A stretch of 64,000 nt of DNA from Strigamia acuminata (lineage: Eukaryota; Arthropoda; Chilopoda; Geophilomorpha; Linotaeniidae): NCBI GenBank assembly GCA_949358305.1, contig OX442319.1:11098001-11162000 (forward strand). The letters are read 5' to 3'. Positions 1 to 64,000 of this stretch are shown piece after piece. Under the pieces are notes generated by a model that saw nothing but the letters and a program-made list of their open reading frames with translations, searched no databases and was not told the DNA's origin. The stretch's first letter is position 1, and each line of letters opens with the position of its first letter. The translations under genes were made by a program, and so were the position numbers.

Positions 1-560
1 AAATTGCATTTTACGATAAAAAAAATGCATTTTACGATAAAAAAATGCATTTTACGGTAAAAAAAAGTGCATTTTACTGCAAAAAGGTGCATTTTACTGC
101 AAAAAAGATGCATTTTAAAGCAAAAAGGTGCATTTTAATGCAAAAATGTTCATTTTATTGCCAAAAAATGAATTGTACGGCTAAAAAAATGCATTTTATT
201 GCCAAAAAGGTGAATTTTATGGCTAAAAAGTAAAATTTTTTGCCAGAAAAATGAATTTCATGGCTAAAAAGTACAATTTATTGCCAGAAAGGTGAATATT
301 ATTACCAGAAAGTGCATTTTACGGCTAAAAAGTGCATTTTTAACAATCAAAAAGTGCATTTTTAACAATCAAAAAGTGCATTTTACGACCAAAAAGTGCA
401 TTTTACGGCTAAAAAGTGCATTTTACGGCTAAAAAGTGCATTTTTAACAATCAAGAAGTGCATTTTACGGCTAAAAAGTGCATTTTTAACAATCAAGAAG
501 TGCATTTTACGACCAAAAAGTGCATTTTACGACCAAAAAATGCATTTTACTGCTGTAAAA
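1..560. repeat. AT-rich tandem array, ~20-22 bp unit, in a DENND5 intron
   Basis: Degenerate tandem repeat whose clearest unit is AAAAAGTGCATTTTACGGCT (20 bp). It is interspersed with a 22-bp variant that ends in TTAACAATC. It lies immediately 3' (minus strand) of the DENND5 exon at 605-1,148. Some stretches stay open as repeated Met-His-Phe-Thr-Ala-Lys-Lys, but that is a by-product of a 21-bp variant unit and not a gene. Similar 20-bp arrays occur at 6,640-7,112 and inside the MITE at 30,530-31,182. Confidence 0.9.
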
Positions 561-604
561 CCACGAAAGCTGGAGCCATAAAAGTACAAAAATAAATGTC
601 TAAC

Positions 605-3600
605 CTGGTCGTAGGCTCAGAATATTCTGTCCAAAGCAATGAAACACCATACTCTGTCCAGGAAACGGAGTAGGAATCTCGTAGAGCAAATTGTAAATGT
701 AACACTCGGCCGGAAGCAGCGGGTGCTCCGTGGCAGTGACTGTCCTGTGCAATCCCGACAGGAATTTGTGAAAACTATACACGTACGGCAGTTGCGTAAT
801 CACCGCAATCGCTTTGGTTACTAGCAGAGTGTCCCGGTTGACGTCGTAAAAGCTGCTCGCGGTCGGCGAATGATGCGCGCTCAGCTTGAAGGAGCGCGGC
901 AACGAGCGCGTGTTGCTGCCGCCGCCGGGATCCGGCTGTTCGACGCCCCCGCCGCTCAGTTCCGCGAGGTGCATGGATTGGAGCGTCTGCATGGCGGCGC
1001 AGATCTTTTTACTGGTGACACGTTCGTAGAAAATGTAGGCACAGCCGTAGTTGCGGGTTCCGTCTTCGCGGGTGATGATGAAAGAATGGTAGTGGGGTTC
1101 GACGGCGTTTTTCTGCGTGCGGAACTGGAGTCCTTTCGGTAAGCACAGCTGAAAGAAATTGGATTGATGGCATTTAGGTTTGAAATGTATTATTTAAGAA
1201 GTGGGCATGCAGTAAACTGTTTTATGGATGAAAGTTTAATTTGGAATGGAAATAAATGGGATTTTATGGTGAGGTCTGTTTGTGTGGGGAAATAATTAAT
1301 TTTTATGGGAAATAAAATTAATTTTTGATGGGGATTTTTGAGTAATAACATGCATATTTTGTTTTGTTGTAATAATTGACACCAGAGAGTATCAATCACG
1401 AAAATGTAAATACTCTCTAACGTCACGTGTGTATTTTTTCTGTGTCTCGTAAGCAGCGACCTTGTCAAAGTTCAGACAAGTACGTCGCCGCAAATAAAAC
1501 GGCTATTATCATTTCGTTTAAGCAATTGTCATCTTTTTCAACCACACGCACTGACATTGGTAGCAGAGGATGGTTTCGTGCAGCGCACGTTGGTTAAACG
1601 TTGCAATTTCGACACTGTAAGCGACGAAACGACGACGAAAAATCAGCGAGCGAGTGTACGGAAGCCATTACAATCCGCGTGGGTTGAAGTTGCATCGTGT
1701 AACGAGAATATTGTGCCTAGGTCTGAACAGGCACAAGAAAAGCTAAGTATTTGTCGAAATTAGGGCGGCTAGAAAAGCAATATAAGCCCAATTTAAGCTT
1801 AGTAAAGTATAAATTTCCGATTAGCGGTGCGAACGATTTGATAGACGAAGGAAAACGATTCGTGAACGTCGACGATACGTACAAGACGCAAAAACGACGT
1901 ACGGGCGACGGTGTACAGCCAAGCAGCGTGCACGACAAGCGATTAAGACGAAATACAGAGGAAACGTGCGGGGAAAACAACCGCAATCAGGGATTGTTCG
2001 TGAATTCCGTGTGCCTGGATTTACAAGGCACAACTGAAGTTAAGTATCGAATTGATTCGAATTAAAAAATAGTATTTTGATCCGGTTATCCATTATTAAG
2101 CGCAGTAAAAAATGGCGACGGATTCGGGAATTGGAAACGTGGCAACAGTTGAAAAACTTACAAACACCAACTATTTCCTGTGGAGAATGAAAGTCCGCGG
2201 AATACTCAAAGTGAAGGAAGTTTGGCAAGAAGCTATCATTGATGACGGTCCCGCTAAACCAGAAGTCGGAGCAGCAGATTACGCCGACGACCTTGTAAAA
2301 TGGCAAACGTGGGACAAAAAGAATTCTCAGGCACTAACAATCATCGCTTTAACATTGTCAACCCAACAAGCGATGCGGTACAGCATGGAAGAAAATGCTA
2401 AAGAGCTCTGGAAAAAGATTGAAACGCACATGGCTGGCCGCATAGAAGATCAAAAAATTGATTTAACGTTTGAACTTGCGCAATTAAAGATGGGCAAGAG
2501 CGAAGATATAGACACGTATATGGATCGATCTGAAGCCCTCGCAACAAAGAGTGCAGAACTAGGCAAAGTTCTTTCCGACAGAGAAATGACATCATACATT
2601 TTACATGGATTAAAATCGGAATTTAATGTAATGAAGAAAGCCTTAGGAGCGAACAAAGCACTCACTTTGGATGATGTCCGCGCACAACTTAAGCAAGAAG
2701 AACGCGAACATCGACGCGGAAATCAAGATTTTGGGCGAGAAAGCGCATCTGAGAGCGCGTACAAAGCAAAGAAAAAGAGTAACTTCAAGTGTTATAACTG
2801 CAATCGCCCTGGACATTATGCACGAGATTGCTGGCGTCCAAAAGAAGAGAAAGGACGAACTGAAGAAAAGTCCAAACCGTCTACTCGGGGGCGAGGTACG
2901 CCGAAGAAAGAAGCGGCAGCGGTAGCAACCGACCTCCCTTTGCCACAGTTCACCTTTCACGTATTTCAAAAAGAAAAGGACCCGGAATGCGTAAATATTT
3001 CACTTGAGTGGCTACTAGATTCCGGCGCTTCAAGTCACATGTCTTCACGGAAAGACCGATTTGATCAATTTGAACATGAAGATCAGAAAGTTGGTTTAGC
3101 AGGCGAGGGAACCGAATTAGAGGCGAAAGGCAAGGGTGAAATATCATTACAATTGGAACGTGCGGAAGTAAAACTGGAGAATGTTTTATATGTGCCCCAA
3201 CTGAATACTCACCTATTGTCGGTTCCGAAGATCGTTGACAGCGGGTGTAAAGTGGTATTTATGAAACATGTGGCACAGGTCATCAGTCCAAAAGATGAAG
3301 TAGTGATGGAAGCGCATCGTCGTGGGGATAGTTTTGTCGTCAAAGAGAAGATGAACACAGCCACGACACAGCAAGCACAAATGGCGTCACAGGATTTGTG
3401 GCACAAACGTTTAGCTCACGTTAATTATCGCACTTTAACTGAAATGTGTCAAAAGAAAATTGTACGCGGTTTAGACATGAAAATTTCGCCAATTACTACG
3501 TGCGAAGCGTGCATAGAAGGCAAGACAGCAGCTAAGCCACACAGTGCGGTTAGGGAGCAGCAATCAACAAGAATCTTCGAATTACTGCACCTTGATTTGA

Positions 3601-6600
3601 TGGGTTCAATCGAACCTCCATCGTACTCCGATGGAAATTACGTTTTGACGATTGTAGACGACTTTAGTAGGAAGATTTTTGTCAAGATATTACAAAACAA
3701 AAGTCAAACTTCGGAAGAATTACAGAACTTCATTACGCAGCAAGAAGTGCAAACTGGTCACAAATTGAAGAAAGTACGGAGCGACAACGGAGGAGAGTTT
3801 ATCGCCTCCACATTGGCTGATTTCTTCAAGAAGAAAGGAATAAAGCACCAATTTACGACTCCATACGCTCCCGCCAGCAATGGAATTTCTGAGCGTGCAA
3901 ATCGCACTATTATGGAAGCAGCCAGGACCATGCTTTTGGAGTCTAAATTACCAAAAGTATTTTGGGCTGAAGGCGTTCATGCTGCTGTTCATAGCAGAAA
4001 TTACTGCAAGACATCGGTTCATAATAAAAGTCCAGAAGAAATTTGGACAAATCGTGTCCCGACAGTTAAATATCTCAAACGATTTGGCTGTGTCGCGCAT
4101 ATTTTAAAACCAAAGTTTCGACAGTCAAAACTTGAAGCCAAAACAGAGAAGGGAATATTTGTAGGTTATTCACAACACAGGAAGGCGTATAGGATATTTA
4201 TTCCCGAAACAGAAAGCATAAAGGAAGCACGCAATGTCGTCTTTGAAGAAGGCAAATTGGGGTATCATTTATTATCTCCATCCAAAACCCAAGAGACAGA
4301 AATGGACATTGAACCGCCGGTTGCTCACAAGGACGAAATTGTTGTCGCCTCAGAAGACGAAACGGACGATAATGAATCATTTGGGTCGGCGCCGGACTTC
4401 TTTAGCTCAAGCTCAGAGGAGTTAGAGGATTACGAGGAGTCAGAATCGTCATCAGAACCGGAAGAAGAGGAACAACAGAAGCCTAAACGGGGTCGTCCAA
4501 AAGGAACGACAAAAGCGGTTTTGCAGCAACGAAAACAAACGTTTTCCCAAAATCAAGCGGGCCCATCTGGATTACGTCGTTCAAAAAGAGCAGAAGAAGA
4601 GAGAAAGCGAAAATTGTCAGAACCCAACCCCACAACCACTCCAGGGTTGAGACGCTCGAAGAGAAAAAAGGGGCACAAACACACAGCATACAGAGCAGAA
4701 ATTCTTGTTCCTTCCACTTACCAAGAAGCTATGCAATCTCCACAAAAGGAACAATGGATAGCTGCTATGGACAGCGAAATGGGATCCATGGCACAGCATG
4801 AAGTTTGGGAAGTCGTGGACCTACCGAAGGGAGCAAAACCCGTTAAATGTAAATGGGTTTACCGAGCTAAACCCGACAAGAGTGGGAAAATAGAAACATA
4901 CAAAGCTCGTTTAGTAGCTTGCGGATATTCCCAAAGACCTGGCACTGACTATCACGAAACTTACGCGCCAGTCATACGAATGGAAACGTTAAGAATGTTA
5001 ATTAACATCGGCGCAAAGATGGGAATTACATTAGAACAAGACGATGTGAAAACTGCCTATCTCCATGGAAAACTCAAAGAGACCATTTATATGAATGAGC
5101 CACGGGGATATTCAAGTAACAAGAAAGGAAAGACATGCCGCCTCCTCAAAAGTATCTATGGTCTGAAGCAAAGTGGACTTTGCTGGTATAAGAAGATGAA
5201 GAAAGAACTAAAGAAGGTGGGATTCAAAGCGTCATTATGCGACCCATGTTTATTCATTCTGAGAAAAGGAGCAGATTTCCTCTACTTAGGGCTTTATGTA
5301 GACGACATCGTTACTTTGGCCTCAACACCAGAGTTCAAAAAGAGCATTATGGGCCAGTTATCGAAGAAAATCGAACTCGTCCATCTTGGCGAACTATCAT
5401 TCATACTTGGCATAGAGGTGGACCAGCGTGACAATGGTATCTTCCTGAGTCAGTGCAGGTACATAAAGAAGTTATTACTCAAGTATGGTTTGGAAGATTG
5501 CAACCCAGCGATCACGCCGCTGGATCCGAATCAAAAGTTGGATGTTTTTCAGGATAGCCCACAAGTCGACCCAACTTTCTATCAGGAGTTGATAGGATCT
5601 GTGATGTATTTATCAACGGGGACAAGACCGGATGTGAGCTTCGCCGTTAGCGCCTTGTCTCAATTTAATAAAGACCCAAGGAAAATACATCTACAGGCGA
5701 TCAAACGCGTAATCCGCTATATCAAGGGGACGGCAGGACGTGGATTGCTGTATCGAAGAGAAGAAGGAGATGTTTGTTCTCATGCAGATGCATCGTGGGA
5801 CACAGGAAAAGATGCGAAATCTTTTTCTGGTTACGTCATCAAGCACGGCACGAGTCTGCTAAACTGGAGGAGTACGAAGCAACGCACAGTGGCTCTTTCA
5901 GCCACGGAAAGCGAGCTCAATGCCATCACCGAGGCATTGAAGGAGTTAATATGGACGGACTATTTACTGTTAGAACTTCACAAAGAAACAACTGACAATC
6001 GGAAGAAAACGCTGTACAATGACAATACCGGTGCCATTCAACTTCTAAAAGGGGCAGCTCAAAAGCTAAGCACCAAGTTACTTAATAGAAAGTTCCATTA
6101 CGTCAAAGAGGAGTTGAAGAGCAATGGCATCAAGTTAATTCACGTCCCCAGCGAGAAGATGCAGGCGGATTTCCTGACCAAAGCGTTGACGAAGCCGAAG
6201 ATTGACAGATGTTTGAAGGATCTACAGCTGATATGAAGATAAATATTGAGAATCGAATAATATTTATTGTAAACTGAATTACTTAAAAAATCGGAGGAGA
6301 ATTGTAGAGATTTTTGAGTAATAACATGCATATTTTGTTTTGTTGTAATAATTGACACCAGAGAGTATCAATCACGAAAATGTAAATACTCTCTAACGTC
6401 ACGTGTGTATTTTTTCTGTGTCTCGTAAGCAGCGACCTTGTCAAAGTTCAGACAAGTACGTCGCCGCAAATAAAACGGCTATTATCATTTCGTTTAAGCA
6501 ATTGTCATCTTTTTCAACCACACGCACTGACAATTTTATGGTGAAAAAGGCTATTTCTGAAGTGGAATAACTATTTTTTGTGTAGTAATTCATTTTTGTG

Positions 6601-7852
6601 GAAGGAAATTAATTTTTTTTAAAAAGTATTGTATTTTTGTGGTAGAAAAATTCAATTTTTGTGGTAAAAAATTCAATTTTTTAAATTTTTTTGGTGAAAA
6701 ATTCAATTTTTTAAACGTTTGTAGTGAAAAATTCAATTTTTTAAATGTTTTGGAGAAAAATTTAATTTTTTTAAATATTTTGTGGTGAAAAATTCAATTT
6801 TTTAAACTTTTGTGGCGAAAAGTTCAATTTTTTAAACTTTTGTAGTGAAAAATTCAATTTTTTAAACTTTTGTAGTAAAAAATTCAATTATTTAATTTTG
6901 TTTCATTTTTGTAGTAAGAAATTCAATTTTTTTTTAATTTTGGCGGCAAAAATTCAATTTTGGTGGCAAAAATTCAATTTTGGTGGCAAAAATTCAATTT
7001 TGGTGGCAAAAATTCAATTTTGGTGGCCAAAATTCAATTTTGGTGGCCAAAATTCAATTTTGGTGGCCAAAATTCAATTTTGGTGGCCAAAATTCAATTT
7101 TGGTGGCAAAAAACTATACGTAAAAAAAAAGAAGCAAAAGCACAATTATTTTCACAACATTTCCATAATACCATATTTACAGCTTCCGAATCGAACGGAT
7201 TGTAGCGAACATTTTCAGGAAAATGCGCCAAAACTTTAGATTTGTACGGCCTTTCCAATGGAGATGACTGCAGATTTTCAACTATAAAAACACAAACAAA
7301 AAACACAACATAGCATTACTTTATGACCCACAAACATCAAATTCCAATAAAAACTGAGACCTTCCCTCATAAAAAACCAACCAAACCTAATAAAAACAAA
7401 ACAAAACCATCACAAACTCCCATTTATACCATTTTAATCCCTGAATTACATAAAACCAACAATCCAAACCTCAAAAATAAATTCTAATTTGGCAAAAACC
7501 CAAAAAACAATTCTTTAAAATCCTGAATAATTGACACAACCTCAAAATCCAACGTCCCACAATTAAATTCAACGGAACAAATCAATTTTTCGCCAAATTC
7601 CCTCAAAAATTCATTTTTTCACGAAAATAATTGATTTATTCGATTAAAAAACCGAGATTATATCGATTTTAAACATCTCTGCACGAAAATTTCCCCTTAA
7701 AACGATCTTTAAAATTCGTTTTGACACTTTTATATAACGAAGAATCACATAATACCTGAAATACGGTCGGGTTCGAGTCCGGAATTCAAATCCAGACCGC
7801 AAACTATAAAATAATCGACGAATCTTTGGCACGTTGAAGAGCGGGACGTCAT
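605..7852 (-). CDS. DENND5: DENND5 (Rab6IP1)-like Rab guanine-nucleotide exchange regulator, 5' three coding exons (partial)
   Basis: DENN-domain proteins act as exchange factors for Rab GTPases on Golgi and endosomal membranes. Three minus-strand exons join in frame. Exon 1 is 7,756-7,852 (32 codons plus 1 nt, starting MTSRSSTCQRFVDYF and containing IVCGLDLNSGLEPDRIS). Exon 2 is 7,172-7,281 (contains PLERPYKSKVLAHFPENV and NPFDSEAVNM). Exon 3 is 605-1,148 (starts LCLPKGLQFRTQ; contains HSFIITREDGTRNYG, CAAMQTLQSMH and AECYIYNLLYEIPTPFPGQ). All have GT donors and AG acceptors, and junction phases agree (1, then 0). The order matches the u-DENN and early DENN region of DENND5A/B, recognised from memory. 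Exon 3 ends in phase 1, so the gene continues beyond the left edge. The intron 1,149-7,171 is about 6 kb and holds AT-rich repeats and the copia element. A 5' UTR exon and promoter candidate lie at about 7,926-8,450. Confidence 0.85.
1339..1556 (+). repeat. 5' LTR of the copia element
   Basis: 218-bp core identical by eye to the 3' LTR. It contains an AATAAA-like polyadenylation signal (GCAAATAAAACGG, about 1,489-1,501). It is followed at once by the primer-binding site. Confidence 0.9.
1558..1573 (+). other. Copia primer-binding site (initiator tRNA-Met type)
   Basis: TGGTAGCAGAGGATGG begins one base after the 5' LTR. The established plant and insect copia primer-binding site for initiator tRNA-Met begins TGGTATCAGAG, which this nearly matches. 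The region from here to 2,111 is untranslated leader. Short open frames in it (for example 1,751-2,065) have no recognisable product. Confidence 0.7.
2112..6236 (+). CDS. Copia Gag-Pol polyprotein, 1374 aa, intact
   Basis: A single open frame encodes the full copia order. Gag comes first (LWRMKVRGILKVKEVW near the N-terminus, UBN2-like). A zinc knuckle CYNCNRPGHYARDC lies near residue 226. The protease site DSGASSHM is near residue 303. Integrase has its HHCC zinc finger (HKRLAHVNYRTL ... CEACIEGK, about 431-470), then the catalytic triad HLDLMGS, SDNGGEF and SERANRT (about 496-597). Reverse transcriptase spans KARLVACGYSQ (about 935) to YVDDIV (about 1,063). RNase H has ADASWDTG and SATESELNA (about 1,226-1,270). 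Integrase before reverse transcriptase is diagnostic of Ty1/copia. Gag and Pol share one frame with no frameshift. No stop or missing catalytic motif is seen, so the copy could be autonomous. Confidence 0.95.
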   Translation: MATDSGIGNVATVEKLTNTNYFLWRMKVRGILKVKEVWQEAIIDDGPAKPEVGAADYADDLVKWQTWDKKNSQALTIIALTLSTQQAMRYSMEENAKELWKKIETHMAGRIEDQKIDLTFELAQLKMGKSEDIDTYMDRSEALATKSAELGKVLSDREMTSYILHGLKSEFNVMKKALGANKALTLDDVRAQLKQEEREHRRGNQDFGRESASESAYKAKKKSNFKCYNCNRPGHYARDCWRPKEEKGRTEEKSKPSTRGRGTPKKEAAAVATDLPLPQFTFHVFQKEKDPECVNISLEWLLDSGASSHMSSRKDRFDQFEHEDQKVGLAGEGTELEAKGKGEISLQLERAEVKLENVLYVPQLNTHLLSVPKIVDSGCKVVFMKHVAQVISPKDEVVMEAHRRGDSFVVKEKMNTATTQQAQMASQDLWHKRLAHVNYRTLTEMCQKKIVRGLDMKISPITTCEACIEGKTAAKPHSAVREQQSTRIFELLHLDLMGSIEPPSYSDGNYVLTIVDDFSRKIFVKILQNKSQTSEELQNFITQQEVQTGHKLKKVRSDNGGEFIASTLADFFKKKGIKHQFTTPYAPASNGISERANRTIMEAARTMLLESKLPKVFWAEGVHAAVHSRNYCKTSVHNKSPEEIWTNRVPTVKYLKRFGCVAHILKPKFRQSKLEAKTEKGIFVGYSQHRKAYRIFIPETESIKEARNVVFEEGKLGYHLLSPSKTQETEMDIEPPVAHKDEIVVASEDETDDNESFGSAPDFFSSSSEELEDYEESESSSEPEEEEQQKPKRGRPKGTTKAVLQQRKQTFSQNQAGPSGLRRSKRAEEERKRKLSEPNPTTTPGLRRSKRKKGHKHTAYRAEILVPSTYQEAMQSPQKEQWIAAMDSEMGSMAQHEVWEVVDLPKGAKPVKCKWVYRAKPDKSGKIETYKARLVACGYSQRPGTDYHETYAPVIRMETLRMLINIGAKMGITLEQDDVKTAYLHGKLKETIYMNEPRGYSSNKKGKTCRLLKSIYGLKQSGLCWYKKMKKELKKVGFKASLCDPCLFILRKGADFLYLGLYVDDIVTLASTPEFKKSIMGQLSKKIELVHLGELSFILGIEVDQRDNGIFLSQCRYIKKLLLKYGLEDCNPAITPLDPNQKLDVFQDSPQVDPTFYQELIGSVMYLSTGTRPDVSFAVSALSQFNKDPRKIHLQAIKRVIRYIKGTAGRGLLYRREEGDVCSHADASWDTGKDAKSFSGYVIKHGTSLLNWRSTKQRTVALSATESELNAITEALKELIWTDYLLLELHKETTDNRKKTLYNDNTGAIQLLKGAAQKLSTKLLNRKFHYVKEELKSNGIKLIHVPSEKMQADFLTKALTKPKIDRCLKDLQLI
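6315..6532 (+). repeat. 3' LTR of the copia element
   Basis: Same 218-bp core as the 5' LTR, followed by the target duplication ATTTT. The 78 bases between the polyprotein stop and this LTR are AT-rich and include the purine-rich stretch CGGAGGAGAAT at about 6,292-6,302. Confidence 0.9.
6538..7112. repeat. AT-rich tandem arrays (about 30 bp, then 20 bp) in a DENND5 intron
   Basis: From about 6,640 to 6,900 a loose ~30-bp unit repeats, built on GTGAAAAATTCAATTTTTTAA. From about 6,941 to 7,112 a near-perfect 20-bp unit TGGTGGCAAAAATTCAATTT repeats about eight times, with a GGCCAAAATT variant. It stops about 60 bp before the splice donor of DENND5 exon 2. The copia element interrupts the AT-rich stretch on the left (1,200-1,338 is similar sequence). 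Confidence 0.9.
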
Positions 7853-7925
7853 TTTTCATCACCTTTACTGCAAAAATTGGACGTTATTGCATTGAAATCA
7901 CGTTATAGTGCACGGTTCGACTTAC

Positions 7926-8430
7926 CTGACTAACTGCAAATTTACAATCGCATGTTGAGAAATTAAAGTTTGGTGCGAAACAAATGTGTAATCAATTGTA
8001 TTTATCAAGATGTAAACAAGGACAAACACAACATTACATTTCCACATATATCAGAGCGGGTAGCCGCAGCACAGCTCTCACGGCTTAAATTTCTGCTCGG
8101 CATCCAGACGTGAGTAATGTGGCATAAATTTGTATTTGTTTCATCGTTTCCTCAACAGGCTGTAGCCGATGCATTATTCGTTCCTGGGGTCAAAACAGAA
8201 ATTTAATGTAGGAAGTCGTACTGTCGATACCTGCTAATAGTATTTCGATAAAATAGCAACGTAATGAAAATAGTTTTAAATTAAATGTCCAAGTAAATTA
8301 ATTAATTGATACGTAGTATCATCTATAAAAATTGAATATTATTTTAAGAGAAATCTATATTAGCTTACGGCTTACTACACTTTAGCAAGCAAAAAGTGCT
8401 AATCTTTGCCACGAGATGTCAACCTGGTCA
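7926..8430 (-). other. Candidate 5' untranslated exon of the DENND5-like gene
   Basis: On the minus strand a strong donor (CAG|GTAAGTCG, last exon base 7,926) pairs with an acceptor TTTTTGCAG just before 7,867. The coding exon 7,756-7,867 carries the ATG at 7,852. The upstream exon would be untranslated because no open frame links through it. Its 5' end is unknown and was set near the NRF-1-like promoter site. Confidence 0.4.
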
Positions 8431-8438
8431 TTCTCAGC

Positions 8439-8450
8439 TGCGCGTGCGCA
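8439..8450 (-). promoter_or_regulatory. NRF-1/Ewg palindromic site, candidate DENND5 promoter
   Basis: The minus strand reads TGCGCACGCGCA, an exact match to the NRF-1 consensus YGCGCAYGCGCR (erect wing, Ewg, in insects). Such sites mark TATA-less housekeeping promoters. It sits about 0.6 kb upstream of the predicted DENND5 start codon. No TATA box is obvious. Confidence 0.5.
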
Positions 8451-8681
8451 GTAAACGTTTCGTCACATCCGTTTGGTGGAAAACGTACAGGTCAGTCTCG
8501 ATGCCGGTGCTGAAACGAATCGCATCTAATCCTTGGAATTCAGTGTCATTCGGATTTTAAAGCTGCAAAATGACATTCGCTTTCCACGAAAGAACATCCT
8601 AGAACTTATCAAGTGTGTGGAAAACCGTCATTATTGGAAATTCTTAACAACTATTCTCTAATTGTCTTATTTGGAATTTCT

Positions 8682-8930
8682 GACGCCATTTTTCTGTGGT
8701 TGAAATTTCCGACGCCATTTTTCTGTGGTTGAATTTTGCGACGCCATTTTTCTGTGGTTGAATTTTCTGTATGTAAGACCGCATCCGCGAAATGGTTGCG
8801 GCATTTACAGTCCTGTGGCTCAATTGAGAAGAAAAAATTCCTTAAATATTTGTACATTTTTTCTTTACGTATTGTAAGACCGCATCCGTTAAATGGATGT
8901 GGCATTTACAATTCAGGTGAAAATATTTCT
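8682..8930. repeat. 29-bp triplication followed by a paired hairpin repeat
   Basis: Three tandem copies of a 29-bp unit beginning GACGCCATTTTTCTGTGG start at 8,682, 8,711 and 8,740. They are followed by two copies, about 105 bp apart, of a hairpin-forming motif (TGTAAGACCGCATCC ... GGTTGCGGCATTTACA and its variant) near 8,774 and 8,874. Family unknown; probably part of a decayed element. Confidence 0.6.
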
Positions 8931-9112
8931 TAGAACATTTATGCAGTGATTCTATTCAAGTGTATTGTTCTTCCATACATGGTTGCATGCTCCATACATG
9001 CTCACTAAACTATTTACTGTATAAAAAGTATCAGACTAAGTCGACTTTTTAGGCTAAGAACCAAGGTAGTTTTAGTTTAGACAATATTTTTATCAGCAGT
9101 TTGATTTTCAAA

Positions 9113-10335
9113 CATCAAAATTTCGGCACATGATGAGGGAAATTGAAACATGAAGGCGGTAACTGACCACTTCATCTCGCGTTGTTGTGATGAAACATAC
9201 TTGAACCACACATCCACATAAAACTTGCACATACAGGGTGGTGCAGAAAGTCTGGTTCACAGTGAATAATTTCCAAACTGTTCTAGATGTTGATTCAGGA
9301 AAATGATTGTAAGGGTAGTATGTCGGGGGAAATCCAATTACGACATCCAATTTAACCTCTGAGGTCATCTTCAAGGTCATCCATATTGTAACTAGAGAAC
9401 CGTGACAGTTAGAGCAAAAATGTTAATTAGAAAGTTGTAGAGCATCATCCAATTAGTCTAGAACTGTTCTTAAAAAAATTATTTCTTACTGAAAAGTTTT
9501 GAGAAAAAAAGGTTTGAAACATTAGTCTACTCAGCTTTGTAACCTAAAACTATCATGTGGAATGTATTTACAAAATAAATTATTTCTTTTCTTTTGTGTT
9601 TCCTCTCTTCCACTTACAAGTATGACCGAATAAAATGTCCTAATTGAGGATTAGCTTGGTTGCCTCAATAGTTTTAGGTTATAATGCTGAGTTACAATGC
9701 TGAGTAAACTAATGTTTCAGACCTTTTTTCTCAAAACTTTTCAGTAGGAAATAATTTTTTTAAGAACAGTTCTAGACTAATTAGATGATGCTCTACAACT
9801 TTCTAATTCACTTTTTTGCTCTAACTGTCACGGTTCCCGAGTTACAATATGGATAACCTTGAAGATGACCTCAGAGGTCAAATTGGATGTCATAATTGGA
9901 TTTCCCCCGACATACTACCCTTACAATAATTTTGCTAAATCATCATCTAAAACGGTTTGGAAATTATTTACTGTGAACCAGACTTTCTGCACCACCCTGT
10001 ATACAGGGACAAGTTAGATACACGACATTTTTATTAGAGCATCCACTGCAATTCATTCCAGCAACTGATGGACGAAATTCAGCGTGCTTCTGTCGTTACA
10101 TCAAAATTACTAATGACCAAAACTGAAAGAAAAAATAATATGCAAAGTAGGAAAACTGACGTAAAATAATTAGCTACCCAATCAAACAGTAGACTGAACT
10201 TCTTGAAACTATCGCAGACCTCGTGGTCTTGACAATTAAATTGCGGGAACGGGACTCGAACCCCGAATCCTCCGCGTGTAACGTAGACGACGCCAGGGCT
10301 GGACTGGAAAGAAATTTAGTACTGGGAAATTTGCT
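9113..10335. repeat. Interspersed repeat copy 1 (SINE-like), split by a MITE
   Basis: Bases 9,113-9,233 and 10,002-10,335 together align with 11,180-11,630. On the minus strand, near 10,250-10,300, it reads GGGGTTCGAGTCCCG. This matches a tRNA-type RNA polymerase III B box, with an A-box-like TGGCGTCGTC about 35 bases upstream, so a tRNA-derived SINE is likely. Copies are clearly diverged and therefore old. Scattered open frames are not genes. Confidence 0.55.
9234..9999. mobile_element. Foldback MITE with ~320-bp inverted repeats, Tc1/mariner-like ends
   Basis: The left arm begins CAGGGTGGTGCAGAAAGTC and the right arm ends with its complement. Arms of roughly 320 bp flank a short AT-rich centre. 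TA dinucleotides flank both ends. It interrupts the repeat at 9,113-10,335. The paralogous copy near 11,290 has an empty site (CACATACAGGGGCAAG). It encodes nothing, so it is a non-autonomous DNA element mobilised in trans. Confidence 0.8.
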
Positions 10336-10499
10336 AATGTCAGGCCTCGGGAAAAAATTTGATAGCTCTGGCCACAAGAAAGGGAAAAAAAATTACTTTG
10401 TCATGGGACATCGGAATCTGCTAATTTCACGGTTTCCACTGCTGATTCAGACTGTCCGTGTTCCTCCTTTCTGATGACATCTGGTGTGGTATATATATA

Positions 10500-10740
10500 T
10501 GTACGTGTCTGAGAGAGATTTGGGTTTTACCCTTTACAAATATTTGTAGATGAAATACCTCTTTTTCTTCGAAAAAAGAAAGTTAAATGCAGATCATTTG
10601 AGGAATCCCCGATGTTTCGTGGGGCACCCTGTATAATTCAACAATTTGAAATCGAAAATTTTGAATTTATTAACTTATTTTGCTGATTGTTTCGGTACAT
10701 GCACATGCGTAGTGTGAACAGTGAACTGTCTGTGTTTAAA
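10500..10740. repeat. Interspersed repeat, paralogous to 12,660-12,880
   Basis: Shares GAGAGAGATTTGGGTTTTAC, CAAATATTTGTAGAT, CCGATGTTTCGTGGG and CACCCTGTATAATTCAACAA with the second copy, in the same order and spacing. The CACCCTGTATA segment resembles a Tc1/mariner terminus. A (TA)n tract at about 10,488-10,500 precedes it. No coding potential. The stretch 10,740-11,180 that follows shows nothing that I recognise. Confidence 0.55.
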
Positions 10741-11179
10741 ACCAATGCCGTCGACGGTGGTGGATATCATTGCGGATATTATCGTCGGGCGCGCCGTAAA
10801 AACACCCAGGCCAAGTATTTTCTATCTAAAGTGGTGTTGTTTGTCAAACGCTAATTAAAACACCCATCTGCGTCAGCGGCTGCACCTAAAATGTACAACA
10901 TTTGGCCCAGAATCAGTAAGAAACAACTTTTTAGGCTATGAACTAAGGTATAGCATTTTGATTTTGTCTGGTTTGGTAAAATCCATTTGTGAGTGCTAGG
11001 CGCCTCCAATAAAAATTCTTTACAAGTGTTTATATGATCAGGCGATCAGAGAGGTCAAATTAAAGTGTGAATAATTTGCTTTGAAGGTGAAAATAAATCA
11101 TAAATGTGCTTGCACAAATTAAGATATTTGGATCAAATGCCATTCCCGTGACACATGTACTATACTTGTGTACACAAAC

Positions 11180-11630
11180 GTCAAAATCTCGCCACAAGAT
11201 AAAATTGAAACGTGAAGGCGATAACTGAACACTTCATCTCACGTTGTTGCGATGAAACATACCTCAATCACACACATCCACATAAAACTTGCACATACAG
11301 GGGCAAGTTAGTTACACGACATTTTTATTAAAGAATTCACTGAAATTCTTCATTTGATGATTGACGAATTTCAGCATGCTTCCGCCGTCACGGCAAAATT
11401 ACTAATGACCAAAAATGTAAGAAAAAATATTATGCAAAGTAAGAAAACTGACGTAAAATAATTAGCTATACCCTCTCAAACAGTAGACTGGACTTCTTGA
11501 AACTATCGCGGACCTCATGGTCTTGGAAATTAAATTCAGGGAACGGGACTCGAGCCCCAAATCCTCCATATGTAACTTAGACAGCGCCAGGGCTGGACTG
11601 GAAACAAATTTAGTATTGGGAAATGCCCCC
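11180..11630. repeat. Interspersed repeat copy 2 (SINE-like, MITE-free)
   Basis: Paralogue of 9,113-10,335 without the MITE. The B-box core is mutated here (GGGCTCGAGTCCCG on the minus strand). It ends where the LINE fragment begins. Confidence 0.5.
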
Positions 11631-12118
11631 TATCCCGGCATTCTAACAGAAACTCTACTGACAACTTTATTTTCGTAAACAGATGACATCGACCACCAGT
11701 GATACCACAGTTCCCCTCTGCAGCTGCAGTGACTTCTAACCTTCTCCGCTTTCACGACATCACGGCGATCGCTGATGCTGTCCGCAATGTGGACCATCCA
11801 GCCCATAATATTGCCACACATTACCAGTCAGATGTCGACGCCCGCCTGCCTCGCCGCCATCGCTTTGAAGTTACCACACGGCAGTCCACCTACATGAGTA
11901 ACACGTTCCCTTATCGGTGTACCTCCCTCTGGAACGACCTCCCTAGCGACTTGAGATCATCGATGTTCAACTGCACTGCGTCCTGTTGCCGTTTCCACTG
12001 CCGGCACTTACACAAACGTGTGGGCAACTACCTTCTCAACCAACAAAAAACTGTTTAATCCATACTTTGTATTTACTCCACTGGAGTGTTTTTTCAATAA
12101 ATAAATAAATAAATAAAT
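11630..12118 (+). pseudogene. 5'-truncated non-LTR retrotransposon (LINE) 3' end with (AAAT)n tail
   Basis: The open frame up to 12,058 encodes the typical reverse-transcriptase C-terminus of CR1/Jockey/RTE-type LINEs: RRHRFEVTTRQSTY, then FPYRCTSLWNDLPSDLRSS and a short tail. An untranslated 3' end and a pure AAAT tract at about 12,098-12,118 follow. The reverse-transcriptase catalytic domain is missing, as expected for 5' truncation during target-primed insertion. A target duplication could not be fixed. Confidence 0.75.
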
Positions 12119-12659
12119 GGGAATAATGATAATGAAAAACCAAATGGGACGCGATTGGAACTGTGAATCAAGCATCTGCTAGGAAACCTGGGTACCAACT
12201 TGTCCTCCTGGGTCTAGTGGATGCACAAACTGCAATGGTTGCTTCTTTCGCTGTTTTTTTCGGTGGTTGTGGGCTTGAATCTACATGTATGAAGTAGCAT
12301 TAGATGTCTTCACTGAATGGGTGAGCAAGAATGAGTTTATTCTTCTTCTCCAAGCAATAAAGAAAAATTTAGATCAAATATCACTCTAGAGTGTGCTACA
12401 ATCATGTAAGAGACTAGACATACAGTGGTTAGTTAAAATAAGCAAATCACTAATGTCCAATTGTCTCTAGAATAAAACAATTATCCAAATTAAAGATATA
12501 CAAGTAATATAATACTGTATGACTAAGAGAAACTTCAGTGCAATATAATTGCAATATCACTTAAACCTAGTGATGACCAGTTGGCTGTCATACTGTCACT
12601 TGCAAATCGGGGTTTTCGCTCTTTTCATTGCTGCCTCAGACACTGTTTTTGTCCTCTGA

Positions 12660-12880
12660 TGACACGTGCCGGAGAGAGATTTGGGTTTTACCCTGTACAA
12701 ATATTTGTAGATAAAATAAAACTTTTTCTTTGAAAAAGAAAGTTGTATGCAGATTATTTGACGAATCTCCGATGTTTCGTGGGACACCCTGTATAATTCA
12801 ACAATTTGCTGATTGTTTCACTTTTGTTGACCCAGTACATGCACATTGGTAGTGTGAACGGTGAACCGTCTGTGTTTAAA
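12660..12880. repeat. Interspersed repeat, second copy of 10,500-10,740
   Basis: Same ordered blocks as the first copy, ending in ACACCCTGTATAATTC, CTGATTGTTTC and GTACATGCACAT. The stretch 12,119-12,660 contains no feature that I can support. Confidence 0.55.
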
Positions 12881-13987
12881 AGTTGGCGTAACTAGAAAAT
12901 ATCCCTCTAACGTGGGATGAAATTCTGCTGGTGTAATAAATATCTCCATATTTTCGGATTAGATTGGTGCAAGTTTTCCCAGGGATTTCCCAATAATGCT
13001 ACACACATTAATAACACATGTATACAATTGAATCTGATTGAATTTGCCAATATCATCAAATTATAAATGTATTCCACAGTATAAGTTAGTGAGAAAATGA
13101 CTGGGCTAAAATCCAAAAATAAATATTCGGATAAATAGACGAAACGGCTAAGACAAAATAATAACAAAAAATAAAATAAAGATAAAATAAAAATAAATAA
13201 AAAACACATCTAAACTTATAAAAAACAATGGGTTGAAAGGACAAAGCTTACCATGGAGTCTGATAAAGGGATGGGCAACTTTTGATCAAAGCCTTGCTTC
13301 ATACATGATGGGTTTAGATAGTATTTCTGTTCTCAGGGGTGTTCCTCAGTCCTATGAATCTCGGGTCGATGAATATCGCTTCACCCAACTGGTTGTGTTA
13401 CCTGGCATGGCTCGCAAGTTGCCCAAACGCTGGGCATTGGACGATTTGGTGCCTTTGGCTTGTTTAAGGTCAGAAAGGTCATTGATTTCTGTGATTTCTG
13501 TGTGTAACCAGAATTGGTCTTTTACTCGTCTAAAACTGAGAAAATCTTGTAAATATGCAGGAAAGCAGTCATTTTGGTGTGCGAATAAATAAATAAAATA
13601 AAATAAAAATAAAATTAATTTCTATTTTCAATGGCGTTGTTGCTATTTTGTGTTCCATTTCGTGCATTGGAGTTTAGACTGTGTGGGTTTTCCCACGGAT
13701 GATCACGTTTTACACACCAAACAAAGAGATAAAAATAAATTTAGATTAATTCAAAGAAAGGTTAGATTTAACAATAATTCCATTCAAAAAATATATCAAA
13801 TTGGTGGGTTTGCAAATTTTAAATGTTTTTCGTATAGTTTTGCAAACCTGTTTGCTTGACAACGAAATAATCAAGGCAGGATTTAGTGAAGACATGGCCC
13901 TAAACAAAAATAAATATCGGGGCCCTTATTTTATTTACAAAAAAAAGTACAAATTTGGCCCGTTGTTCTGGCTTGTAAGGGGTCCTT
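12881..13987. other. Unassigned region
   Basis: AT-rich DNA with A/T runs and TAAA-rich tracts at 13,170-13,205 and 13,586-13,620. A 119-codon plus-strand frame at 13,233-13,592 (contains WSLIKGWATFDQSLASYMMG) has mixed composition but no motif that I recognise. It may be decayed element sequence. No gene is called. Confidence 0.5.
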
Positions 13988-15212
13988 GTAAGGTGCTCAC
14001 AAAAATATTATCACGGTGTTAAAATTTACCCAATTGTTGTGTTGGCAATGATAATGACGAGGAATTACAATGAAATCATGTTTATTATTAGATAATATTT
14101 CTATTTACACTGCTACGCAGTAATATTTTACTGAAATATTGAAATTTCTGGCATTTGTAGATTTTTTCTTGCACAAAATTATTATCACTTTTTGTGAAAA
14201 TTGCAGATTTATACATTTTCAATACCCTGTGATACCTCCCTTATGTTCAATTAGTCTATAAATTCAATCTTTCATCCCATCAATTAGTTTTGGAAGAACC
14301 ATTTGATCAATTTCACCCCACCAATGTTGCCTTGAATACATGGATGGGAGCATTACCTGTTGAAAGATGGCCTTTTGTCCAGGAATTCTTATCATCCAGG
14401 GCTTTAAATGGGAATTAAACACATCTTAATACGTATCAGAATACATCCTACCAGAAATAAAGGCAAGGGTGGTCTTTCTTTTACAGCGGAATGCACCCCA
14501 AAACTTAACATTTCCACCACCTCCAAAGATCACCAAACATGGGATGCTGAATGGCACCAAATTATATTTTCTGATGAAAACAAGTTCAAAATGGACAGAT
14601 CTGATGGTTGCCAACATTACTGGCATGATTTGGTAAGGAACATGGAAGTGTTTTCAAAACGAGTTGGAGGTGGTGGAAATGTTAAGTTTTGGGGTGCATT
14701 TTGCTGTAAGAGAAAGACCACCCTTGCCTTTATTTCTGGTAGGATGTATTCCGATACGTATTAAGATGTGTTTAATTCTCATTTAAAGCCCTGGATGATA
14801 AGAATTCTTGGACAAAAGGCCATCTTTCAACAGGTAATGCTCCCATCCATGTATTCAAGGCAACATTTGTGGGAAGAAATTGATCAAATGGTTCTTCCAA
14901 AACCAATTGATGGGATGAAAGATTGAATTTATAGACTAATTGAACATAAAGGAGGTATCGCAGGGTATTGAAAATGTATAAATCTGCAATTTTCACAATG
15001 CGTGATAATAATTTTGTGCAAGTAAAAAAAGTAAAAAATCTACAAATGCCAGAAATTTCAATATTTCAGTAAAATATTACTGCGTAGCAGTGTAAATAGA
15101 AATATTATCTAATAATAAACATGATTTCATTGTAATTCCTCGTCATTTTCATTGCCAACACAACAATTGGGTAAATTTTAACACCGTGATAATGTTTTTG
15201 TGAGCACCTTAC
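13988..15212. mobile_element. Palindromic Tc1/mariner relic
   Basis: Arms 13,988-14,526 and 14,664-15,212 are inverted copies of each other around a 137-bp unique centre. The plus strand reads a Tc1/mariner transposase 3' half: EWHQIIFSDENKFKM (first catalytic Asp), VGGGGNVKFWGAF, then AIFQQ and, after a frameshift, NAPIHVFKA. The canonical second Asp before NAPIH is lost to a one-base deletion. The left arm carries the same 3' half inverted. No intact transposase is present. The duplication breakpoint at 15,040 lies in the right arm. Confidence 0.85.
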
Positions 15213-15307
15213 GTTTGGATCAGTTGTGAAAGCAGAAATTGCAAGTCAGTCGCTGATTTGGCTTATTAAAAGGTCTATTCCTCGATAGGAAGATCTGGAA
15301 ATGGGGA

Positions 15308-16046
15308 TGAAATGGTTTGCCAAGTTCCCCTCATAGATAATTTTTGAAGAAAAGACATCAACATGTTAACAAATTGCAGTAAGTGTAAAAGGGGGAAACC
15401 CCCTTTTGTTAGAAGTATACGACTATATTTCAAAAGTTGCTTCCGCCCCCATTAGAGCTCCGTACATGTTGTATCTTATCGATGAGTTGCACGACGGACG
15501 TTTCACGTGGTTAGGATCCAAACGTTGCTAACTCGTTCAAAAGCTACTGGAAGTTTCTGTCCCATAGAAAAATTTTCGCCATATACGGAGCAGGTAATGA
15601 GAAAAATCCTTGATTGTTTGATTCGCGTAGCATTGCCATTGTCATGCCTACGCTTCTTATTTGCTGAAGAGTGAGGTTTCCAGTTACGACCCTTTGCCTG
15701 ATCGTGACAACAAATACTATTGGGGCTTCTACAAAATTATCTATGATATTCAGAGTAACTTCCAAGGTTTGATTGCGTGCTGCTGGACTACCGTGGAGCC
15801 ACATGTTGGTCGAGACTACGAGAGGATCAGATCCCATGATTAAGTCTGAATAAACAAAAAAAAACACAATCAAATAAAATGAAAGCAACAATTCGGGATT
15901 CACACAACCAGCCATTGAGAATGTTCTCTGCTAATGCAATTTCACACCTAAGTTGATGAAATAGTTTGCCAAGTTCCCTCATAGATAATTTTTGAAGAAA
16001 AGACATCATTATGCTACCAAACTGCAGTAAGTGTAAGGGGGAAACC
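15308..16046. repeat. Pair of ~92-bp direct repeats flanking a small ORF
   Basis: Bases 15,308-15,406 and 15,954-16,046 share ATGAAAT(G/A)GTTTGCCAAG, CATAGATAATTTTTGAAGAA and GCAGTAAGTGTAA blocks in the same orientation. They bracket the secreted-type reading frame at 15,544-15,915. The same pair recurs in units 2 and 3. Confidence 0.75.
15544..15915 (-). CDS. Hypothetical secreted protein, 123 aa (unit 1)
   Basis: Open frame starting MAGCVNPELLLSFYLIVFFF, a plausible signal peptide of about 25-28 residues. The remainder contains the potential N-glycosylation sites NQT and NLT, and alternating hydrophobic stretches (TLEVTLNIID, APIVFVVTIRQ) suggesting beta strands. No cysteine pattern and no family recognised. 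It lies downstream of the metalloprotease gene on the same strand. Three copies in the window appear identical in sequence, but the flanking DNA is equally conserved, so this is not evidence of selection. It could also be an exon of a longer gene. Confidence 0.4.
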   Translation of the reverse strand: MAGCVNPELLLSFYLIVFFFVYSDLIMGSDPLVVSTNMWLHGSPAARNQTLEVTLNIIDNFVEAPIVFVVTIRQRVVTGNLTLQQIRSVGMTMAMLRESNNQGFFSLPAPYMAKIFLWDRNFQ

Positions 16047-16313
16047 TGTAGAACCTATAAGGCTACCACAACACACAGCAGATGCTCATATCTGCTTGCC
16101 GCTGTTGGTGTAGAATCTCCCAAAAATCCTTAAATATTCTGTCGGTGGCAGGAAAAATGTGGTTGTGTAGGAATAATTTATTTGAATCAAATTTTTGTCT
16201 TATGATGGGGTATTAACTGATCCCAGGAGTTATTATGAAAAATCTTCAAAATGGTGTAGAAAACCCCTCTTGGTTTTGACTGATATTATGATTGGTCTTC
16301 AAACAGGACAGTT

Positions 16314-16439
16314 TCATGGAATCTTAAAGAACTGGTTCCAATAGGAGCGGCGACAGCAGGAGCAGCAGCAGGGTTTCGGCGACGACGAGGACTTTGACTT
16401 GGTGCTCGTATTCCTTTTTTTCGGCCATTGGTTGCGCAT
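16314..16439 (-). CDS. Possible small Cys/Ser/Lys-rich ORF, 41 aa (unit 1 only intact)
   Basis: Starts MRNQWPKKRNTSTKSK and contains SSSSPKPCCCSCCRRSYW. It is preceded in frame by an acceptor (TTGCTTACAG), so it may be a 3' exon of the membrane-protein gene at 16,523-16,843, which has an in-frame alternative donor. In units 2 and 3 the Trp codon is TAG (C-to-T at 33,010 on the plus strand), giving 34 residues. Coding status uncertain. Confidence 0.25.
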   Translation of the reverse strand: MRNQWPKKRNTSTKSKSSSSPKPCCCSCCRRSYWNQFFKIP

Positions 16440-16522
16440 AATTATCTTGTTGTTATGGTTGTGTATATTGTTTACTACCTGTAAGCAATAAAATCAGTTT
16501 TAATATAAGTTAAAAAAATTAA

Positions 16523-16843
16523 CTAAATTGGTTGAGTGAACAATATTTTTTGGTTCAAATAATTTTGCAGTTTTATTGGAAGAGACCGGATCCGGTTGGA
16601 ACGACTCTGAATAATGTCGATGGGGATGGGCCTTGCTCTAGCTACCAAAATTCGATGTACGGCCAAACGCGTGGGTAGGTACACATCATAAAAATATCTA
16701 AACATTCTTGGCTAAGATAAAAATAATAATTCAAATGAAATAAAAATAAATTAAAAATAAAATAATAAACTTACTATTAGTAGACGACATAATATAACCA
16801 CAAAAATTAGCAATAGAGCTATAAACAGGAGTAGAATCCACAT
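16523..16843 (-). CDS. Hypothetical small single-pass membrane protein, two exons, 85 aa (unit 1)
   Basis: Exon 1, 16,775-16,843, encodes MWILLLFIALLLIFVVILCR plus three residues, a signal anchor, and ends at a GTAAGT donor in phase 0. Exon 2, 16,523-16,711, starts after TTATCTTAG and encodes a basic tail (PRMFRYFYDVYLPTRLAV onward) to a TAG stop. The intron is 63 bp, like others in this locus. No family recognised. An alternative transcript could splice from GTAGCTAG inside exon 2 to the Cys-rich exon at 16,314. Confidence 0.35.
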
Positions 16844-16989
16844 GATTGGTACGATGAAAAGTGATTTCAAAAAAGTTTTTTTTTTAATTATGGCGTTTTT
16901 TTTGGTCAAGTGACTAAATTAGAATATTTAGATTTTGATTACCATTATCATTATTACTCAAAAATGTCAATTTAGCGTGTATTAAAAAA

Positions 16990-17330
16990 TTTCGGTCCAA
17001 GCCACACACCGCACAACAACCCTAAGGTCATCCCGCTTTGCGGGTGGACTGACCGATTGAGGGAAGGAGGGAGCTGAGTGGAGTGGGAATTAGAGATAGC
17101 GTGAGCGACCACTGTAGAGATATGTGTGAGAGGAAGGTCCTAAGCCTGCAAGGGCAGTTGTGCTTGCTGCTGAGTCTGCTGTTCTCCCTATTCACCACTG
17201 ACACTCACTTGTCAGTAGTATGGCGATGGGCCTGCTACAGCCTCCATGAGTGGCTACATGGGTCGTACTGCCCCCGCCTTGTTAGGCATTCCTAGGATTT
17301 CGGAATAACGAAATTACACAACCCTCGGAA
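16990..17330. other. GC-richer segment of unknown origin
   Basis: Compositionally distinct from its AT-rich surroundings. It begins with a hairpin (CATCCCGCTTTGCGGGTGG) and ends TCCTAGGATTTCGGAATAACG. A 70-codon plus-strand frame (17,083-17,295) lacks any known motif. It may be a decayed non-autonomous retroelement. Copies lie at 33,661-34,001 and 63,620-63,960. Confidence 0.35.
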
Positions 17331-17592
17331 TGAATAAGCGCCAAAGAACAGCTTATTTGATTCTAAGCTTAAATTTGGGGATTGGTTCTTTTGTGATAAG
17401 ATATGTTTTACACAAGAATTGAAGACGTATGGGTATGATTTTATTGAGTTACATGTTTAAAACTATGGTGACCAATTATAAACGTAGTTATTTGCAGCCA
17501 TCCTGTGTGCATATTCCTTCGATGCACACCTATGCGAAAAAATAATGTTCACTGCTGTAATCAATTAAATTTTTACTGAATTCTATTTAATT

Positions 17593-19642
17593 TCAACAAA
17601 CCTTGCCATCATCCCCACAGTCAGTTCTTTCGGGGACCCACATAAGATTTTGCTGGGAACCATCGTCTTTAAGACAAATCACGTAGACACAAGGATCTAG
17701 GGACTTTAGGTACATATCCTACAAAAAAATAAAGTTAAAGAAAAGGTGCTTGAGAAGGTCGAACTGATTATTACCATTGACCCTGCATCGAAATTGTCGC
17801 CATAAGCCATTTTGCAAATATTATCTCTCGTCATAATTGGAACTTCTGGTCCAATTGGTAGATTTGATTGAGGCGAATCAAAAAGGCAAGACGTCTCATC
17901 AGAACTGTTAAATTATTCCATTTAAATATAAACTATTAAACATGAGATTGTGGATTCTCAGGGCACATCGTTTTATATTACTTGAGATGGTTCTGAATTT
18001 GCTCTACCGTTGTGTTACAAAACAACTTGGTGCTCAGACTGATGGGTTGGACGTATGGTGACATTATTCCATCCAAGTCACACTTTTCAGTGTCGTCATG
18101 ATCTGCACTTAATCTAAAGCAAAATTTAAATAGTTAGTAAACATATCATTACCGTAAGTGAGGCTTACAAGTGTCCTATTTCATGAGTTACAACAATTGC
18201 TCCTGCGAAAGTTGGAGCATTGAAATCTTCGACCACTGTCATACTTGCTGACATTTTGTCTTCTGTAAAATCTTGACAAATTCCTCCCGTTGCTGCTATA
18301 CCAAGAACTGCTGAGCTTAGTTCGTCGTCTTCTTTAAGACTTAAATCGAAACTAAAAAAGAGAGAAATTAAAACAGGAGAATATCCATCGGGATTTCCGA
18401 GTCAGGAAGGGAGGATGTGTAGGCTACCCAGTATGCAATACTGCAACGTCATATTTTGGAAATTTCTTCTTTGCCTGTTTTTCTGCGTAGAGCCAATTAC
18501 CGAAACTTGTGACGAACTTTATGGCATCTGGCCTGTTGGGTTCGTGAAATGTATCGCTCATCCATGTCATATCCTTTAATTGTGTTAGTTATTAGTAATA
18601 ATATCGGTTGATGTAATGCTTAGCGTGTTTACACTTAATGCGATCACTCCGGATAATGAAAATTGAACTCTAGGGTTCGAAAACACTTTGTATTTGTTTT
18701 GTACCTGGAAAGAAAAGGGGATTGTTATGTGAAATTATATCAGGCGACGACTTACAATGTTCCAGTATATGCCCAAGTATTTTTTTATGGAAGCTTTTCT
18801 TTCAATCAGGTTGTTGTGAACAATTTGGTCCAGAAAATCGAGCACTTCAATTGTTGCTACGTCGTGTTGAAGTTTGTCTTTGCCGACAGTGGGCTTAGAT
18901 GAAGCTGCAATAATGTCAAACCAAACTTATTAGAAAGCTTAGTGTTTAAGCGTTTGGAAAGTTACTTTTGAAAGTGAAACTTCGGTCAATTTGGTGTCTT
19001 GTTTGTATTATCTTTTTGGTCGCTTTGTGGCGCCCTTGTGAATTGCTAATTACGAATTTGTCATCCACGAAACCATCCTTGAAACAGATAAAATAACGTT
19101 GAAATGGAAACAAAAGTGATTTTAACTTACTAATTGGATTTCCCCATTTTTATGCTCAATGTAGAATGATGCTCTTCCATTCTCGTCAGTGTAAAAGGAA
19201 CCTTCAAGAGGTTCTGATTCCTAGAAGAGAAAAGTTGAATTTTGTTAAAAATTTGGTCAGGTGGTGTTTCAGTGGCGGTTTTTGATACCTTTAAAGTTTT
19301 GTAGTCGATTTGATAGTCGATTTGCTGCTGAAATATTTTAAAGTTGGGCGAAAAAATGGAATTTGCAGGAACAAGTTTGAAAGAATACGTTTTTCCAAAC
19401 ATCGAAAACTGTAGCAGGCCGAATTCATCTTCTGAATCAGACAGTTTAGCCACTTTCAAGTCTTCAACGACACTTTCATCCTCAGTGTTGATGTCTCGTG
19501 GCACCTGTAAGTGTAAAAAACAAGAATTAGTAGCTGTTAAATGCCAGAAAAGTTATTTTTTCAATATAACTCGTACAAAATGAGAGCTGCACTGGTTCCA
19601 AAGGACCAGTGTGCAGATGACAAATGCTCGTACAGACTTCAT
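17593..19642 (-). CDS. Secreted M12B (reprolysin-type) zinc metalloprotease, 11 exons, ~473 aa (unit 1)
   Basis: Exons (minus strand): 19,577-19,642; 19,289-19,504; 19,131-19,220; 18,966-19,077; 18,756-18,904; 18,633-18,704; 18,428-18,573; 18,169-18,351; 17,982-18,113; 17,775-17,904; 17,593-17,718. All junctions are GT-AG and all phases fit. Exon 1 is a signal peptide (MKSVRAFVICTLVLWNQC). Exons 2-4 form a propeptide (GSFYTDENGRASFYI, GFVDDKFVIS). Exon 5 starts the catalytic domain. Exons 8-9 hold the zinc site HEIGHLLSADHD (HExxHxxxxxHD) and the Met-turn GIMSP. The reading frame stops just after CGDDGKVC, so there is no disintegrin or thrombospondin domain. Such stand-alone enzymes are known from arthropod venoms, saliva and reproductive tissue. 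The substrate here is unknown. Confidence 0.85.
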
Positions 19643-20888
19643 TTGTGAATTGCTGATTGACCAACTTAAGCTCAAATTTAAAATTATTTTGCTCGGTTAT
19701 CTTTTTTGTACATCCTTGTTTACAATGTCGATATCATGTTTTCTTTACTTTTATCTAAAAATTATTTTGTTGAGAGGAAGGCTGGGCAGATTATAAAACA
19801 CAAACAGATTTAATTTGGATGTTCTTGAAAATTGGCAAACATTTTAACTTTTAAGTATTCATAATAATTTTATTTAGTTCTGTATTTGCAATTAAATTTA
19901 TGACCAACAACTTTAAACAACTTAATTTTGTCTGTTTCCAAACAGTTTTATAGTTCTAATTTAAAGTGAAAGAGACAAGTAAATTTATTGCACAATTTTC
20001 ACTTGATTGATCAAAGAATTCTATTTTCTTGGCATGTTGCTGGCGGTAGCTGAGTGTTCCGTATATGGGTGGCGGCAATTCGGAAGTTTTACCGGTCCAA
20101 GAAACGCAGTGAGATGGACTGAAAACCTGGATGAATCAAGGGCCTGCAGTTCCAGCTGGTTGCGGAGGACTGCAACAGGTGCGCGAGAGATGCGATAGCT
20201 GCACCAAGTGCCTTGCGTTGCAGGACAGTGATCAGCACGCAGGGGCAGCTGGTCACATCTTGAGCAGATGGTGATGTAAAATGGTGTCACTCGCAGGTTG
20301 AGAAGGAGCAGCCACACGGTTTGAGTTAAAACACAACACTAAAATTTATTCTTCTTAACAGATTGTTACAGTAACGGTTCCCCTTCATCAAATAAATACA
20401 TATACGGTACTTAACTCTTTTTTACAAAGTGGGTCACTGAGTAGTGACCTTAAACACACTTGCTGGACACGAATGAGGTATTTACTTGCCTTTTGCTTTA
20501 TTTTGGTCTTGTTTTGGGAAAATAGTATTGTGAAAACGAATAGTTAATTCTTTAAAATCATTAAGCAAAAAAATATTACTAAGAAACAGTAGGAGGGAAC
20601 CAGCAAAGGGAGGAAGTGCTTAAATTTATGAAAAAGTGAAAATGTAGAAATTGTTGGATAATCGGATGCGAAATGAACGAGCGATTTGTGGTGATCTCGA
20701 TTTAATTCACCACTTAGGAAGTAAATATTAATTATTTCTTAATTAATTTGGCTTGGCACACGCCAAGTCAGATCATGTGACCAAGGGGAGAAAACTTCCC
20801 TAGGCACATATCACCTCAGGTTGGCTGGGGTGAAAACGGCGATTAGCCGTTATGGTGCAATAATCCTTTGTTACACCAGTTCCAGCTA

Positions 20889-20911
20889 ATTGCGCAGATT
20901 ATCTGCGCAAT
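20889..20911. repeat. Perfect 23-bp palindrome
   Basis: ATTGCGCAGAT, one T, then ATCTGCGCAAT: 11-bp arms with a 1-bp centre. The copy is at 50,848-50,870. Function unknown. Confidence 0.85.
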
Positions 20912-21141
20912 ATTGAAGCGTGCCGGGCTCGCGCCCAAGCTTCAATAGGGACTCTGAAATATACAACACAACCCTCAACATCACTGCTTTTTGCTCCTGA
21001 ACAAAAGTATTGATAGAGGACCATGTGATATCCAGTTTCACCAAGCTTGCTTTGTACCAACGTGCGAAGCCAGCTATTCGCGTTAATTAGCCGCCGCTGA
21101 TTCACGCATTCGAGAAGAGAAGTTCCCGTGCCGTCGTGAAC

Positions 21142-21212
21142 CATCGCCATTGCTGACGCGCGAACGTCAGCCATCGCCATCGCTGACACGCGAACGTCAG
21201 CCATCGCCATCG
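21142..21212. repeat. 30-bp minisatellite, 2.4 copies
   Basis: Unit CATCGCCATNGCTGACNCGC plus GAACGTCAGC, GC-rich in AT-rich surroundings. It is flanked by further CG-rich partial copies to about 21,300. Copy at 51,101-51,171. Confidence 0.8.
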
Positions 21213-22264
21213 TACGCCGAACGAACGCCTGCCCGCCGTGAACCACCGCCTTCGAGCCGTCGTACGCCGAGTGGAAGAACTCGCGAGAACCATCGTCGCT
21301 CGCCCGACCATCGTTCGTGAGTTTCCCGAAGACATAGTCTTCAAACAACGCCAGTTGTTAAGCGCCATTACAAGTGCTTTCTACTCGTAACAGTCGTTAC
21401 GAAAATTTCCATTGTTTAATCTCCTTTCAATACTAGTCATTATTATTCTCGTATTTTATTCTCATATCATTGTATTAAAAACTGTAATAAAAAGTCTTCA
21501 TTTGAATTGATAAAACTGTCTTTTTATTCTTTCCTCTTAAAATTAACATTAGATAATTTAAGGCCGCGATATAAGTCTTTTATAGCATTCACCTGCGGTA
21601 ACTCAAGCATATTTATTAGTAATTTGTTTGAAATAACCCGGATCGCAGCAGATTGTTGCAAATTAAATGGTGAAAACGTTGATTCTATGCTCAGCCTAGA
21701 CGCGTGCTGGGCATGGGTCAATCACCAAGTGGTCACACGTTCTGAGGCACCTACACAACTCCACCTAGCAGTGGAACCTTCATTCGAGAATTTACTTGCC
21801 CCTTGGGCATATCGGATCGGATCAAGGGTGACCCAAAACAACAACAGAAATGTGACTGTGCATACTCAGAGCGTTTTTATGAACATGTGCTTTTGACACA
21901 TCCACGAATAACGTATAATTACACAATTCCAATAATTCTATTAAAATATTCATGCAAGATATGCAGACTGACAAGTGACAATACAGACGTCAATTGAATT
22001 CACAATAAAAAAACAAACTAACTGTTAACGTTAGGAAATTGCTTAACTGACTTTGATTCTTGAAACATGAGGTATTAAAACGGGATAATAAGAAGGAATA
22101 ATAGGAATAAAATGGTAGCTGATTTGTTTGCATAAAATAAGTTGTGGTCATTTACAAAAAGAGATATAACATTTTACAACAGTGCGTAAATACATAGGTT
22201 GTGTTAAATTGGTCAGTCAACCAATTATTAGTAATAGAATTGTTACAGACAGTAAAGATAGTTC

Positions 22265-25200
22265 TTATTTAGGATTTAGACATTTTTGGTTAAATCGAGC
22301 ATTATACTTCTGAACAAGAGGAAACATTTGATTAGACATGATGTGCATTAGAAAGAGTAGAGAAATTCCAAGAGTAAGGCCCAATACGTTTCCAATATCG
22401 GAAACCAAAGTTCCGAACGAATACAGGACTTCTTCTTTTATGAACTCAACCTTGTTTGTAAACAAGTGGAATACTCCCACGAACATAGAGAGTGGATTTT
22501 TTTCTGGTATAGTGAATGTGTTAGCTTTGTAAGTCAATCCATGACAAGGTCGTAGACATGCACATTCTTTCTCAACATCAGTCGACAATTGAATTTCATA
22601 ATACAATCTGCGCACCTCTTTGGCCATTGATGAAGAATTGCACATAATTGTGTTCTTCTTGATGGCAAATGGCATACTAGTAAAAACAATACAAAAGGAC
22701 TATTACCGGTAAATTATACTCTTGTTCGAGTCAAGAAGGGCCCTAATTCCCCATTGGTTGAGCCATTTTACTACTAACACCAGACTGTATACTACCACTA
22801 GTAGAAGTAGTTTTGATTTTTATTTATTTTTGTGATTGTTATGACCATTTAAGTTAATATAATTTTGATTTTCTTATTAAAAAATGTTATTTCCATTTAC
22901 AGTAAAGCAATCGATTACAATGTCTGTACATTGGAATGCAATTATGGTGTTTGGGTCTATTTTTTGGATCCCTACACCAGTAAAATGGCTCGACCAATGG
23001 GGAATTAGGGCGTTTCTTCACTCGAACAAGAGTATATTAATACACGTTATTGACTGCATTTTTTTCTAGCATTTGAGCTGCAAGTTATGTTTAAAATTGT
23101 TTATTTATACAGAAATAAATCTGACCTGCAGAGTTGAAGCTTTTTTAGTTTGTTTGCCAAGCAGTTTTGTTTGCAATGATAATATTCAGTCACATTTGAA
23201 GTACATGGGTTTTGAAGAGTGTTCAAGTTTTGCATCTACACAGCAGAAAAAAGAATTATAAAATCACACCTCATTAAACTGATGCAACTTTGCTAGACAT
23301 AGTTGACAAAAGCTTGTTGCATCCAAAAGTCATGACTATCGTTTACTGTAATTACCTTTATTACTTTAAATGACGTTAATGCTGAACGTGAGGAAGAGAG
23401 TTCCATTTTGAATGCATCTGGGAAATTAGGATCTTCAGGTGGATTGAAGTAAAACTGAATCAAAACATAAGCTATTTGTACTGAAAACTTAAAAATAAAA
23501 GAATGTCTTTACATTTGAAACGTCTGGTTTACAAATATTATCCACTTCAAGCATCACAATTATAGCTGCCAACATTGATTGATATTTTTCGGGCGCTATA
23601 GATTTGAAAAAATAATTATGGAATTGGAGGATTCATCGTAAGCGTAATTACCAAATGAATGTTCCATGCAAACACCATCCGTGTAGTTTAGCATGGTCAC
23701 ACGATTGCTATAAATGTCAAAATCGAACATCTGAAAAATTTGTACAAGACAAATAGTCAGTGGCACAACTATTGAGCATAGTGGGCCCGGGCTTCGGTAA
23801 AAAAGAAAGAATAAATCTTTTTTGCTGAGGGCAGAATGGCTAGAAAAATGTCCACGAAACTGATGTATTGATAAAAATAAGTGACTTACATATTTTGCAA
23901 TTGTTTCATGGTCCACCAGTTTAGTTTGAAATTTCTTATGCCATAGCATTTCCACATCAATTTTATTGAAATGCACAAGATCGTAAGCATCTACTTCACA
24001 ATTAGTCGAATTTCTCTCGAGATAATATTTGAAATACTTCTTTTTAATGTGATTGAGTTTTCCATTGTGTGGCCCTGGACAAACAATGATGTTCGGATAT
24101 GTCACGTTTACAGGGTCTTCAACCTTGACTGCTTTCTGAATGGGCCCTGATAAGTATGTGTGCATTCGATTTTGTAGAATGTGACAACAAAATAGAGTGC
24201 AACTAAAATAAATTGCATAGATCCATTTGCTTTTGCTCTCTGCTTTTTCTACGTTTATTTTTTGAGCAAACATTTTGAATCTTGTTTTGTGTTTGTTGAA
24301 GGGAATTTGGAATTTATTAATGAAATTCTTATGGTTGCTACTTTGCAGTCTTCTTATTCTTTTTGCACAGCCAATTAAACAATCAATTAGAGAAAGTATT
24401 GAAAAGCCCAACCAAAGACCAAGATTCCCACCAAAGTCACAGAGTAGACCGATTAAGTCGTAGAGCAATCTTTCTTGAAACACAGTTATGTGTTGATCAG
24501 CTAAGTGGAAATTGAACCGAAGTTTGTTAGAACTTGTCATATCGATTTTTATTTCGTAAACTTCATTTGTACAGCTTCTCGTACAGTTACAGTCATTAGT
24601 TGGTGTTATTCCTCTTACTCTTGCCTGATGTGTTTTAACTAATTTGGCTGTAGCTTCAGAATTGTTACAGGGATTGTCACATGGCTTCACATATGAATAT
24701 GGCAAGCTAATAGTGGGAAACAACAACAATTCTTTTTTATCAGAAATTAAATATTTTTTTATGGAGTATTAAATTTTTATTCATTTTTCGTTGGTTTTAA
24801 TGGTTTTTAACTATATTTTAATGACTTTTTATTTTCATCAGAATATAAACCTAATGTTTGATTATCCAAACAATTCGGTTTTATGAACACTCATGTCTCC
24901 CAATTAGTTCGGATGATCGAGACTCTACTGAACTAGAAAAGCAGGAGTGTTTATATCAGTGATGAAATTATGAACTTTTCAAAATATCAGTAGCTGTCAC
25001 AACAACAACACATTAGGCATACGGTAGTTTATTATATTAGTAATAGGATGAAAACAAGGATTTAATGGACAGCAGCAAAGTGAGTTATGCCTTACCAACA
25101 GGAATCATTCTTGAATTTCTGACTAATGCATCGTATACCACACGATATAAACTCTTCGTTCGGCACACATGTCTCTTCTTTTGTGCTTAAAAAGGAATAC

Positions 25201-28200
25201 TGGAAAAAAATGCATGAGGACAGTATACTCTGTGTGGTGCGGACGTAAGACGAGTCCAGAAATTAATATTTTATTGAGGAGAATTTAGTTCACTATTCAC
25301 TTATTCTTATTCATTTAAGCAAACTTATTGGCTTAACCAATTTGATGCACCTATTAATTTTCTGGCCAATTGTGGCCTTGAACTGTTTCTTTCCCCTTTT
25401 TAATCACAATTTTTATTCATTTAGTGTTTAAGAAACCAATAAGAAACCTTGAAAGAGTCACATCACTAAAGCAGAAAAGCACAGGTGTAAACACACGTGT
25501 GACCCATTTTTATGGTAATTCATAGAATAAAAATTTAGTATGTTTTGTAAATGTAATCAGCAATGTTTGCTTTCCTGCATCTTCCAACAAAGTGGTTAAA
25601 CATGTAAACCAAATTAGTCCTTTTGGGAACCCTCAGTTTCTACAGCAACCGTGGCATTCTTTTTTCAAAATTTGAAAACTTTATAAAATTATAAATTATA
25701 TATATATATTATTATATTATATTATATATTATAAATTATAAAAGTAATGTAATAGATTATTAAATTACTATTTTTACTTTTGTAACGATGAATCCTAAAG
25801 ATATTTGTGATTGAGTTGTAATCACTGAACCGAATTGAAATTCAAATGGGACATCACATGCGACCTAAAATGGGATTTTGTAAAATGTAGATTCAAATAT
25901 AAAATAAATATTATTTGTATTCTGTACCAAATAACTTAGAACAGGTGGAGTCATCTCCAATTTAATTGGCATTGTGACTTCCGAATGTTCCAATGACCTG
26001 TTAACTAAGAAGTAAATGTAACACAATGAAACATACAGAAATCCAAAATATTATAATTTGGTTCACAGTTCTAAGCAAAACGTCATGGAAAAAAAATTTT
26101 AGCAACAATTAGATTGTCATAAAAGTTCCGAAACGGTATATTTAACCGACTCCATTTTAGTGACGCCTAAATGTAAAAAACCAATTTCTTCATAGGTTTG
26201 AGTGACAAAATTTTAACAATCCGTTTGCTTATTAGTGACGTACTCACCATTCCGCCGGTAATACGTCGCTGAAACAGTGACTTATCAATAAGCCACTTCG
26301 TGACTGATATGGTCTTCGCCAGTGCAATCAGGGGACTGAAGACACTGGTTTGGGACGCATACTCACGTAAATAACGAGAACTCCCCTAATATTGGTTGGT
26401 TGGCCTTTATTAATGTTGTCTAGGGGTGTGGGAAATCCCGTTACCCGTTGCGGGGGTGCCACGAAGGCACGCCGCACCGGCAACCGACCCGTCACACACT
26501 GGGCGGGAGCCCAATGGGTGACGTGGTCGGTTCGACTAAACATTCGTGTCGTACTCACCTACGACCCGCGTATCCGCTCATGGAGGCGCTATGGAATCCA
26601 CCATAGCACTGAGTATCAACCTGGTGAATGGTGAGGAGTACAGAGTCCAACCCGGGTCACGTCTTGTCCCTCAGATGAATACTTTCTCCTCGGCAACTGA
26701 CACACGTCCTTCTCAGTCCGTGTCCAGTGCAACTCTCTCCACTCCTCTCCTCACCACACCACTCCACTCCCTCCTCCCCGGGCTAGGTCAATCACCCACA
26801 GAGGGGATGACCTTTGGGACCGTATGGAGAAGAATTATTTGTTCTCCCCTTTCGTGGCCCACCGAGACGGCAACATTGTTCCTGTGACCACGTGGAACCA
26901 GAGGCGCCTTGAGAATTCCATTGTTACATTTTGGAACTCGATGAGTCACATCGAGTTATTTGATTGTAAGGCATAAAGCCTTTGAATAAACTGCTTTATC
27001 CCTTTTATATCTTGCAACGAGTATTATTTGAGTAAACACAGCTCACCAGTAAGTAAACCATTGGCTATTTATCAATACCGACCAAGGACACGACATGTTA
27101 CCGTTATGGCAAACACAATACATTGCTGAAACGTTCTGTTTGGGCCTGTGTACTGGTGTGTCTGTCTGTTGTGTAGCTAGTTGTGGTGTTGAGGAGAGGA
27201 GCCAGTGACGAGCCATCTTGGGTGAGGGTCAAGACAAGAGTCATCTTTTATTACGTCTACTTTTACAAGGGGGGTGACGTCTGGTGCGCCACAAACAAAA
27301 TGGGTCATTTCTATGGAGTTCAAACACGTGAACTGACTGCTGACAGTAATCAGTTCAGTCTAGAACAGCATTTTGCATCCTTAATCAGACCACGGCGGCC
27401 ATTAGGCCTCATGACACGTGTGGTCAGTAATTCATTCCTGCCATGCCGCCGTAATGTTCACAGAGAACATGGGGCGGACGTGGCCACTACGGATGCTCAG
27501 GTTCCGGAAGTCAAATGTGGACTGGGAGAGTCACATATCACTTTAGCAAAAGCCACTTTAGCGATGGTACGTTTTAGTGGCTAGTACGCTAAAGTGGCTG
27601 TTGCTAAAGTGTAGTCACTAAGGTGAACTATCTCTAATACTTAACTGGATAATTGCGTACATGTACCACACGGTGTAACTCTGTGTTTTTGTTGTAACTC
27701 CAAAGGTTTGTTTGGCTATATCAACATGCAAAAATAAAATTGATATTTAAACATAAAAATATTCACCTTACCTTGTAGTTAGCGTTTCCAAAAGTCAACT
27801 TTTCAATTATATCAATACGGTAGTCCAAATTTAAAGCTTTTGCCAGGTCAAAATCAGGTAACTCTAGGAGGCTGAACAGATTTGCACTTGTATTCTTTTG
27901 TTTCCTATAATCTCTTGTGTAAGTATTATGTTCTGAGCAAATAGATATAGGTGGGAATTGAAAGTGTTCTATTTTCCTTTGGTATACATCAACAGCCTTT
28001 GGTTCTGTCAGGAAGTATGAGATGCGATCATGCATTTGGTACAAATAAAACAGCAAACACACGACGACGAGAAATGTCCAAAAAAAACGAAATGTATGTG
28101 AACGTGTGCGATCTAGAAGGATGTAAAACTCTGGTGCTACATTCTTATCTTCATTGATAGACTCGATGATTGAAGATGCAATTACTTGGCGATGTCTTCT

Positions 28201-28221
28201 GAATCTGCGTTCATTGATCAT
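22265..28221 (-). CDS. Two-module (tandem) DEG/ENaC sodium-channel protein, 11 exons, ~788 aa (unit 1)
   Basis: DEG/ENaC subunits normally have one TM1-ectodomain-TM2 module and assemble as trimers. Exons: 27,772-28,221; 27,667-27,715 (tentative); 25,928-26,004; 25,778-25,864; 25,096-25,199; 23,890-24,706; 23,652-23,730; 23,513-23,595; 23,356-23,454; 23,126-23,235; 22,265-22,676. They sum to 2,367 nt in one frame. Module 1 has TM1 at about residues 65-85, post-TM1 FQFPPISIC, a Cys-rich thumb ([19 protein letters not shown]) and TM2 with GFS in [12 protein letters not shown] ~45-residue basic linker follows without a stop. Module 2 has TM1 [14 protein letters not shown], post-TM1 [10 protein letters not shown], a thumb ([14 protein letters not shown]) and TM2 [11 protein letters not shown]. 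Both keep the GxS selectivity-filter pattern. Intron phases are 0-1-0-0-2 in each module. The HG gating motif before TM1 is not seen. An acceptor-like AG precedes the ATG, so a 5' noncoding exon is likely. Confidence 0.8.
22719..23032. mobile_element. MITE with ~65-bp inverted repeats, TA target (mariner-like)
   Basis: Starts CTCTTGTTCGAGTCAAGAAG and ends with the complement ACTCGAACAAGAG. TA flanks both sides. The arms also share CCTAATTCCCCATTGGT and GAGCCATTTTACT. It is 314 bp, noncoding, inside the last intron of the DEG/ENaC gene. Copy in unit 2 at 52,678-52,991. Confidence 0.8.
25693..25742. repeat. AT microsatellite
   Basis: Run of TATATATATATATTATTATATTATA type in the intron between the DEG/ENaC exons at 25,096-25,199 and 25,778-25,864. 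Copy at 55,652-55,701. Confidence 0.85.
26417..27094 (+). mobile_element. Probable solo LTR of a gypsy-type element
   Basis: 678 bp starting TGTCTAGGGGTG, with ATGT on both sides (26,413-26,416 and 27,095-27,098). Its 3' part has AAGGCATAAAGCCTTTGAATAAA, seen here as a hairpin plus polyadenylation signal. This closely resembles the end of the gypsy LTR at 36,376 (AAGGCATAAAGCCTGGTGAATAAA), and both end near ACACGACA/ACGCGACA. It has no internal region, so it is a solo LTR left by recombination. It lies in a DEG/ENaC intron. Copy in unit 2 at 56,376-57,053. Confidence 0.65.
27539..27611. repeat. Inverted repeat with 25-bp arms
   Basis: Left arm CACTTTAGCAAAAGCCACTT... and right arm ...AAGTGGCTGTTGCTAAAGTG, with a 23-bp loop. 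CTTTAGC blocks recur in each arm. Located in a DEG/ENaC intron. Copy at 57,498-57,570. Confidence 0.7.
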
Positions 28222-28224
28222 CTA

Positions 28225-29389
28225 CATACGTACAAGGAAGTTTGTATTAATATCTTGTTGTTTGTGTTTTCTAGGGATAGTTTTGTTCGTAATTTTTTTT
28301 TGTGATTACTGGGGTTTTTTTGTCGAATGCTGAAGGAGTTGTGACAGTCTGGCAGACTGTGGTCACTTCCTCACCAATCAGCGGGCCCCTGCAGCTCCAT
28401 CTATTGAAGAGGAGCTGTGACCACGAATGCTGCTACATTCTTTCTTGGACTTTGTTGAAAGCCGTGGTGAAGCATGTTTTGTATGTTTTAATATATACGA
28501 TTTTTAATTCATTACAGATTCAGAATGAGATTTCGATGGCATTTTGAGAGATCCAGGTTGAATTCAGAAAGATTCAGATGATAAAAAATCAAGAAAAATG
28601 ATACTTTTTTTTCCCTAAAATTTTATCTTCTGAAGATATAATTTTTAATTTTGATGACAAAGCATAAACAGACCGGGGGAATCCAAAAATCCGGTCAGTT
28701 TTGCAAAATTCTCAACATTTCCCGCAGACCGTGGTTGAAATGTTAAATCTTAGATTATTTTTTGCAAATAAAAAAATCAATCTTGTTCTAATCAAAAAAT
28801 TATGATTTCAATACTCAACAAGCTCTTAGTGATGTTATTTGATATTGCAGTTCGTTCTGCAGGCTTGAATAACTCTTACCAAATTGTATGTGTTCTGTCA
28901 CTCTTTTCTTTATGTGGAGATAAGGCCTGACGGGTGAGGAACTAGTTGACTCGGATTTTTATTAAGTTGTGTCTAAACCGGGAAAAATTTTGTTTTAAGC
29001 ACTTGGGTCATGCAACTGCTCTGACCAATGGTGGCCCGAATCGCATCAAAACTTAATCATACAGCAATGCAAAACTGACATCAACATTAAACAAAACATG
29101 GAAAGCTTATTACCATCAGATAAAAATATAAGATGACAGCTCTGTAAAAGTCTCGTTTTAAACATTATAATTCTTTTCCGCTGTTGGGAGTGACAGATTA
29201 CTAAAGAAATAAACTACAATTATTATGTAGAATGGTTTCTTCAGGCTTGTTTGGTTAATCACATGTCAGCAGTAAGATTCTCAGAAACTATGTTGTTTTG
29301 TATAGAAAACAACCATTTTCTCATTAATTAATTTATTATCTGTATGAACATTATAATTTACTGAATGCAGCCTTTCCTGGTCGATCAAT
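28225..29389. other. Unassigned upstream region of the DEG/ENaC gene (unit 1)
   Basis: AT-rich with no convincing coding sequence. It holds small inverted repeats (GACAGTCTGGCAGACTGT near 28,342) and polyT/polyA runs. Promoter and 5' UTR of the DEG/ENaC gene should lie here, but I see no clear core element. Confidence 0.4.
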
Positions 29390-29590
29390 TTATTGACCAG
29401 ACTTTGTGTTTTTTAATTCTAGCTTGTCAAAATGATGCCTCATTTTCCGTGTTATTATTTTCTCATGACAGGTTTCTTCCAAATCAAACTTATAATTTTG
29501 GTTTGAAAGTGTAAACACATAAAATATTAATATTAAATTATAAAAACTGCAACAGCAACACAGAAGCAACAGCAGTGCTTGTATATCCAT
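29390..29590 (-). CDS. Possible small secreted peptide, 66 aa (unit 1)
   Basis: Starts MDIQALLLLLCCCCSFYNLI, a strongly hydrophobic signal-like N-terminus, followed by a charged 40-residue tail with one cysteine. No family recognised. It could be a first exon or chance. Copy at 59,349-59,549. The stretch 29,591-30,529 beyond it has no supportable feature. Confidence 0.2.
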   Translation of the reverse strand: MDIQALLLLLCCCCSFYNLILIFYVFTLSNQNYKFDLEETCHEKIITRKMRHHFDKLELKNTKSGQ

Positions 29591-30529
29591 ATTTCAGTAA
29601 ACTTTTTGATAATTGGAATCTATGTTCCCACAATATGGAGTATCTCATAATTCTGGTTCACAAACCAATACTCACAGCAAATACAAACAACAACAAAACC
29701 TCACTGTCAACTCACACTACCACATCTAAATAAACAAATCAAACATTCCTTTATTTCACTCCGGATGTACCCATAGTTCTAAGTTTCAGCACGGTATAGA
29801 CTGTGTCCCTTTGAAATTGCTTAATCTTGTCACTGCTTGGCCACCCGAGTGTTACCATGGGTAAGACCATACCGTCACAATATTTTATTTTTGGAATTAG
29901 AGGCCCATGAAATTCAGAGTCCCAAGGTGGAAGGGAATACTACCTGGGTAGCGAAGCACAATACCAGTTTTGCCCTGCTTGCTGACAACCTATGCTACAC
30001 CGCTGGTTCTGATGGGTTTATTCAGGAACCTTTCAAAACACGTTCCTGTGCATTCGGGCAAATGTCGTAACTTCGATTGTCACAGCAATCCGAAAATAAT
30101 ACAACTGACGTCTTTCATTAAGAAAAAAAAACAGAATTTAAAACCATGTAATAATTACATTTTTTGTTGAAATACTAACTATTGACAGTATAGAGAAAGT
30201 GGCATTCACATAAATTTGAATGTTATTTTGCAAATCCACTGCCTTTTTACTGTGACTTGATGCAGATTTGCAAAACTCGAATATGATTGAAAATCTCTCC
30301 CATAATTAACACAATGAATTGAATATTGTCACGCGGTAGAACCGTACATAAGTTACATGGATTAATTAATGTGAGAATGATTTGGACAACCGGTTAAGAT
30401 GAATGTCCGAACTAGACTCATTTATTAGCATAAAACATAGAACAAATCATAAAACATAGAACAAGTCTCGGAAAAACCCCCAGGGGCGCTATTGCTTACA
30501 ATTAACATCCCCTTTATCCACGTAACAAT

Positions 30530-31182
30530 TAGGGTTGCACTGAATGCCAAAAAGGCTGAATAACCAAATACCGAATATTCGGAACCGAATACCATGGCCG
30601 AATATTCGGTATTCGGCCGAATAACCAAATATTTAAAAAAAAATTTGATTGCTGAAAAAAAGCCATTTTTGGCTTAAAAAATTTACTTTTTACCTAATAA
30701 ATGCAGTTTTTACGTTCTAAAATATTCTTTTTACCCAAAAAATGTAATTTTTTAAGTTTAAAATGTCCTTTTTCTGAAAAAAATGCAATTTTTGCCTAAA
30801 AAGTCAACTTTGCCTCAATAGTGCAATTTTTGCCTAAAAAGTGCAATTTTTGCCTCTGAAAAAACAATTTTTACAAAAAAATGCAATTATTGCTTTAAAA
30901 ATATCATTTTTAAAATACATATTGAATTTTTATTGTAAAATTTGTGTTTTTTGGGTAATAATTGCAATTTAATAGTGAAAATCAAATTATTTTGTATAAA
31001 AAATACAATTTTGACCTGTAAATGTGAAGTTGTTGCACTAAAAATTCAAATAATTCTAACTTTATCATTATTATGTATTCGGCCGAATAACAGATTGATA
31101 TTCGGCCAAATACATAATATTCGGTTTTTAGGCCGAATAGGCCGAATAACCGAATATAAAACAAATATTCGGTGCAGCCCTA
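30530..31182. mobile_element. hAT-type MITE with an internal 20-bp tandem array
   Basis: Starts TAGGGTTGCACTGAAT and ends ATTCGGTGCAGCCCTA. It is flanked by a perfect 8-bp target duplication GTAACAAT (30,522-30,529 and 31,183-31,190), typical of hAT elements. Subterminal regions repeat ATTCGGCCGAAT motifs. The centre (about 30,650-30,960) is a degenerate 20-bp array of AAAAAGTGCAATTTTTGCCT type. It encodes no transposase. Copy at 60,489-61,141. Confidence 0.9.
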
Positions 31183-31447
31183 GTAACAATATAAACATGA
31201 AAAAATACATACTGTTTTAAAGTCCACTCAGGTGAAAACGTGGCACTCGATCCACTCAAAAACTCCGCATTGCAGCTGTATTGATGTTTTGTGAAAGTTG
31301 ACCAGTAATTACTATTTTAAAAAATTCATGAGATTTCTGAGAATTGTAATGACTGGTTTGTGACTTACCGTAGATATCACAAATGTCAAATTTCATTTTG
31401 TGAAGTAGCAAAATACTCAATTCCACATCACATTAGATTGTACAATT

Positions 31448-31629
31448 CAGGGCCGGCGCGAGGGGTGAGGCGATGAGGCGGTTGCCTCAGGTGGCATATT
31501 TCTAGGGGCGGCGTCTTTGGGCGCACAATCAGATTTTTTTCCAACAAAAAAAATATTCTTTTTTACTGTTCAAAAGGGCGGCATATGCCTTGCTCGTCTC
31601 AGGTGGAAAAATGTGTTGCACCGGCCCTG
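31448..31629. mobile_element. Short MITE with CAGGGCCGGYGC termini
   Basis: Left end CAGGGCCGGCGC, right end GCACCGGCCCTG, 182 bp. Internal GCCTCAGGTGG motifs face each other. Ends of this type are common in hAT-like MITEs, but I find no matching 8-bp target duplication. It sits about 80 bp before the unit junction. Copy at 61,407-61,588. Confidence 0.55.
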
Positions 31630-32214
31630 TTTGTAGTGACCACTGGAGTGGGTCAAACGGAGCATTTTCTCCGTGACCCACTTGCACGTGTGGTGGGGGA
31701 GTCGAGAACGCTACAAATGCCAGAAATTTCAATATTTCAGTAAAATATTACTGCGTAGCAGTGTAAATAGAAATATTATCTAATAATAAACATGATTTCA
31801 TTGTAATTCCTCGTCATTTTCATTGCCAACACAACAATTGGGTAAATTTTAACACCGTGATAATGTTTTTGTGAGCACCTTACGTTTGGATCAGTTGTGA
31901 AAGCAGAAATTGCAAGTCAGTCGCTGATTTGGCTTATTAAAAGGTCTATTCCTCGATAGGAAGATCTGGAAATGGGGATGAAATGGTTTGCCAAGTTCCC
32001 CTCATAGATAATTTTTGAAGAAAAGACATCAACATGTTAACAAATTGCAGTAAGTGTAAAAGGGGGAAACCCCCTTTTGTTAGAAGTATACGACTATATT
32101 TCAAAAGTTGCTTCCGCCCCCATTAGAGCTCCGTACATGTTGTATCTTATCGATGAGTTGCACGACGGACGTTTCACGTGGTTAGGATCCAAACGTTGCT
32201 AACTCGTTCAAAAG

Positions 32215-32586
32215 CTACTGGAAGTTTCTGTCCCATAGAAAAATTTTCGCCATATACGGAGCAGGTAATGAGAAAAATCCTTGATTGTTTGATTCGCGTA
32301 GCATTGCCATTGTCATGCCTACGCTTCTTATTTGCTGAAGAGTGAGGTTTCCAGTTACGACCCTTTGCCTGATCGTGACAACAAATACTATTGGGGCTTC
32401 TACAAAATTATCTATGATATTCAGAGTAACTTCCAAGGTTTGATTGCGTGCTGCTGGACTACCGTGGAGCCACATGTTGGTCGAGACTACGAGAGGATCA
32501 GATCCCATGATTAAGTCTGAATAAACAAAAAAAAACACAATCAAATAAAATGAAAGCAACAATTCGGGATTCACACAACCAGCCAT
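32215..32586 (-). CDS. Hypothetical secreted protein, 123 aa (unit 2)
   Basis: Identical in translation to the unit 1 copy at 15,544-15,915, with the same flanking ~92-bp direct repeats. See that entry for features. No function assigned. Confidence 0.4.
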   Translation of the reverse strand: MAGCVNPELLLSFYLIVFFFVYSDLIMGSDPLVVSTNMWLHGSPAARNQTLEVTLNIIDNFVEAPIVFVVTIRQRVVTGNLTLQQIRSVGMTMAMLRESNNQGFFSLPAPYMAKIFLWDRNFQ

Positions 32587-32984
32587 TGAGAATGTTCTCT
32601 GCTAATGCAATTTCACACCTAAGTTGATGAAATAGTTTGCCAAGTTCCCTCATAGATAATTTTTGAAGAAAAGACATCATTATGCTACCAAACTGCAGTA
32701 AGTGTAAGGGGGAAACCTGTAGAACCTATAAGGCTACCACAACACACAGCAGATGCTCATATCTGCTTGCCGCTGTTGGTGTAGAATCTCCCAAAAATCC
32801 TTAAATATTCTGTCGGTGGCAGGAAAAATGTGGTTGTGTAGGAATAATTTATTTGAATCAAATTTTTGTCTTATGATGGGGTATTAACTGATCCCAGGAG
32901 TTATTATGAAAAATCTTCAAAATGGTGTAGAAAACCCCTCTTGGTTTTGACTGATATTATGATTGGTCTTCAAACAGGACAGTT

Positions 32985-33110
32985 TCATGGAATCTTAAAG
33001 AACTGGTTCTAATAGGAGCGGCGACAGCAGGAGCAGCAGCAGGGTTTCGGCGACGACGAGGACTTTGACTTGGTGCTCGTATTCCTTTTTTTCGGCCATT
33101 GGTTGCGCAT
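32985..33110 (-). pseudogene. Small Cys-rich ORF with premature stop (unit 2)
   Basis: Copy of 16,314-16,439 in which the Trp codon after RRSY is TAG because of one substitution at 33,010. Unit 3 (62,944-63,069) has the same change. If the ORF is noncoding, the change is neutral. Confidence 0.2.
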
Positions 33111-33193
33111 AATTATCTTGTTGTTATGGTTGTGTATATTGTTTACTACCTGTAAGCAATAAAATCAGTTTTAATATAAGTTAAAAAAATTAA

Positions 33194-33514
33194 CTAAATT
33201 GGTTGAGTGAACAATATTTTTTGGTTCAAATAATTTTGCAGTTTTATTGGAAGAGACCGGATCCGGTTGGAACGACTCTGAATAATGTCGATGGGGATGG
33301 GCCTTGCTCTAGCTACCAAAATTCGATGTACGGCCAAACGCGTGGGTAGGTACACATCATAAAAATATCTAAACATTCTTGGCTAAGATAAAAATAATAA
33401 TTCAAATGAAATAAAAATAAATTAAAAATAAAATAATAAACTTACTATTAGTAGACGACATAATATAACCACAAAAATTAGCAATAGAGCTATAAACAGG
33501 AGTAGAATCCACAT
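33194..33514 (-). CDS. Hypothetical small membrane protein, two exons (unit 2)
   Basis: Copy of 16,523-16,843. Exons are 33,446-33,514 and 33,194-33,382, with the same donor and acceptor and the same MWILLLFIALLLIFVVILCR anchor. No function assigned. Confidence 0.35.
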
Positions 33515-34263
33515 GATTGGTACGATGAAAAGTGATTTCAAAAAAGTTTTTTTTTTAATTATGGCGTTTTTTTTGGTCAAGTGACTAAATTAGAATATTT
33601 AGATTTTGATTACCATTATCATTATTACTCAAAAATGTCAATTTAGCGTGTATTAAAAAATTTCGGTCCAAGCCACACACCGCACAACAACCCTAAGGTC
33701 ATCCCGCTTTGCGGGTGGACTGACCGATTGAGGGAAGGAGGGAGCTGAGTGGAGTGGGAATTAGAGATAGCGTGAGCGACCACTGTAGAGATATGTGTGA
33801 GAGGAAGGTCCTAAGCCTGCAAGGGCAGTTGTGCTTGCTGCTGAGTCTGCTGTTCTCCCTATTCACCACTGACACTCACTTGTCAGTAGTATGGCGATGG
33901 GCCTGCTACAGCCTCCATGAGTGGCTACATGGGTCGTACTGCCCCCGCCTTGTTAGGCATTCCTAGGATTTCGGAATAACGAAATTACACAACCCTCGGA
34001 ATGAATAAGCGCCAAAGAACAGCTTATTTGATTCTAAGCTTAAATTTGGGGATTGGTTCTTTTGTGATAAGATATGTTTTACACAAGAATTGAAGACGTA
34101 TGGGTATGATTTTATTGAGTTACATGTTTAAAACTATGGTGACCAATTATAAACGTAGTTATTTGCAGCCATCCTGTGTGCATATTCCTTCGATGCACAC
34201 CTATGCGAAAAAATAATGTTCACTGCTGTAATCAATTAAATTTTTACTGAATTCTATTTAATT

Positions 34264-37200
34264 TCAACAAACCTTGCCATCATCCCCACAGTCAGTTCTT
34301 TCGGGGACCCACATAAGATTTTGCTGGGAACCATCGTCTTTAAGACAAATCACGTAGACACAAGGATCTAGGGACTTTAGGTACATATCCTACAAAAAAA
34401 TAAAGTTAAAGAAAAGGTGCTTGAGAAGGTCGAACTGATTATTACCATTGACCCTGCATCGAAATTGTCGCCATAAGCCATTTTGCAAATATTATCTCTC
34501 GTCATAATTGGAACTTCTGGTCCAATTGGTAGATTTGATTGAGGCGAATCAAAAAGGCAAGACGTCTCATCAGAACTGTCAAATTATTCCATTTAAATAT
34601 AAACTATTAAACATGTGATTTATTTGCCTTGAAAATCCACAAATTTGCATTCACTGGCTGTTTTGGCAGTCTGTTGATTTCAGCCACTCACAAACATACA
34701 TTAGGAATTGAGTTTGTCTTAGTTGTCGTTATATGAGATAGACGGTAGAAATTGTAATGGTCGATGTGTGAACCACCCTCTGCTACCATTTGTTATATTG
34801 AATGAAAAAAACAAATGAGATTTACTTCTGAATTGAGATATTACATCGCTGGTTACATGGATATGTGTACAACTAAGAACGAAACTAAAGAGTGACCACA
34901 CCAAATATAGCTGCGCGTCACCACGTGACTAACAAACAAAAGAACTACTCTAATATCACTAACGCCATCAATTGTTGATTTTCAACATTAAGATAATAAT
35001 TCCCAACAGAAATTTACCCACTGACCAATGAGTTTGTGGATTCTCAGGGCATATAGTTTTATATTACTTGAGATGGTTCTGAATTTCCTCTACCGTTGTG
35101 TTACAAAACAACTTGGTGCTCAGACTGATGGGTTGGACGTATGGTGACATTATTCCATTCAAGTCACACTTTTCGGTGTCGTCATGATCTGCACTTAATC
35201 TAAAGCAAAATTTAAATAGTTAGTAAACATATCATTACCGTAAGTGAGGCTTACAAGTGTCCTATTTCATGAGTTACAACAATTGCTCCTGCGAAAGTTG
35301 GAGCATTGAAATCTTCGACCACTGTCATACTTGCTGACATTTTGTCTTCATGAAAATCTTGACAAATTCCTCCCGTTGCTGCTATACCAAGAACTGCTGA
35401 GCTTAGTTCGTCGTCTTCTTTAAGACTTAAATCGAAACTAAAAAAGAGAGAAATTAAAACAGGAGAATATCCATCGGGATTTCCGAGTCAGGAAGGGAGG
35501 ATGTGTAGGCTACCCAGTATGCAATACTGCAACGTCATATTTTGGAAATTTCTTCTTTGCCTGTTTTTCTGCGTAGAGCCAATTACCGAAACTTGTGATG
35601 AACTCTATGGCATCTGGCCTGTTGGGTTCGTGAAATGTATCGCTCATCCATGTCATATCCTTTAATTGTGTTAGTTATTAGTAATAATATCGGTTTATGT
35701 AATGCTTAGCGTGTTTACACTTAATGCGATCACTCCGGATAATGAAAATTGAACTCTAGGGTTTGAAAACACTTTGTATTTGTTTTGTACCTGGAACGAA
35801 AACGGGATTTTTATGTGAAATTATATTAGGCGATGACTTACAATGTTCCAGTATATGCCCAAGTATTTTTTTATGGAAGCGTTTCTTTCAATCAGGTTGT
35901 TGTGAACAATTTGGTCCAGAAAATCGAGCACTTCAATTGTTGCTACGTCGTGTTGAAGTTTGTCTTTGCCGACAGTGGGCTTAGATGAAGCTGCAATAAT
36001 GTCAAAACAAACTTATTAGAAAACTAAGTGTTTAAGTGTTTGGAAAGTTACTTTCGAAAGTGAAACTTCGGTCAATTTGGTGTCTTGTTTGTATTATCTT
36101 TTTCGTCGCTTTGTGGCGCCCTTGTGAATTGCTAATTACGAATTTGTCATCCACGAAACCATCCTTGAAACAGATAAAATAACGCTGAAACGGAAACAAA
36201 AATAATTTTAACTTACTAATTGGATTTCCCCATTTTTATGCTCAATGTAGAATGATGCTCTTCCATTCTCATCGGTGTAAAAGGAACCTTCAAGAGGTTC
36301 TGATTCCTAGAAGAGAAAAGTTGAATTTTGTAAAAATTTGGTCAGGTGGTGTTTCAGTGGCGGTTTTTGATACCTTGTGGTGACCCAGTTGGATAAGTGT
36401 CCCCCCAGGGCGGATACTTGTCCTATGAGTCACTATGATTAAAGAGTCGTTCCCCCCCGAGTTGGCTCCACCTCCCCATGGCAGGTGTGTGCCCCGAGGG
36501 GGAGGAAGCGGCTGGTGGTCAGCCCCCATTGGTTGATCGCCGGCCCTTCACCCCACTGCATAAAAGGCTGTGTTTCCCGCCTAAAGAGAGAACTTACACA
36601 AACGACACCAAGAACACAGCAACTACCTCACCGTCAGGCCAACTTCAACTACAAGTTAGGATTGATCGAGGATCGCTGAGTAAAGTGCAAACTGTAACTC
36701 TCACGAAGTCACTTGCGAGCTATTCCTGCGAAAGCACGAGAATAGCCCTTGTGAAATCACCCAGAATAATCGCCCAGACGATTATTCGCCGAAGTAAGTG
36801 TCCGAGTGCTTTGTAGGGAACCCCAAAGTTCCTAGACGAGGCCTCTGCGACGCTAAACAAACCCTAGACAACAGGCACGGATAGAAGACTCGAAAGAGCA
36901 TTCCACCGCGTCCGTGAAGACGAATCCGTGACGAATTAACGACAACTCGAGACGCCGCCTTTGTTCCGCCGACCACGCGGAATCGACGACGCCATCTTGA
37001 GAAATCCTTTGTTCGACGCTGACCACGTCGACTCTAGAATTATTACTGAGTGTATTTTAAAGGCATAAAGCCTGGTGAATAAATTACCTGTTTATTTACA
37101 TACATTTGGTATTCATTTGGGTATTTACATAATTGATCACAGGTAAAGTATTACACGTTAGCGCTATTTAAACCTATACCAAGTAGGACGCGACACGTGG

Positions 37201-40200
37201 GGGTCTGTCCGGGATTTAGAAATAAATCTCAAATCTGAACTTGTGATCTCTCAATAAGATAACCCAAATCGTAGAATTACCGAAAGAAAATGTCAGACAA
37301 AGACGAGCAATCCACGTCTGAAACCGAGCAGAGAATGCCCGAGAAGGGAAAAAGGACCTCCGACTACCACCTGAGATCGGATGGTCCCGTCCCTGAAATG
37401 TCCGCAAAGGCGAAAGCCCGAGCGAATAAAAGGAGAGCGAAGGCGCAGAAAGAGGAGCAAGCTGCATCGCTCGCGGCCCTAGACGGGCCAGAGCGAGAGC
37501 GGGTTCCCTTGAATATGCAACCCTTCGAAGATACCGATCCGGAAGCCATAGAAAATCGAGAAGAAATTCGCGAGATATCACCAGGACGAGTATCGATATT
37601 GATGACCGAGGAGACGGATGAAGCTCCGAAAAGAACGGTCACGGTCGGCACGAACCCATCGCCACCCACGGCTCAGACGTCCGTGGAGCAAACCCCACGA
37701 AAAAACGACGGCGGGACCCCGATAACCCCCCGAGTTACGGCGAGTCCTGCGGTTGTTTCCTTCGAGGTATCTCACCTAATTCGGTTGACACGGCAAGCTG
37801 CCCAACTGAAAGCGATGATAGACATTCCAGTAGGAACGTCAGTCTGGGAATCGATTACCCTACTCACTGACGCTATCTGTGCGGCACAAGCCCCGACGCC
37901 GGTCGCAAGACCAGCAGCGGAGACGCCCATGCCCCAGGTAACGCCCAGTGACACCGGAGGTTTCGCGCCAGACCCCAACCGAACACTTCACGAATCCAGA
38001 GAGAAGGCCCGCGAGGAAGCCAGACAAGAAGCGACTAGTCGCCAACGAAGGCTGAGCGCAGAGCGGCGAGAACTCTGGAAGGAAGAGGAAGAAAGGGAGC
38101 AACGCGAGAGAAGAACCACCGAGAGAACAGAGAAACTGGTCCAAAAAATGAGGGAAGAACGAGAAGCTAAAATTCGAAAAGAATGGAACGCAACAGTAGA
38201 AGGGCGACATCGAGAAGCTCAAGAGTACGAGGACCAATTTCAAGCGCTAATAGCTCAAAGAAAAACAGAAAAACTACAAATGTTGCGAAAAGAGGCCATT
38301 CTACAACATCAGAAATGGGAAGAACAACATCGCGAGAGGTTGAGAGAAGAGGAAGCCAGAAAAGAAAAAGAACAGTTTCTGAAAGAGAAAGAAGAGTGGG
38401 ATCGAGTCAGATGGACCGAAGAGTACAAAGCGAAGAAACAAGCTATAATAGATGAGCAAAAAAGATGGGAAGCCGAAAACTGGGAGAAGGAGACAGAAAA
38501 GTTCCAGAAAGAGTACGCACAAGACGTCTCGGACAGGAAGAAAAATGAAGAAAACCTGAAACGGAAACCAGAACCCCCCAGCGGCTCTGATACCGACACA
38601 GGAGAAGGTGCAACAAAGCCGGCAAAAACGGCGAAAAGGGGGAAATCTCAAAAGAGAGACGAGTCGGTCCCAAAAACAAAGGACCGTCACCCCTCAAAAA
38701 GATCCGAGACGGGAGCAGCCATCGACGCGTTACTCGAAAAGAAAAACGCAAATAAAAATCGGGAACGCCCCGAAAGCGAGGAAAACAGATGGCATTCTTT
38801 TTACGAGAACAACGACGGAGGGGAGCCGCCGCCATCCGGAGGCTCGAAACAGAAGAAGGCTGGCGGAGAGACCCCACCGAGAGGGCCGAGGTTTCACCCC
38901 CAAGGAGATCCCTCCGAGCCCTCCGATTCGTCGGACGACGACCATCCGAGTCGACCGTCTACAGGGAGGAGTCAAGAAGACAGCGATGGGCACCGGTCGA
39001 ACCGGCCGAATGCTTCAGACCGCTCCTCCCGGAGCTCCAACCCTCGTTCGGAGGAAGGGAACTTTCAGGACTCATCTGGCCGACATTACACGATGTCTGA
39101 GCTAGGCCGAGCCCTGCTGAACTCTTTCAGAAGAGAAGGAATCGATCTAGGCCATCCAGGCGACGAACATAATCGCGCTGGAGAGAGGGTTAAGCGTAAA
39201 TATGGCGTACGAAACGAACCAAGCAGCGAAGCCACGGGTAACATCCGTTGGCAACACTACATACAAACACGATTCGACGGTTCGTGGAAGGCCGGAGACC
39301 GCTTCCTAGACGAAGTAATGCGTATCAAGAAAGCGACAAAAGCCACCGTCGCCGACATGCTAACCCACGGTCTAGTGGAGCTAACCACGGGGTCAGCTCG
39401 AGAATGGTATCAGGGACTGAAAAACCCAACCTGGGACGATTTTCTCGTCCGTTTCGATCTCCGATACGGCGAGACTCCAGACGAGATCAGTAACAAATTA
39501 CGTGGTCTACGGCAAGCCCCAGGAGAAACATTAGCCGACTACGACGCCCGAGCGAAACTCCTGTTTGCAAGAGCGCCGTACGAAATAAACCCCGCTGGTT
39601 TTACGATGATCTTTTACGGAGGATTATCGGCCCACTCGCAAAGAATTCTGCTAGACATGCGTGCACCCCGCACTGGCGATTACCAAGATGTCAGTAACTA
39701 TCTTCTAACAAACACGTTAGAAATAGAACAGCGGTATTACGCCACTCTGCCCCCGGAGGAAGCTGACGCGCACGAGAAACGGTTGCAGACGAGCGCCGAA
39801 CGTCACAAGACCTCAGAGAAATTAATGAGGCCAAGTGAATATTTGAGCGGCATAATGAGTCTCACCGAAGCATCCTTCGGACGAATGCTGACGCCTAAAG
39901 CAGGCAGTATTCTTCCAGCCAACCCGATAGCTGCCCCAAAGAAAGCACCGGCAGCAACGGCGATGCAGGTGACCTCGACGGACTCCACCCAGATGGAGAA
40001 AGTCGAAGAGACAACACCTCTCGCCACGGCTAAAGAAGAGGAGCCAGCATCAAGCGACGAGGAAGCCCTAAATGAGCACCTCGAAAACTTGTCGACGGGA
40101 TGCGACGATCAAGGTCCCTATTTGCACCATGCACACCGGGCCTTAGCAATCGCACAATTCAGAGCACACGTGCAGGCAACAAAAGCGAGAGGAGCATTGG

Positions 40201-43200
40201 GAGGAAAAAGACGATTCCCGACGCCCTTCGTCCCGAAAAAACCGGGATTCACTCCCACAGGGGATAAAAGTAACATCAAATGTTACAGCTGCGGAGAATA
40301 CGGTCACTACTCCGACAAATGCGAAAAAACCGTCAAAGAAAAAGGCATCATGCAAACCTTGATGAAAATGATGATGGAGTTAAATACTAATCTAGCAAAA
40401 AACTCCCAAGCGCAGGCGTCGCCGAAATAAATTCAGCTTCGTCTGCGCCAGCCGCGGAAATTAAAAAGAAGAAATATCACACTGGACCCGCAGGTCATGC
40501 CTTGGCAGAAGCACAGATCAAAGATCGCATGCAGACCATTCCGAAGAAGGAAGAAACAGTGACGCTGACAAGTATGCAAGTGAGAACGAAGCCGGAGGTC
40601 GACATAGATTGGACGGACCTCCCGTTCAATCTGGAGGTTGAGCCCCAAACATTACGCGTTTTTCACTGCAATGTCACGAAAACACATTGCGAAACTCTGT
40701 GTATGCTGCCAGTGGAGATCGAAAACCAAAAATTGTTCGGTCTGCTGGATTCAGGAGCAGATCGTTCATTCATATCCGAAGATATAGTAAAGGACTTGGA
40801 TATTGAAAAAAAGGTGGCACAAGTGAACGCGAACGTAGAATTGCTCACCGCCAACGGCTACGTCAAGCCGAGGGGCGTAGTTCGCATCATGATCGACTGG
40901 AAGGGGGGGAACCTGTCCCACCCCTTCATAGTCTTGCCATCCCACGACAAAGTATTCCTCTTAGGGATGGATATCATGGCAAAACTGAAAATTCAGCCAA
41001 ACCCGATAACCCGTTCATGGAACTGGATAAGTCCCGAGGGAGAACGGCCAGTCCCCGTAGTTCCCCAAAAATTACTGGACGAAGCCAAGGACAAAGAGGA
41101 ATACGGAAGAGGATTGCGAAAATTCGTCCAAGATTACGATTTCGCAGCCTTCACTCTGGAATTACAAAGGAGTAACGTCGTGGACACACTGGTCGAGGAG
41201 GCAGCACTGCGTGTTAACGAGGCATCACTACTAAGGCGAGTGCTTCGAAAACATGAAAGAATTCTGACCAAGACACCTGGTCGAACGACGGAAGCAACCC
41301 ACGAAATAGTCTTAACCACAGACAAGCCGATTCGAGTGCCTTACAAGGGGATGAACCCCCAGAAAAGAGACATCGTGACGCAAATGTGCCAAGACATGCT
41401 CGACAAGGGCATAGTAACGCAAGCCCTGGGCGAATACGCCATGCGGATCGTCCTGGTGATGCGTCCAGGCTCGGAACCTCGACTATGCATTGATTATCGC
41501 CCCCTGAACGCGATAACGGTTATAGACCCGATTCAGATGCCGTCTATAGACTCGATCCTCCGGGAACTGAGCCCGTTCAAGTGGGTAACCACCATGGACC
41601 TGTCAAAGGGGTATTGGCAAGTGGAGCTAAAACCCGAAGACAAACTGAAAACGGCTTTCTACTCCCCGATAGGAAGACTAATGTTCAACGTGATGCCGTT
41701 CGGGCTTGTAAACGCCCCGAGCACGTTCCAGAAACTGATCGAAAGCGTGTTGGGAGATATGCTGCACGACTTCGTGTGGGCGTATCTCGACGACATCATA
41801 ATAACGTCGGACACATTCGAAGAACATATAGACCACATCGATAGAGTGGTCTCTCGCCTAGCCAAGGCAGGACTCCACATCCATCCAGGGAAGAGCAAGT
41901 TTTGCAGGAAAGAGCTTGCCTTCCTAGGATATCGAATAGGAGTCGAGGGAATCGCGATTGACCCCGAAAAAGTCAAAGCAATAAACGGATTCCCCGCCCC
42001 CGAAGATATAAAAGGTGTCCAGAGATTCATGGGCATGGTCAATTTCTTCGGCCGACTACTCTCTGGTCTGGCTGAAGTGGCCGCGCCTATAACGGATCTC
42101 TTACGAACGGATAAAGAGTTTGAGTGGACGGTCCAGTGCGAGGCCGCATTTAGCACTATCAAGCAAATGCTGGCTGACGTCGAAAAGATGCCATTGCCGG
42201 ACCTAAACCGACCGTTCGTGTTACACACCGACGCGAGTAAAATCGGACTGGGTGCAGCCCTTCTGCAGACCCACGTGTACAACGGAATCTCGCAAGAAGT
42301 ACCCTGTATGTTTATAAGCAGGAAAATACAGGGCGCGGAGAAAAATTACACGGCAACGGAACTAGAATGCCTAGCCGTAATTTGGGCAGTTCGAAAATTT
42401 CGCGACTATCTGGAGTACACGAACTTCGAGGTTCAGACAGATCACCAGGCACTAAGCTGGTTGATGAAGCTCAAGGAACCTTCCGGCCGACTCGCAAGAT
42501 GGCAACTGGAGTTAATGGCGTGCGATATAACAATTACGTACCGCCCCGGGAAGTACAATCATGTGGCCGACGCCCTCTCAAGAGCCCCAGCCTCTGACCC
42601 CCAGGGACCAGACGACGACGGCGAGGACGACACCCACCTCTTGTACTGCCCGACTCCACGGAGAATATGGCGTTTGCGAAAGGCGAACGAGCTACCAGTG
42701 ATGGAGCCTGAAGATAGAACGTTTTGTGGTTTTTGGACTCGAACATACCAGCCAGCTGGGACAAACAATTCAACATCCGAAATTCAATCTCCGCCCCCCG
42801 GAGAAACCCACAAAACACTACTACGCGCCTTCACAGCAAAAATTGAAGAAAAAACACAATACGCTCCACCCACGAGACGTGAGTTCATCGAACACCAGGC
42901 AGCAGACACAAAATGTCAAATTATAACGCAATATTTGCTGAACGGCGAATTTCCGGAAGGGATGACAAACCCACACCGCCGGAAACAGTTCGTCAAAGAA
43001 GCAACAAGCTACCTCATAGATGATGAACTCCTGGTAAAATACCACCCGACGTTTCAAGATGACCTCAGCGGAGCGGGAAACTCGGTTAAAGTGGTCGTGC
43101 CGGCATCACTGCACACCCGACTGTTGTGGCTGATGCACGGACACCCGCTCGCCAGCCATTCTGGCGTGGCGAGGACCCTTTATCGAGTAAAACAACTTTT

Positions 43201-46200
43201 CTTCTGGCCGGGCGCGCGGCAAAAGATAACGAAATTTATCCGACACTGCCCCCGGTGCCAAGCATGCAGACCGCGAGATAAAGTAGCCAGAAACGCCATG
43301 TCTCTCGGACCCTACGCACCGTTTGACTGCTTAAGCATAGACTTGATGGGCCCCAAGCCCACAACGGGAAACAAGAACATGTATATTCTCGTAATTATGG
43401 ACGTGGCCACCCGATGGCCGGAGCTGTACGCCCTCGCGAAGCCCTCGGCTGAAAACATAGTCGAGTGCCTTTACGACGTGGCAATGCGATTTGGGTTTCC
43501 CAGAAAACTCATTTCGGATAACGGCCCCCAATTCCGATCAAGAATATATAAGGACTTCTGTAGGAAATTTAAAATGGATGCATCGAACACCTCCACATAT
43601 AATCCTCAGACAAACCCAGTCGAGAGATTAAATAAAGATATAAAATATGCGCTGACAGTATTCACCGACATTCACAATCGATGGGACGAATACCTACGAG
43701 AAATCGCTTTCAGCATTCGCTCAACCGTGTCACGAACACGCGAATTCTCACCGGCGTACCTCAACTTCGCCCGCGAATTAAGGATGCCATGGGACCCACG
43801 CGTTGCCGAAGCTGTTAACGTATTAGACCCGTCGAGCCCACATGAGTACGTGTGCCGGCTGGAGCAGACTATATCCGACACATACCAGCATATGATGGCG
43901 CATATTTTCAACATGAGAGAGAGAATCGCAGATAAAGAAGGCGATCTCGCTTTCGCGAACTTTAAAGTGAATGATCTAGTGTGGAAGGAGGCACACACGT
44001 TGTCCAATGCAGCGAGGGGCATCGCCGCCGGTTTAGCCGACAAGAGGGACGGTCCCTATGTAATTGTGGCCGAACACGGAGGCAACGCATACCAACTGCG
44101 CCGCTTAGAGGACAACAAAAATTTTCAGTCGATACATGGCCGAGATTTAAGGCCATATCTGCCAGAATTTCCACAGGAAATTTGGCTGGAAGGTCAGACT
44201 CACAGCGGCCAAGGGGGCACCGTGGTCGACACGTTCCAAAAAACAAATGAAGCTGAAAATATAGCGGAGAGCGAGGATGAATTCTTCGACGCCGAATCCC
44301 CAGCCGACGAGGCTCCAGCTCAGCCGGAGCAAGCAATTTCGGAGAGGGAGGAAGCAGAAGAATGTACTTCTGAAATGGAAAATAAAAAAATTAATAATGA
44401 GAAAAATGCCAACACATCGGAGATGAACGAGCAAGTAGAGTCACGATCTACGAGCACGTCGAAAATCAACCTTCGACCACGACGAAGCAATAATCCGTTC
44501 ATTCGGGACGGCAAAGTCGTGGGGAAGAACTAAAAATAAAAGAAAATGTGATAACATGGAGCGGAGGCCTTGTAAAATAAAAAAGATTTACTTACGAGAG
44601 CTGCTGCACATGTTGAGACGCGAAAATTTGGCTAAGTCCAAACTTCGCAACGAATTGTCGCAGTCACCACTAACAGACGAGAAGTTATGACGTATCGGGC
44701 GACCACGTGACAATGAAACCACGCGGTCGACCCCGTAGCATCATTGCCAGCACGGCGGATCTCGCAAAATACGAGACGCGTTCGAGACCCACAATTCTCA
44801 GCGTCGATGGGCCCAGTTTCCGACTGTTTTTAACACGACGAGACGTGTTTTTTGCTTCTCCCCAAAGAGAAAACAAAGACCTCTCAAAAAACTTCACTTT
44901 CCTAAATTGAAATGGCCGATCGACGCAACCCACGATTAGAGCCGAGCGCATCGTCGAGAGACGAGAGCGACGGCCTAATCGTAAATGCAGAAGACGATGA
45001 GAATTGGGACGAACAACCGCCGTTGCAGGTAAATTAGGGTGATTTCCCCAGAGAAATCACATAATTCTTTGAATCTGTTGCATCCAACCCAGATTGGAGC
45101 GTGACGTGTGACTGATATATTTCTTTCTGTTTTATTATTGATTTAAGGCTGGCTAAAAACCCGAGAGTGGACCCAGATTCACCTCGGAGTCAAGGCCGCC
45201 AAAAAACTAGAACAAAGGAAGTGTTCGCGGAATGGCGTCGTGGCAAACCAAAACCAAAACTAAAGGTTTTCTTTCTTTTAAAATTAAACATCGTAATAAA
45301 TTAAAATACGATTAGAGTTAAAATAAAAAGTTTAACGTAAAATTAAGAATTTAACGATCGGTTTTGCCTGCGACCCCTTCCTAAAAAGCGGATCACCTGA
45401 GTTCAAAGGTAGTGTTGGATCAGCGCTACGACGGCGGAGATCATCGCAGAACTGCGAAACAAGAAAATAAGACCGACGGCCGCAACAAAAGAAAGGAGTT
45501 GCTGCCACCGTCGATCTTGAGCATATTTCTGATCCCCATCGTTAACTAGGGATTTATTATATTAATCTTGTGATCTAAAATTATTCAGGTCGACCCGCTA
45601 GAATCGTGGGACGCCCTGCCTCCGACGGCATCAACCGCCAACAACATCTTTCGCGGAGCCCTGCCGATTTACCTGCGGCAGGCCTATCCTGCGGAGACCA
45701 GCGCCTGGAAAATCCGATTGATGTATTCCAGGACCCTCGAGGAAAAATTCGAGCGATCAAAAACGCTGGTCGAGTGCATGACGAAGGAGATGAGGGAGCG
45801 AGTGGGGCCGCGGATCCCACCCGATGCGGATCCGCCGAGCCCCGTTTACTCCGGGTACCTGGAAGAGGCTTACCCAGGCACGGTGGCCGAGCTGCACACC
45901 TCCCATAGGTGGAGCGAGGCCCCGACCTTGGCAGCCCGCCAGAGAATAGTGGACGACGAGATCAAACGCTTAAAGCGCACCGAGACTCACGGAGTAACCC
46001 GAGTTCTCGAGAGAAACGGTTTCTCCCCCGAAGAAATCCGTAGATGGCTTCGCGACATCGAAGAAGACCATTTGACACCCAGATGGATACCACCGGCGAA
46101 TTTTACGGCCACGCAGTCTGAAATGTGGCAGTTATACCACGCTGGTATCCTGGGAAGTCGCCGCCATCACAGAAGATCGAAGCGTCCGGCGGAGTCCGCC

Positions 46201-49200
46201 CCACGCGGACCCGCACGAAGAAGACAGGCCGTCTCCCCAACAGAGGCCGGCCCGTCAACGAGTCGCGACTACCGCAGCCGCTCGAGCAGCTCCAGTTCCC
46301 GAACTCGAGTTGTCGTGCGCTCGGAGTGTCGCCGAGTAGTAACGCTCGAGCCTGCCTCGCCAGACGACGCGCGGGCTGAGCGAACGGTCGAATCTTCCGC
46401 CCACTGGGCTGCGAGGACCGAGACACACCAAGATCGAGGAAAGAAAAGATCCTCGTTGTTTATGGCGATTACCACACAGTCGTCAGATCAATCCTCGTCG
46501 CGACGAACCGTCTCAACACACCAGAGACCGGATTCCCCGACGGACGTCCCCCAGAGGACGGTCCAACGAAGATCCGTCGCAGCCAACACCCGGAGGAATC
46601 GGAAGCGTAAAGTACGACAGAAGATGCGTGCGCAGTCTCTGATCGCGAAAGGATTGGAGAAAGAGCGAGAGATGGCCGCCGCAAAAAGGTCCGAACCCCG
46701 AAGTCTCGGATCCGCGGCTGGGCCGTCCAGGCTCCAGGCAGAGATTGATTTGGGAGAATTGACGGAAGAACAAATATCCCAAGAAGAGTCGGACAAGGAT
46801 GGACCGGTCACGAAGCAAGATCTGGCCATGGCATTGAAGAACGCCTTCCGAGGATACGCGGCCAACCGGCCGTCGGGCTCAACACCGGCTGTGCCCACCG
46901 CGCTTGTGCCCCCACAGGTGCAATCGCGATGGCCGCCACTCCTCGAGGGTACAAACCCAGCAGTGACCACGTGGACCCCTCCCCGGATGATTCCGGTGGG
47001 AGATCCAACTCCCAAACGGGTCAGATACGACGACCTACCGGGGTTGAGCCGTCCACCGTCACCCCCAACGCCACGAGTGTGTCGACCTTATCGCAACGCC
47101 GGATGGTACGCCCAGCGAGAGATGGACGCTCGATGCCGGCGTGAAGCGGCCTATCCCCCACTCAGCGAGCTACAAGAATATCTGGCCGAATACGAGAACC
47201 CCGCGATTGCCGAGTTGGCCATACGACAGGCCGACGCCGCCCAAACCCACCACATCAATTGGGCGATCGAACAGATGCGGACGCTGTCACAACAATTCAG
47301 TGGCAATCCGGACCGCGCTCACCCCTGCCATCGGAGCAGTTTGAATTTGGCTGTGACGAACGTACTGGCCCAGCTGCTATCCCTGGGCGTCTTCTTGGAC
47401 AGTCGGCAAGCTATGGCGGCCTGGACAATCGTCGACCGTGAGGGAGTTCACCTTCCTCGGGCGTTGTACCAGGTATGGGCCGGATGGACTCCTGAGCCCG
47501 CCTCGCTGCGCTTCGACCTGGCCAGAAATACGGAAAACCCAGGCCTACAGTTTTCAAAGATGCGTTCGTTGGCATTCCGCTACCGGAACCCCGGAGTCCA
47601 CCCTTCCTTGTTGCGAACAATTCGGGAGGTTCCGGAGGTACCAGGAACGGCAGCGAGCCTCCCACAGGCCATCGAGACCGCCCCCCCAGAGGCGCCGGTC
47701 CAACCATACATACCGACCCCAAAGCCGGTATTCCCGAAGGAGAAGTGGCGCGCGAATCGACCCATATTGATTCCGAAGCGTTCCAAGCGAGGACCCCGAA
47801 CTCCTCCGCTGCCCTCTCCTTCACCCCCAGCGGCAGAGCTGGCCGCTCTCTCTGCAGAGCCGGCTACGCCACCGTTGGAGAGCCCAATGGAGATTCCGCT
47901 TCCACCATCGCCTCCGCCGCCCCCAGCAGCGCAGCTTTATTTGAGGCTGGGAGTGGAATACCCCTTCCTTCAGATGTCGGAGTTCACGCGACAACGCATC
48001 GTTGACTCCGACGATCACGGCGAATCAATCCTCAAATGGCTAAACAGAGAAGCCCGATCCACCATGGACGCCGTCTTCCATCGCCGTATCCTACGGGCCC
48101 ACAGGAAACCCGGATCGAGCGCCGAGTCGCGAAGGATCCGACTCGTCCCCGATCGATTCCCCGCGTCTACCCGGATTTGGATCCATGAGCGTACGGGGTT
48201 GGTTGGCGAGCCAGCCGGCAGTCACCCGCAGTACTTCATCAACGAGCGACAAAATCCTGCGGATCTGACAACCTCTCTGCCCCCGGATTTACCACCGCCG
48301 CCACCGGCAGTGCCACCCGTGATCCTCCGCCCATGCAGAGGAGTGCTGCCGGCTCTTCGCAGAGGAGAGCGATGAGAAAATTGAGATCGCTCCGATCCGA
48401 GATCGAAGCTGGAGGAGGGACGTGTGGTGACCCAGTTGGATAAGTGTCCCCCCAGGGCGGATACTTGTCCTATGAGTCACTATGATTAAAGAGTCGTTCC
48501 CCCCCGAGTTGGCTCCACCTCCCCATGGCAGGTGTGTGCCCCGAGGGGGAGGAAGCGGCTGGTGGTCAGCCCCCATTGGTTGATCGCCGGCCCTTCACCC
48601 CACTGCATAAAAGGCTGTGTTTCCCGCCTAAAGAGAGAACTTACACAAACGACACCAAGAACACAGCAACTACCTCACCGTCAGGCCAACTTCAACTACA
48701 AGTTAGGATTGATCGAGGATCGCTGAGTAAAGTGCAAACTGTAACTCTCACGAAGTCACTTGCGAGCTATTCCTGCGAAAGCACGAGAATAGCCCTTGTG
48801 AAATCACCCAGAATAATCGCCCAGACGATTATTCGCCGAAGTAAGTGTCCGAGTGCTTTGTAGGGAACCCCAAAGTTCCTAGACGAGGCCTCTGCGACGC
48901 TAAACAAACCCTAGACAACAGGCACGGATAGAAGACTCGAAAGAGCATTCCACCGCGTCCGTGAAGACGAATCCGTGACGAATTAACGACAACTCGAGAC
49001 GCCGCCTTTGTTCCGCCGACCACGCGGAATCGACGACGCCATCTTGAGAAATCCTTTGTTCGACGCTGACCACGTCGACTCTAGAATTATTACTGAGTGT
49101 ATTTTAAAGGCATAAAGCCTGGTGAATAAATTACCTGTTTATTTACATACATTTGGTATTCATTTGGGTATTTACATAATTGATCACAGGTAAAGTATTA

Positions 49201-49599
49201 CACGTTAGCGCTATTTAAACCTATACCAAGTAGGACGCGACAACCTTTAAAGTTGTGTAGTCGATTTGATAGTCGATTTGCCGTTGGAAGATTTTAAAGT
49301 TGGGCGAAAAAATGGAATTTGCAGGCACAAGTTTGAAAGAATAAGTTTTTCTAAACATCGAAAACTGTAGCAGGCCGAGTTCATCTTCCGAATCGGACAG
49401 TTTAGCCACTTTCAAGTCTTCAACGACACTTTCATCCTCAGTGTCGATGTCTCGTCGCACCTGTAAGTGTAAAAGACAAGCAGTAGTAGCTGTTAAATGC
49501 CAGAAAACTTATTTTTTTCAATGTAACTCGTACAATGTGAGGGCTGCAGTGGTTCCAAAGGACCAGTGAGCAGATGATGAATGATCGTACGGACAGCAT
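34264..49599 (-). CDS. M12B metalloprotease paralogue, split by a gypsy insertion (unit 2)
   Basis: Exons: 49,534-49,599; 49,245-49,460; then, beyond the gypsy element, 36,217-36,306; 36,052-36,163; 35,842-35,990; 35,719-35,790; 35,514-35,659; 35,255-35,437; 35,068-35,199; 34,446-34,575; 34,264-34,389. The zinc site HEIGHL and the following HD-containing exon remain open. The signal peptide is the most altered part (MLSVRSFIICSLVLWNHC). The propeptide start also differs (VRRDIDTEDE against VPRDINTEDE). The element sits on the exon 2 splice donor. The target duplication keeps AG|GT at the exon edge, but bases +3 to +6 change from ATCA to TGTC and the intron grows to about 12.9 kb. Expression may be lost or altered. 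The ORFs themselves are not broken. Confidence 0.75.
34616..35031. other. ~415-bp sequence present only in unit 2 (metalloprotease intron 9)
   Basis: Between exon 10 (34,446-34,575) and exon 9 (35,068-35,199) unit 2 has ~415 bp that is absent from unit 1 (AAACATG then AG(A/T)TTGTGGATTCTC). It has no terminal inverted repeats or target duplication that I can see, so it may be ancestral DNA deleted from unit 1. The divergence between units rises sharply at this point. Confidence 0.7.
36376..37195 (+). repeat. 5' LTR of the gypsy element
   Basis: Contains a TATA-like GCATAAAAGG near 36,557 and a polyadenylation signal GAATAAATTACC near 37,077, after the small hairpin AAAGGCATAAAGCCT. Open frames inside it are repeated in the 3' LTR and are not genes. 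Confidence 0.93.
37198..37215 (+). other. Gypsy primer-binding site, tRNA-Pro-like
   Basis: TGGGGGTCTGTCCGGGAT starts two bases after the 5' LTR. It differs at two or three positions from the tRNA-Pro primer site used by murine leukaemia virus (TGGGGGCTCGTCCGGGAT). It is therefore probably primed by a tRNA-Pro, or by a tRNA with a related 3' end. Confidence 0.7.
37290..40430 (+). CDS. gag: Gypsy Gag, 1046 aa
   Basis: Structural protein of the particle. The N-terminal third is charged and proline-containing. About residues 235-415 form a highly charged Glu/Arg/Lys helical or coiled-coil region (EEEEREQRERRTTERTEK). A Ser/Pro/Arg-rich stretch follows. A retrotransposon Gag core begins around residue 650 (WQHYIQTRFDGSWKAGDRFL ... 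REWYQGLKNPTWDDFLVRF). One zinc knuckle CYSCGEYGHYSDKC is near residue 997. At over 1,000 residues it is much longer than typical insect gypsy Gag (400-500). The start is the first ATG after the primer site. Pol is reached by a -1 shift near the end. Confidence 0.92.
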   Translation: MSDKDEQSTSETEQRMPEKGKRTSDYHLRSDGPVPEMSAKAKARANKRRAKAQKEEQAASLAALDGPERERVPLNMQPFEDTDPEAIENREEIREISPGRVSILMTEETDEAPKRTVTVGTNPSPPTAQTSVEQTPRKNDGGTPITPRVTASPAVVSFEVSHLIRLTRQAAQLKAMIDIPVGTSVWESITLLTDAICAAQAPTPVARPAAETPMPQVTPSDTGGFAPDPNRTLHESREKAREEARQEATSRQRRLSAERRELWKEEEEREQRERRTTERTEKLVQKMREEREAKIRKEWNATVEGRHREAQEYEDQFQALIAQRKTEKLQMLRKEAILQHQKWEEQHRERLREEEARKEKEQFLKEKEEWDRVRWTEEYKAKKQAIIDEQKRWEAENWEKETEKFQKEYAQDVSDRKKNEENLKRKPEPPSGSDTDTGEGATKPAKTAKRGKSQKRDESVPKTKDRHPSKRSETGAAIDALLEKKNANKNRERPESEENRWHSFYENNDGGEPPPSGGSKQKKAGGETPPRGPRFHPQGDPSEPSDSSDDDHPSRPSTGRSQEDSDGHRSNRPNASDRSSRSSNPRSEEGNFQDSSGRHYTMSELGRALLNSFRREGIDLGHPGDEHNRAGERVKRKYGVRNEPSSEATGNIRWQHYIQTRFDGSWKAGDRFLDEVMRIKKATKATVADMLTHGLVELTTGSAREWYQGLKNPTWDDFLVRFDLRYGETPDEISNKLRGLRQAPGETLADYDARAKLLFARAPYEINPAGFTMIFYGGLSAHSQRILLDMRAPRTGDYQDVSNYLLTNTLEIEQRYYATLPPEEADAHEKRLQTSAERHKTSEKLMRPSEYLSGIMSLTEASFGRMLTPKAGSILPANPIAAPKKAPAATAMQVTSTDSTQMEKVEETTPLATAKEEEPASSDEEALNEHLENLSTGCDDQGPYLHHAHRALAIAQFRAHVQATKARGALGGKRRFPTPFVPKKPGFTPTGDKSNIKCYSCGEYGHYSDKCEKTVKEKGIMQTLMKMMMELNTNLAKNSQAQASPK
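40391..44533 (+). CDS. pol: Gypsy Pol (protease, RT, RNase H, integrase), expressed by -1 frameshift
   Basis: Frame open from 40,391; the first Met is at 40,502, giving 1,343 residues from there. Numbered from that Met: protease LLDSGADRSFIS about 80; reverse transcriptase LCIDYRPLN about 328, FGLVNAPSTFQ about 400, YLDDII about 428; RNase H LHTDASKIGLG about 573, TELECLAVIWAV and QTDHQALSWL; integrase zinc finger HSGVARTLY ... HCPRCQAC about 885-923; catalytic IDLMGP about 946, SDNGPQF about 1,006 and NPVERLNKD about 1,038. A GPY/F module (KRDGPYVIV) lies near 1,185, with no chromodomain. RT-RNase H before integrase marks Ty3/gypsy. All catalytic residues are present and no stops are seen. 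Confidence 0.95.
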   Translation, partial: SSKKLPSAGVAEINSASSAPAAEIKKKKYHTGPAGHALAEAQIKDRMQTIPKKEETVTLTSMQVRTKPEVDIDWTDLPFNLEVEPQTLRVFHCNVTKTHCETLCMLPVEIENQKLFGLLDSGADRSFISEDIVKDLDIEKKVAQVNANVELLTANGYVKPRGVVRIMIDWKGGNLSHPFIVLPSHDKVFLLGMDIMAKLKIQPNPITRSWNWISPEGERPVPVVPQKLLDEAKDKEEYGRGLRKFVQDYDFAAFTLELQRSNVVDTLVEEAALRVNEASLLRRVLRKHERILTKTPGRTTEATHEIVLTTDKPIRVPYKGMNPQKRDIVTQMCQDMLDKGIVTQALGEYAMRIVLVMRPGSEPRLCIDYRPLNAITVIDPIQMPSIDSILRELSPFKWVTTMDLSKGYWQVELKPEDKLKTAFYSPIGRLMFNVMPFGLVNAPSTFQKLIESVLGDMLHDFVWAYLDDIIITSDTFEEHIDHIDRVVSRLAKAGLHIHPGKSKFCRKELAFLGYRIGVEGIAIDPEKVKAINGFPAPEDIKGVQRFMGMVNFFGRLLSGLAEVAAPITDLLRTDKEFEWTVQCEAAFSTIKQMLADVEKMPLPDLNRPFVLHTDASKIGLGAALLQTHVYNGISQEVPCMFISRKIQGAEKNYTATELECLAVIWAVRKFRDYLEYTNFEVQTDHQALSWLMKLKEPSGRLARWQLELMACDITITYRPGKYNHVADALSRAPASDPQGPDDDGEDDTHLLYCPTPRRIWRLRKANELPVMEPEDRTFCGFWTRTYQPAGTNNSTSEIQSPPPGETHKTLLRAFTAKIEEKTQYAPPTRREFIEHQAADTKCQIITQYLLNGEFPEGMTNPHRRKQFVKEATSYLIDDELLVKYHPTFQDDLSGAGNSVKVVVPASLHTRLLWLMHGHPLASHSGVARTLYRVKQLFFWPGARQKITKFIRHCPRCQACRPRDKVARNAMSLGPYAPFDCLSIDLMGPKPTTGNKNMYILVIMDVATRWPELYALAKPSAENIVECLYDVAMRFGFPRKLISDNGPQFRSRIYKDFCRKFKMDASNTSTYNPQTNPVERLNKDIKYALTVFTDIHNRWDEYLREIAFSIRSTVSRTREFSPAYLNFARELRMPWDPRVAEAVNVLDPSSPHEYVCRLEQTISDTYQHMMAHIFNMRERIADKEGDLAFANFKVNDLVWKEAHTLSNAARGIAAGLADKRDGPYVIVAEHGGNAYQLRRLEDNKNFQSIHGRDLRPYLPEFPQEIWLEGQTHSGQGGTVVDTFQKTNEAENIAESEDEFFDAESPADEAPAQPEQAISEREEAEECTSEMENKKINNEKNANTSEMNEQVESRSTSTSKINLRPRRSNNPFIRDGKVVGKN
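40397..40448 (+). promoter_or_regulatory. Programmed -1 ribosomal frameshift signal (A AAA AAC plus stem)
   Basis: The heptamer A AAA AAC at 40,397-40,403 is in register with the gag codons GCA AAA AAC. After a 6-base spacer, GCGCAGGC (40,410-40,417) can pair with GTCTGCGC (40,441-40,448), an 8-bp stem with one G-U pair and a 23-nt loop. The pol frame is open from just after a stop at 40,388-40,390 and lies in the -1 frame. Gag stops at 40,428-40,430. This is the classical retroviral arrangement. Confidence 0.85.
44912..48375 (+). CDS. Gypsy third ORF, spliced, ~967 aa, unknown function
   Basis: Exon 1 is 44,912-45,028 (MADRRNPRLEPSASSRDESD ... EQPPLQ, 39 codons). Its donor is CAG|GTAAAT. 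The acceptor TTATTCAG|GTC at 45,588 opens exon 2 (45,589-48,375) in the same frame and phase 0; the intron is 560 bp. The helical N-terminal part (for example RTLEEKFERSKTLVECMTKE) is followed by an Arg/Ser-rich basic region, a Lys/Arg-rich segment, and Pro-rich tracts (PLPPSPPPPPAAQ) before the C-terminus. I see no signal peptide, no membrane span, no furin-type site and no zinc knuckle, so it does not look like an envelope. It may be a nucleic-acid-binding or accessory protein. It is probably made from a subgenomic spliced mRNA. The 378 bases between the Pol stop and exon 1 hold no clear gene. Confidence 0.7.
48409..48422 (+). other. Gypsy polypurine tract
   Basis: CTGGAGGAGGGACG directly precedes the 3' LTR. 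The purine run GGAGGAGGGA (48,411-48,420) is the likely plus-strand primer. Confidence 0.75.
48423..49242 (+). repeat. 3' LTR of the gypsy element
   Basis: 820 bp, exactly 12,047 bp downstream of the 5' LTR at every position that I compared, with no visible difference. Followed by the target duplication ACCT and the second half of the metalloprotease locus. Confidence 0.93.
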
Positions 49600-52223
49600 T
49601 TCTGAATTGCTGATTGACCAACTTAAGCTCAAATTTAAGGCTATTTTGCTCGGTTATCTTTTTTGTACATCCTTGTTTACTATGTGGATATCATGTTTTC
49701 TTTACTTTTATCTAAAAATTATTTTGTTGAGAGGAAGGCTGAGCAGATTATAAAACACAAACAGATTTAATTTTGATGTTCTTGAAAATTGGCAAACATT
49801 TTAAATTTTAAGTATTCATAATAATTTTAGTTAGTTCTGTATTTGCAATTAAATTTATGACCAACAACTTTAAACAACTTAATTTTGTCTGTTTTCAAAC
49901 ACAGTTTTATAGTTCTAATTTAAAGTGAAAGAGACAAGTAAATTTATTGCACAATTTTCACTTGATTGATCAAAGAATTCTATTTTCTTGGCATGTTGCT
50001 GGCGGTAGCTGAGTGTTCCGTATATGGGTGGCGGCAATTCGGAAGTTTTACCGGTCCAAGAAACGCAGTGAGATGGACTGAAAACCTGGATGAATCAAGG
50101 GCCTGCAGTTCCAGCTGGTTGCGGAGGACTGCAACAGGTGCGCGAGAGATGCGATAGCTGCACCAAGTGCCTTGCGTTGCAGGACAGTGATCAGCACGCA
50201 GGGGCAGCTGGTCACATCTTGAGCAGATGGTGATGTAAAATGGTGTCACTCGCAGGTTGAGAAGGAGCAGCCACACGGTTTGAGTTAAAACACAACACTA
50301 AAATTTATTCTTCTTAACAGATTGTTACAGTAACGGTTCCCCTTCATCAAATAAATACATATACGGTACTTAACTCTTTTTTACAAAGTGGGTCACTGAG
50401 TAGTGACCTTAAACACACTTGCTGGACACGAATGAGGTATTTACTTGCCTTTTGCTTTATTTTGGTCTTGTTTTGGGAAAATAGTATTGTGAAAACGAAT
50501 AGTTAATTCTTTAAAATCATTAAGCAAAAAAATATTACTAAGAAACAGTAGGAGGGAACCAGCAAAGGGAGGAAGTGCTTAAATTTATGAAAAAGTGAAA
50601 ATGTAGAAATTGTTGGATAATCGGATGCGAAATGAACGAGCGATTTGTGGTGATCTCGATTTAATTCACCACTTAGGAAGTAAATATTAATTATTTCTTA
50701 ATTAATTTGGCTTGGCACACGCCAAGTCAGATCATGTGACCAAGGGGAGAAAACTTCCCTAGGCACATATCACCTCAGGTTGGCTGGGGTGAAAACGGCG
50801 ATTAGCCGTTATGGTGCAATAATCCTTTGTTACACCAGTTCCAGCTAATTGCGCAGATTATCTGCGCAATATTGAAGCGTGCCGGGCTCGCGCCCAAGCT
50901 TCAATAGGGACTCTGAAATATACAACACAACCCTCAACATCACTGCTTTTTGCTCCTGAACAAAAGTATTGATAGAGGACCATGTGATATCCAGTTTCAC
51001 CAAGCTTGCTTTGTACCAACGTGCGAAGCCAGCTATTCGCGTTAATTAGCCGCCGCTGATTCACGCATTCGAGAAGAGAAGTTCCCGTGCCGTCGTGAAC
51101 CATCGCCATTGCTGACGCGCGAACGTCAGCCATCGCCATCGCTGACACGCGAACGTCAGCCATCGCCATCGTACGCCGAACGAACGCCTGCCCGCCGTGA
51201 ACCACCGCCTTCGAGCCGTCGTACGCCGAGTGGAAGAACTCGCGAGAACCATCGTCGCTCGCCCGACCATCGTTCGTGAGTTTCCCGAAGACATAGTCTT
51301 CAAACAACGCCAGTTGTTAAGCGCCATTACAAGTGCTTTCTACTCGTAACAGTCGTTACGAAAATTTCCATTGTTTAATCTCCTTTCAATACTAGTCATT
51401 ATTATTCTCGTATTTTATTCTCATATCATTGTATTAAAAACTGTAATAAAAAGTCTTCATTTGAATTGATAAAACTGTCTTTTTATTCTTTCCTCTTAAA
51501 ATTAACATTAGATAATTTAAGGCCGCGATATAAGTCTTTTATAGCATTCACCTGCGGTAACTCAAGCATATTTATTAGTAATTTGTTTGAAATAACCCGG
51601 ATCGCAGCAGATTGTTGCAAATTAAATGGTGAAAACGTTGATTCTATGCTCAGCCTAGACGCGTGCTGGGCATGGGTCAATCACCAAGTGGTCACACGTT
51701 CTGAGGCACCTACACAACTCCACCTAGCAGTGGAACCTTCATTCGAGAATTTACTTGCCCCTTGGGCATATCGGATCGGATCAAGGGTGACCCAAAACAA
51801 CAACAGAAATGTGACTGTGCATACTCAGAGCGTTTTTATGAACATGTGCTTTTGACACATCCACGAATAACGTATAATTACACAATTCCAATAATTCTAT
51901 TAAAATATTCATGCAAGATATGCAGACTGACAAGTGACAATACAGACGTCAATTGAATTCACAATAAAAAAACAAACTAACTGTTAACGTTAGGAAATTG
52001 CTTAACTGACTTTGATTCTTGAAACATGAGGTATTAAAACGGGATAATAAGAAGGAATAATAGGAATAAAATGGTAGCTGATTTGTTTGCATAAAATAAG
52101 TTGTGGTCATTTACAAAAAGAGATATAACATTTTACAACAGTGCGTAAATACATAGGTTGTGTTAAATTGGTCAGTCAACCAATTATTAGTAATAGAATT
52201 GTTACAGACAGTAAAGATAGTTC

Positions 52224-55200
52224 TTATTTAGGATTTAGACATTTTTGGTTAAATCGAGCATTATACTTCTGAACAAGAGGAAACATTTGATTAGACATGA
52301 TGTGCATTAGAAAGAGTAGAGAAATTCCAAGAGTAAGGCCCAATACGTTTCCAATATCGGAAACCAAAGTTCCGAACGAATACAGGACTTCTTCTTTTAT
52401 GAACTCAACCTTGTTTGTAAACAAGTGGAATACTCCCACGAACATAGAGAGTGGATTTTTTTCTGGTATAGTGAATGTGTTAGCTTTGTAAGTCAATCCA
52501 TGACAAGGTCGTAGACATGCACATTCTTTCTCAACATCAGTCGACAATTGAATTTCATAATACAATCTGCGCACCTCTTTGGCCATTGATGAAGAATTGC
52601 ACATAATTGTGTTCTTCTTGATGGCAAATGGCATACTAGTAAAAACAATACAAAAGGACTATTACCGGTAAATTATACTCTTGTTCGAGTCAAGAAGGGC
52701 CCTAATTCCCCATTGGTTGAGCCATTTTACTACTAACACCAGACTGTATACTACCACTAGTAGAAGTAGTTTTGATTTTTATTTATTTTTGTGATTGTTA
52801 TGACCATTTAAGTTAATATAATTTTGATTTTCTTATTAAAAAATGTTATTTCCATTTACAGTAAAGCAATCGATTACAATGTCTGTACATTGGAATGCAA
52901 TTATGGTGTTTGGGTCTATTTTTTGGATCCCTACACCAGTAAAATGGCTCGACCAATGGGGAATTAGGGCGTTTCTTCACTCGAACAAGAGTATATTAAT
53001 ACACGTTATTGACTGCATTTTTTTCTAGCATTTGAGCTGCAAGTTATGTTTAAAATTGTTTATTTATACAGAAATAAATCTGACCTGCAGAGTTGAAGCT
53101 TTTTTAGTTTGTTTGCCAAGCAGTTTTGTTTGCAATGATAATATTCAGTCACATTTGAAGTACATGGGTTTTGAAGAGTGTTCAAGTTTTGCATCTACAC
53201 AGCAGAAAAAAGAATTATAAAATCACACCTCATTAAACTGATGCAACTTTGCTAGACATAGTTGACAAAAGCTTGTTGCATCCAAAAGTCATGACTATCG
53301 TTTACTGTAATTACCTTTATTACTTTAAATGACGTTAATGCTGAACGTGAGGAAGAGAGTTCCATTTTGAATGCATCTGGGAAATTAGGATCTTCAGGTG
53401 GATTGAAGTAAAACTGAATCAAAACATAAGCTATTTGTACTGAAAACTTAAAAATAAAAGAATGTCTTTACATTTGAAACGTCTGGTTTACAAATATTAT
53501 CCACTTCAAGCATCACAATTATAGCTGCCAACATTGATTGATATTTTTCGGGCGCTATAGATTTGAAAAAATAATTATGGAATTGGAGGATTCATCGTAA
53601 GCGTAATTACCAAATGAATGTTCCATGCAAACACCATCCGTGTAGTTTAGCATGGTCACACGATTGCTATAAATGTCAAAATCGAACATCTGAAAAATTT
53701 GTACAAGACAAATAGTCAGTGGCACAACTATTGAGCATAGTGGGCCCGGGCTTCGGTAAAAAAGAAAGAATAAATCTTTTTTGCTGAGGGCAGAATGGCT
53801 AGAAAAATGTCCACGAAACTGATGTATTGATAAAAATAAGTGACTTACATATTTTGCAATTGTTTCATGGTCCACCAGTTTAGTTTGAAATTTCTTATGC
53901 CATAGCATTTCCACATCAATTTTATTGAAATGCACAAGATCGTAAGCATCTACTTCACAATTAGTCGAATTTCTCTCGAGATAATATTTGAAATACTTCT
54001 TTTTAATGTGATTGAGTTTTCCATTGTGTGGCCCTGGACAAACAATGATGTTCGGATATGTCACGTTTACAGGGTCTTCAACCTTGACTGCTTTCTGAAT
54101 GGGCCCTGATAAGTATGTGTGCATTCGATTTTGTAGAATGTGACAACAAAATAGAGTGCAACTAAAATAAATTGCATAGATCCATTTGCTTTTGCTCTCT
54201 GCTTTTTCTACGTTTATTTTTTGAGCAAACATTTTGAATCTTGTTTTGTGTTTGTTGAAGTGAATTTGGAATTTATTAATGAAATTCTTATGGTTGCTAC
54301 TTTGCAGTCTTCTTATTCTTTTTGCACAGCCAATTAAACAATCAATTAGAGAAAGTATTGAAAAGCCCAACCAAAGACCAAGATTCCCACCAAAGTCACA
54401 GAGTAGACCGATTAAGTCGTAGAGCAATCTTTCTTGAAACACAGTTATGTGTTGATCAGCTAAGTGGAAATTGAACCGAAGTTTGTTATAACTTGTCATA
54501 TCGATTTTTATTTCGTAAACTTCATTTGTACAGCTTCTCGTACAGTTACAGTCATTAGTTGGTGTTATTCCTCTTACTCTTGCCTGATGTGTTTTAACTA
54601 ATTTGGCTGTAGCTTCAGAATTGTTACAGGGATTGTCACATGGCTTCACATATGAATATGGCAAGCTAATAGTGGGAAACAACAACAATTCTTTTTTATC
54701 AGAAATTAAATATTTTTTTATGGAGTATTAAATTTTTATTCATTTTTCGTTGGTTTTAATGGTTTTTAACTATATTTTAATGACTTTTTATTTTCATCAG
54801 AATATAAACCTAATGTTTGATTATCCAAACAATTCGGTTTTATGAACACTCATGTCTCCCAATTAGTTCGGATGATCGAGACTCTACTGAACTAGAAAAG
54901 CAGGAGTGTTTATATCAGTGATGAAATTATGAACTTTTCAAAATATCAGTAGCTGTCACAACAACAACACATTAGGCATACGGTAGTTTATTATATTAGT
55001 AATAGGATGAAAACAAGGATTTAATGGACAGCAGCAAAGTGAGTTATGCCTTACCAACAGGAATCATTCTTGAATTTCTGACTAATGCATCGTATACCAC
55101 ACGATATAAACTCTTCGTTCGGCACACATGTCTCTTCTTTTGTGCTTAAAAAGGAATACTGGAAAAAAATGCATGAGGACAGTATACTCTGTGTGGTGCG

Positions 55201-58180
55201 GACGTAAGACGAGTCCAGAAATTAATATTTTATTGAGGAGAATTTAGTTCACTATTCACTTATTCTTATTCATTTAAGCAAACTTATTGGCTTAACCAAT
55301 TTGATGCACCTATTAATTTTCTGGCCAATTGTGGCCTTGAACTGTTTCTTTCCCCTTTTTAATCACAATTTTTATTCATTTAGTGTTTAAGAAACCAATA
55401 AGAAACCTTGAAAGAGTCACATCACTAAAGCAGAAAAGCACAGGTGTAAACACACGTGTGACCCATTTTTATGGTAATTCATAGAATAAAAATTTAGTAT
55501 GTTTTGTAAATGTAATCAGCAATGTTTGCTTTCCTGCATCTTCCAACAAAGTGGTTAAACATGTAAACCAAATTAGTCCTTTTGGGAACCCTCAGTTTCT
55601 ACAGCAACCGTGGCATTCTTTTTTCAAAATTTGAAAACTTTATAAAATTATAAATTATATATATATATTATTATATTATATTATATATTATAAATTATAA
55701 AAGTAATGTAATAGATTATTAAATTACTATTTTTACTTTTGTAACGATGAATCCTAAAGATATTTGTGATTGAGTTGTAATCACTGAACCGAATTGAAAT
55801 TCAAATGGGACATCACATGCGACCTAAAATGGGATTTTGTAAAATGTAGATTCAAATATAAAATAAATATTATTTGTATTCTGTACCAAATAACTTAGAA
55901 CAGGTGGAGTCATCTCCAATTTAATTGGCATTGTGACTTCCGAATGTTCCAATGACCTGTTAACTAAGAAGTAAATGTAACACAATGAAACATACAGAAA
56001 TCCAAAATATTATAATTTGGTTCACAGTTCTAAGCAAAACGTCATGGAAAAAAAATTTTAGCAACAATTAGATTGTCATAAAAGTTCCGAAACGGTATAT
56101 TTAACCGACTCCATTTTAGTGACGCCTAAATGTAAAAAACCAATTTCTTCATAGGTTTGAGTGACAAAATTTTAACAATCCGTTTGCTTATTAGTGACGT
56201 ACTCACCATTCCGCCGGTAATACGTCGCTGAAACAGTGACTTATCAATAAGCCACTTCGTGACTGATATGGTCTTCGCCAGTGCAATCAGGGGACTGAAG
56301 ACACTGGTTTGGGACGCATACTCACGTAAATAACGAGAACTCCCCTAATATTGGTTGGTTGGCCTTTATTAATGTTGTCTAGGGGTGTGGGAAATCCCGT
56401 TACCCGTTGCGGGGGTGCCACGAAGGCACGCCGCACCGGCAACCGACCCGTCACACACTGGGCGGGAGCCCAATGGGTGACGTGGTCGGTTCGACTAAAC
56501 ATTCGTGTCGTACTCACCTACGACCCGCGTATCCGCTCATGGAGGCGCTATGGAATCCACCATAGCACTGAGTATCAACCTGGTGAATGGTGAGGAGTAC
56601 AGAGTCCAACCCGGGTCACGTCTTGTCCCTCAGATGAATACTTTCTCCTCGGCAACTGACACACGTCCTTCTCAGTCCGTGTCCAGTGCAACTCTCTCCA
56701 CTCCTCTCCTCACCACACCACTCCACTCCCTCCTCCCCGGGCTAGGTCAATCACCCACAGAGGGGATGACCTTTGGGACCGTATGGAGAAGAATTATTTG
56801 TTCTCCCCTTTCGTGGCCCACCGAGACGGCAACATTGTTCCTGTGACCACGTGGAACCAGAGGCGCCTTGAGAATTCCATTGTTACATTTTGGAACTCGA
56901 TGAGTCACATCGAGTTATTTGATTGTAAGGCATAAAGCCTTTGAATAAACTGCTTTATCCCTTTTATATCTTGCAACGAGTATTATTTGAGTAAACACAG
57001 CTCACCAGTAAGTAAACCATTGGCTATTTATCAATACCGACCAAGGACACGACATGTTACCGTTATGGCAAACACAATACATTGCTGAAACGTTCTGTTT
57101 GGGCCTGTGTACTGGTGTGTCTGTCTGTTGTGTAGCTAGTTGTGGTGTTGAGGAGAGGAGCCAGTGACGAGCCATCTTGGGTGAGGGTCAAGACAAGAGT
57201 CATCTTTTATTACGTCTACTTTTACAAGGGGGGTGACGTCTGGTGCGCCACAAACAAAATGGGTCATTTCTATGGAGTTCAAACACGTGAACTGACTGCT
57301 GACAGTAATCAGTTCAGTCTAGAACAGCATTTTGCATCCTTAATCAGACCACGGCGGCCATTAGGCCTCATGACACGTGTGGTCAGTAATTCATTCCTGC
57401 CATGCCGCCGTAATGTTCACAGAGAACATGGGGCGGACGTGGCCACTACGGATGCTCAGGTTCCGGAAGTCAAATGTGGACTGGGAGAGTCACATATCAC
57501 TTTAGCAAAAGCCACTTTAGCGATGGTACGTTTTAGTGGCTAGTACGCTAAAGTGGCTGTTGCTAAAGTGTAGTCACTAAGGTGAACTATCTCTAATACT
57601 TAACTGGATAATTGCGTACATGTACCACACGGTGTAACTCTGTGTTTTTGTTGTAACTCCAAAGGTTTGTTTGGCTATATCAACATGCAAAAATAAAATT
57701 GATATTTAAACATAAAAATATTCACCTTACCTTGTAGTTAGCGTTTCCAAAAGTCAACTTTTCAATTATATCAATACGGTAGTCCAAATTTAAAGCTTTT
57801 GCCAGGTCAAAATCAGGTAACTCTAGGAGGCTGAACAGATTTGCACTTGTATTCTTTTGTTTCCTATAATCTCTTGTGTAAGTATTATGTTCTGAGCAAA
57901 TAGATATAGGTGGGAATTGAAAGTGTTCTATTTTCCTTTGGTATACATCAACAGCCTTTGGTTCTGTCAGGAAGTATGAGATGCGATCATGCATTTGGTA
58001 CAAATAAAACAGCAAACACACGACGACGAGAAATGTCCAAAAAAAACGAAATGTATGTGAACGTGTGCGATCTAGAAGGATGTAAAACTCTGGTGCTACA
58101 TTCTTATCTTCATTGATAGACTCGATGATTGAAGATGCAATTACTTGGCGATGTCTTCTGAATCTGCGTTCATTGATCAT
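52224..58180 (-). CDS. Two-module (tandem) DEG/ENaC protein, 11 exons (unit 2)
   Basis: Copy of 22,265-28,221 at an offset of 29,959. Exons: 57,731-58,180; 57,626-57,674 (tentative); 55,887-55,963; 55,737-55,823; 55,055-55,158; 53,849-54,665; 53,611-53,689; 53,472-53,554; 53,315-53,413; 53,085-53,194; 52,224-52,635. Only two coding differences were noticed, both amino-acid-changing and both in the exon that fuses the modules. One is Ser to Tyr in DMTS(S/Y)NKLRF before TM2. The other is Pro to His in FQI(P/H)FNKH in the linker. Both modules remain open, with GFS and GIS filter motifs intact. Confidence 0.8.
52678..52991. mobile_element. Mariner-like MITE, unit 2 copy
   Basis: Same insertion, ends and TA flanks as 22,719-23,032, so it predates duplication of the array. 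Confidence 0.8.
56376..57053 (+). mobile_element. Probable solo LTR, unit 2 copy
   Basis: Copy of 26,417-27,094 with the same ATGT flanks, inherited through the unit duplication. Confidence 0.65.
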
Positions 58181-59348
58181 CTACATACGTACAAGGAAGT
58201 TTGTATTAATATCTTGTTGTTTGTGTTTTCTAGGGATAGTTTTGTTCGTAATTTTTTTTTGTGATTACTGGGGTTTTTTTGTCGAATGCTGAAGGAGTTG
58301 TGACAGTCTGGCAGACTGTGGTCACTTCCTCACCAATCAGCGGGCCCCTGCAGCTCCATCTATTGAAGAGGAGCTGTGACCACGAATGCTGCTACATTCT
58401 TTCTTGGACTTTGTTGAAAGCCGTGGTGAAGCATGTTTTGTATGTTTTAATATATACGATTTTTAATTCATTACAGATTCAGAATGAGATTTCGATGGCA
58501 TTTTGAGAGATCCAGGTTGAATTCAGAAAGATTCAGATGATAAAAAATCAAGAAAAATGATACTTTTTTTTCCCTAAAATTTTATCTTCTGAAGATATAA
58601 TTTTTAATTTTGATGACAAAGCATAAACAGACCGGGGGAATCCAAAAATCCGGTCAGTTTTGCAAAATTCTCAACATTTCCCGCAGACCGTGGTTGAAAT
58701 GTTAAATCTTAGATTATTTTTTGCAAATAAAAAAATCAATCTTGTTCTAATCAAAAAATTATGATTTCAATACTCAACAAGCTCTTAGTGATGTTATTTG
58801 ATATTGCAGTTCGTTCTGCAGGCTTGAATAACTCTTACCAAATTGTATGTGTTCTGTCACTCTTTTCTTTATGTGGAGATAAGGCCTGACGGGTGAGGAA
58901 CTAGTTGACTCGGATTTTTATTAAGTTGTGTCTAAACCGGGAAAAATTTTGTTTTAAGCACTTGGGTCATGCAACTGCTCTGACCAATGGTGGCCCGAAT
59001 CGCATCAAAACTTAATCATACAGCAATGCAAAACTGACATCAACATTAAACAAAACATGGAAAGCTTATTACCATCAGATAAAAATATAAGATGACAGCT
59101 CTGTAAAAGTCTCGTTTTAAACATTATAATTCTTTTCCGCTGTTGGGAGTGACAGATTACTAAAGAAATAAACTACAATTATTATGTAGAATGGTTTCTT
59201 CAGGCTTGTTTGGTTAATCACATGTCAGCAGTAAGATTCTCAGAAACTATGTTGTTTTGTATAGAAAACAACCATTTTCTCATTAATTAATTTATTATCT
59301 GTATGAACATTATAATTTACTGAATGCAGCCTTTCCTGGTCGATCAAT

Positions 59349-59549
59349 TTATTGACCAGACTTTGTGTTTTTTAATTCTAGCTTGTCAAAATGATGCCTC
59401 ATTTTCCGTGTTATTATTTTCTCATGACAGGTTTCTTCCAAATCAAACTTATAATTTTGGTTTGAAAGTGTAAACACATAAAATATTAATATTAAATTAT
59501 AAAAACTGCAACAGCAACACAGAAGCAACAGCAGTGCTTGTATATCCAT
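59349..59549 (-). CDS. Possible small secreted peptide, 66 aa (unit 2)
   Basis: Identical to the frame at 29,390-29,590; same hydrophobic N-terminus. Coding status uncertain. Confidence 0.2.
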   Translation of the reverse strand: MDIQALLLLLCCCCSFYNLILIFYVFTLSNQNYKFDLEETCHEKIITRKMRHHFDKLELKNTKSGQ

Positions 59550-60488
59550 ATTTCAGTAAACTTTTTGATAATTGGAATCTATGTTCCCACAATATGGAGT
59601 ATCTCATAATTCTGGTTCACAAACCAATACTCACAGCAAATACAAACAACAACAAAACCTCACTGTCAACTCACACTACCACATCTAAATAAACAAATCA
59701 AACATTCCTTTATTTCACTCCGGATGTACCCATAGTTCTAAGTTTCAGCACGGTATAGACTGTGTCCCTTTGAAATTGCTTAATCTTGTCACTGCTTGGC
59801 CACCCGAGTGTTACCATGGGTAAGACCATACCGTCACAATATTTTATTTTTGGAATTAGAGGCCCATGAAATTCAGAGTCCCAAGGTGGAAGGGAATACT
59901 ACCTGGGTAGCGAAGCACAATACCAGTTTTGCCCTGCTTGCTGACAACCTATGCTACACCGCTGGTTCTGATGGGTTTATTCAGGAACCTTTCAAAACAC
60001 GTTCCTGTGCATTCGGGCAAATGTCGTAACTTCGATTGTCACAGCAATCCGAAAATAATACAACTGACGTCTTTCATTAAGAAAAAAAAACAGAATTTAA
60101 AACCATGTAATAATTACATTTTTTGTTGAAATACTAACTATTGACAGTATAGAGAAAGTGGCATTCACATAAATTTGAATGTTATTTTGCAAATCCACTG
60201 CCTTTTTACTGTGACTTGATGCAGATTTGCAAAACTCGAATATGATTGAAAATCTCTCCCATAATTAACACAATGAATTGAATATTGTCACGCGGTAGAA
60301 CCGTACATAAGTTACATGGATTAATTAATGTGAGAATGATTTGGACAACCGGTTAAGATGAATGTCCGAACTAGACTCATTTATTAGCATAAAACATAGA
60401 ACAAATCATAAAACATAGAACAAGTCTCGGAAAAACCCCCAGGGGCGCTATTGCTTACAATTAACATCCCCTTTATCCACGTAACAAT

Positions 60489-61141
60489 TAGGGTTGCACT
60501 GAATGCCAAAAAGGCTGAATAACCAAATACCGAATATTCGGAACCGAATACCATGGCCGAATATTCGGTATTCGGCCGAATAACCAAATATTTAAAAAAA
60601 AATTTGATTGCTGAAAAAAAGCCATTTTTGGCTTAAAAAATTTACTTTTTACCTAATAAATGCAGTTTTTACGTTCTAAAATATTCTTTTTACCCAAAAA
60701 ATGTAATTTTTTAAGTTTAAAATGTCCTTTTTCTGAAAAAAATGCAATTTTTGCCTAAAAAGTCAACTTTGCCTCAATAGTGCAATTTTTGCCTAAAAAG
60801 TGCAATTTTTGCCTCTGAAAAAACAATTTTTACAAAAAAATGCAATTATTGCTTTAAAAATATCATTTTTAAAATACATATTGAATTTTTATTGTAAAAT
60901 TTGTGTTTTTTGGGTAATAATTGCAATTTAATAGTGAAAATCAAATTATTTTGTATAAAAAATACAATTTTGACCTGTAAATGTGAAGTTGTTGCACTAA
61001 AAATTCAAATAATTCTAACTTTATCATTATTATGTATTCGGCCGAATAACAGATTGATATTCGGCCAAATACATAATATTCGGTTTTTAGGCCGAATAGG
61101 CCGAATAACCGAATATAAAACAAATATTCGGTGCAGCCCTA
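60489..61141. mobile_element. hAT-type MITE with internal array, unit 2 copy
   Basis: Copy of 30,530-31,182, with the same GTAACAAT target duplications on each side. Confidence 0.9.
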
Positions 61142-61406
61142 GTAACAATATAAACATGAAAAAATACATACTGTTTTAAAGTCCACTCAGGTGAAAACGT
61201 GGCACTCGATCCACTCAAAAACTCCGCATTGCAGCTGTATTGATGTTTTGTGAAAGTTGACCAGTAATTACTATTTTAAAAAATTCATGAGATTTCTGAG
61301 AATTGTAATGACTGGTTTGTGACTTACCGTAGATATCACAAATGTCAAATTTCATTTTGTGAAGTAGCAAAATACTCAATTCCACATCACATTAGATTGT
61401 ACAATT

Positions 61407-61588
61407 CAGGGCCGGCGCGAGGGGTGAGGCGATGAGGCGGTTGCCTCAGGTGGCATATTTCTAGGGGCGGCGTCTTTGGGCGCACAATCAGATTTTTTTC
61501 CAACAAAAAAAATATTCTTTTTTACTGTTCAAAAGGGCGGCATATGCCTTGCTCGTCTCAGGTGGAAAAATGTGTTGCACCGGCCCTG
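61407..61588. mobile_element. CAGGGCCGG-ended MITE, unit 2 copy
   Basis: Copy of 31,448-31,629 just before the unit 2/unit 3 junction. Confidence 0.55.
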
Positions 61589-62173
61589 TTTGTAGTGACC
61601 ACTGGAGTGGGTCAAACGGAGCATTTTCTCCGTGACCCACTTGCACGTGTGGTGGGGGAGTCGAGAACGCTACAAATGCCAGAAATTTCAATATTTCAGT
61701 AAAATATTACTGCGTAGCAGTGTAAATAGAAATATTATCTAATAATAAACATGATTTCATTGTAATTCCTCGTCATTTTCATTGCCAACACAACAATTGG
61801 GTAAATTTTAACACCGTGATAATGTTTTTGTGAGCACCTTACGTTTGGATCAGTTGTGAAAGCAGAAATTGCAAGTCAGTCGCTGATTTGGCTTATTAAA
61901 AGGTCTATTCCTCGATAGGAAGATCTGGAAATGGGGATGAAATGGTTTGCCAAGTTCCCCTCATAGATAATTTTTGAAGAAAAGACATCAACATGTTAAC
62001 AAATTGCAGTAAGTGTAAAAGGGGGAAACCCCCTTTTGTTAGAAGTATACGACTATATTTCAAAAGTTGCTTCCGCCCCCATTAGAGCTCCGTACATGTT
62101 GTATCTTATCGATGAGTTGCACGACGGACGTTTCACGTGGTTAGGATCCAAACGTTGCTAACTCGTTCAAAAG

Positions 62174-62545
62174 CTACTGGAAGTTTCTGTCCCATAGAAA
62201 AATTTTCGCCATATACGGAGCAGGTAATGAGAAAAATCCTTGATTGTTTGATTCGCGTAGCATTGCCATTGTCATGCCTACGCTTCTTATTTGCTGAAGA
62301 GTGAGGTTTCCAGTTACGACCCTTTGCCTGATCGTGACAACAAATACTATTGGGGCTTCTACAAAATTATCTATGATATTCAGAGTAACTTCCAAGGTTT
62401 GATTGCGTGCTGCTGGACTACCGTGGAGCCACATGTTGGTCGAGACTACGAGAGGATCAGATCCCATGATTAAGTCTGAATAAACAAAAAAAAACACAAT
62501 CAAATAAAATGAAAGCAACAATTCGGGATTCACACAACCAGCCAT
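62174..62545 (-). CDS. Hypothetical secreted protein, 123 aa (unit 3)
   Basis: Third copy, same translation as 15,544-15,915. No function assigned. Confidence 0.4.
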   Translation of the reverse strand: MAGCVNPELLLSFYLIVFFFVYSDLIMGSDPLVVSTNMWLHGSPAARNQTLEVTLNIIDNFVEAPIVFVVTIRQRVVTGNLTLQQIRSVGMTMAMLRESNNQGFFSLPAPYMAKIFLWDRNFQ

Positions 62546-63152
62546 TGAGAATGTTCTCTGCTAATGCAATTTCACACCTAAGTTGATGAAATAGTTTGCC
62601 AAGTTCCCTCATAGATAATTTTTGAAGAAAAGACATCATTATGCTACCAAACTGCAGTAAGTGTAAGGGGGAAACCTGTAGAACCTATAAGGCTACCACA
62701 ACACACAGCAGATGCTCATATCTGCTTGCCGCTGTTGGTGTAGAATCTCCCAAAAATCCTTAAATATTCTGTCGGTGGCAGGAAAAATGTGGTTGTGTAG
62801 GAATAATTTATTTGAATCAAATTTTTGTCTTATGATGGGGTATTAACTGATCCCAGGAGTTATTATGAAAAATCTTCAAAATGGTGTAGAAAACCCCTCT
62901 TGGTTTTGACTGATATTATGATTGGTCTTCAAACAGGACAGTTTCATGGAATCTTAAAGAACTGGTTCTAATAGGAGCGGCGACAGCAGGAGCAGCAGCA
63001 GGGTTTCGGCGACGACGAGGACTTTGACTTGGTGCTCGTATTCCTTTTTTTCGGCCATTGGTTGCGCATAATTATCTTGTTGTTATGGTTGTGTATATTG
63101 TTTACTACCTGTAAGCAATAAAATCAGTTTTAATATAAGTTAAAAAAATTAA

Positions 63153-63473
63153 CTAAATTGGTTGAGTGAACAATATTTTTTGGTTCAAATAATTTTGCAG
63201 TTTTATTGGAAGAGACCGGATCCGGTTGGAACGACTCTGAATAATGTCGATGGGGATGGGCCTTGCTCTAGCTACCAAAATTCGATGTACGGCCAAACGC
63301 GTGGGTAGGTACACATCATAAAAATATCTAAACATTCTTGGCTAAGATAAAAATAATAATTCAAATGAAATAAAAATAAATTAAAAATAAAATAATAAAC
63401 TTACTATTAGTAGACGACATAATATAACCACAAAAATTAGCAATAGAGCTATAAACAGGAGTAGAATCCACAT
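63153..63473 (-). CDS. Hypothetical small membrane protein, two exons (unit 3)
   Basis: Third copy. Exons are 63,405-63,473 and 63,153-63,341. Same splice sites as unit 1. Confidence 0.35.
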
Positions 63474-64000
63474 GATTGGTACGATGAAAAGTGATTTCAA
63501 AAAAGTTTTTTTTTTAATTATGGCGTTTTTTTTGGTCAAGTGACTAAATTAGAATATTTAGATTTTGATTACCATTATCATTATTACTCAAAAATGTCAA
63601 TTTAGCGTGTATTAAAAAATTTCGGTCCAAGCCACACACCGCACAACAACCCTAAGGTCATCCCGCTTTGCGGGTGGACTGACCGATTGAGGGAAGGAGG
63701 GAGCTGAGTGGAGTGGGAATTAGAGATAGCGTGAGCGACCACTGTAGAGATATGTGTGAGAGGAAGGTCCTAAGCCTGCAAGGGCAGTTGTGCTTGCTGC
63801 TGAGTCTGCTGTTCTCCCTATTCACCACTGACACTCACTTGTCAGTAGTATGGCGATGGGCCTGCTACAGCCTCCATGAGTGGCTACATGGGTCGTACTG
63901 CCCCCGCCTTGTTAGGCATTCCTAGGATTTCGGAATAACGAAATTACACAACCCTCGGAATGAATAAGCGCCAAAGAACAGCTTATTTGATTCTAAGCTT

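What the first reader, a model, noticed from the sequence alone, without database searches (positions are those of the whole stretch)
22265..28221. A DEG/ENaC gene encoding two channel subunits in one polypeptide
Seen: exon 23,890-24,706 is open for 272 codons. It encodes, in order, a DEG/ENaC thumb and TM2 ([11 protein letters not shown]), a ~45-residue basic linker, then a new TM1 ([14 protein letters not shown]) and post-TM1 [10 protein letters not shown]. Upstream exons supply the matching TM1 half; downstream exons supply the second TM2 ([11 protein letters not shown]). Known: family members have two TMs and form trimers. Inference: a 788-aa, four-TM concatemer, which would force unusual stoichiometry (for example three concatemers giving six subunit modules, or one plus a partner). 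This may be an undescribed architecture.
Basis: partly seen in the sequence, partly recalled or inferred. Interest (0 to 1): 0.88.

Follow-up and report, generated by a model that had tools for sequence, protein, structure and literature searches.

The report
Centipede channel genes with fused subunits
In what is probably a centipede genome, two copies of a sodium-channel subunit have been fused into one four-membrane-pass protein, and this unusual fused gene has multiplied into a family of hundreds, which makes a large set of candidate sensory receptors.

Summary
On the minus strand, 28221 to 22265, an 11-exon gene reads into 795 aa (reader: 788). It is two complete DEG/ENaC modules in one frame, joined inside one 817-nt exon (24706-23890) that encodes TM2 of module 1, a ~45-aa basic linker and TM1 of module 2. 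Intron phases are 0-1-0-0-2 in both modules, as expected of a tandem duplication whose touching exons fused.

It is not one odd locus. A Strigamia maritima (centipede) protein model has the same architecture (805 aa, ~52% identity). Searching the window's own 237-Mb genome with five fusion exons gave 417 loci with a stop-free TM2-linker-TM1 exon. In twelve 10-kb loci, 5 show both a TM1 exon upstream and a TM2 exon downstream; 7 show one of the two. Sampled exons evolve under constraint (median dN/dS 0.37; linker 0.49). Module 1s and module 2s separate on a small tree, which fits one old fusion and later expansion. Closest solved structures are the centipede channels BRTNaC1 and PDPNaC1, the latter a published homotrimer.

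How two-module chains fill a three-fold pore is untested; I favour one chain plus one two-TM partner. No transcripts were available, and structure prediction failed. New variant of a known kind, high interest.

The parts
27772..28221 (-). exon 1: N-terminus, TM1 of module 1 (about 28039-28095), post-TM1 FPPISIC; phase 0 out
   Evidence: 52% identical to Strigamia (tblastn)
27646..27715 (-). exon 2 (module 1), phase 0 in, 1 out; GTCTQL motif
   Evidence: donor chosen by Strigamia homology
25928..26004 (-). exon 3 (module 1), phase 1 in, 0 out
25778..25864 (-). exon 4 (module 1), phase 0 in, 0 out
25096..25199 (-). exon 5 (module 1), phase 0 in, 2 out
23890..24706 (-). exon 6, the fusion exon: TM2 of module 1, linker, TM1 of module 2
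   Evidence: PF00858 in two stretches
24367..24423 (-). TM2 of module 1 with G-F-S motif (residues 363-365)
24226..24366 (-). linker, residues 377-423, rich in Lys and Arg
24175..24225 (-). TM1 of module 2 ([17 protein letters not shown])
23652..23730 (-). exon 7 (module 2), phase 0 in, 1 out
23513..23595 (-). exon 8 (module 2), phase 1 in, 0 out
23356..23454 (-). exon 9 (module 2), phase 0 in, 0 out
23126..23235 (-). exon 10 (module 2), phase 0 in, 2 out
22265..22676 (-). exon 11: thumb and TM2 of module 2 (about 22352-22408) with G-I-S, C-terminus, stop
52224..58180 (-). second copy of the whole gene, same 11 exons at +29959

Best explanation
Supported by sequence: this is one gene for a four-TM DEG/ENaC polypeptide made of two complete channel-subunit modules. 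It arose when two tandem copies of a six-exon, two-TM subunit gene fused, the last exon of one with the first exon of the next. The fusion is old (a Strigamia protein model shares it and falls inside the family), probably happened once, and the fused gene then multiplied: 417 loci with a stop-free fusion exon in this genome. Inferred topology: N-terminus, linker and C-terminus in the cytosol, two extracellular domains. Inferred mechanism: each chain supplies two neighbouring positions, M1 and M2, of a trimeric cation channel; the cytosolic linker (34-52 residues in 75 scored loci) is long enough for neighbours. The third position is most likely filled by an ordinary two-TM DEG/ENaC subunit, some of which the genome appears to hold, so that many variable chains share a few partners. 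I infer sensory (chemo-, pH- or thermo-) receptors from family size, tandem arrays, wide divergence and the antennal setting of a studied relative. The confidence given is for architecture and family. For one chain plus partner I give about 0.4; for a sensory role about 0.6.
For: Gene model with closed frame and identical phase series 0-1-0-0-2 in both modules. Relative T1ITL7_STRMM, 805 aa, 52-53% identity; by module 51.8% and 52.1%, while M1 and M2 are about 21-26% identical to each other. Own genome: 143 matches to this fusion exon, 129 without a stop and spanning TM2-linker-TM1; four more queries add 78, 15, 145 and 50, union 417 (counted in 85, 89). In twelve 10-kb loci (the lowest-ranked twelve of the 112 in my list; the only one of six requests that was answered) each fusion exon has on its strand a TM1-type exon upstream, a TM2-type exon downstream, or both: both in 5 of 12. 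L086 shows fusion, TM2 end, TM1 start, fusion: two neighbouring four-TM genes. dN/dS median 0.37, 425 of 426 pairs below 1; linker pooled 0.49. Clean M1/M2 split, local support 0.95, 28 M1 and 13 M2 sequences. G-x-S in M1 and M2. Each module matches BRTNaC1 best in PDB (1e-15 and 2e-13), then PDPNaC1.
Against: No transcript was seen. The only relative outside this genome is an automatic gene model, and a second Strigamia model (T1IS61, 514 aa) lacks the fusion exon. AlphaFold2 on the two Strigamia rows failed (mean pLDDT 29), so the fold rests on sequence homology. In 7 of 12 ten-kb loci only one flanking TM exon was found, and three of the twelve (L037-L039) score alike throughout. Pairs in the dN/dS table are not independent, and one pair (L021/L024) is above 1. 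The tree has no two-TM outgroup and covers a chosen part of the loci. 14 of 143 rows are partial or hold a stop. Nothing here tests assembly or function.
Confidence: 0.88

Rival explanations
1. Two adjacent ordinary two-TM genes, joined only on paper or by read-through; each is really made as its own protein.
For: AATAAA occurs four times within the fusion exon, two of them in the linker, and an in-frame ATG with A at -3 stands in the linker of the window copy. No transcript was seen.
Against: No stop between the modules in 417 loci. Linkers keep frame, basic charge (+2 to +14 in 75 of 75 scored) and dN/dS below 1. The Met is not conserved and 24 of 75 linkers have none. The exon is 65% AT, so AATAAA is not surprising.
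Confidence: 0.05
2. Three chains assemble so that the three M1 modules form one pore and the three M2 modules a second one, a tethered pair of trimeric channels.
For: G-x-S is kept in both modules and M1 and M2 form separate groups. PDPNaC1 is a homotrimer (PMC12714832, abstract).
Against: Three linkers would have to bridge two separate three-fold bundles (inference). M2 differs at the pore end: after G-x-S, 8 of 10 distinct M2 exons read lack the acidic residue, which M1 has as Asp or Glu in 60 of 75 loci (Asn in 13). No structural test was possible.
Confidence: 0.25
3. The chain is cut in the linker after synthesis and works as two ordinary subunits in a forced 1:1 supply.
For: The linker is basic and by prediction cytosolic.
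Against: I saw no shared motif across subfamilies by eye in the linkers; no cleavage-site search was run.
Confidence: 0.1
4. One module per chain sits in a normal trimer and the other hangs free or acts as a regulator.
For: Module 2 is less canonical: GN or GS in place of GG before the pore motif.
Against: G-x-S is kept in all 10 distinct full-length M2 pore exons; of two short fragments there, one has G-L-C and is of unclear origin.
Confidence: 0.2

Closest known systems
BRTNaC1 (broad-range thermal receptor 1, Scolopendra; PDB 8ymr and others)
   Same: Best solved-structure match to each module; similar length per module (431 aa); centipede DEG/ENaC
   Different: One module per chain, by its length; the H352 named in PMC12804983 (abstract) is not matched in M1 or M2 by eye
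PDPNaC1 (proton-dissociation-permeated sodium channel, Scolopendra; PDB 9jf7; PMC12714832)
   Same: Second best match to each module; two TM helices per subunit
   Different: 421 aa, nine exons, homotrimer (abstract and passages read); here two modules in 11 exons
Strigamia maritima T1ITL7 (UniRef, 'Uncharacterized protein')
   Same: Same two-module architecture end to end, about 52% identity
   Different: A predicted protein; no study of it was seen. The model T1IS61 of the same species lacks the fusion exon
Engineered ASIC concatemers (laboratory constructs; titles and abstracts in the listing)
   Same: Subunits joined in one chain to fix stoichiometry
   Different: Made by hand; here natural, old and present in hundreds of loci
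Insect pickpocket (PPK) family
   Same: Expanded arthropod DEG/ENaC family with proposed taste roles (start of abstract of PMC12304301, search listing)
   Different: 31 members in Drosophila by that abstract; one module each (recalled)

Membership tests
DEG/ENaC (Pfam PF00858) | Match to the ASC profile above the curated cut-off (23.6 bits) | tested here: met
   Whole 152 bits, M1 100, M2 65.5; 5 of 5 fusion exons above cut-off in two stretches each
DEG/ENaC (Pfam PF00858) | G-x-S selectivity-filter motif in TM2 (motif recalled) | tested here: met
   M1 GFS, M2 GIS in the window; M1 in 75 of 76 intact-frame loci by pattern and L081; M2 in 10 of 10 distinct full-length exons
DEG/ENaC (Pfam PF00858) | Two TMs per polypeptide | tested here: not met
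   Four TMs by sequence; this is the novelty, and each module alone has two
DEG/ENaC (Pfam PF00858) | HG motif before TM1 (motif recalled) | tested here: not met
   No HG before TM1 of module 1 or in the linker (sequence)
DEG/ENaC (Pfam PF00858) | Trimeric assembly and cation conduction | not testable with these tools
   needs expression
Centipede BRTNaC1/PDPNaC1-like channels | Closest relatives by sequence among solved structures | tested here: met
Centipede BRTNaC1/PDPNaC1-like channels | Residues tied to BRTNaC1 acid and heat gating (H352, D217, E218; abstract of PMC12804983) | tested here: inconclusive
   By eye: H352 falls in a gap of M1 and on Thr in M2; the D217 column is a gap in the window M1 but Asp in Strigamia M1; that region aligns poorly

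The most novel reading that the evidence does not exclude
Centipedes built a chemoreceptor system out of DEG/ENaC channels: several hundred fused M1-M2 chains, each with its own tuning, pair with one or a few shared two-TM subunits into a 2+1 channel, a DEG/ENaC counterpart of the insect odorant receptor plus co-receptor logic. The fusion fixes two of three positions, so each gene makes a defined receptor.
Probability: 0.27. Interest if true: 0.96.

Novelty: new variant of a known kind. Interest (0 to 1): 0.91.

Why it matters
DEG/ENaC channels are textbook trimers of two-TM subunits (recalled), and stoichiometry is studied with man-made concatemers. Here such a concatemer appears to be natural, shared with Strigamia, and multiplied into hundreds of loci, which may make it one of the larger gene families of an arthropod (my guess, not compared here). 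It gives a natural test of how two-module chains fill a three-fold pore, and a candidate for what a lineage without insect-type odorant receptors (recalled) uses to sense its world. The Strigamia genome paper lists 'sodium transport' among functions enriched in lineage-specific duplicates (PMC4244043, section 9), which a family like this could explain.

Tried and rejected
Read-through of two neighbouring genes: rejected as main reading. Pseudogene: not supported for the window copies or for most loci read, though 14 of 143 rows are partial or hold a stop. Triple fusions: one of the two pairs of fusion exons closer than 5 kb (4334 bp apart) has a TM2-end and a TM1-start exon between them, so they are two genes; no other pair was examined. 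Structure prediction of the Strigamia protein failed (two-row alignment), so no fold search was run. Literature: the listings (10 searches, all used; titles and starts of abstracts of the papers listed, often only the top 10-20 of more) showed no natural DEG/ENaC concatemer and no centipede DEG/ENaC expansion; only open-licence PMC papers are covered, and supplements could not be read. Protein-database searches gave only T1ITL7, T1IS61 and one weak hit (P0003), so no orthologue outside Strigamia was found at that sensitivity. Whether Strigamia has more members I cannot tell.

Limits of the 417 count: five queries, each scoring about 150 candidates. Rows typed by hand from the listings: 143 of 143, 150 of 151 (whose list was cut), 38 of 150 (those I judged new or close), 150 of 150, 55 of 55. 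A row counts if it has no stop and reaches from at most 85 to at least 165 of the query; for I dropped 14 partial or stop-bearing rows by eye. The count includes one locus (C8:11168937) whose exon looks interrupted by an insertion. Seven loci lie on contigs numbered 30 or higher (C50 is 27.7 kb) and several loci are identical to others (70 distinct of 76 exon sequences read), so some may be haplotype copies. The profile was built from the same loci that it then matched.

Full report
What is there. On the minus strand between 28221 and 22265 lies an 11-exon gene for a 795-residue protein. The upstream exons 1-5 give the first part of module 1, and exons 7-11 the rest of module 2. Pfam PF00858 hits each module alone above its cut-off (on the earlier 790-aa model).

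How it arose. The introns interrupt module 1 in phases 0, 1, 0, 0, 2 and module 2 in phases 0, 1, 0, 0, 2. By position and phase, exons 1-5 answer to the back of exon 6 and exons 7-10, and the front of exon 6 to exon 11. The simplest reading is a tandem duplication of a six-exon gene in which the last exon of the first copy and the first exon of the second became one exon. The modules are now about 21-26% identical to each other.

It is a family of hundreds. The window belongs to a 237.5-Mb assembly of 157 contigs. Searching that genome with the fusion exon gave 143 matches, of which 129 have no stop and span TM2, linker and TM1 (14 partial or stop-bearing rows dropped). Four divergent members used as queries added 78, 15, 145 and 50 new loci (only 38 of the 150 rows were entered). 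The union is 417. Each search scores only about 150 candidates, so members were probably missed; against that, seven loci lie on contigs numbered 30 or higher, several are identical to others, and one is interrupted. Most lie on C1, C6 and C8; of 354 neighbour distances among the first 367 loci, 170 are under 30 kb.

The neighbours are in the right order. I held 77 fusion-exon loci, all, 12 of them with 10 kb. All 77 match a profile of the exon, which was built from these same loci; in one (L058) a stop splits the exon, and a few are partial. In the 12 large loci the nearest listed TM exon upstream of the fusion exon, where there is one, is TM1-type, and the nearest downstream TM2-type; both are seen in 5 of 12 (L034, L040, L042, L043, L045) and one of them in 7 of 12. 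L034 and L043 overlap, and L037, L038 and L039 score alike throughout. In L034 and L086 neighbouring genes are also seen, head to tail. In L086 two fusion exons 4.3 kb apart are separated by a TM2-end and a TM1-start exon, so they are two genes and not a six-TM one.

It is coding and constrained. Among 76 fusion exons, 426 pairs with dS between 0.05 and 1 have a median dN/dS of 0.37, and 425 are below 1; the linker alone gives a pooled 0.49. The pairs are not independent, so this is a description, not a test. In 75 of the 76 exons that could be scored, linkers are 34-52 residues long with net charge +2 to +14 (an earlier scoring had 74 loci and one misplaced value of 66). The Met that could start module 2 is Ile in Strigamia, Arg in 4 and Ile in 1 of the 25 closest loci; 24 of 75 linkers have no Met. 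Some of the others have another in-frame Met, so a second start cannot be excluded for every gene.

Probably one fusion, then expansion. A tree of 41 TM2-region sequences (28 of M1, 13 of M2; chosen from the loci at hand, duplicates removed) splits M1 from M2 cleanly with local support 0.95, and both Strigamia modules fall beside the window type within their groups. The tree has no two-TM outgroup. As it stands it says that subfamilies were already diverging before the split from Strigamia.

What it works like. The best solved-structure matches of each module are BRTNaC1 and PDPNaC1 of the centipede Scolopendra. PDPNaC1 is a homotrimer from antennal sensory neurons (PMC12714832: abstract, passages and section 13 read). 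G-x-S is present in M1 in 75 of 76 by pattern and in the remaining one, L081, and in M2 in all 10 distinct full-length exons read, while one of two short fragments has G-L-C. So both modules probably line a pore. Soon after the motif M1 carries Asp or Glu in 60 of 75 loci and Asn in 13; M2 has Glu there in 2 of 10 and none in the window. A chain of two modules cannot fill a three-fold pore evenly. I think the most likely answer is one chain plus one ordinary two-TM subunit. The genome seems to hold such genes: on contig C11 a TM1-type hit at 5269237 is followed by a TM2-type hit at 5270538, with no fusion exon listed there by my five searches. Three chains making two pores cannot be excluded.

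Function. Size, arrays, wide divergence and the antennal setting of a relative suggest sensory receptors; this is inference. The Strigamia genome paper lists sodium transport and taste among functions enriched in its lineage-specific duplicates (PMC4244043, section 9), and a word search of its main text found no 'ENaC', 'degenerin', 'pickpocket' or 'sodium channel'.

The organism. Not named by the tools. The nearest full-length relative and the nearest solved structures are from centipedes, so a centipede is likely.

Bottom line.

Noticed in passing
15040-31710, 31711-61669, 61670-64000: Tandem array with a unit of about 16.7 kb (the second enlarged by an LTR element, the third cut by the window end); the first two units each hold one copy of the gene; 99.7% identity between the 14.76-kb blocks. 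Further copies of the fusion exon lie at G000:C8:11212815 (intact) and, as two pieces about 12 kb apart, at 11168937 and 11181601, as if interrupted by an insertion.
   Followed up: partly
36376-49242: LTR retroelement of about 12.9 kb inside unit 2: two identical 820-bp LTRs, short target-site repeat (ACCT), long frames 37275-40430 and 40391-44533 (gag- and pol-like by my reading, not searched) and a third frame 45574-48375. Described only.
   Followed up: partly
1333-6532: Copia-like element by my reading (not searched): one 1375-codon frame (2109-6236) between two identical 224-bp repeats.
   Followed up: no
24706-23890 and 54665-53849: In the first ~14.1 kb of the aligned block the two copies differ at two sites only, both C to A, both in the fusion exon and both changing an amino acid.
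   Followed up: no
P0002 (Strigamia T1IS61): Gene model that seems to join module 1 exons 1-4 to module 2 exons 7-11 (by the window's exon borders), with about 20 extra residues; because phases match in both modules, exon skips between them would stay in frame and could make two-TM products.
   Followed up: partly
G000:C4:7358317-7376957 and G000:C11:5265863-5277589: Clusters of PF00858 exons without a fusion exon listed by my five searches, possibly ordinary two-TM DEG/ENaC genes and possible partners.
   Followed up: no
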